Source: Corynebacterium sp.
Lineage (GTDB): Bacteria; Actinomycetota; Actinomycetes; Mycobacteriales; Mycobacteriaceae
Assembly: GCA_030530875.1 (NCBI GenBank)
Contig: JAUMUD010000025.1
Span: 1 to 32,050, forward strand
Direction of reading: 5' to 3'
DNA length: 32,050 nucleotides
This document shows positions 1 to 32,050 of the stretch, in pieces. How positions within the stretch are numbered: position 1 is the stretch's first letter; the number at the start of each line of letters is the position of its first letter. The position numbers were made by a program, and so were the translations under genes. The notes under the pieces are model-generated. The model was not told the DNA's origin, did no database searches, and saw nothing but the letters and a program-made list of their open reading frames with translations.

Positions 1-3000
1 CAGCAGCACCTGGAGCACCAGCGGAGCTACCAGCACCGGCACCCGCACCAGCACCAGCGGCACCATTAGCAGCGGCGGCTGGGGCAATATTGGTCAGGTA
101 ATACCAAGCGGCACCGGCAACACCCAGACCACCAAGGATGATGATTGGCAGCCAGTTGAAGTTCTTGCCATCCAGAGCTTCCTCAGATTTGCTAAGTTCA
201 CCAGCACTTGCCTGCAGGTCAGCGGCGGAAATAGTGTCCACACCATTCACACCATTTGCGGAAGCAATCAGGTTCTCAAGACGGGCAATATTATCCTCAA
301 AGGCCTTCTTCACCTCAGCAGATGCCTTGGTGTAGCGGATGCTCTCATACTCAGCCTTGGCCTGAGCCAGGGCCTGCTTGGCCTGGTCAAGGGCAGTATT
401 GAAGCGGTCCACATTGGTAGAGCCATTGGTGCTGACCACGCTGGTGATAGCAGCAACAGTGGCAGCCGCATCAATCGCATTCTTAGCCTGAGTCTTCTCA
501 TCAGCAGTGAGATTCTTCATGGCGTCAATAGCAGCCTTGGCAGCATCCTTGGAGGCCGAAAGGGCCTTCATCACAGTCTTAGCCACATCAGCCTGGGAGG
601 CATCGGTGCCCAGCTCATCAATGAGCTTCTGCTTTGCCGCAGCATCAAGGTTGCTAATGGCATTAATCGCATCGGTAGCAGCATCCACATCAGCCTGAGT
701 CTTGGCAGCCTCAGCAGCAGTGCTCTGCTCCTGAGTTGGGTTACCACCCATGATGGCATCCACATTGGTTGCAGTCTCAACGAGCTTCTTAATCGCCGCA
801 CCACCCTTAGCAGCATCAATATCGTCCTTATAGGACTGCTTCTGCTCAGGGGTCAGGTTCTCGAGTGCATCAATAGCAGCCTTGGCAGCATCCTTGGCAG
901 CCTTCATAGCCTCAAGAACGGTCGCTGCAACCTCAGCCTGGGTCTTATTAGGAGTCAGCTGGCCAAGGAACTTATCCTGATCCTCAGTTGGCAGACCAAG
1001 GGCCTTGATGGCAGTGGTAGCAGCATCAATGTCATTCTGAGTTGCAGGCTTAGCTGCAGCAGTCTGCTGCTCCTGGGTTGGGTCTGCGCCCATCATTGCA
1101 TTGACATTGCCAGCGGTCTCAAGGATGCCTGGAATCTCATTTGGCTTAGCGGCCTTAAGCTTCTCGGCATAATCCGCACGCTGCTCATCAGTAAGGTTTG
1201 TGAGTGCATCGAGCTTCTTAGCCTCTGCATCGTGGCTTGCCTTGAGAATAATATCGGCAACCTTACCTGCACTGATATTGGTCTCAGGATCACCAGCATT
1301 TGCACCAGGAACCTTGGCTACCAAGTCCTTGTAGTACTGATCCTCCGGACCAAAGCCCAGCTTTTCAAGCTCAGCCTTAGCTGCCTTGATGTCATTATCG
1401 GTGGCAGTGGTGGTCTCAGTGGTTGGGTCAGCAAGAACCAGCGCTGCATCAACCTTCTTAGCACCATCGAGCAGCGCAACAACAGCGGTACCGCCATTAG
1501 CTGCATCAATATCGTCCTTATAGGACTGCTTCTGTGCAGGGGTCAGATTCTCAAGCTTATCAATAGCGTCCTTGGCAGCCTGCTTACCAGCCTGCTCGGC
1601 AGACTTCACTGCCTCAGCAACCTGACCAACAAATGGCTTAGCACCTTCAGAAACATAGACATATGGTGTCCCATTAAGATCTACGCCCGCTGCGGTCAGC
1701 AGTGGTGCATAGGCATCCACAGCTGCCTTACCAGCAATGGTGTCTTCGGCAGTAGCCTGCGCAGTATTACCAAAGTCATCTGCACCCATGGCGGTATCCA
1801 CTGCCTTAGCAGCATCAACAATGCCCTGTGCCGCAGCAGCATCGCCATCATCAACGGCCTTCTTATAAGAAGCCTTCTGCTCATCGGTGAGGTTCTTAAG
1901 CTCATCGATAGCCTGCTTTGCTGCATCCTTCACCGCATCCTTAGCAGCCTTGACAGCCTCAGCAACCTGACCGACAGTTGGATTAGCATCATCAGCAAGG
2001 TAGGTATATGGCGCCTTGGTCATATCCACACCAGCAGCAACAAGCTGATCCTTGAGGGCATCAATAGCCTTCTTGGCAGCGGTCTTATCATCCGCAGTGG
2101 CAGGGGTTGTATCCGCATTTTCGGAATCCGCTGCACCCATAGCGGTATTAACCTTGCCTGCGGCAGCAACTACAGCAGCCTTATCGGTATCAGTACCAGC
2201 GGCAGCAATTGCATCCTTATAAGACTGCTTCTGTGCCTCAGTGAGGTTGTCCAACGCATCAATCTCATCGTTGAACTTCTTATTCCACGCAGCAATAGCT
2301 TCCTTCAGCACATCAGCAACAGTGGCCTGGGAAGTACCCTGCGCATCGGTGCCCTTAGGCAGCTTATTCTTCAGTGCCTCACGGTCGGCCTGTGGGAGCT
2401 TGTCCATCGCATCGATAGCAGCCTTCGCGGCAGCAATATCAGTATCGCTAGCAGCCTCAGTTGCGGCATTGTAGGCAGCATCCTCAGTTGCTTCGTGCAT
2501 ACCCGCACCCTCACGGGAAGCGCTAGCGGTACCCATTACACCGTCAATATTCTTGGCGGTGTCAGCAATCGCATCAGCCTCTTCAGGGGTCGCGGTAGCA
2601 AGCGAATCCTTGTAGAACTGCTTCTGGGCAGGGGTGAGGTTCTTCAGATCGTCGATCTGCTTCGCAGCAGCAGCCTTCAGCGCATCCTGCTTAGCAGCGA
2701 CAGCGGCAGCCACATCAGCAACAGTTGGTGCTGGATCAGTGCTATCCAGCTTCGCAATTGCCTCATCCAGAGCCTGCTGCTGCTCAGTGCTCAGATTCTC
2801 TGTATCTGGATCAGGAATCTGCGCAAGGGCATCCTTAGCAGCCTTAATATCTGTAGCATTTGCTGGAGTCTTCTTCTGTTCCTCAGTAGCGGTGCCACCC
2901 TTAGCAGCATCCACCAACTGCGCATTATTCAGAATCTCATCAGCCTTCTCACCAGGGTGAGCGGCGATGGCATTCTTATATTCGGTCTTCTGCTCAGGGG

Positions 3001-6000
3001 TCAGATTCTCCAGGGAATCAACCTTAGCCTGCTGTGCAGCAACAACAGCATTAGCCACATCTTCATAGGTTGGCTTCGGATTGGTGCTATCCAGCTTATC
3101 GATAAGGTCCTGCTGTTCCTTAGATGGCGTAATGCCGTCAGTCAGCTTCTGAATAGCAGCCTTAGCAGCATCAATATCATCCTGCTTGGCCTCTTCGTCC
3201 TTTACTGGAGGCTGAGGATTCGTAGCAGTATCAGCAGCCTTCTGTGCTTCGGCAATAATGGTGTCAGCACCAGCGCCTGCACCGGCACCCTGAGGGGCAT
3301 CAAGCTTCTGCTTGTAACTTTCCTTCTGTTCCTTGGTCAGACCGTCCAAGGAATCAATCTTGGCCTTTTCGATGGTCTTGAGGGCATTAGCTACCTCAGC
3401 GGCAGTAGGAAGGTTAGGGCTAGTCTGATTTAGCTTTTCGACGGCCTCATCATAAGCCTTCTTTTCAGCCTCAGAGAGCTTAGTGGTATCAACAGCAAGG
3501 TCAGTCACAGCAGCCTTAGCAGCGGTGATGTCCTTTTCGGTTACTGGCTTGTCATTGCCCTCCGCATTTGGATCAACAGCAACATTGCTGAGCTTCTCAG
3601 CCTCGGCAACAAGGTCAGCAGCAGTCTGGCCTTTATTAGCGTCCTCATCGAGCTGCTTCTTGTAGGAATCCTTCTGAGCCTTGGTCAGACCTGGGAGGGA
3701 ATCAATCTTATCCTTCTGAGCCTGCTTAATGGCGTCCAGCAGAGCCCCATTGGTGGCAGCATTCTTGATAGCGTCAGCAGCAGTGCTCTTTGCAGGACCA
3801 GTCAGATTTAGGGCATCGACAGCATCCTGTGCAGCCTTCTTATCAGCCGCAGATGGTGTAGCACTCTTGGCGTCAGTGTCGCCACCAGCAGCCTTGCTTA
3901 CATTCTTGGCATCCTCGATGATCTTCTCGGCAGCAGGGCCGGTGGTATTGGCATCATCCAGAGCCTTGGTATAGGAAGCAACCTGTGCATCAGTCAAGCC
4001 AGGAAGCTGCTGAATAGCAGCCTTCTGTGCAGCCTTCACTGCAGCAGCAACCTGCGCAACAGTAGGCTCACCTTCAGTGGTGCTCTTCAGCTTGTCGACG
4101 GCCTTGTTATAAGCCTGCTTCTCAGCATCAGAGAGCTTTTCAGTGTCGACACCAAGTGCCGTAATAGCCGCTTCAGCAGCCTTTACATCATCCTCGGAAG
4201 CCTTATCGCCATTACCCTCAGCTGTAGCATCCTTGGTGACATTATTAACCTTCTCAGCCTCAGCAACTACGGCAGATGCATCCTGGCTGGACTTGCCGTC
4301 AAGCTGGCCCTTGTAGTAATTCTTCTGAGCCTCGGTCAAGCCATCGAGAGAGTCAATCTTTGCCTCTTGGGCCTGCTTGATAGCAGCAAGAAGTTTCTCA
4401 TTAGTATCTGCATCCTGGACAGCCTGATCCACAGTGGTCTTAGCAGGGGCCGTCAAACCGAGAGCATCAACCGCTGCCTGTGCAGCTGCCTTGTCCTGGG
4501 TCGTAGGCGCCTTTGCTAGTGCTGCGGTACGGCTCGCCTCATCAGTATTACCTGGGTTAGAAGCGCTCACATCAGAGGCACCATCAAGAATCGCCTTGGT
4601 ATCAGCGGCATTAGCTGGTGCAACAGCAGGGCTAGCAGTGGAATCACCAAGAAGCTGCTTCTTATAGGAAGCCTTCTGATCATCGGTCAGACCTGGAAGG
4701 GAATCAATCTTCTGTGCTTCAGCAATACGCAGGATAGCAGCAAGCTCAGCGGTGGTAGGCTGCTCGGCACCTTCAGCACTTGCACCCTTGTACTTCTTAA
4801 TGAGGTCCTTCTGAGGCTCAGTCAGACCTGCTGCGTTCTCATCAAGAGTGACACCGAGTTCCTCAATGGCCTTGGCGGTTGCCGAAAGGTCATCCTTGGT
4901 TGCGGTCTTACCACCAGTGGTGGTGCCGTTCTTCAGAGCGTCATTGACTTCCTGAGCATTGTCCTTAATTGCGGTAATGGCAGAACCGGTGGTTGCAGCC
5001 TTAACCTTGGCAATATAGTCTTCCTTCTGCTTAGGAGTCAGGTAATCCATCGCATTGATAGCGTCAATGGCGCTCTGCTTGGTACCAGTGCGGGCAGACT
5101 GAATAGCTTCAGCAAGATCCTTGATCGTTGCGTTAGAACCGTTGATCTTATTTACCAGCTCGCCACTCTCGATACCGAGAGCCTTCAGCTCAGCAAGAGC
5201 TGCGGCCTTATCGGCATCAGACGCAACAGTAGCGTCCTTTGGCGTGTCCAAAACCTGGTCAGCGCCAAGGGCCTTGGCAGAATCAAAGATCTTCTTGAAA
5301 TCAGAAACTGGCGCCTTGGTGGTATCAAGAGCGTCAATTGCCTTCTTATATGCCTCCAGCTGTGCAGGAGTCAGATTAGGGAACTTCTTTGGATCCTCGA
5401 ATGCCTTCTTGAAAGCAGCCTTCAACTTATCGGCGATATCACCAGCGTTAGTAGCGCTCTCAATGTCGTTATTGAAGGTTTTAAGCTCATCACCGGTAAG
5501 ACCCAGCTCGGTGGCAACAGCCTTTGCTGCAGCCTTATCGTTGTCGGTGATGGCTTCCTGGTTTTGCTCCGTAGTTGGGCTTGCACCCATTGCGGCATCA
5601 ACCTTGGCAGCCTGGTTTGCAATAGCATAAGCATCCAAAGACTTTGGATCGGTGAGGGCATTAACCTTTTCCTTGTATGCCTTCTTCTGCTCAGGTGTAA
5701 GGTTAGTCAGGCTGTCAATAATGCTGTCTGGAGTCTTCGCAGCCTCGGTTTTTGCCTCCTCGAGAATCTTCTTTGCGTCGTCCTTGGTAGGAGCAGCCTG
5801 CAGGCGATCAATATAAGCCTGAATCTTATCGTGATCGAGAACATTGCCCTTAAGGGCTACAAGCTCGTTATATTCGTCGCTGTATTTAGACAGGATTGGG
5901 AAGTCATCGTCCTTGGTCAGCACCAACTGAGCGGTTGGGCCAACCTGGTCACGGGTCGCAATGCTAGTCGGGGTGACATTACCGTTGGAGTCAAATTCAC

Positions 6001-7102
6001 CGAGCTTGACGGAACGTGCGGACTTAGCAGTGTACTCACCAACCGTGGTGGAAACACGATACTCACCATAAGGTACACCGAGGGCAGTGGAAGACTTACC
6101 ATCAGCAACAGTCTTTGTGTCATCGCCAACAGTGTAAGTAACTTCCTGACCAATATTATTGGTCACAGAGAAAGTAGCACGTGCGACCTCAAGGAATGGC
6201 TGCACGGCAGCTTTCCAACCATCAGCACGGTTTTGGTTCCACGTACCAACATCTTGCGCCGGGAATCCCAATTTAGAAGTGTCCCTACGGTATGCCTCAA
6301 CAATATCCGAATAGACACTAGCGTTAGTATCAATCTTGACATTACCTGCGGCTACTGCTGTATCGGTATACTCTACCTGACTAGCGGCCTGGCGATTTAC
6401 GGTGATGCGAATTTTATCGCCTTCAAGCCAACGCTCGGTACCGCGGTAATCCTGCACCTTTACCCAGCCAACTTTACTAAGAAGACCGACCTGCGAAGCA
6501 CCAGAATCGAGATTAGGCGTACCGTCAGCCTTAAACGGGTTCGCAGTGCTCTCATTTGCATAAGTTGCTTCCGTGACGCTGAACGGCACTGCCGTTTCGG
6601 TACCATCAGCCTTGACATAAGTTACCGTAACATCAGAAGCAGTGAGCTGCTGCGGACTAGAAAGTGGCAATGCAAACTGATAAACCGGGAATTTATTATT
6701 ATCACCCAGCTCATTAGACGTATCAGCATTCACAACATATTCAATTGTCCATTTGACATTGTCACCGGCACTGACCCAGTACTTCTGCTTACCAGTTTTC
6801 GAATCAATAATCTCAGCGGTAGCTGTACGGTAGAGAGAATTATAAGTCCACAGGCCCGTATTTACACCAAAAGTGTAGTTACCAAAGCCGAGGTTACCGT
6901 CAGCATTGAATTCGCCATAGACCTGACTGCCAGACTGAAAGGCTGCTGGGCCAACCGAGGTGTCATCAGCTGGCAACTTGTCGACCAACTGAGCATATGC
7001 AAATTGCGTTGCTGTCGGAATGGTAAGAATACCGGCAGAAAGACTGGCCGCAAGAGCCATGGAGCCAAGCAATTGGCTAATTGAACGTTTACCGTAACTC
7101 AA
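1..7102 (-). CDS. Giant helical-repeat surface adhesin, C-terminus cut by window edge
   Basis: At least 2367 codons are open from a TTG start at 7102 to the left edge. The start rests on an AAGGA ribosome site 5 bases upstream and on alignment with the paralogue at 7461-14723: the protein begins (L)SYGKRSISQLL, a signal peptide ending near residue 35. Residues about 36-400 form a beta-type head of unknown family (starting near SGSQVYGEF and including a Cna-B-like stretch with VPYGEYRVSTT). Then come about 16 three-helix modules with the core NLTPEQKxxY, resembling staphylococcal Ebh/FIVAR/GA-like modules, a conserved pre-anchor domain (RYTKASAEVKKAFED), a hydrophobic segment (IIILGGLGVAGAAWYYL) and a Gly/Ala linker. 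The linker runs off the window, so the expected LAXTG tail is inferred only. Likely role: a long fibrous surface adhesin. The ligand is unknown. Confidence 0.9.
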   Translation of the reverse strand, partial: MSYGKRSISQLLGSMALAASLSAGILTIPTATQFAYAQLVDKLPADDTSVGPAAFQSGSQVYGEFNADGNLGFGNYTFGVNTGLWTYNSLYRTATAEIIDSKTGKQKYWVSAGDNVKWTIEYVVNADTSNELGDNNKFPVYQFALPLSSPQQLTASDVTVTYVKADGTETAVPFSVTEATYANESTANPFKADGTPNLDSGASQVGLLSKVGWVKVQDYRGTERWLEGDKIRITVNRQAASQVEYTDTAVAAGNVKIDTNASVYSDIVEAYRRDTSKLGFPAQDVGTWNQNRADGWKAAVQPFLEVARATFSVTNNIGQEVTYTVGDDTKTVADGKSSTALGVPYGEYRVSTTVGEYTAKSARSVKLGEFDSNGNVTPTSIATRDQVGPTAQLVLTKDDDFPILSKYSDEYNELVALKGNVLDHDKIQAYIDRLQAAPTKDDAKKILEEAKTEAAKTPDSIIDSLTNLTPEQKKAYKEKVNALTDPKSLDAYAIANQAAKVDAAMGASPTTEQNQEAITDNDKAAAKAVATELGLTGDELKTFNNDIESATNAGDIADKLKAAFKKAFEDPKKFPNLTPAQLEAYKKAIDALDTTKAPVSDFKKIFDSAKALGADQVLDTPKDATVASDADKAAALAELKALGIESGELVNKINGSNATIKDLAEAIQSARTGTKQSAIDAINAMDYLTPKQKEDYIAKVKAATTGSAITAIKDNAQEVNDALKNGTTTGGKTATKDDLSATAKAIEELGVTLDENAAGLTEPQKDLIKKYKGASAEGAEQPTTAELAAILRIAEAQKIDSLPGLTDDQKASYKKQLLGDSTASPAVAPANAADTKAILDGASDVSASNPGNTDEASRTAALAKAPTTQDKAAAQAAVDALGLTAPAKTTVDQAVQDADTNEKLLAAIKQAQEAKIDSLDGLTEAQKNYYKGQLDGKSSQDASAVVAEAEKVNNVTKDATAEGNGDKASEDDVKAAEAAITALGVDTEKLSDAEKQAYNKAVDKLKSTTEGEPTVAQVAAAVKAAQKAAIQQLPGLTDAQVASYTKALDDANTTGPAAEKIIEDAKNVSKAAGGDTDAKSATPSAADKKAAQDAVDALNLTGPAKSTAADAIKNAATNGALLDAIKQAQKDKIDSLPGLTKAQKDSYKKQLDEDANKGQTAADLVAEAEKLSNVAVDPNAEGNDKPVTEKDITAAKAAVTDLAVDTTKLSEAEKKAYDEAVEKLNQTSPNLPTAAEVANALKTIEKAKIDSLDGLTKEQKESYKQKLDAPQGAGAGAGADTIIAEAQKAADTATNPQPPVKDEEAKQDDIDAAKAAIQKLTDGITPSKEQQDLIDKLDSTNPKPTYEDVANAVVAAQQAKVDSLENLTPEQKTEYKNAIAAHPGEKADEILNNAQLVDAAKGGTATEEQKKTPANATDIKAAKDALAQIPDPDTENLSTEQQQALDEAIAKLDSTDPAPTVADVAAAVAAKQDALKAAAAKQIDDLKNLTPAQKQFYKDSLATATPEEADAIADTAKNIDGVMGTASASREGAGMHEATEDAAYNAATEAASDTDIAAAKAAIDAMDKLPQADREALKNKLPKGTDAQGTSQATVADVLKEAIAAWNKKFNDEIDALDNLTEAQKQSYKDAIAAAGTDTDKAAVVAAAGKVNTAMGAADSENADTTPATADDKTAAKKAIDALKDQLVAAGVDMTKAPYTYLADDANPTVGQVAEAVKAAKDAVKDAAKQAIDELKNLTDEQKASYKKAVDDGDAAAAQGIVDAAKAVDTAMGADDFGNTAQATAEDTIAGKAAVDAYAPLLTAAGVDLNGTPYVYVSEGAKPFVGQVAEAVKSAEQAGKQAAKDAIDKLENLTPAQKQSYKDDIDAANGGTAVVALLDGAKKVDAALVLADPTTETTTATDNDIKAAKAELEKLGFGPEDQYYKDLVAKVPGANAGDPETNISAGKVADIILKASHDAEAKKLDALTNLTDEQRADYAEKLKAAKPNEIPGILETAGNVNAMMGADPTQEQQTAAAKPATQNDIDAATTAIKALGLPTEDQDKFLGQLTPNKTQAEVAATVLEAMKAAKDAAKAAIDALENLTPEQKQSYKDDIDAAKGGAAIKKLVETATNVDAIMGGNPTQEQSTAAEAAKTQADVDAATDAINAISNLDAAAKQKLIDELGTDASQADVAKTVMKALSASKDAAKAAIDAMKNLTADEKTQAKNAIDAAATVAAITSVVSTNGSTNVDRFNTALDQAKQALAQAKAEYESIRYTKASAEVKKAFEDNIARLENLIASANGVNGVDTISAADLQASAGELSKSEEALDGKNFNWLPIIILGGLGVAGAAWYYLTNIAPAAAANGAAGAGAGAGAGSSAGAPGAA
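90..157 (-). other. Hydrophobic segment 1 of the truncated giant protein
   Basis: This encodes NWLPIIILGGLGVAGAAWYY, preceded by the conserved ALDGKNF and followed by a Gly/Ala-rich linker. The same segment occurs at the same place in three other proteins of the island, always before the linker that leads to the sorting signal. Confidence 0.8.
480..1560 (-). repeat. 345-bp tandem coding repeats in the C-terminal part of the first giant gene
   Basis: The string taggactgct recurs at 831 and 1521 (690 bp apart, twice 345). Diverged copies of the same region lie at 486 and 1176. Each unit encodes about 115 aa: one NLTxxQKxxY module plus a linking module of the type ADVDAATDAINAISNL. The period matches that in the neighbouring giant gene. 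Confidence 0.75.
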
Positions 7103-7114
7103 AAGATTCCTTCG

Positions 7115-7175
7115 TTAAGCTAGTGACAGTAGAACACGGAAAAGGCATTTTTCCACAGATAACGGACTAGCTTAA
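7115..7175 (-). promoter_or_regulatory. Stem-loop in the 5' leader of the truncated giant gene
   Basis: TTAAGCTAGT (7115-7124) and ACTAGCTTAA (7166-7175) are perfect 10-base inverted repeats. They enclose a second hairpin, GGAAAA/TTTTCC (7138-7143 and 7149-7154). In the mRNA the structure ends only a few bases before the AAGGA site and the TTG start at 7102, so it could control translation or mRNA stability. No known riboswitch class was recognised. Confidence 0.55.
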
Positions 7176-7325
7176 TATAAATCCGAGCGGAAAGATACCT
7201 ATTACTTACTATTTATTACCGCTTTTCACGTGCCAATATAAGGAAAAATATAGTGTAAATTAAGTATTTTTAAAGCTGAAGCAAGGTGGTATCTTCAAGG
7301 AAATTACATCGGTCCAAAGGCGTGT

Positions 7326-7352
7326 GATTTTGGTCATACCTGTTCCAAAATC
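7326..7352. repeat. 8-bp inverted repeat, operator-like
   Basis: GATTTTGG, an 11-base spacer, then CCAAAATC, in the gap upstream of the truncated giant gene about 225 bp from its start. It could be an operator or a weak secondary hairpin behind the terminator at 7388-7425. Confidence 0.35.
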
Positions 7353-7387
7353 CCAAACATCCACGGTAAGTTGTTCGCCAAAATGCG

Positions 7388-7425
7388 AAAACCCCGGTCT
7401 GTTAGGAAAAACAGATCGGGGTTGG
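7388..7425 (-). terminator. Rho-independent terminator of the 2420-aa gene
   Basis: On the minus strand, AACCCCGATCTGT pairs with ACAGACCGGGGTT (13 positions, one mismatch) around an 8-base loop, followed by TTTT. It begins about 36 bases after the stop codon at 7461-7463. Confidence 0.85.
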
Positions 7426-7460
7426 TTTCTAAAAGCCAGATTAGCGCTTAGCCCTAGGTA

Positions 7461-10400
7461 CTAGCTCTCCTTGCGGCGGCGGGCAGCAAATACGCCACCA
7501 ACTGCGAGCAGGGCAAGAGCAAGCAGACCCAGTTCAGAGACATTGGCGCCTGTCATTGCAAGAACACCGCGGGATGCGCTGGCCTGGGCATCCTGACCAG
7601 CAGCACCTGTAGTAGCAGTGCCGTTGGCCTGACCGGACTGAGCGCCATTTGCCTGGTTGTTCTGATCACCAGCAATTACGCCATTGGAGCTACCTGCAGC
7701 AGTGCTGCCTGCACCATTAGCGGTTGCGCCTGCACCTGCAGCACCGGCACCAGCTGCACCGGCTGCGCCATTAGCTGCTGCGGTTGCTGGGGCAACATTA
7801 TTGAAGTAGTACCATGCAGCACCGGCAACACCGAGGCCACCAGCCAGAAGGATGATTGGCATCCAGTTGAACTTCTTGGCCTCCACACCGTCGAGGGCTT
7901 CCTCGGAAGTGCCAAGGTCAGAGGCGTAGGCATAGAGGTCAGCAGCGGAAACATCCGTAGCACCATCAACAGCCTCAGCAGAAGCAATGAGGTTCTGCAG
8001 GCGAGCAATATTATCCTCGAAGGCCTTCTTCACCTCAGCCGAAGCATTGGTGTAGCGGACATTCTCGTACTCAGTCTGCGCCTGGGCCAGGGCCTGCTTG
8101 GCCTGGTCAAGGGCCGAATTGAAGCGGTTGGTATTGGTGGTGTCATTGGTGGTTACCACACTGGTGATAGCAGCAATAGTGGCAGCCGCATCAATCGCAT
8201 CCTTGGCCTGAGTCTTCTCATCATCGGTGAGATTCTTCATGGCATCAATGGCGTTCTTGGCGGCAGTCTTGGATGCGTTCAGGGCATCCATCACAGCCTT
8301 GGCCACATCAGCCTGGTTACCAGCATTATCCACACGGTCGAGGAAGCTCTGCTTTTCCTCATCACTGAGGTTGGAAAGGGCATTGATAGCATCCTTGGCC
8401 GCAGCCTTATCCTGATCGGATGGGGCAGCGGTATTAGCGGCAGTAGCCTTATCGCCGGCCTCACCACCCATAACTGCATCAATATTGCCTGCGCTGGTCA
8501 GGGTATTGGTGACAGTCTCAGGGTTGGTAGCAGCATCAATGGCATTCTTATAGGAGTCCTTCTGCTCTGGGGTGAGGTTCTCCATCGAATCAATAGCTGC
8601 CTTGGCGGCATCCTTGGAGGAATTCAGAGCCTTCATCACAGTATTAGCCACATCAGCCTGGGAGGCATCCGTGCCCAGCTCATCGAGATACTGCTGCTTG
8701 GCGGCATCATCCAAGTTGGTCATTGCATTAATAGCAGCGGTGGCCGCATCCACATCAGCAGTGATCTTAGCAGCTTCAGCAGCAGTGCTCTGATCAGTGC
8801 TTGGGTTGCCGCTCATGACTGCGTCCACATTGGTTGCGGTTTCGACAATCTTATTAATAGCATCGGCGCCATTGGCAGCATCCACTGCATCCTTATAGGA
8901 CTGCTTCTGCTCAGGAGTCAGATTATCCAGGGCCTCAATGGCGGCCTTGGCAGCATCCTTGGATGCGCTAAGAGCGTGCATGACAGTATCAGCAACCTGC
9001 GCCTGGGAGGAATCGGTGCCCAGCTCATCGAGGTAGCGCTGCTTGGTGGCATCATCCAAATTGCTCAATGCGTTGATGGCAGCAGTTGCTGCAGCCACAT
9101 CAGCATCGGTCTTTGGATTAATAGCCGAAGCGCTCTGCTCAGTGCTTGGGTTGCCACCCATAATGGCATCCACATTGGTTGCGGTTTCGACAATCTTATT
9201 AATAGCCTCTGCACCCTTAGCGGCATCAATGCTGTCCTTATAGGACTGCTTCTGCTCAGGGGTGAGGTTGGTGAGGGCGTCGATAGCCTGCTTTGCAGCC
9301 TCCTTGGCAGCATCCAGAGCCTTGAGCACAGTGGCGGCCACATCAGCCTGGGTGGTGTCAGTACCCAACTCGTCAATGAACTGCTGCTTGGTGGCATCAT
9401 CCAGGTTGGTCATTGCATTAATCGCAGCGGTGGCTGCAGTGACATCCTGGGTGGACTTTGGATTAGCAGCAGCGGTGCTCTGATCCTGGCTTGGGTTACC
9501 ACCCATGACGGCATCAACATTAGTGGCGGTGCCAAGAATGCTATTGGCCGTGTTGCTATCAGCAGACTCAATTTGCTGCTTATAGCTCTCACGCTGCTCA
9601 TCGGTGAGGTTAGTGAGCTTGTTCAGGGCAGCAACGGAGGCATTGCGGGTGGCCTTGAGGACAATATCAGCAACCTGGCCGGCAGTGAGATTATCAGCAT
9701 TGAGCTGGGTGTAATAATCATCGCTTTCCGTGAAGCCAAGGTCCTCGAGAGCCTTCTTAGCAGCAGCAATATCATTGCTGGTTGCTGGGGTGGTTACGCT
9801 CGTTGGGTCAGTTGCGCCCATGCCGGTATCCACCTGGGTAGCACCATCAACAATGGAGTTGATCTGTGCTGCACCCTTGGCTGCATCAATATCATCCTTA
9901 TAGGACTGCTTCTGCGCAGGGGTCAGGTTGTTCAATGCATCAATAGCCTGCTTAGCTGCTTCCTTGGATGCATTGAGGGCATCCAGCACGACCTTGGCCA
10001 GGGTGGCCGGATCGGTGGCGGAATTTGCTTGAGCCTTGAAGTCATCAATAAGCGATGGAATATTGGTGATTGCATCAAGAGCAGCCTGAGCTGCTGCAGT
10101 ATCCTGGCTGGTTACCGGCTTACTTGCAATAGCGGAGGTATCAGCCTGTGGATCCATGCCCGTGTTGACATTTGTTGCACCGGTGACAATATCATCTGCG
10201 GCGGTCGCATCAGCAGTATCAATCTGATCCTTATAGGACTGCTTCTGCTCCGGGGTGAGATTATCCAGGGCATCAATAGCCTGCTTAGCAGCCTGCTTAG
10301 CAGCATCCTTGGCGGCCTTCACTGCCTCGGCGAGCTGACCCACGGTTGGGTTGTCATCATTGACATAGGAATATGGCTGCTGGGTGGTATCCACGCCGGC

Positions 10401-13400
10401 TGCCTTCAACTGATCAGCAAGGGCGGCAAGGGCCTTCTGGGCACCATCCTTATCAGCATCAGTTGCTGCATTGGTATTAGCCGTTTCAGGATTCTCGCTG
10501 GCCATAGCGGTATCCATCGCCTTTGCGGCGTCAACAATAGCCTGCTTGGCCTCATCGCTTGGGGCAGCGGCAATTGCGTCCTTATAGGCCTGCTTCTGCT
10601 CCGGGGTGAGGTTGGTCAAGGAATCAACCTGCGTGTCGTAGGTTTCATTCCATGCGGCAATGGCGCGCTTGAGGGAATCAGCAACATTAGCCTGGCTGAG
10701 GTTATCGCCTGCCAGTGCGGTGTTGAGGTAGAAGTCCTTCGTGGCCTGTGGGAGTGCAGTCATGCCGTTAATAGCGGCCTTAGCTGCATCAATATCAGCC
10801 TGGGTTGCGGCATCGGTGGCTGCATTATAAGCAGCATCCTCGGTGGAAGGATGGCTGCTTGCGGTGGAATCCGTGGCAGTACCCATTACCCCATCGACAT
10901 TCTTTGCCGTTTTGGCAATGGCGTTAGCTTCAGCTGGGGTGGCCTCACTGACAGCACGAAGATAATCAGCCTTCTGTGCTGGGGTGAGGTTGGTGAGGTT
11001 ATTAATGGCATTAACGGCACTATCCTTAACCGCATTCTGGGCTGCGGCTACGGCTGCGGCCACATCACCCACGGTTGGGTTATCGCCATTAAGCTTGGCC
11101 ATTGCCTCATCATAGGCCTGCTTGGCCTCTGGGCTAAGAGTATTCTCATCCACCTGTGGCAGGGCTGCAATAGCGTCCTTGGCACCCTGAATATCCGTGG
11201 CATTAGCAGGGGTATTCTTCTGCTCATCGGTGGCAGTATTGCCAGCGGCAGCATCAACCAAAGCAGCATTATCCAAAATAGCCTTGGCCTGCTCACCCGT
11301 GGTATTAGCCAGGGCATTAATATAGTCCTGCTTCTGCTCTGGGGTGAGGTTGCTCAGGCTATTAATCTTTGCTTCCTGGGCTGCACGAACAGCATCTGCC
11401 AAATCCGCATAGGTGGCATCAGCATTCTGTGCCTTATCAATGCGTGCCTGCAGGGCTGGGTCAATATCACTAATGCCATTGGTCAGGGCATCGGTAGCAC
11501 TCTTTGCTGCCTCACGGTCCGCTGCAGTGGTGGCATCGGTATTGGTCGTTGCAGTTGGATCAGTCAGGGCTGCTGCAGCCTTGGTGGCTGCATCAATAAT
11601 AGCCTCGGCTGCACTACCCGTAGCATCCTTCAACTGCTCCTGATAGCTGGCCTTTTGCTCTGCGGTCAAACCATCAAGGGAATCAATCTTTGCCTTCTGA
11701 ATATCCTTCAGGGCCTGGGCAAGCTCTGCGGTGCTTGGGCGTGGATCGGTCTTGGCAAGAGTTGCCACTGCGGCATCATAGGCTGCCTTTTCCGTATCAC
11801 TCAACTTGCTGGTATCCACATCAAGCGCGGAGACCTCTGCCTGGGCAGCCGCAATATCATCAGCAGTGGCCTCATCGGCACTGCCTTCAGCGGTAGCATC
11901 CTTGGTGACATTATTGACCTTGGTTGCTTCATCTACAAGATTTGCTGCATCCTGGCCATTGGCATTGTCCAGGGCCTTCTTATAGGAATCCTTCTGGGCC
12001 TGGGTGAGTCCATCCAGGGAATCAATCTTTGCCTTCTGGGCATCCTTAATGGCATCAAGCAGGGCTTGGTTAGTACCAGCAGCAGCAATATCGCTGGCGG
12101 CCTTGGTTGCGGCATCACCAGTAAGACCCAAAGCATCTACTGCGGCCTGGGCTGCAGTCTTCGAGGACTCTTCAGGGCTTGTACTCTGGGAAGCGCTATC
12201 CCCACCGGCAGCATTATTTACTGCGGTTGCGGCAGCAATAATGGCGGCGGCATCAGTGGCATTTGGTACGGTGGCCGTACCAGAATCACTCGTACCATTG
12301 AGCTGCTTCTTATAGGAATCCTTCTGGGTATCAGAAAGATTTGGCAGCTCATCAATCTTCTTTTCCTGGGCCAGGCGCAAAACCTCAGCAATCTGACCAT
12401 CGGTCAGACCACTAAGATTATCGGTGGTGGCATTCTGGAATGCACGAATGGCTGCCTGCTCATCCGGAGTATAGGAAGAGTCATTTGGATCCAGGGTTAC
12501 ACCAAGGGCGGTGATGGCGGAATCAGCTGCCGTCTTGGAACCTGCGGTTGCGACCGTGGTATTGCTCAGTGGGTCACTTGCACCCATCGCGGAATTGACA
12601 CTCTGTGCGGCGCTAAGAATAGTACTTGCACCGGTACCAGCTGCGGCATCAACCTGCTTCTTGTACTCAGTCTTCTGTGCCTCAGTCAGGTATGGCAGGG
12701 CATCAATCTGATCCTTGACGCTGCTACGAGTATTGCTTGCGGCATCCTTGACTGCCTGAGCAACCTCACTCACAGTCATGCTGCTATTGGTATCCGCAAG
12801 CTTCTGGTAGGTTGGATCTGTTTCGGCGACACCGAGGGCCTTAAGCTCTGCCAAAGCAGCAGCCTTATCCTCTGCACTAGCAGTATTCGTATTCTCTGCT
12901 GCATTATCAGCCATGGCATCACTAACAGCCTTGGCGGAGTCGAAGATCTTCTTATAATCGGCCACGGATGCCGTCGAAGGATCAAGGGCATCAATAGCAG
13001 CCTTATAGGAATCAAGCTGCGCTGGGGTCAGATTTGGGAAGCGGTTGGCATCTTCAAAAGCATCCTTGAATGCATTCTTCAGTGCGGTGGCAATATCACC
13101 ATCAGTGCTGGCGCTATCAATCACACCGTCAAAGGCGGTTTCTGCATCGCCGGTAAGACCAAGCTCGCTGGCAACAGCCTTGGCAGCTGCCTTATCGGCA
13201 TCAGTTGCTGCCACAGCATTTTGCGTAGCGGTTGGGTTCGCTGCCATAGCAGCATCCACACTGGCAGCAGCATTGGCAATGGCAAAGCCATCCGCACCAG
13301 TAGCATCCAGCTGGGAAAGATAATCAGCCTTCTGTGCTGGGGTCAGGTTAGTAAGGGAATTAATACGATCGGCTGGAGTCAGCTTGGCATCAGCAACAAT

Positions 13401-14723
13401 GGCATCAGCTTCCTCAACACTCTTGGCTGCCTGAAGCTGCTTAATATAATCAGCCTTGCGGGTGTCATTAACCTGGGTACTTGGGAGATCAAGAATCTCA
13501 TCCAGCTGGGACTTATAGGTGGACAGCGCTGGGAAGGAAGTCTCAGGGGTCAGGGTCAAAATAGCATTTGGCCCCAGAGCATCACGATCGGAAGTCGTGG
13601 AAACCGAATCAACACCATCCTCACCCAGGGTCACCGAGTTATTGGAATCAATGGTGAAACCACGGTAGGTGGTGGAAGCAGTATAGGTACCATAAGGTGC
13701 ACCGACAGCGGAGGAAGAAGCATTGGATGCAACGGTACGGGTGGTGTCCCCAACCTTATAGGTGACATCGAAGCCAAGGTTATTGACAACACTGACGGAA
13801 GCACGTGCTACCTGAAGGAATGGCTGGTTAACACTGAAGAAGCCATTCCAACCGGTGCGGTTCCAGGAAATGAGCTTATTAGAGCCGTCACCAGCAACAT
13901 TAATATTGGATTCGGCCTGGCGGTAACCCTCATAAATATCAGCGAAGAGTCGGGCGTTCTTGTCGATCTGAACATCACTTGCACTCAGCGCAGTATCAGA
14001 GAAGTCCACCGTACCAGTGGCCTTCTGCTGCACAGTAATGGTGATCTTATCGCCGGTCAGCCAACGTACACGGGAGGAATCATTGGATGCGGTAGGCACA
14101 CTCACCCAATGCACACTGTCCATGGCGCCGAGGTTGTTCATATTATCGGTGTTCTTAGAACCATCCGACTTGAATGGCGAAGCACCAGTCTCATTTGTTG
14201 AATTTGGCGTAGTTACTGCAGTATCAACAGGGGTGCTAATACCATCAGCAGTAGTGTAGGTGACACTGGTGACTTCGCTATTATCACCAGTATCGCTGCC
14301 AATCACTGGCAGGGCAAAGTAAAAGACCGGCTTATTAGCATCGGTCTCATTTGCCTGGTCAGTGTCCTTGTCAACCACATAGGTCAAAGTCCAGGTGATG
14401 GTATCACCGGCACTGGCCCAGTACTTCTTATTGCCCTGGGCATCAGTGATATCTGCAGTAACGGTACGATAGGTTGCGTTATAGAACCAGGTACCATCCT
14501 CCAAGTCTGCAGTGTAGTTACCAAAAGCAGCATTACCCGACCTTGGGTCATAATCGCCATAAATCTGGCCGCTGTGGCCAACCGCCGTGGAAAGAACATC
14601 CGATGGGTAGGCATTAGCCATTGGCTGGTTGAGAGCTGGCACTGCAAGAGTGCCAACAGAAATACTGGTGGCCACCGCCATAGTGCCCAGCAACTGGTAG
14701 ATAGAGCGCTTGCCGTATTGCAC
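7461..14723 (-). CDS. Giant helical-repeat surface adhesin with LAMTG sorting signal
   Basis: 2420 aa from a GTG start at 14723 with an AAGGA site 6 bases upstream. Residues 1-38 are a signal peptide with the motif YGKRSIYQLL. Residues about 36-400 are a beta-rich head homologous to that of the truncated neighbour (GQIYGDYD, a Cna-B-like stretch with APYGTYTASTT). About 16 three-helix modules follow (NLTPEQKQSYKD core with a downstream VDAxMGG), Ebh/FIVAR/GA-like and most alike near the C-terminus. Then come a pre-anchor helical domain (RYTNASAEVKKAFED), hydrophobic segment 1 (about 2288-2308, ending WYY), a Gly/Ala/Asn linker of about 75 aa, and LAMTG at 2388-2392 with a second hydrophobic stretch and RRRKES. 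LAXTG is the type used by class E sortases. No cysteine was noticed. Probable cell-wall-linked adhesin; ligand unknown. Confidence 0.95.
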   Translation of the reverse strand: MQYGKRSIYQLLGTMAVATSISVGTLAVPALNQPMANAYPSDVLSTAVGHSGQIYGDYDPRSGNAAFGNYTADLEDGTWFYNATYRTVTADITDAQGNKKYWASAGDTITWTLTYVVDKDTDQANETDANKPVFYFALPVIGSDTGDNSEVTSVTYTTADGISTPVDTAVTTPNSTNETGASPFKSDGSKNTDNMNNLGAMDSVHWVSVPTASNDSSRVRWLTGDKITITVQQKATGTVDFSDTALSASDVQIDKNARLFADIYEGYRQAESNINVAGDGSNKLISWNRTGWNGFFSVNQPFLQVARASVSVVNNLGFDVTYKVGDTTRTVASNASSSAVGAPYGTYTASTTYRGFTIDSNNSVTLGEDGVDSVSTTSDRDALGPNAILTLTPETSFPALSTYKSQLDEILDLPSTQVNDTRKADYIKQLQAAKSVEEADAIVADAKLTPADRINSLTNLTPAQKADYLSQLDATGADGFAIANAAASVDAAMAANPTATQNAVAATDADKAAAKAVASELGLTGDAETAFDGVIDSASTDGDIATALKNAFKDAFEDANRFPNLTPAQLDSYKAAIDALDPSTASVADYKKIFDSAKAVSDAMADNAAENTNTASAEDKAAALAELKALGVAETDPTYQKLADTNSSMTVSEVAQAVKDAASNTRSSVKDQIDALPYLTEAQKTEYKKQVDAAAGTGASTILSAAQSVNSAMGASDPLSNTTVATAGSKTAADSAITALGVTLDPNDSSYTPDEQAAIRAFQNATTDNLSGLTDGQIAEVLRLAQEKKIDELPNLSDTQKDSYKKQLNGTSDSGTATVPNATDAAAIIAAATAVNNAAGGDSASQSTSPEESSKTAAQAAVDALGLTGDAATKAASDIAAAGTNQALLDAIKDAQKAKIDSLDGLTQAQKDSYKKALDNANGQDAANLVDEATKVNNVTKDATAEGSADEATADDIAAAQAEVSALDVDTSKLSDTEKAAYDAAVATLAKTDPRPSTAELAQALKDIQKAKIDSLDGLTAEQKASYQEQLKDATGSAAEAIIDAATKAAAALTDPTATTNTDATTAADREAAKSATDALTNGISDIDPALQARIDKAQNADATYADLADAVRAAQEAKINSLSNLTPEQKQDYINALANTTGEQAKAILDNAALVDAAAGNTATDEQKNTPANATDIQGAKDAIAALPQVDENTLSPEAKQAYDEAMAKLNGDNPTVGDVAAAVAAAQNAVKDSAVNAINNLTNLTPAQKADYLRAVSEATPAEANAIAKTAKNVDGVMGTATDSTASSHPSTEDAAYNAATDAATQADIDAAKAAINGMTALPQATKDFYLNTALAGDNLSQANVADSLKRAIAAWNETYDTQVDSLTNLTPEQKQAYKDAIAAAPSDEAKQAIVDAAKAMDTAMASENPETANTNAATDADKDGAQKALAALADQLKAAGVDTTQQPYSYVNDDNPTVGQLAEAVKAAKDAAKQAAKQAIDALDNLTPEQKQSYKDQIDTADATAADDIVTGATNVNTGMDPQADTSAIASKPVTSQDTAAAQAALDAITNIPSLIDDFKAQANSATDPATLAKVVLDALNASKEAAKQAIDALNNLTPAQKQSYKDDIDAAKGAAQINSIVDGATQVDTGMGATDPTSVTTPATSNDIAAAKKALEDLGFTESDDYYTQLNADNLTAGQVADIVLKATRNASVAALNKLTNLTDEQRESYKQQIESADSNTANSILGTATNVDAVMGGNPSQDQSTAAANPKSTQDVTAATAAINAMTNLDDATKQQFIDELGTDTTQADVAATVLKALDAAKEAAKQAIDALTNLTPEQKQSYKDSIDAAKGAEAINKIVETATNVDAIMGGNPSTEQSASAINPKTDADVAAATAAINALSNLDDATKQRYLDELGTDSSQAQVADTVMHALSASKDAAKAAIEALDNLTPEQKQSYKDAVDAANGADAINKIVETATNVDAVMSGNPSTDQSTAAEAAKITADVDAATAAINAMTNLDDAAKQQYLDELGTDASQADVANTVMKALNSSKDAAKAAIDSMENLTPEQKDSYKNAIDAATNPETVTNTLTSAGNIDAVMGGEAGDKATAANTAAPSDQDKAAAKDAINALSNLSDEEKQSFLDRVDNAGNQADVAKAVMDALNASKTAAKNAIDAMKNLTDDEKTQAKDAIDAAATIAAITSVVTTNDTTNTNRFNSALDQAKQALAQAQTEYENVRYTNASAEVKKAFEDNIARLQNLIASAEAVDGATDVSAADLYAYASDLGTSEEALDGVEAKKFNWMPIILLAGGLGVAGAAWYYFNNVAPATAAANGAAGAAGAGAAGAGATANGAGSTAAGSSNGVIAGDQNNQANGAQSGQANGTATTGAAGQDAQASASRGVLAMTGANVSELGLLALALLAVGGVFAARRRKES
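7794..7868 (-). other. Hydrophobic segment 1 of the 2420-aa protein
   Basis: Residues about 2286-2310: NWMPIILLAGGLGVAGAAWY and following. It stands about 80 residues before LAMTG. The preceding flank carries Lys-Lys, and the following linker has almost no charge, which does not fit a simple stop-transfer segment in the inner membrane. Confidence 0.8.
8200..9600 (-). repeat. 345-bp tandem coding repeats of the 2420-aa gene
   Basis: The tcttatagga-type sequence recurs at 8546, 8891, 9236 and (diverged) 9581, each exactly 345 bp apart. Units encode about 115 aa: one NLTPEQKxSY module plus one ADVxAATAAINAxSNLDDAxK linking module. Upstream units are shorter or more diverged. Confidence 0.85.
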
Positions 14724-14743
14724 TTAGTATCCTTTATTGCTCG

Positions 14744-14771
14744 ATATTATTGGAATGGGAAACTGTGAAAA
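14744..14771 (-). promoter_or_regulatory. Candidate promoter of the 2420-aa gene
   Basis: On the minus strand, TTTTCA (14766-14771), a 16-base spacer and TAATAT (14744-14749), about 20 bases before the GTG start. This is a sequence match only; other AT-rich hexamers lie nearby. Confidence 0.35.
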
Positions 14772-15028
14772 ATAGTTGATGTGCTGCACTTTTAATGAAC
14801 AGCGAGCTCTAAGTTCCACAAAGCAAAGTACAGAATAATCAAAGTTTTCCCAGCAGTCCACCCAAAAACCTGAACATCTTAAGAGTCACCTGTGAGTGCC
14901 AAAATTTAAGCTCACATTACCCACAGCGCGTGTTCAGCTTGCATAAAACTATCCCACACGCAATTCTCCACTTTGTTCAACAAAAACTAAGCTGACGTGG
15001 ACTAATCAACAATTTCATACAAGGAAAC

Positions 15029-15086
15029 AAAATCCTCCCCTCCTTCACATTGTTTTGCCAGCAAGGAGGGAAATTCGGAGGATTTT
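15029..15086. terminator. Strong two-part hairpin, possibly a bidirectional terminator
   Basis: AAAATCCTCC (15029-15038) pairs with GGAGGATTTT (15077-15086). Immediately inside, CCTCCTT (15039-15045) pairs with AAGGAGG (15063-15069). This gives a 17-bp stem with one asymmetric bulge and A/T tracts at both feet, as in bidirectional terminators. The upstream operon already has a terminator at 15600-15628, so this hairpin suggests a further transcript in between, or a leader structure of the 2420-aa gene. Confidence 0.5.
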
Positions 15087-15091
15087 CCAAT

Positions 15092-15107
15092 TATGATTTA
15101 AATCACA
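15092..15107. promoter_or_regulatory. GlxR/CRP-like binding site
   Basis: The sequence reads TATGA-TTTAAA-TCACA, or TGTGA-N6-TCATA on the minus strand. It matches the cAMP-receptor type consensus TGTGA-N6-TCACA at 9 of 10 defined positions and contains the perfect palindrome TGATTTAAATCA. GlxR is the CRP-type regulator of corynebacteria. It lies about 370 bp upstream of the 2420-aa gene. Confidence 0.4.
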
Positions 15108-15288
15108 TACTAAAATCTAGGGCATTTCCACTTATGATCTACTTATTTTCTATTTAGCCAAGTTTTAGCAAAAACTTATATTCCAAATCCGCAATACAAC
15201 GCGTATTTTCTGATACACAAACCAGCAACCACTTATGCCCTACCCCTCGAATAACTCCATTTGGCAATTCGGGACTTAGATATATTGT

Positions 15289-15482
15289 GATCGCCCTACC
15301 CTCTCAGGCAACGGGAGGCGGATTTGCTACTTCCGTCCTCACCGGGGCGCTTCTTTCTTGCGTTAAACACTTTCGTGCCTAAAGCCTCCAGGTGAAGATT
15401 TCCAAGCAAGTTGGCGATCTAACCACAGAGGGCCACAAGAAAATTACTCTTATATCTCATCTCCTCTCGAAATTGGAGATGA
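15289..15482. ncRNA. Possible structured RNA, strand uncertain
   Basis: GATCGCC (15289-15295) and GGCGATC (15413-15419) could close a multi-branched fold of about 130 bases that contains several short hairpins (for example CAC-TTTC-GTG). TCATCTCC/GGAGATGA (15457-15464 and 15475-15482) forms a separate hairpin. On the plus strand TTGGCA (15261-15266) and TATTGT (15283-15288) are 16 bases apart just before the fold. No known RNA family was recognised. Confidence 0.3.
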
Positions 15483-15599
15483 CCGTGGCTTATGCCATGA
15501 ACTAGTTCTTACGAGACGTTCCGGACATTAATTCCCTGTAGCAAAGCTGCGCTCCCAAGCCCCCTAATTCCCGCGTGGACAAATCCCTACCCGAAAATG

Positions 15600-15628
15600 A
15601 AAAAGGTATGAGCCCGAAGACCCATACC
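15600..15628 (-). terminator. Rho-independent terminator of the three-gene repeat-protein operon
   Basis: On the minus strand, GGTATGGGTC and GGCTCATACC form a 10-bp stem (two G-U pairs) with a TTCG tetraloop, followed by TTTTT. It begins 22 bases after the stop codon at 15651-15653. Confidence 0.9.
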
Positions 15629-15650
15629 CAATTCCGCTTTATACCGTGGC

Positions 15651-18600
15651 CTAGCGCTCCCGGCGGCGACGCAATGTAAATGCGCCACCAAGGGCGATAA
15701 GCACCATGGCCAGCACGGCAATGCCGCGAACTTGTGCACCGGTAATTGCAAGCGTGCCCTTCGCAGGAGCCGCAACCGGAGCAGGTGCTGGTGCAGGAGC
15801 AGGTTCCCTGCTTGGCTCAGGGGTAGCCGTTGGTGCCGGGGCTGGTGGCACTGTTGGCTCAGGAGTGGCCGGCTGATTATTCAGCACGTACCAGATAGCA
15901 CCGCCCACACCAAGGGCACCAACACCAAGCAGGATTGGCAGCCAATTGATGCTGTGCTGTTCCACACCATCAAGGGCATCCGAAGCAGCGGTGAGATTAT
16001 TCGACGCAGTGGTGAGGTCCGCCGCAGTAACATTATCCATACCGTTGGTTTCATCGGCGGAGGCAATGAGTGAGGTGAGCGCAGCGACACGGTCCTCAAA
16101 GGCCTTCTTTGCATCAGCCGAGGCATTGGTATAACGCACCTGGTCATACTGTGCCTTAGCCTGAGTCAGAGCATCTTTGGCCTTAGCCAGTGCATCAGTG
16201 AAGCGCGAAGTATTAGTGTTCTTCGCAGAAGCAAGTAGGCTATCCAGATTGGTGAGTTCAGCCTCATCAATCTGCTTCTTCACCGTGGCCTTTTCCTCAT
16301 CACTGAGGTTCTTCAGCGGATCAATCTGATTCTTGGCATTCTGGCGTGTTGCCCCATCAATTGCCGAGGCAACAGTCGTACCAGACTTGGCATTATCAAT
16401 CTGGTCCTCGTAGCTCTTCTTCTGCTCATCAGTCAGGCTAGAGAGCGTACCCACACTCTCCTTCGCAGCCTTCTTGGCAGCATCCAGCGCCTCAAGAACA
16501 GTGGTTGCCACATCAGCCTCAGTACCATTTGTAGCAAGCTTATCGGTAAAACCCTTACGGGTATCCGCATCAAGATTACTCAGCGCATCAATCGCAGCAG
16601 TTGCTGCCGCCACATCAGCAGTCGTCTTTAGCGCACCAGTAGCAGCAGTCTTCTGCTCATCACTTGGATTCTCCCCCATCACCGCATCAATGGTGCTAGC
16701 GGAAGTAACCACAGCATTAATAGCAGCAGCGCCAATAGCCGAATCCACCGAGTCCTTATAGGAGCTCTTCTGGTCCAGGGTCAGGTTTGTGAGTGCATCA
16801 ATACTCTTCTTTGCTGCACTCTTAGCAGCATCCAACGCCTCAAGAACAGTAGCTGCCACATCAGCCTCAGTACTATTCGTAGCAAGCTTATCGGTAAAAC
16901 CCTTACGGGTATTCGCATCAAGATTACTCAGCGCATCAATCGCAGCAGTTGCTGCCGCCACATCAGCAGTCGTCTTTAGCGCACCAGTAGCAGCAGTCTT
17001 CTGCTCATCACTTGGATTCTCCCCCATCACAGCATCAATGGTGCTGGCGGAGCTAAGGAGCGTCTTAATCGCCTCGCCACCATTGGCAGCATCAACAGCG
17101 GACTTATAGGAAGTCTTCTGCTCAGGGGTGAGTTTTGTGAGTTCATCAATGCTGTTCTTGGCAGCAGTCTTATCATCCTTCACGGCATTGAGGACAGTAT
17201 TTACCACATCGGCCTGGGAGGTATTCGTACCCAGGGCAGTGATATAGTTCTGCCTTGCGGTGTCATCAAGACTGCTCAGCGCATTAATAGCAGCAGTTGC
17301 TGCAGTCACATCAGCATCGGTCTTAGCCGTAGCAGCGCTTAGGTTGCCACCCATCACGGAATCCACATTGGTCGCACTCTCAAGAATCTTGGGTGCAGTG
17401 AGTGCATCAACGTCCTTCACCTGGGACTTATAGCTTTCGCGCTGTTCATCAGTGAGGTTCTTCAGCTGATTGAATTTCGCAATAGTCGTATTGCGGGTTG
17501 CATCAATAAGTGCCTGAGCGACATCGCCCGCGGTGACATTAGGAGCCGAAACCTGCTGATAATAGTCATCCGTGGTGGTGAAACCAAGCTTCTTCAGTGC
17601 CGCCTGGGCGGCAGCAATATCGGCATCAGTTGCGAGATCAGTTCCACTGCTCTTTGGATCAGAAGCACCCATCGCGGTGTCGACCGCAGTTGCACCACTA
17701 ACAATCGTGACGATCGTGCCGGCACCAGGGGTTGCGCCGATGGCCGCCAAATACGAACTCTTCTGATCCTCAGTCAGATTCTTCAACCCATTAATGGAAT
17801 TGGTCGCAATGGACTTGGATTGCGCAATTGCCCGCACAAGAAATGGGAACATTTCGCCGTATGGAATATGACTATCCAGACCGTTATTGTAATCCGCTAG
17901 GTCCGTAGAAGGAAGATTAGTGAGCTTAGCCAGAGCGGCCTTTGCTGCATCATAATCCTCTAGTTCTGTATCTTCCGTGGCAAAACCGGATGTATCACCA
18001 TTCGGGTTCATAGAAATATTGGAATTTTTCGCGCCTTGGAAGATTTTATCGCGGGTACGCCCTGAATCGGGGTTATCGATCTTTTCCTTGTAGTAGGTCT
18101 TTTGTTCTTCCGTAAGGTACTGAAAACCATCAATCTGCTTCTTCAGATCATCAACCTGGGCATTTTCAGCACTTTTAACGGCAGCAGCAAGCTGACCAAT
18201 GGTTGGGGAGGCATCATTAATATAGCTGTACGGTGTGGCGCTTAGATCCACGCCCATACTTTGCAGCTGTGCTGCAAGTCCGGCGATAGCTGCCTGGGCT
18301 GCGGCTTTATCGGTATCTGTAGCCGGCGTCGTGTCTGCGGTCTCTGGGTTTTCTTCACCCATGGCGGTATTAACCTTGGTGGCTCCACTGACAGCAGCCG
18401 CCTTGGAGGTATCGTCAAGGGCCGAGGAAATTGCGCTCGTATAGGTATTCTTCTGTGAACCGAGCAGATTTCCTAGAAGTCCGATCTTATTCTGATAGTA
18501 CGTATCCCAGGTGACAGTGGCGACATTCGTAATATTTGCAATACTAGATAGCGGATCCCCTAAACTCGGAGTATTCGATGTCACCCATGAACGTTGTGGT

Positions 18601-18998
18601 CCATAATAAGCGGCCAAATCAGAATCCTGCGCACCCAGTTGTTCATTACCCGCTTTAAGGGCATCGAGGTCAATCTGAGTAATGGACAGTGCAGCTGCGG
18701 CCGATTTTTGTGCCTCTGTCGGTGACGGAACCGCAGCATCGTTCACGGCAGTTGCATGTTCGAGAATTTCCTGAGCATTCGCATCAGTAGCGGCAGCCTC
18801 AACTTGCTGCTTGTAGTAATCACGCTGGGCTGGCAAGAGATTGCCCATATTGTCAATACTGGAGGAGTCGACAGCATTAGCCGCGCTCGCTGTCGCAGGA
18901 CTCACAATGGTCGGTACCGCAATGGCACCTACTGAGAGACTGCCGGTGACCAGCATGGCACCGATGAGCTGTTGGATTGAATGCTTACCGTAGGGCAT
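15651..18998 (-). CDS. Helical-repeat surface protein with LAITG sorting signal
   Basis: 1115 aa from ATG 18998. In-frame ATGs at 19010 and 19040 exist, but 18998 gives MPYGKHSIQQLIG, aligning with the signal peptides of the sister proteins. After the signal peptide (about 36 aa) come about nine three-helix modules, the first ones diverged (NLLPAQRDYYKQQV) and the later ones typical (LTPEQKTSYKSAV). Then come the pre-anchor domain (RYTNASADAKKAFED), hydrophobic segment 1 (about 1020-1040, ending IWY), a Pro/Ala linker of about 42 aa and LAITG at 1083-1087 with a hydrophobic stretch and RRRRER. It lacks the 360-aa head of the giants. It is the last gene of an operon with 19062-20360 and 20380-22032; a TATACT hexamer at 19049-19054 may add an internal promoter. 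Likely a class E sortase substrate; binding partner unknown. Confidence 0.93.
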   Translation of the reverse strand: MPYGKHSIQQLIGAMLVTGSLSVGAIAVPTIVSPATASAANAVDSSSIDNMGNLLPAQRDYYKQQVEAAATDANAQEILEHATAVNDAAVPSPTEAQKSAAAALSITQIDLDALKAGNEQLGAQDSDLAAYYGPQRSWVTSNTPSLGDPLSSIANITNVATVTWDTYYQNKIGLLGNLLGSQKNTYTSAISSALDDTSKAAAVSGATKVNTAMGEENPETADTTPATDTDKAAAQAAIAGLAAQLQSMGVDLSATPYSYINDASPTIGQLAAAVKSAENAQVDDLKKQIDGFQYLTEEQKTYYKEKIDNPDSGRTRDKIFQGAKNSNISMNPNGDTSGFATEDTELEDYDAAKAALAKLTNLPSTDLADYNNGLDSHIPYGEMFPFLVRAIAQSKSIATNSINGLKNLTEDQKSSYLAAIGATPGAGTIVTIVSGATAVDTAMGASDPKSSGTDLATDADIAAAQAALKKLGFTTTDDYYQQVSAPNVTAGDVAQALIDATRNTTIAKFNQLKNLTDEQRESYKSQVKDVDALTAPKILESATNVDSVMGGNLSAATAKTDADVTAATAAINALSSLDDTARQNYITALGTNTSQADVVNTVLNAVKDDKTAAKNSIDELTKLTPEQKTSYKSAVDAANGGEAIKTLLSSASTIDAVMGENPSDEQKTAATGALKTTADVAAATAAIDALSNLDANTRKGFTDKLATNSTEADVAATVLEALDAAKSAAKKSIDALTNLTLDQKSSYKDSVDSAIGAAAINAVVTSASTIDAVMGENPSDEQKTAATGALKTTADVAAATAAIDALSNLDADTRKGFTDKLATNGTEADVATTVLEALDAAKKAAKESVGTLSSLTDEQKKSYEDQIDNAKSGTTVASAIDGATRQNAKNQIDPLKNLSDEEKATVKKQIDEAELTNLDSLLASAKNTNTSRFTDALAKAKDALTQAKAQYDQVRYTNASADAKKAFEDRVAALTSLIASADETNGMDNVTAADLTTASNNLTAASDALDGVEQHSINWLPILLGVGALGVGGAIWYVLNNQPATPEPTVPPAPAPTATPEPSREPAPAPAPAPVAAPAKGTLAITGAQVRGIAVLAMVLIALGGAFTLRRRRER
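15873..15947 (-). other. Hydrophobic segment 1 of the LAITG protein
   Basis: Residues about 1018-1042: NWLPILLGVGALGVGGAIWY and following, then a Pro/Ala linker. It is homologous in position and sequence to the segments at 90-157, 7794-7868 and 20605-20685. Confidence 0.8.
16470..17060 (-). repeat. Recent 348-bp tandem duplication inside the LAITG gene
   Basis: Positions 16566-16682 and 16914-17030 are identical over 117 bases, including silent sites, and the flanks differ at only scattered positions. The offset is 348 bp (116 aa), one repeat unit plus one codon. The units encode STIDAVMGENPSDEQK and the following linking module. Confidence 0.9.
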
Positions 18999-19048
18999 CG
19001 TAAATCTCATTTCCTGCACTGAACGTGCTCTTTTTAGCAATCTATTAC

Positions 19049-19054
19049 AGTATA
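19049..19054 (-). promoter_or_regulatory. Possible internal -10 box before the LAITG gene
   Basis: TATACT on the minus strand in the 63-bp gap after the 432-aa gene. No convincing -35 box at the usual spacing was seen, so this is a weak call. Confidence 0.2.
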
Positions 19055-19061
19055 AAACTTT

Positions 19062-20360
19062 TTAGATAAATTGAATAAAATCCCTAGGATTTACCGTAGG
19101 AATTGGTAAATGCGCAATGAGAAAGTGTGCAGCCTCACTCATTGCCCAGCCCAGCGCAAAAATAATGATCGCCACCGGGATGAGGCGCTTATAGCTGTAC
19201 TGGTCATCATAGAGAGCATCGCCATTATCACGAACACGCGCAGCAGCATCACGCAGTTGCGCAGCGGAAATGACATTAATGGCCCCATCCTTGGTGGCCG
19301 CCTCAATTACTTTGGTGAGTTCATCCAGGGATTCCTCAAAGACCTGCTGGTGGCGGGCGGAAATGAAGCGATACGTGGAGGCATTGCGCGCGGCATTAGC
19401 AGCATCGCGCACGCTGGTTGCATGGTTAAAGGCCTTGCTGAAAGCATCGCTATTTTCCTTCGCGGCTTCATCAAGGAGTTCCTGAATCTTGGCATTGGCC
19501 TCATTAGGCATGGAGTTCTTTTCAGCTTCGGTAATATGGTCTTTTAATTCCATCTTGCGCTTGGCATCAAGATTCAGGAAAGCATCAATCTGGTTTTGCT
19601 GTGTGGTGCGCAGAGCCACATCATAAACATCCTGAATGCCCTTGGCATCGCGGGCCGCATCGAGATAATACTGCAGGGATTGGAGGGCATCCTCATCGAG
19701 GCCGAATTCAGAAATTTTATCGGCCACGGTGGCCTTGGATTCCGCCAAAAGTTCATGCACGGCCACGCCAATTTCGCCCTGCGTGGTGGCCTTCTTCACG
19801 CTCTCCTGGTATTCGGCATCGCGACTATCACTGATAAATGGCAGGTCCACACTGGTGAGATAGGCGCCTTCGCGTTCAGCACTGCTTGGGGCTTCGGTCG
19901 CAGCCGCAGCATCGCCACCAGCTAACACAGCATCCATGGAGGCAATGCGTGCGCTGATGTGTGAAAGAGTTTCCGCATCCGCAGTGTTGATCTCACTGCC
20001 ATAGCTATGCGCCAAAGCGGTGCTTAAATGCGTGGCCTGGGCGAGTTTTTCATTGGCTTCCAGGCGAAGGCTCCGAAGAACCTCTGCCGTGGCACCATCA
20101 AGAATTTTCTCCAATTCCTCGCTGGTGGTGGCCGCATCAATATCAGCCAGGGCTTTGTGCGCACTGCCCACACTCAGCCGCGCCATGGCATTAATGGCTG
20201 CCCGCGCCTTATCCTTGCTAAGAGTCTCACCCGAGGCAGTCCCGCTGCCGGCGGAATTTTCAGAATTTACCGAATCCGCAAAAGCAGCCGGATGAATATG
20301 GCTAAAGATTAGGGAAGCACTCAGCAATCCTGCACCGATGCCCCGAGTCAGTGTGCGCAT
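19062..20360 (-). CDS. Secreted helical protein with C-terminal hydrophobic anchor, no sorting signal
   Basis: 432 aa from ATG 20360, preceded by a strong AAGGGGAG site 6 bases upstream. The signal peptide (residues 1-28, ending AAFA) lacks the YGKRS motif of its operon partners. The body is almost entirely helical, with degenerate repeat modules (FLNLDAKRKMELKDHI resembles the last module of the sister proteins), followed by a recognisable pre-anchor domain (AARNASTYRF, VISAAQLRDAAARV). The only C-terminal anchor is a hydrophobic stretch at 393-416 followed by a short tail ending DFIQFI, with no LAXTG and no basic cluster. It lies 19 bp after the LASTG gene and 63 bp before the LAITG gene. 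It may be an accessory or membrane-tethered partner of these. Function unknown. Confidence 0.88.
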   Translation of the reverse strand: MRTLTRGIGAGLLSASLIFSHIHPAAFADSVNSENSAGSGTASGETLSKDKARAAINAMARLSVGSAHKALADIDAATTSEELEKILDGATAEVLRSLRLEANEKLAQATHLSTALAHSYGSEINTADAETLSHISARIASMDAVLAGGDAAAATEAPSSAEREGAYLTSVDLPFISDSRDAEYQESVKKATTQGEIGVAVHELLAESKATVADKISEFGLDEDALQSLQYYLDAARDAKGIQDVYDVALRTTQQNQIDAFLNLDAKRKMELKDHITEAEKNSMPNEANAKIQELLDEAAKENSDAFSKAFNHATSVRDAANAARNASTYRFISARHQQVFEESLDELTKVIEAATKDGAINVISAAQLRDAAARVRDNGDALYDDQYSYKRLIPVAIIIFALGWAMSEAAHFLIAHLPIPTVNPRDFIQFI

Positions 20361-20379
20361 AATGTACTCCCCTTTTTTT

Positions 20380-22032
20380 CTAAATTTCCCTACGTCGATA
20401 CGCAGTGGTCAAGCCACCGATAGCAATCAAAGCCAGTGCCAGCAGTGCAGTCAGTCCCGCATTACTACCAGTGCTTGCCAGTTGACCACGGGCTGGGGCA
20501 CTCACAGGAGCAGGGGCGGGTTGGGGCGCTACTGGCGTGGAAGTAACAGCCGTGCCCGGCGCGGCATTCGTACCAGCATCAGCAGTGCCCGGCGCAGGGG
20601 CGGAATTCTGCTGATTCGCATACCAGGCGGCCGCACCCACACCGGCAATACCAAGGGCAATGGCCCCGATGACTGGCAGGCTGATGTGCAGGAAATTCTG
20701 ACCATCAAGGGCAGTTTGGGCGGCGGTCACATCATTGGCAGCGGCAGTGAGCTGCCCGGCACTGATAGCCTCAAGGCCTTCATCATCAGCACGGGTAATG
20801 AGATTTTCCAAAGCCGCGAGTTTTTCATCAAAAGTCTTCTTCGCATTATCGCTGGCATTTAGATAGCGCAGGCCACTCTTGGCATTATTGGCCGCGGCCA
20901 CAGCATCCTTGGCCTCAATCAGGGAATCGCCAAAGCGGGTGGTATTGCGCGAAATCTGTGTGGTGCAAATGGAGGAGACGCGACCTGGGTCCGGGGCCTC
21001 ATCAATCTGCCTCTTGGCTGCGGTCTTTTCTTCATCGCTTAGGTTGAGCAGGGCATCAATGTGATTCTTGGCATTTTTGCGCGCGGCCTCGTCCATTACT
21101 TCATTGATGGTCGATGGGCCCGTGGCACCGTCCACCGATGCGGTATAGGTGGCCTGCTGTTCCTCACCGAGGTAGTTCAGGTCCTTGAGTGCCGCGGTGG
21201 CATTCTCCTTGGCGGTCTTCAAGGCCTCGGGCATAACGCCGGCAAGTTCACTGAGCGTGCCGGCCACATCAGCCTGCGTGGCGTATTTTTCCGAATCCGC
21301 GGTGCTCAAATTTTTAAAGGCGGCAATCGCCGCCTTGGCTGCAATACGATCAGCGCCCGCTGGCGCATTATCCTTGCCGGCATTGTCCATATCGCCACCC
21401 TGCACGGCATCCATAATGCCCGCATTTTCCACCAGGTGCGTAATATCTGACGCCTCCACCGTGGTCTTTAGACTCTCCTGGTAGGAGGCTTTTTGTTCCG
21501 CCATCAGCTTGGTGTATTTTCCAATGGCATCAGCCGCCGCCTGCTGGGCGGCTTCACGCGCCGCAATAATGGCCGCTGCCACATCAGCAACACTCGTGGC
21601 GGAATCAACGGCTGCCACATAGCTGGTCACATCCACATTTTTATATGCCTCAATGGCTGCCCGTGCTGCTTCCACATCGGCGGAACTCTTGGCACCCTGT
21701 GCATCAGCATTGGCCGCGCCGCCCAAAAGCGAATCCATGGCAAGCGCATTTTTCAGAATTGCTTCCACCGGTGCCGTATCGCAGGGCCCGGCATTGGTAC
21801 TCATATTGAGGCAATCTGCCCCATTAAGGCGCTCCTTATAGGTCCTCTTCTGTTCCGCTAGAAGATTCTGGGCCGCATCAATCTTTGCCATCGCCTCGGC
21901 AACATAGTCCGAGTTATCCGCCGCCAAAGCGGTCGGTGCCATGGTGGGCGTTAGGACGCCACCCACCGCCAGGCCCACACTTGCCATGGTCGCAGCAATC
22001 AGCTGATTAATTGTGCGCTTGCCGTGGGACAT
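20380..22032 (-). CDS. Helical-repeat surface protein with LASTG sorting signal
   Basis: 550 aa from ATG 22032. An upstream in-frame ATG at 22089 exists, but 22032 gives MSHGKRTINQLIA, matching the sister signal peptides; the ribosome site is weak for either. About four three-helix modules follow (LLAEQKRTYKERL, LMAEQKASYQESL, LGEEQQATYTASV, LSDEEKTAAKRQI), then the pre-anchor domain (RYLNASDNAKKTFDE), hydrophobic segment 1 (about 452-472, ending AWY), a Pro/Ala linker of about 45 aa and LASTG at 518-522, then a hydrophobic stretch and YRRREI. Unlike the giants it has cysteines (two ten residues apart in the first module, one more before the pre-anchor domain), so an intramodule disulfide is possible. 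It is the first gene of the three-gene operon. Confidence 0.92.
   Translation of the reverse strand: MSHGKRTINQLIAATMASVGLAVGGVLTPTMAPTALAADNSDYVAEAMAKIDAAQNLLAEQKRTYKERLNGADCLNMSTNAGPCDTAPVEAILKNALAMDSLLGGAANADAQGAKSSADVEAARAAIEAYKNVDVTSYVAAVDSATSVADVAAAIIAAREAAQQAAADAIGKYTKLMAEQKASYQESLKTTVEASDITHLVENAGIMDAVQGGDMDNAGKDNAPAGADRIAAKAAIAAFKNLSTADSEKYATQADVAGTLSELAGVMPEALKTAKENATAALKDLNYLGEEQQATYTASVDGATGPSTINEVMDEAARKNAKNHIDALLNLSDEEKTAAKRQIDEAPDPGRVSSICTTQISRNTTRFGDSLIEAKDAVAAANNAKSGLRYLNASDNAKKTFDEKLAALENLITRADDEGLEAISAGQLTAAANDVTAAQTALDGQNFLHISLPVIGAIALGIAGVGAAAWYANQQNSAPAPGTADAGTNAAPGTAVTSTPVAPQPAPAPVSAPARGQLASTGSNAGLTALLALALIAIGGLTTAYRRREI
20605..20685 (-). other. Hydrophobic segment 1 of the LASTG protein
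   Basis: Residues about 450-476: ISLPVIGAIALGIAGVGAAA then WY, followed by a Pro/Ala linker. Same position relative to the sorting signal as in the sister proteins. Confidence 0.78.
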
Positions 22033-22120
22033 TGGGGAACCAACTTTCACCATCATCAGGACTATCACTGCGATTCGTGGCCAACTCACAGCCTTTTGTA
22101 CTTCTTTTATAATAACCCAT

Positions 22121-22150
22121 GAAAAAAGGACTGCTCCAAAGAGCAGTCCT
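22121..22150 (-). terminator. Rho-independent terminator after the Ig-like protein pair
   Basis: AGGACTGCTC (22127-22136), loop CAAA, GAGCAGTCCT (22141-22150): a perfect 10-bp stem, followed on the minus strand by TTTTTTC. It separates the Ig-like gene pair from the repeat-protein operon. Confidence 0.93.
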
Positions 22151-22163
22151 GAAGGGTTAACCA

Positions 22164-22204
22164 GTTTTCAAAATTCAGAATTCTCAAAAGAAAATTCTGA
22201 AAAC
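22164..22204 (-). repeat. AT-rich hairpin between the stop codon and the terminator
   Basis: GTTTTCA (22164-22170) and TGAAAAC (22198-22204) enclose a second stem GAATT/AATTC (22178-22182 and 22193-22197). It lies in the 3' untranslated part of the 792-aa gene, ahead of its terminator, and could stabilise the mRNA end. Confidence 0.45.
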
Positions 22205-22222
22205 ACAGCTTTCGCCCCAATC

Positions 22223-24601
22223 CTAACGCGGCCCAAAGCGGTTCATCATATCAGCGATGAATGCCTGGGTGGCGCGGCTGGCGTCATTGAGCCACCAGCC
22301 AAGGAGGAGGCCAAGCACGGCCGAGGCACCAACGAGAACCTTGATGAAGTTCTCAATACCACCGAAGAACTTGATGGCTAGCTGGACCTTGGTCCATTCC
22401 TCAGGCTTTTCAGCAAGGTTATCAACCTCACTATTGCCACCACCATTATTGCTGTTATTCTCTGCTGGTGGGGTTGGCTGAAGGTCAGGGTCATCAGCTG
22501 GGTTGCCGGTATTGCCGCCGTTACCAGTGCTGCCGCTGTTACCGGTGTTACCACCATTGCCGGAACCACCCTGATTTGGATCAGTGGAACTGGAATCAGT
22601 GGCCTTCTTAGGGAAGCTATCCGGGGTGCGGACAGAAACATTGATGAGATTCTGGCCAAGGGCCGCAGTGGTGCCTGCGCAGTTCATCTTCAAATCAGCA
22701 GTGCCGATGATGGACTTTGCACGAAGGGCGAAGGTGAGGAAGTTCTTGTCATTATTGAACTTTGTGGAGTCCTCATCCTTCTGACGAACAGTCGCCTTGA
22801 GGGAAACGCGCTTGGCATTATCCGGCAGGGTGTCCTTGGCCTTAAAGTGAAGGGTAAAGGCAGGGATGGTGAAGTAGGTGTCCGTGCTATTAATAGGAAC
22901 CGTCAAACCACCCGGTGCAGTACCGACCTTATCGGCAGGGCCATTGGCCACGACAAGATTATCCATGGACAGACGCAGCAGATCACCGTTATCCGATGGG
23001 TTACCCTCACGGTCCACACGAATAATGCTTGGAGTACCGGTGACATTCTTGGCCGTGCTCAGATCAAAATCAGCACCAAGGTATTCAGCCACATTTGGGT
23101 CAGGCATTTCAAAATCGACCTTGAAGCGGCTGGCCGTAATAAAATCAGCCGAACCGGTAGCGCTCTTACCAGGGAAGCGCATGGAATCCGGCGTGACCTT
23201 CACGTCGAAGTTATCGCCGGTCAAAACAAAGCTGTTATTGCTCACCTTGAAGTACATGGTGGTGGTCTGGCGGTCATCCTGACCAGCTGGTGCACCATTA
23301 CTCTGGCAGACATTAGCCAGGGTCAGTGCGCGGTTCCACTGTGGCGCAGCAGGAATCACATAATCATCGCGATTAATGGTCGTTGAACCACCATCGCCAC
23401 CACCTGGCTTCTGTTCATCAGTTGGCGTTGCTGGATCACCAGGCTGCTGACCATCACTTGGAGTAGCAGGATCACTTGGCTGCGATGGTTCAGATGGTTG
23501 GGAAGGCTGGGATGGCTGCGAAGGCTGCTCCGGTGCTGGTGGCTCATTGCGAGCTGGCAGCTCAGGCTTATCACCCTGGACTTCAACATAGCCATTGGCC
23601 ATGAGATTCAGCTGAGCGTTCTTACCACTATTGGCAGAACCAACAGCGATATAGGTTGGGTAAATGCCAGGCTTGAGGGTGGAATCATCAGCGACGCTGC
23701 CCGTCATGGTCATGGAGATGACACCATCACGGCTAAGACCCTGGTCAGGATTTGCAGAGAACCAGCCAGCCTTATTGCGCATCACCGTGCGGAAGCCCTG
23801 AGGCAGATTAGGGTAAATATCCGCCCAATTCAGGAGATTCCAACTGGAGGAAGCCCAGCCACTGCAGTTATTGATGCTGCCACGGTCGCAGAGGTAAGTG
23901 CGAGCCATTGGGACATCAGAACCACCCCAGGTCCAGGTAATACCAGTAGCACTAGGGTCATAACCACTGCCATTTTCATCGGCAGCAACCATTGGGGCAG
24001 GCATAATGCCGAAGTATGGGTAGGTGCCGGCCTTGAGGTTGCCATTGGCGGTGATACTGAGCTTGGAGCCAGCCTTGATGACCCAAGGCTTTTCCATGGA
24101 GCCGTCACGATTAGCATTCACGTCCGTAAGGGAGTCATCGTTGACGGTGATGCTGCCATCGGTGGTGCCACCATTGAGGGCATCAGTGCCGATAAGGGCA
24201 GGGGCCTGAACACTGAAGGTATGAGTCAGGTCAGGCAGGGAGTTATAGCCCTCAATATTTGTAAAACGGATAGTGAGGGTGTGCGCGCCCAGGCCACTGA
24301 AAGGAATAGAGAAGTCGTAGGTCTGAGCTTCTTCGGATTCGTCGACGGTGATATTGGCAGTTTCCTGCTTCACATTGTCGAGGTAAAAGTCGATAAGACC
24401 TTCATTATGGGCAGGGATAGCGACCTTACCCGCCAATGGGTCCGCATTGGACTGCGGGTCGGTATAGGTAGCGGAGAAAGTATTAGAGCTTTCTTGCGTC
24501 GATGCTGCTTCATCAGCAAAAGAAGGCGCAGAAACCACAATGTGTCCTGCGCCCAGCATCAACGCGGCGCTCATGAGCAGAGCGACGCGTTTTTTCAGCA
24601 T
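22223..24601 (-). CDS. Secreted Ig-like surface protein with C-terminal hydrophobic anchor
   Basis: 792 aa from ATG 24601, chosen because GGTGA lies 5 bases upstream; an in-frame TTG at 24613 has no such site. The signal peptide covers residues 1-29 (ending SFA). An Ig-like beta domain (HTLTIRFTNIEGYN) and a second domain with two close cysteines (LCDRGSINNC) follow, then a Pro/Ser-rich linker (about 347-403), a third domain opening with CQSNGAPAGQD and containing REGNPSDNG and NNDKNFLTF, a Gly/Asn/Ser linker (about 670-724) and a hydrophobic segment (about 752-779). No LAXTG is present. The upstream neighbour is a paralogue with the same plan, 23 bp away, so the two are probably co-transcribed. 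The family was not recognised; likely an envelope-anchored surface protein. Confidence 0.9.
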   Translation of the reverse strand: MLKKRVALLMSAALMLGAGHIVVSAPSFADEAASTQESSNTFSATYTDPQSNADPLAGKVAIPAHNEGLIDFYLDNVKQETANITVDESEEAQTYDFSIPFSGLGAHTLTIRFTNIEGYNSLPDLTHTFSVQAPALIGTDALNGGTTDGSITVNDDSLTDVNANRDGSMEKPWVIKAGSKLSITANGNLKAGTYPYFGIMPAPMVAADENGSGYDPSATGITWTWGGSDVPMARTYLCDRGSINNCSGWASSSWNLLNWADIYPNLPQGFRTVMRNKAGWFSANPDQGLSRDGVISMTMTGSVADDSTLKPGIYPTYIAVGSANSGKNAQLNLMANGYVEVQGDKPELPARNEPPAPEQPSQPSQPSQPSEPSQPSDPATPSDGQQPGDPATPTDEQKPGGGDGGSTTINRDDYVIPAAPQWNRALTLANVCQSNGAPAGQDDRQTTTMYFKVSNNSFVLTGDNFDVKVTPDSMRFPGKSATGSADFITASRFKVDFEMPDPNVAEYLGADFDLSTAKNVTGTPSIIRVDREGNPSDNGDLLRLSMDNLVVANGPADKVGTAPGGLTVPINSTDTYFTIPAFTLHFKAKDTLPDNAKRVSLKATVRQKDEDSTKFNNDKNFLTFALRAKSIIGTADLKMNCAGTTAALGQNLINVSVRTPDSFPKKATDSSSTDPNQGGSGNGGNTGNSGSTGNGGNTGNPADDPDLQPTPPAENNSNNGGGNSEVDNLAEKPEEWTKVQLAIKFFGGIENFIKVLVGASAVLGLLLGWWLNDASRATQAFIADMMNRFGPR

Positions 24602-24624
24602 ATTCTTCACCAATCTACAGGGGT

Positions 24625-27033
24625 TTACAAATGACTTGTCTGTAGATTATACGCATTCATTCCAGCAGCACCTAAGAGACCTGCGATAAGAGCGATGATT
24701 GATCCAAGAATAATGAAACCCTTGGTGGTACCACCGAGCTTCCGGAGGATCGTGCCCAGAAGGGAATTATCATAATTGCCACCACCATTGGATGGCAGTG
24801 GTTCCTTATCCTTCGAATTATCATCATCGCCGGAATCAGAATCCAGACCATTCGAGAAGGCATTGACGTTGCCGGTAGCACCGCTGCCATTGCCATTGCC
24901 GGTCGTGCCCGTGGACACGCCAATGGTGCCAGTACCGGTGGTCACAGTGCCATCGGCATGGGTGGTGGTGGCAGTGCCATCAGCATTGACCGTGGTGGTG
25001 GAACCATCCGCATTGGTGGTGGTCTCAGAGACGACATTGCCGTCCTTATCCTTCTTCACGGCGACCTTGACGGTCTGCTTGAAGTTCTCACGGCTGGCGA
25101 TCTGCATATTCACCAGGGCACGGTTGGCATCATTATCGCCGGCCTTTGGCTGGCAGCGAATCACAAGATCACGATCACCAATGGCGGTATTAATGGCCAT
25201 ACCGAAGGTGACAAAGTTCTTGTCATTGTTATATTCCATGGCAGCCGCATCATTACGAATGGTCGTGCCAAAGGTCGCCTTCAGGGCATTATTTGGCAGT
25301 TCCTTGGCCGCATGGAAGGTCAGGGTGAAAGATGGCAGCTGATATGGGCTCTGCTTGCCACCGATATTCACGGAAAGACCAGTGTGGCTCATGCCGGCAT
25401 TCGGACCATTGCCGATGGTCAGGTTGGAATCACTCACACGAAGAATCGTGCCAGTATCCGATGGGTTACCTTCCTCATCCACACGAGTAATACTTGGGGT
25501 GCCCGAATAGCCAGTGCCATCATTATGCACTTCCACATTGGTCAAGGTGGCCAGGGATGGGTCAGGCAAATTGAAATCCACCTTCATGCGGAAAGCCTGC
25601 ATAAAGTCCGCACCATCGGTCTTACCATCCATGACCTGGGTCTGTGGATAAATATTGACCTTAAAGTCGGTATCCGCCACCGCATAAGCTGGATAAACAG
25701 TCTTGAGGGTCACGCGGGAATCCTGCGCAGTATCACGACCCAGCGGCGCACCATTGGATTGGCACTTGGCATCAATGGCGCTGGTGCGGGTCACCTGGCG
25801 AATCGAGCTTGCATCCGGAATATTATAAACCGTGCGCTCCTCGTAGGTCACCTCATCGCCGCTGGTACCACTTGGGCTTGTCGACGCCCCCGAACCAGTG
25901 GCCCCACCCGTACCAGGATTGGTGGTACCGCCACCAGTGCTACCACCGGTTACACCAGTTCCATCATCACTACCCCCGCTGACTCCGGGGAACCCGGAGT
26001 CAGCGCCATTATCGACTACGCGAGCTGGAAGCTCCTTGGCAGGGATGGCGATATAGCCACCCTCCATTGGTTGGATGGAGGTAATGGCATTGCGGTCATA
26101 CTTGGACATGGCCACATAGGTTGGGTAAATGCCAGGGGCCAGTTCAGTATTTAGAGTTGCAGATTCAGAAATTGTGATCTGCGCGCCGACCTTACGCATG
26201 AAGGTGCGCTGGGTGGTCTGAATGCCAAGGTAGTTGGAAGGAACAGGGTTAATGGCCCACTTCCAGTCAGGCTTTACATAGCCGCCAACGGCCCCAGGAA
26301 TACCAGGGCCACCGCAGGCAGTGGAATCAAAGGTGCCGCCGATAGTACAAATGCGGTTGCCCACAGCGGAGCCATTGACTGTGAAGCCCACGGAGTTACG
26401 GTCAACAAGGAAGCCCTCAGGGAGCATAAAGCCCTGCTCACCAATGAACTTCAGACCGGTGTCCTTACCGTGCGCACCCACAGTAATGGTGGTGGAATAG
26501 TCAATATTGTCACCACGGCCGACAATATAAGGGTCCGCATAAGTACCGGAACCAGAAACTGCGCCACCATTGAACTTCTTAATACGAAGGCTCGTCTGGT
26601 AGGTCTCATAATCCGTGCCGGAACCAAGCTTGGTTGGGGCGGCCGTATTAATAGTGGTGCTGTAATCCGCCAGTGGGTTATAGCCCATATCATCCGTAAA
26701 GCGGATGGTAAGAGTATGCGGACCATAACTTGGGATAGTGAAGCTTACCGGATAAGTAGCAGCATTCTGACCATTAACGTCCACTGCTTGACCAACAGGC
26801 ACGCCATCAAGGTAGGACTCAAGGGTACCGGTATAACCCGCAGGCACAATCACATTGAGGGTATTAGCGGCACCATAATTGCTATCAACACTGCCGGAAA
26901 CAACGAGACCGGCTGTAGCAGCATCCGCCGCAACGGAGCTTGGCAGCATTTGTGGCGCCGCCACAATGGGGCCGAGAAGGCTAAGGCTGGCCAAGGCGGC
27001 ATACACACCGCGCTTAAGAGACGTAACAGCCAT
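24625..27033 (-). CDS. Secreted Ig-like surface protein, paralogue of the next gene
   Basis: 802 aa from ATG 27033, fixed by a near-perfect AAAGGAG site 5 bases upstream; longer in-frame starts would run into the divergent gene. Signal peptide of about 36 aa. Layout: Ig-like domain (HTLTIRFTDDMGYNPL), second domain with two cysteines eleven residues apart (ICTIGGTFDSTAC), a Gly/Thr-rich linker (about 338-393), a third domain opening with CQSNGAPLGRD and containing EEGNPSDTG and NNDKNFVTF, a low-complexity linker with TTTNADGS-type short repeats (about 656-754), and a hydrophobic segment (about 771-794) ending the protein. No sorting signal. The CQSNGAP and NNDKNF motifs and four cysteines are shared with the downstream gene. 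Function unknown; probably anchored in the cell envelope by its C-terminus. Confidence 0.9.
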   Translation of the reverse strand: MAVTSLKRGVYAALASLSLLGPIVAAPQMLPSSVAADAATAGLVVSGSVDSNYGAANTLNVIVPAGYTGTLESYLDGVPVGQAVDVNGQNAATYPVSFTIPSYGPHTLTIRFTDDMGYNPLADYSTTINTAAPTKLGSGTDYETYQTSLRIKKFNGGAVSGSGTYADPYIVGRGDNIDYSTTITVGAHGKDTGLKFIGEQGFMLPEGFLVDRNSVGFTVNGSAVGNRICTIGGTFDSTACGGPGIPGAVGGYVKPDWKWAINPVPSNYLGIQTTQRTFMRKVGAQITISESATLNTELAPGIYPTYVAMSKYDRNAITSIQPMEGGYIAIPAKELPARVVDNGADSGFPGVSGGSDDGTGVTGGSTGGGTTNPGTGGATGSGASTSPSGTSGDEVTYEERTVYNIPDASSIRQVTRTSAIDAKCQSNGAPLGRDTAQDSRVTLKTVYPAYAVADTDFKVNIYPQTQVMDGKTDGADFMQAFRMKVDFNLPDPSLATLTNVEVHNDGTGYSGTPSITRVDEEGNPSDTGTILRVSDSNLTIGNGPNAGMSHTGLSVNIGGKQSPYQLPSFTLTFHAAKELPNNALKATFGTTIRNDAAAMEYNNDKNFVTFGMAINTAIGDRDLVIRCQPKAGDNDANRALVNMQIASRENFKQTVKVAVKKDKDGNVVSETTTNADGSTTTVNADGTATTTHADGTVTTGTGTIGVSTGTTGNGNGSGATGNVNAFSNGLDSDSGDDDNSKDKEPLPSNGGGNYDNSLLGTILRKLGGTTKGFIILGSIIALIAGLLGAAGMNAYNLQTSHL

Positions 27034-27065
27034 GGCAACTCCTTTACGTTTTCTAAGCATTTTCT

Positions 27066-27094
27066 TATCTAAATTTACCTGAGCTGTACGTAAA
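27066..27094 (-). promoter_or_regulatory. Candidate promoter of the Ig-like gene pair
   Basis: On the minus strand, TTTACG (27089-27094), a 17-base spacer and TAGATA (27066-27071), about 32 bases before ATG 27033. A sequence match only. Confidence 0.45.
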
Positions 27095-27118
27095 AACAAA
27101 ACAAGCTCACACTCGATT

Positions 27119-27142
27119 TTTTGAAAAACTGCGTTTTCAAAA
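27119..27142. promoter_or_regulatory. 9-bp inverted repeat, candidate operator
   Basis: TTTTGAAAA (27119-27127), 6-base spacer, TTTTCAAAA (27134-27142). It is perfect and centred between the two divergent genes, just upstream of the permease -10-like box, where a regulator could act on both. Confidence 0.4.
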
Positions 27143-27163
27143 TATTTCTGGCATAGTATTTTC

Positions 27164-28459
27164 ATGGGAATTGAAAAGAAGCCCACGGCGGACACCACCC
27201 CGCCGGGTGATATTGCGGGGCACATGGATGCCCTTTTTGATGTGCCAGCGGAACAGACCGCGGACCGCGCGGCCATTATTGGCCGTGATGGTAAGTGGTT
27301 GGCCGCCTGGGCGGCGCGATTCATTATTATCGCCATTGCTGCTTATATTCTGTGGCTTGCTATTAATAAGGTAAGTTCCGGCGCCCTGCCAATTGCGCTG
27401 GCACTGCTTTTGGCCACGGTGCTGTGGCCGCCGGTGCGTTGGCTGCGCAATCACGGTGTGCCAGCAAGTCTTTCCGTGGTTGTGGTGCTCCTTGCCGGCA
27501 TTGGCATTATTGTGGGCCTTATTGCCGCAATGGCGCCGAGCGTATCCAATCAGTCGGGTGATTTGATTAACCGCTCAGTGGCCGGTGCGCATACCCTGAT
27601 GAACTGGGTCCAGGGCCCACCACTCAACCTTCAGGCGGAGAGCATTAATAAGGGTGTGAATGAGATTCTCACCAAGATTCAAAGCCAGGCCACGGATATT
27701 GCCTCCGGTGTGGTTAGTGGTGTGTCCACTGCCTCCGAGGTCATTATTTCCTTCTTCATTATGATCATCCTGACCTTCTTCTTCCTTAAGGATGGTCCGC
27801 GCTTCCTCCCATGGATGCGCAAAATGACAGGCCCAACGGTGGGCTGGCACCTCTCTGAGGTTCTGCTCCGTATTTGGAATTCGCTCTCCGGCTATATCCG
27901 CGCCCAGGCTGCGGTCTCGCTGATTGACTCCATCTGTATTGGCATTGGTCTTTTCATTATGAAGGTGCCTCTGGCCATGGTGCTCATTGTCCTTACTTTC
28001 TTCGCGGGCTTTATCCCAATTGTGGGTGCTATTTCGGCCGGCGCGGTGGCTGTGCTGATTGCGCTGGTTTCCAATGGTTGGGCCACCGCTATTGGTGTGC
28101 TCATCTTGATTGTTGCTGTTCAGCAGCTTGAGGGCCATATTCTCTCCCCGCTCTTCCAGTCCAAGGCCATGGACCTGCACCCAGCCATTGTGCTGCTTTC
28201 GGTTACGGTGGGTGGCACGCTCTATGGCATTCCGGGCGCTTTCTTGGCTGTGCCGGTGGCTGCCACTATTGCGGTTGTTCTCCGCTATCACAGCGAGCTG
28301 GTTTCGCTACGTTCCGGGGAGCTTGAGGTCAAGGATCTGGTCATTGCCACTGGTGAGGACCGCAAGCATCCGGATGAAAAAACCAACTCGCAGGATCCAA
28401 ATAATCCCGTGGTGAGCCTGCTAAACTCTATTGGAAAAGTAACCCGAAAGAACAAGTAA
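27164..28459 (+). CDS. AI-2E family transporter (membrane permease)
   Basis: 431 aa. The protein has the AI-2E/PerM layout: a cytoplasmic N-terminus, membrane segments at about 48-125, a soluble middle part (about 125-185), then FFFLKDGPRFLP and four or five further membrane segments. Family signatures include FAGFIPIVGAISAGAVAVL, EGHILSPLFQSKAMDLHP and GIPGAFLAVPVAA. Members have been linked to autoinducer-2 export and to cation/proton exchange; the substrate here cannot be told from sequence. No ribosome site precedes ATG 27164, while TAGTAT (27154-27159) would place transcription start at or next to the ATG, suggesting a leaderless mRNA. The Fe-S oxidoreductase starts 12 bp downstream, so the two may be co-transcribed. 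Confidence 0.92.
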   Translation: MGIEKKPTADTTPPGDIAGHMDALFDVPAEQTADRAAIIGRDGKWLAAWAARFIIIAIAAYILWLAINKVSSGALPIALALLLATVLWPPVRWLRNHGVPASLSVVVVLLAGIGIIVGLIAAMAPSVSNQSGDLINRSVAGAHTLMNWVQGPPLNLQAESINKGVNEILTKIQSQATDIASGVVSGVSTASEVIISFFIMIILTFFFLKDGPRFLPWMRKMTGPTVGWHLSEVLLRIWNSLSGYIRAQAAVSLIDSICIGIGLFIMKVPLAMVLIVLTFFAGFIPIVGAISAGAVAVLIALVSNGWATAIGVLILIVAVQQLEGHILSPLFQSKAMDLHPAIVLLSVTVGGTLYGIPGAFLAVPVAATIAVVLRYHSELVSLRSGELEVKDLVIATGEDRKHPDEKTNSQDPNNPVVSLLNSIGKVTRKNK

Positions 28460-28471
28460 CTCACCCACATT

Positions 28472-31400
28472 ATGCACATCACCCTTCTTAGCACCACCAT
28501 CGGGTTGCTGGGAGTTATCCTCTCACTGCCCGCATGGTGGTTTTTCCTTTCCGGTGCCCTGAGGCTCACCCGCTTCGTGCGCGCCGGCTCCCCTGACGCA
28601 GTTTCCCGCACAAACCGCCCTCTTCTTCGCTTATCGACGCTCATCTTCGAAGTAGCTTCGCATAACGAGCTAATGCGCCGACCCACGACAGCGGTGGCGC
28701 ATTGGCTTGTTATGGTGGGCTTTCTTATTGGTTCCCTCTTCTGGTTTGAGGCCTATATTCAGACCTTCAACCCCCATGGTGGTTGGCCCTGGGTAAGCCA
28801 TTGGGAAATCTACCACCTCGCCGATGAGATTCTTGGCCTCGGCACCGTCATCGGCATTCTTGTCCTCATCGTCATCCGTAGGCTTCCGAAAAATCGCAAT
28901 AGGTTTTTCGGAAGCAACAATAAAGCGGCCACCTTCGTCGAAGCCGTCGTGCTTCTCGAGGGCATCGGCATGCTCCTGGTCAAGGCCGGCAAATACGCCA
29001 CCTTCCCCGACCTTCACTCCTCGCCCTATATTGACTTTTTCACATACCACCTTGCCCATGTGCTGCCAGCAAGCCCAGCCATGGTCTCCATCTTTGCCCT
29101 GATTAAGCTGCTCACCGGCATGGTCTGGCTCTTTATTGTTGGCCAGCAGCTTCGTTGGGGTGTGGCCTGGCACCGCTTCCTCGCCTTCTTCACCATTTAC
29201 TTCCAAAAGAACCCAGATGGTAAGAATGCCCTCGGTAAGCTAAATACTCCGGGCCGCCTGCTCGGCGACCCGGACAACCAAGACGAAGAACCTACGGTTC
29301 CAGATTTTTCGAAGCCTTCCTGGAAGATGCTGCTCGATTCGGCCACCTGTACCGAGTGCGGCCGCTGCCAGGATGTCTGCCCTGCCTGGAATACCGGCAA
29401 GCCACTCTCACCAAAGCTTCTGATGAATGGCATTCGCGATACTGCCATTGAGGCTCATGATGCGGGCAAAACCCCAACCATTAGCCTCTTCCGCAATGAG
29501 ACGAATTTGAGCGCCGATGCCCTGTGGTCCTGCACCAACTGTGGCGCCTGCGTGGAGCAGTGCCCGGTCGATATTGAGCACATTGACCATGTGAATGCCT
29601 TGCGCCGACACTCCGTACTCGATGACTCCGAGTTCCCTGAAGAGCTCAATGATCTCTTCCGTGCCCTGGATGCCAAGGGCAACCCTTGGGGCTACCCTGC
29701 CAAGGAGCGCCTCACCTGGATTGAGGAAGCCCGCCGCGATGGCCTCGAAGTCCCCACCATTGACACCACCGACCCTGAGAAGGCCGTGGCCCAAATGGCC
29801 GATGTGGAATATCTTTTCTGGGTTGGCTGCGCTGGCACCTTTGATGATGCCGGCCGCGCCACCACCCGCGCCATTGTGGAACTGCTGCACGTGGCCGGTG
29901 TGAAATTCGGCGTGCTCGGCAAAAATGAGACCTGCACCGGTGACCCTGCCCGCCGTGCCGGCAATGAGTTCCTCTTCCAGATGCTCGCGGAACAGAATGT
30001 GGAAACCCTCAACACGGCCTTTGCTGGTACCCCCAAGGGTCAGCGCAAAATCATCACCTCCTGCGCGCACTGCTTCAATACCCTGCGCAATGAGTATCCC
30101 GATTTTGATGGCCACTATGATGTTTTCCACCACACACAGCTGCTCAACCGCCTCGTCCGTGAAAAGCGCCTGACCCCAATCCCACGCCCGGCCTCGGCCC
30201 GTGAACCAATCACCTACCACGACCCATGCTTCCTTGGTCGCCATAATAAGGTCTTTGACCCGCCACGTGAACTGCTGGCCACTGTGGGTGATCTCAAGGA
30301 AATGCCGCGTAATAAGGACAATGGCTTCTGCTGTGGTGCTGGCGGTGCCCGCATGTTTATGGAAGAAAAACTGGGCACCCGTATTGCCAATAACCGCTCG
30401 GAAGAAGCCCTGGCTACCAATGCGACCACTATTGCGGTCGGCTGCCCATTCTGTAACACCATGCTCACCGGTGGTATCAAAGCCACCGCCCATGGCGACC
30501 CGGAGCAAACCCCGCGTGTGCGTGATATTGCCCAAATGCTCAATGAGGCCATTCGTATCAATGACGAACTGCCCGCACCAAGGCCGAAGGAATTCCTCGA
30601 TGCGCCCGTGCGCATGGGCCTTCCCACCACCGGCCTTGGCATCGGCATTGGCCCCGGTGCCGACCTCGGCCTCACGCCAAAGCGGAAGAAGCCTGCGGAT
30701 TCCGAAAATTCGAAAACCTCCGGCGAGAGTGAAACGCAAGCGCCAAAGCCAGCAGCCGCCCCTACCCCATCGGTCCCTGCTGCGGGTGCGCCGAAGGCAC
30801 CAGGCGTCCCAGCACCAGGCGCAGTTGCCACTCCAAAGCCAGCGACCCCAGCAGCTCCTGCTGCACCAGGTGCACCTAAGGCTCCTGGCACTCCAGCTGC
30901 TCCGGGCGCACCAGCTCCTGGTTCGGCTTCTGTTCCAAAGCCAGCAGCTCCAGCAGCACCAGGTGTTCCAAAGGCTCCTGGCACTCCAGCTGCACCGGGC
31001 ACTCCTAAGGCACCGGGAGCACCAAAGCCAGCTGTGCCTGGGGCCCCGGGTGTCCCAGCTCCTGGTTCGGCTTCTGTTCCAAAGCCAGCAGCCCCAGCAG
31101 CACCAGGTACTCCAAAGGCGCCTGGCGCTCCAGCTGCTCCGGGCGCACCAAAGGCACCGGGTGTAGCAGCACCAGGCGCAGCCGCCGTTCCAAAACCAGG
31201 CACGGTACCACCGGCTCCGGGTGCCCCAGCAGCACCAGGCTCGGCTACTGCTCCAAAGCCAGCGGTGCCAAAGCCAGAGGCACCGAAGGCCCCTGCTGCT
31301 CCAGGGATTTCAAAGCCTGGAGCGCCAAAGGCACCGGGTGTTCCTAAGGCGCCGGGTCTGACGGCACCAGTTGTACCGGCTGCACCAGGCTCAGCTGCTG

Positions 31401-31516
31401 TTCCAAAACCGGCAACGCCTAAGCCGGGAGCACCGGCAGCGCCAGGGGGCCCTGTGCCACCGGCTCCTGGCACTGCACAGCCCGCTCCGGATTCTGAATC
31501 TGAGGGCAAGGACTAG
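28472..31516 (+). CDS. Membrane-bound (Fe-S)-binding oxidoreductase, Rv0338c-like, with Ala/Pro-rich tail
   Basis: 1014 aa. Residues 1-240 contain several membrane segments of the NarI-like/HdrE-like type, with histidines that could bind haem. Two [4Fe-4S] ferredoxin motifs follow: CTECGRCQDVCP (Cys 293, 296, 299, 303) and CTNCGACVEQCP (Cys 354, 357, 360, 364). Two cysteine-rich CCG-type domains come next (CTGDPARRAG with CAHC about 488-534; DPCFLGRHN about 585; CCGAGGARM about 620; GCPFCNTML about 658). This matches heterodisulfide-reductase-like membrane oxidoreductases, as in mycobacterial Rv0338c, proposed to pass electrons to the quinone pool; donor unknown. Residues about 755-1014 are a low-complexity Ala/Pro/Gly/Lys tail, a known feature of actinobacterial members but long here. 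No good ribosome site was seen. The C-terminal neighbour lies outside the window. Confidence 0.93.
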   Translation: MHITLLSTTIGLLGVILSLPAWWFFLSGALRLTRFVRAGSPDAVSRTNRPLLRLSTLIFEVASHNELMRRPTTAVAHWLVMVGFLIGSLFWFEAYIQTFNPHGGWPWVSHWEIYHLADEILGLGTVIGILVLIVIRRLPKNRNRFFGSNNKAATFVEAVVLLEGIGMLLVKAGKYATFPDLHSSPYIDFFTYHLAHVLPASPAMVSIFALIKLLTGMVWLFIVGQQLRWGVAWHRFLAFFTIYFQKNPDGKNALGKLNTPGRLLGDPDNQDEEPTVPDFSKPSWKMLLDSATCTECGRCQDVCPAWNTGKPLSPKLLMNGIRDTAIEAHDAGKTPTISLFRNETNLSADALWSCTNCGACVEQCPVDIEHIDHVNALRRHSVLDDSEFPEELNDLFRALDAKGNPWGYPAKERLTWIEEARRDGLEVPTIDTTDPEKAVAQMADVEYLFWVGCAGTFDDAGRATTRAIVELLHVAGVKFGVLGKNETCTGDPARRAGNEFLFQMLAEQNVETLNTAFAGTPKGQRKIITSCAHCFNTLRNEYPDFDGHYDVFHHTQLLNRLVREKRLTPIPRPASAREPITYHDPCFLGRHNKVFDPPRELLATVGDLKEMPRNKDNGFCCGAGGARMFMEEKLGTRIANNRSEEALATNATTIAVGCPFCNTMLTGGIKATAHGDPEQTPRVRDIAQMLNEAIRINDELPAPRPKEFLDAPVRMGLPTTGLGIGIGPGADLGLTPKRKKPADSENSKTSGESETQAPKPAAAPTPSVPAAGAPKAPGVPAPGAVATPKPATPAAPAAPGAPKAPGTPAAPGAPAPGSASVPKPAAPAAPGVPKAPGTPAAPGTPKAPGAPKPAVPGAPGVPAPGSASVPKPAAPAAPGTPKAPGAPAAPGAPKAPGVAAPGAAAVPKPGTVPPAPGAPAAPGSATAPKPAVPKPEAPKAPAAPGISKPGAPKAPGVPKAPGLTAPVVPAAPGSAAVPKPATPKPGAPAAPGGPVPPAPGTAQPAPDSESEGKD
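30735..31510 (+). repeat. Low-complexity Ala/Pro/Gly/Lys repeats encoding the oxidoreductase tail
   Basis: Short units of the type PGAPKAPG and PAAPG recur throughout. A larger imperfect duplication has an offset of 144 bp (48 aa): the stretch starting ccagctcctg at 30911 recurs at 31055. Such repeats can change copy number between strains. Confidence 0.8.
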
Positions 31517-31528
31517 CATTCACTGGCT

Positions 31529-31572
31529 ATCCCCGGTCGCTGAGATTATTCACAGTCTCAGCGACCGGGGAT
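31529..31572 (+). terminator. 17-bp stem hairpin after the oxidoreductase gene
   Basis: ATCCCCGGTCGCTGAGA (31529-31545) and TCTCAGCGACCGGGGAT (31556-31572) are perfectly complementary around a 10-base loop, starting 12 bases after the stop codon. The following bases (CTGTATATAC) are not a clean T-run, so it may act partly through stem stability. Confidence 0.8.
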
Positions 31573-31605
31573 CTGTATATACACAGTCGATCGACCCCAC
31601 TCTCC

Positions 31606-31681
31606 AGCCCGGTGCAGTAGGTCTAATGGCATTAGGTGCGAACGCGTTGCGGGGACTTGGCAGCGAAGTCACTACCGGGCT
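31606..31681. repeat. 76-bp cloverleaf-like inverted repeat
   Basis: AGCCCGGT (31606-31613) and ACCGGGCT (31674-31681) are perfect inverted repeats enclosing smaller arms: CTAAT-GGC-ATTAG, the palindrome AACGCGTT, and GACTT-(7-base loop)-AAGTC near the 3' side. The geometry recalls a tRNA, but the conserved T-loop and other tRNA bases are missing. Confidence 0.35.
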
Positions 31682-31803
31682 ATACAACCGACGTAACCTA
31701 TGTACTTTTGCTTATTATTCGTTTAGAATTCCAGACTCGAACCCTAAAAAGTGTCCACAAACTTTAAACAATTGCAGGTCAGGACATATATTGATGCCCC
31801 GAT

Positions 31804-31913
31804 TTGACAACTTCAATTGAGTATGGAAATATAATACGTGTCCTTTTAATTTAAAAGGAAACCCAGCCCTAGGGCTGAGTAAAGCCCCTCGTTCGTAGGT
31901 TCCGAGGGGCTTT
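31804..31913 (+). ncRNA. Possible small RNA with its own promoter and terminator
   Basis: TTGACA (31804-31809) and TATAAT (31830-31835) are followed by TCCTTTTAATTTAAAAGGA (palindromic, 31841-31859), CAGCCCTAGGGCTG (palindromic, 31864-31877) and an 11-bp terminator-like stem AAAGCCCCTCG/CGAGGGGCTTT (31881-31891 and 31903-31913). The spacer between the promoter boxes is 20 bases, longer than usual, so promoter activity is uncertain. Confidence 0.35.
31881..31913 (+). terminator. Rho-independent terminator
   Basis: AAAGCCCCTCG and CGAGGGGCTTT form a perfect 11-bp stem with an 11-base loop. A/T tracts at both feet would allow it to work in both directions. Confidence 0.75.
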
Positions 31914-31953
31914 GCTAATTCTTGGATAATTTCATGGTCGGGGGGCCAGATAT

Positions 31954-31993
31954 AAAAAGAAGGCATCCGCTTCGCTAAGAGGTGGATGCCTTC
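31954..31993 (-). terminator. Terminator for a minus-strand gene beyond the right edge
   Basis: On the minus strand, GAAGGCATCC and GGATGCCTTC form a perfect 10-bp stem with a 15-base loop, followed by TTTTTAT. No minus-strand gene ends just right of it inside the window, so the gene it serves lies outside. Confidence 0.75.
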
Positions 31994-32050
31994 ACTGGGT
32001 AATAGGACAGAATGTGTTGGTGTTTTTGCGCGTTCTGACTGGTAGTGGTG

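Follow-up and report, generated by a model that had tools for sequence, protein, structure and literature searches.

A hydrophobic segment ahead of the sorting signal of corynebacterial GA-module proteins as a candidate mycomembrane anchor in series with a wall anchor

Introduction

The mycomembrane anchor of PS2 is a helix of about 25 residues at its C-terminus, as the accessible portions of two studies describe (PMC12337289, PMC12021427), and PS2 serves, as the earlier note on this DNA had proposed, as a precedent for the membrane half of a double anchor. PorH and ProtX of Corynebacterium glutamicum are mycomembrane proteins for which the available part of a preprint concludes that a covalent link to the wall is likely (PMC12632848), and they offer a precedent for combining mycomembrane location with wall linkage. 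No machinery for crossing the mycolate membrane had been identified by 2013, according to the available part of a review of that year (PMC3796261). The combination of a mycomembrane segment with a sortase signal is undescribed in the literature that we searched, a coverage mostly without subscription papers. Like PS2 as it appears in the available text, the proteins analysed here are predicted to be Sec-exported, all-helical surface proteins with one C-terminal hydrophobic mycomembrane helix near a disordered stretch.

GA-module proteins with two hydrophobic segments

The window, the whole 32,050-nt stretch of DNA that was analysed, is the entire contig C59 of a 2.19-Mb genome in 67 contigs. 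A single named relative was found, the Corynebacterium sp. MAG isolate S11A_Sa_2_sub, with 96% identity to a query of 106 aa. Four proteins encoded on its minus strand, P0001 (2420 aa), P0002 (1129 aa), P0003 (569 aa) and P0004 (2367 aa, cut by the contig end), are GA-module proteins by the presence of PF01468 repeats above the gathering score, with 18, 10, 2 and 14 GA-module stretches above the Pfam cut-off, respectively. The neighbouring P0005 scored 14.5 against PF01468, below the cut-off of 24. Toward the C-terminus, each of P0001–P0004 has a helical domain and then a hydrophobic stretch (segment 1) with an Ala/Gly/Pro linker behind it; in the three complete proteins, P0001–P0003, the linker of 43–80 residues is followed by LAxTG, a second hydrophobic segment (segment 2) and a basic tail. 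Segment 1 has 20–22 residues in the window proteins and ends 113 (P0001), 76 (P0002) and 79 (P0003) residues before the C-terminus. The features are as follows.

7461–14723, minus strand: P0001, secreted GA-module surface protein of 2420 aa with segment 1 and LAMTG (PF01468 E = 1.9e-98, 18 GA-module stretches)
7785–8138, minus strand: P0001, C-terminal helical (FIVAR-like) domain plus segment 1, from a profile of domain plus segment
7803–7865, minus strand: P0001, segment 1, proposed mycomembrane-spanning helix, WMPIILLAGGLGVAGAAWYYF (from translation), followed by a linker of 80 aa
7464–7562, minus strand: P0001, sorting signal with LAMTG (7548–7562), segment 2 and RRRK tail (from sequence and sorting-signal profile)
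15651–19040, minus strand: P0002, GA-module protein with segment 1 and LAITG, 1129 aa from an upstream TTG or 1115 aa from MPYGKH...
15882–15944, minus strand: P0002, segment 1, WLPILLGVGALGVGGAIWYVL, a separate helix of low confidence in AlphaFold2, followed by a linker of 43 aa
15654–15752, minus strand: P0002, sorting signal with LAITG (15738–15752), segment 2 and RRRRER
20380–22089, minus strand: P0003, GA-module protein with segment 1 and LASTG, 569 aa from an upstream GTG or 550 aa from MSHGKR...
20620–20685, minus strand: P0003, segment 1, ISLPVIGAIALGIAGVGAAAWY, followed by a linker of 46 aa
20383–20481, minus strand: P0003, sorting signal with LASTG (20467–20481), segment 2 and YRRREI
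2–7102, minus strand: P0004, giant GA-module protein, cut by the contig end past segment 1 and within the linker, before any LAxTG position
95–154, minus strand: P0004, segment 1, WLPIIILGGLGVAGAAWYYL
19062–20360, minus strand: P0005, 432 aa, which shares the C-terminal helical domain and has a hydrophobic segment (19101–19184) but no LAxTG

These translations confirm an extra hydrophobic segment ahead of the sorting signal in the three complete proteins, as the earlier note had described from the sequence with coordinates that agree with ours within a few residues. Its further claims that the truncated giant has the same segment and that a Gly/Ala or Pro/Ala linker follows also hold, for P0004 and for all four proteins, respectively. 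The Trp-Tyr ending that it reported is found in the window proteins, but many relatives lack it; since Trp is in addition commoner near the N edge of the helix-type segments described below (28/48) than near the C edge (11/48), we rejected a conserved Trp-Tyr as a mark of segment 1.

The domain-plus-segment profile covers P0005 over its full length, and the protein ends shortly past the segment, with a final Ile. From this architecture, P0005 appears to be a natural single-anchor paralogue, which suggests that the domain-plus-segment unit can occur as a lone anchor. A search of plasmids with P0003 gave no match. Two proteins next to each other, P0006 (22223–24613, minus strand) and P0007 (24625–27336, minus strand), match no Pfam family above cut-off; both contain a stretch of low complexity and, toward the C-terminus, a hydrophobic segment. 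At the N-termini of P0001–P0004 (near 14723, 19040, 22089 and 7102, minus strand) there is a common signal-peptide motif, [YH]GK[RH][ST]IxQL[LI], which we take to recall the YSIRK signal peptides of Firmicutes.

Recurrence of the layout in the genome

The domain-plus-segment profile matches 21 places in the genome. A sorting-signal profile gave 16 genome matches at E ≤ 0.001; the C-terminus was readable in 12, namely the three window proteins, two proteins on C34 and one each on C46, C8, C19, C14, C28, C55 and C65, and segment 1 is present in 12/12. The remaining four matches are cut by contig ends (C42, C33) or were not read (C58, C63). The occurrence of segment 1 ahead of the sorting signal in this genome is more than chance. 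The segment of the C55 protein, FLPFLPLIPLLPIIPALPIWPY, has a proline at about every third position.

Three large proteins in tandem on C50 and one on C61 are GA-like by eye and carry a hydrophobic segment and an amphipathic-looking tail without LAxTG; these four share a different N-terminal pattern, MN(K/S)K followed by (F/L)GRMAxAS. The C28 protein (L021; 66000–72500) and L285 (genome G136) have a second LPxTG (LPATG and LPVTG) at most 20 residues before segment 1. Their sequences possibly contain two sorting signals in tandem, an LPxTG besides the LAxTG before segment 2.

A single PF04203 sortase match was found in the genome, and it is of class E by NF033747 (263 bits against a cut-off of 160). 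P0001–P0003 have what is expected of the substrates of such an enzyme, an LAxTG with a hydrophobic stretch and a basic tail behind it, in a genome that encodes a class E sortase. Curated sorting-signal models are borderline. In one search TIGR01167 was tied at its cut-off for P0001 (15.9) and below it for P0003 (15.2), with P0002 unlisted, and none of the three reached the cut-off of NF058582; when the genome was searched, NF058582 was passed by P0002 (29.1, cut-off 27) and TIGR01167 by P0001 (23.9). The genome also has two ketoacyl-synthase domains, in open frames of 1656 and 2981 residues, which can be read from size and domain as Pks13 and FAS-I, fitting a mycolate maker.

Taxonomic survey

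Segment 1 was scored by a two-part rule: a mean Kyte–Doolittle hydropathy of at least 1.4 over 17 residues, ending 12–130 residues before LxxTG, or 14 consecutive residues drawn from AILVFMWPGYC, 7 or more of them from ILVFMW, ending 10–130 residues before it (the run test). Where the start of the frame was close by, its first 45 residues were excluded. Thresholds were fixed after the first relatives had been seen and were then the same for every set. In 101 Corynebacterium genomes, a search with the 247-aa synthase domain of Pks13 (E ≤ 1e-20) gave 93 genomes with a match and 8 without.

Among the Pks13-positive Corynebacterium, segment 1 is present in 73/136 LAxTG rows, and 27 of the 57 genomes with an LAxTG row read have at least one. 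These rows are mostly the best-scoring sorting-signal matches and not a random draw; 6/136 repeat the C-terminus of another row, four have fewer than 60 residues to inspect, and L246 is probably no real gene end. Three loci of the Corynebacterium set, L196, L204 and L245, could not be parsed. Twenty of the 73 positives come from the present genome and its near relative G175, and without both genomes the count is 53/115. Three positives (L112, L116, L125) look like beta domains and are doubtful; leaving them out gives 70/136 rows and 24/57 genomes. One true-looking segment 1, in L232, was missed through the signal-peptide trim. In the eight Pks13-lacking genomes, for which all 28 loci were inspected (4 without a parsable signal), segment 1 was found in 0/23 LAxTG rows and 0/6 LPxTG rows. 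The contrast with the Pks13-positive set is strong per row (Fisher, 2e-7; 4e-7 without the doubtful rows) and moderate per genome (0.017; 0.022 without them). LPxTG rows of Pks13-positive Corynebacterium have segment 1 in 2/20, and a pilin-type ETxxP-like motif is present in 13/20. About half of the Pks13-positive LAxTG rows do without segment 1, which is therefore not needed for wall anchoring there.

The available text of one source states that C. amycolatum is without mycolates (PMC3658426), and a title in its reference list says the same of C. kroppenstedtii. The eight Pks13-lacking genomes form about two groups, judged by eye from the signal sequences. Because perhaps only two losses were sampled, mycolate loss is phylogenetically weak as a control; the absence of segment 1 in these species could be a lineage effect, and chance absence in two lineages is quite possible from these sequences.

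For the other genera of the family, which we take to be mycolate bearers, membership in the family is a label of kinship, the Pks13 search having covered the Corynebacterium genomes. They yielded 22 loci, of which 18 were parsed and 17 are positive, in five of six genera (LAxTG 7/7, LPxTG 10/11); LPxTG-type signals thus also bear segment 1 there. In one of these genera, g69 (L301, L305–L307, L310, L316), WP(V/I) is frequent within the segment, behind which lies a long Gly/Ser-rich linker; the segment ends ~100–120 residues before LAETG or a similar motif.

Controls from outside the family were two samples of the class. The first set of 69 loci yielded 68 rows (none from L063 or L073, one antisense extra from L051), and in the second 5/69 loci were unparsed. 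The rule was passed by 17/132 rows (LAxTG 7/61, LPxTG 10/71), and the run test alone by 2/132 (one LAxTG, one LPxTG) versus 59/136 in Pks13-positive Corynebacterium. Inspected by eye, these 17 comprise beta domains, chaplin-like repeats, short-protein signal peptides and an antisense artefact; none of the 132 rows was judged by eye to have a transmembrane-like segment with a linker. According to the earlier note, the double anchor would be refuted if the layout were common in actinobacteria lacking an outer membrane. Such commonness was looked for and was not seen in the sampled genomes. The layout is frequent in Pks13-positive Corynebacterium and in five other genera of the family and is absent from the 23 Pks13-lacking LAxTG rows. 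In the sampled genomes, the pattern of sequences indicates that the layout accompanies an outer mycolic-acid membrane.

Segment chemistry, flanking charges and structural model

The 91 positives of the family comprise 48 helix-type segments, with a median length of 18 residues, and 43 proline-type segments, which have at least three prolines (for example FLPILPLIPLIPLIPFIV, LVPLIPLLPLIPLLPFVI and GLIIIPLPIPLPPW). Clustering on the segment only gave 45 sequence clusters; with linkers included, all-against-all clustering put 85 members into one uninformative cluster. Linkers across the set are 33–120 residues long. Positive charges are rare behind segment 1. The 12 residues that follow it contain on average 0.17 K/R in the helix type and 0.19 in the proline type, and none in 41/48 and 35/43 segments, respectively; behind segment 2 the means are 3.58 (helix-type rows) and 3.67 (proline-type rows). 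Membrane insertion was scored on an approximate scale, so that the medians give a rough ranking only: segment 2, −2.96; 14 helices of P0008 and P0009, −1.61; helix-type segment 1, −0.65 (n = 45); proline-type segment 1, +4.38.

AlphaFold2 modeling of the last 200 residues of P0002 (9 sequences) gave a mean pLDDT of 68.6. The model has a confident helical bundle at residues 2–94 (blocks of 82–94 up to residue 90), segment 1 as a separate helix at 105–125 with a block confidence of 51–53, an unstructured linker of low confidence and a helix at segment 2. A PDB fold search gave no match reaching E 0.001.

A Gly-Ser-Ser patch behind segment 1

Gly-Ser-Ser (GSS) is enriched directly behind segment 1. 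It is present in the first 15 linker residues of 30/88 rows (the 91 positives minus doubtful rows), compared with 4/88, 6/69 and 1/39 in later linker windows and with a mean of 2.4 and a maximum of 7 in 1000 shuffled controls. By cluster, 23/45 have GSS beside the segment in their first member (10 before, 15 after). Within 150 residues before the signal, GSS occurs in 47/88 segment-1 rows, 10/63 Pks13-positive LAxTG rows without segment 1 and 15/132 outside rows; the motif alone is not mycolate-specific, because it is also upstream in 11/29 Pks13-lacking rows. The window proteins have no GSS within 15 residues behind segment 1, and P0001 has one further along its linker. The available part of one source describes the sites of O-mycoloylation as flexible and rich in Ser, with Gly and Ala besides and no strict consensus (PMC11066868). 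The patch near segment 1 recalls such sites in its composition, a link that we offer as a suggestion.

Discussion

The layout is real and not a product of chance. From its sequence features, we consider that segment 1 probably acts as a mycomembrane anchor, coupled in series to a wall anchor of the class E sortase type, its location being deduced. The double anchor put forward in the earlier note is partly supported by the taxonomic pattern, the flanking charges, the weak rough insertion score and the proline-rich kind of segment, but segment 1 occurs in only about half of the LAxTG rows. Sec would export the protein by a signal peptide that we recognised by eye, and segment 1 would pass the translocon, being weakly insertion-prone or full of prolines and having no positive charges behind it. 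Segment 2 and its RRR tail would then stop export in the inner membrane and so offer LAxTG to the class E sortase, which would cleave the signal and link the protein to peptidoglycan. The linker of 33–120 residues, probably disordered, would cross the wall and arabinogalactan, placing segment 1 in the mycomembrane and displaying the repeat domains outside. In many species, the GSS patch soon behind segment 1 may be O-mycoloylated, fixing the segment there.

An ordinary stop-transfer helix that holds the protein in the inner membrane, with the LAxTG part cytoplasmic or re-crossing, is a rival account of segment 1. The helix-type segments may be hydrophobic enough for it, with a slightly favourable median score (−0.65 for 45 segments, on the rough scale), and P0006, P0007 and the C50/C61 proteins, too, have one lone hydrophobic segment close to the C-terminus. 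Yet the stretch behind segment 1 is free of K/R in most segments of either type, the proline kind scores unfavourably (median about +4.4), a sorting signal retained downstream would be useless, and the taxonomic pattern would be left unexplained; we give this account a small chance. The flanking charges also led us to reject an inner-membrane hairpin as the default reading. Segment 1 might instead be exported and sit in no membrane, acting as a hydrophobic surface or self-association element in the manner of the Streptomyces chaplin domains that precede a sorting signal. A class E sortase anchors the hydrophobic CwpA and CwpB in an actinomycete of another family, where they are compared with long chaplins in the available text (PMC13251363), and chaplin-like matches are present among our controls (L062, L067, L354, L365). 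The same text describes chaplin domains as multiple beta-sheets with GN motifs, whereas the segments are single Gly/Ala or proline-periodic stretches, one of which a low-confidence AlphaFold2 model makes a helix. Self-association also leaves the link between layout and Pks13 unexplained, and we regard it as improbable.

Two further readings concern the history of the segment. Descent alone could account for the link with mycolates, if the cassette arose in the family and a couple of lineages then lost it by chance; this reading gains from the perhaps only about two mycolate losses sampled and from the 30/57 Pks13-positive genomes that likewise have no segment 1 among the rows read. Two chemistries, 45 clusters and five other genera speak instead for repeated origin or strong retention, and with 0/132 outside-family rows judged to have a transmembrane-like segment with a linker, we hold an accident of descent to be unlikely. 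Segment 1 could also be a functionless relic of a sorting signal that was duplicated, in favour of which a second LPxTG stands at most 20 residues before it in 2/91 positives (L021 of this genome and L285). The 89 others have no such motif there, the proline kind is unlike a sorting signal, and a mere relic should not persist so widely, which makes this origin very improbable.

Beyond the mycomembrane anchor itself, a more general proposal is tentative and, in our judgement, has somewhat less than an even chance of holding. Mycolate bacteria may possess a C-terminal cassette made of a crossing segment (a Gly/Ala helix or a proline-periodic stretch), a Ser/Gly patch for O-mycoloylation, a disordered linker spanning the wall and a sortase signal, which would serve both surface display and a covalent tether from outer membrane to wall, a mycolate counterpart of Lpp. 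Within this proposal, the proline-periodic stretch would probably be polyproline-II-like and would be invisible to the lateral gate of Sec. The cassette, if true, would be a simple answer to how peptidoglycan-linked proteins reach the outside of the mycolate membrane. It would also make exposed proteins predictable from sequence and supply a display anchor for laboratory corynebacteria, and segments of the proline-periodic kind would occupy a membrane in an unusual manner.

Comparison with known systems

The resemblance to the PS2 anchor is that one hydrophobic helix, here of 20–22 residues in the window proteins, lies close to the C-terminus and has no basic tail behind it. Unlike PS2, which according to the available text ends at its anchor with Phe, segment 1 of P0001–P0003 ends well before the C-terminus. 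Sequence searches with P0005, P0003 and the domain profile detected no homology to PS2, which is also absent from the best 50 of 95 fold matches. Membership of the PS2 family was rejected on these grounds, namely that the anchor is not at the very C-terminus, that P0005 ends in Ile and that there was no PS2 match.

To our knowledge, Streptomyces and Actinoplanes have no mycomembrane. Like the class E sortase substrates CwpA/B and the long chaplins, as presented in the available text, the window proteins combine an LAxTG-type signal, a hydrophobic stretch and a basic tail with a class E sortase, and some of those substrates have hydrophobic matter upstream of the signal, as here (PMC13251363). 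Chaplin domains are beta-forming in that text (PMC13251363), unlike the Gly/Ala or proline-periodic segments found here, and chaplin membership was rejected, the listed segments having no beta-rich GN-motif domain and one forming a helix in the low-confidence model.

With the staphylococcal Ebh/Embp GA-FIVAR giants the proteins share repeated GA modules, and the C-terminal helical domain resembles the EbhA/Embp folds 2dgj, 4kjm and 6gv5 at weak E values of 0.25–0.99 (probability 0.95–1.00); a profile search with this domain gave 6gv5 at E = 0.044. The likeness is limited, as helical domains of DnaK/Hsp70 score alike and none of the best 50 of 95 fold matches reaches E 0.001. Staphylococci, as far as we know, have no outer membrane.

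PorH and ProtX differ, in the available text, in being small, in having no identifiable Sec signal and in an open linkage chemistry (PMC12632848), and the words 'sortase' and 'LPXTG' are absent from the text of that paper. The likeness to PorH and ProtX, which the available part of the same preprint compares with Lpp (PMC12632848), is that of an outer-membrane protein also linked to the wall, a linkage that is here predicted.
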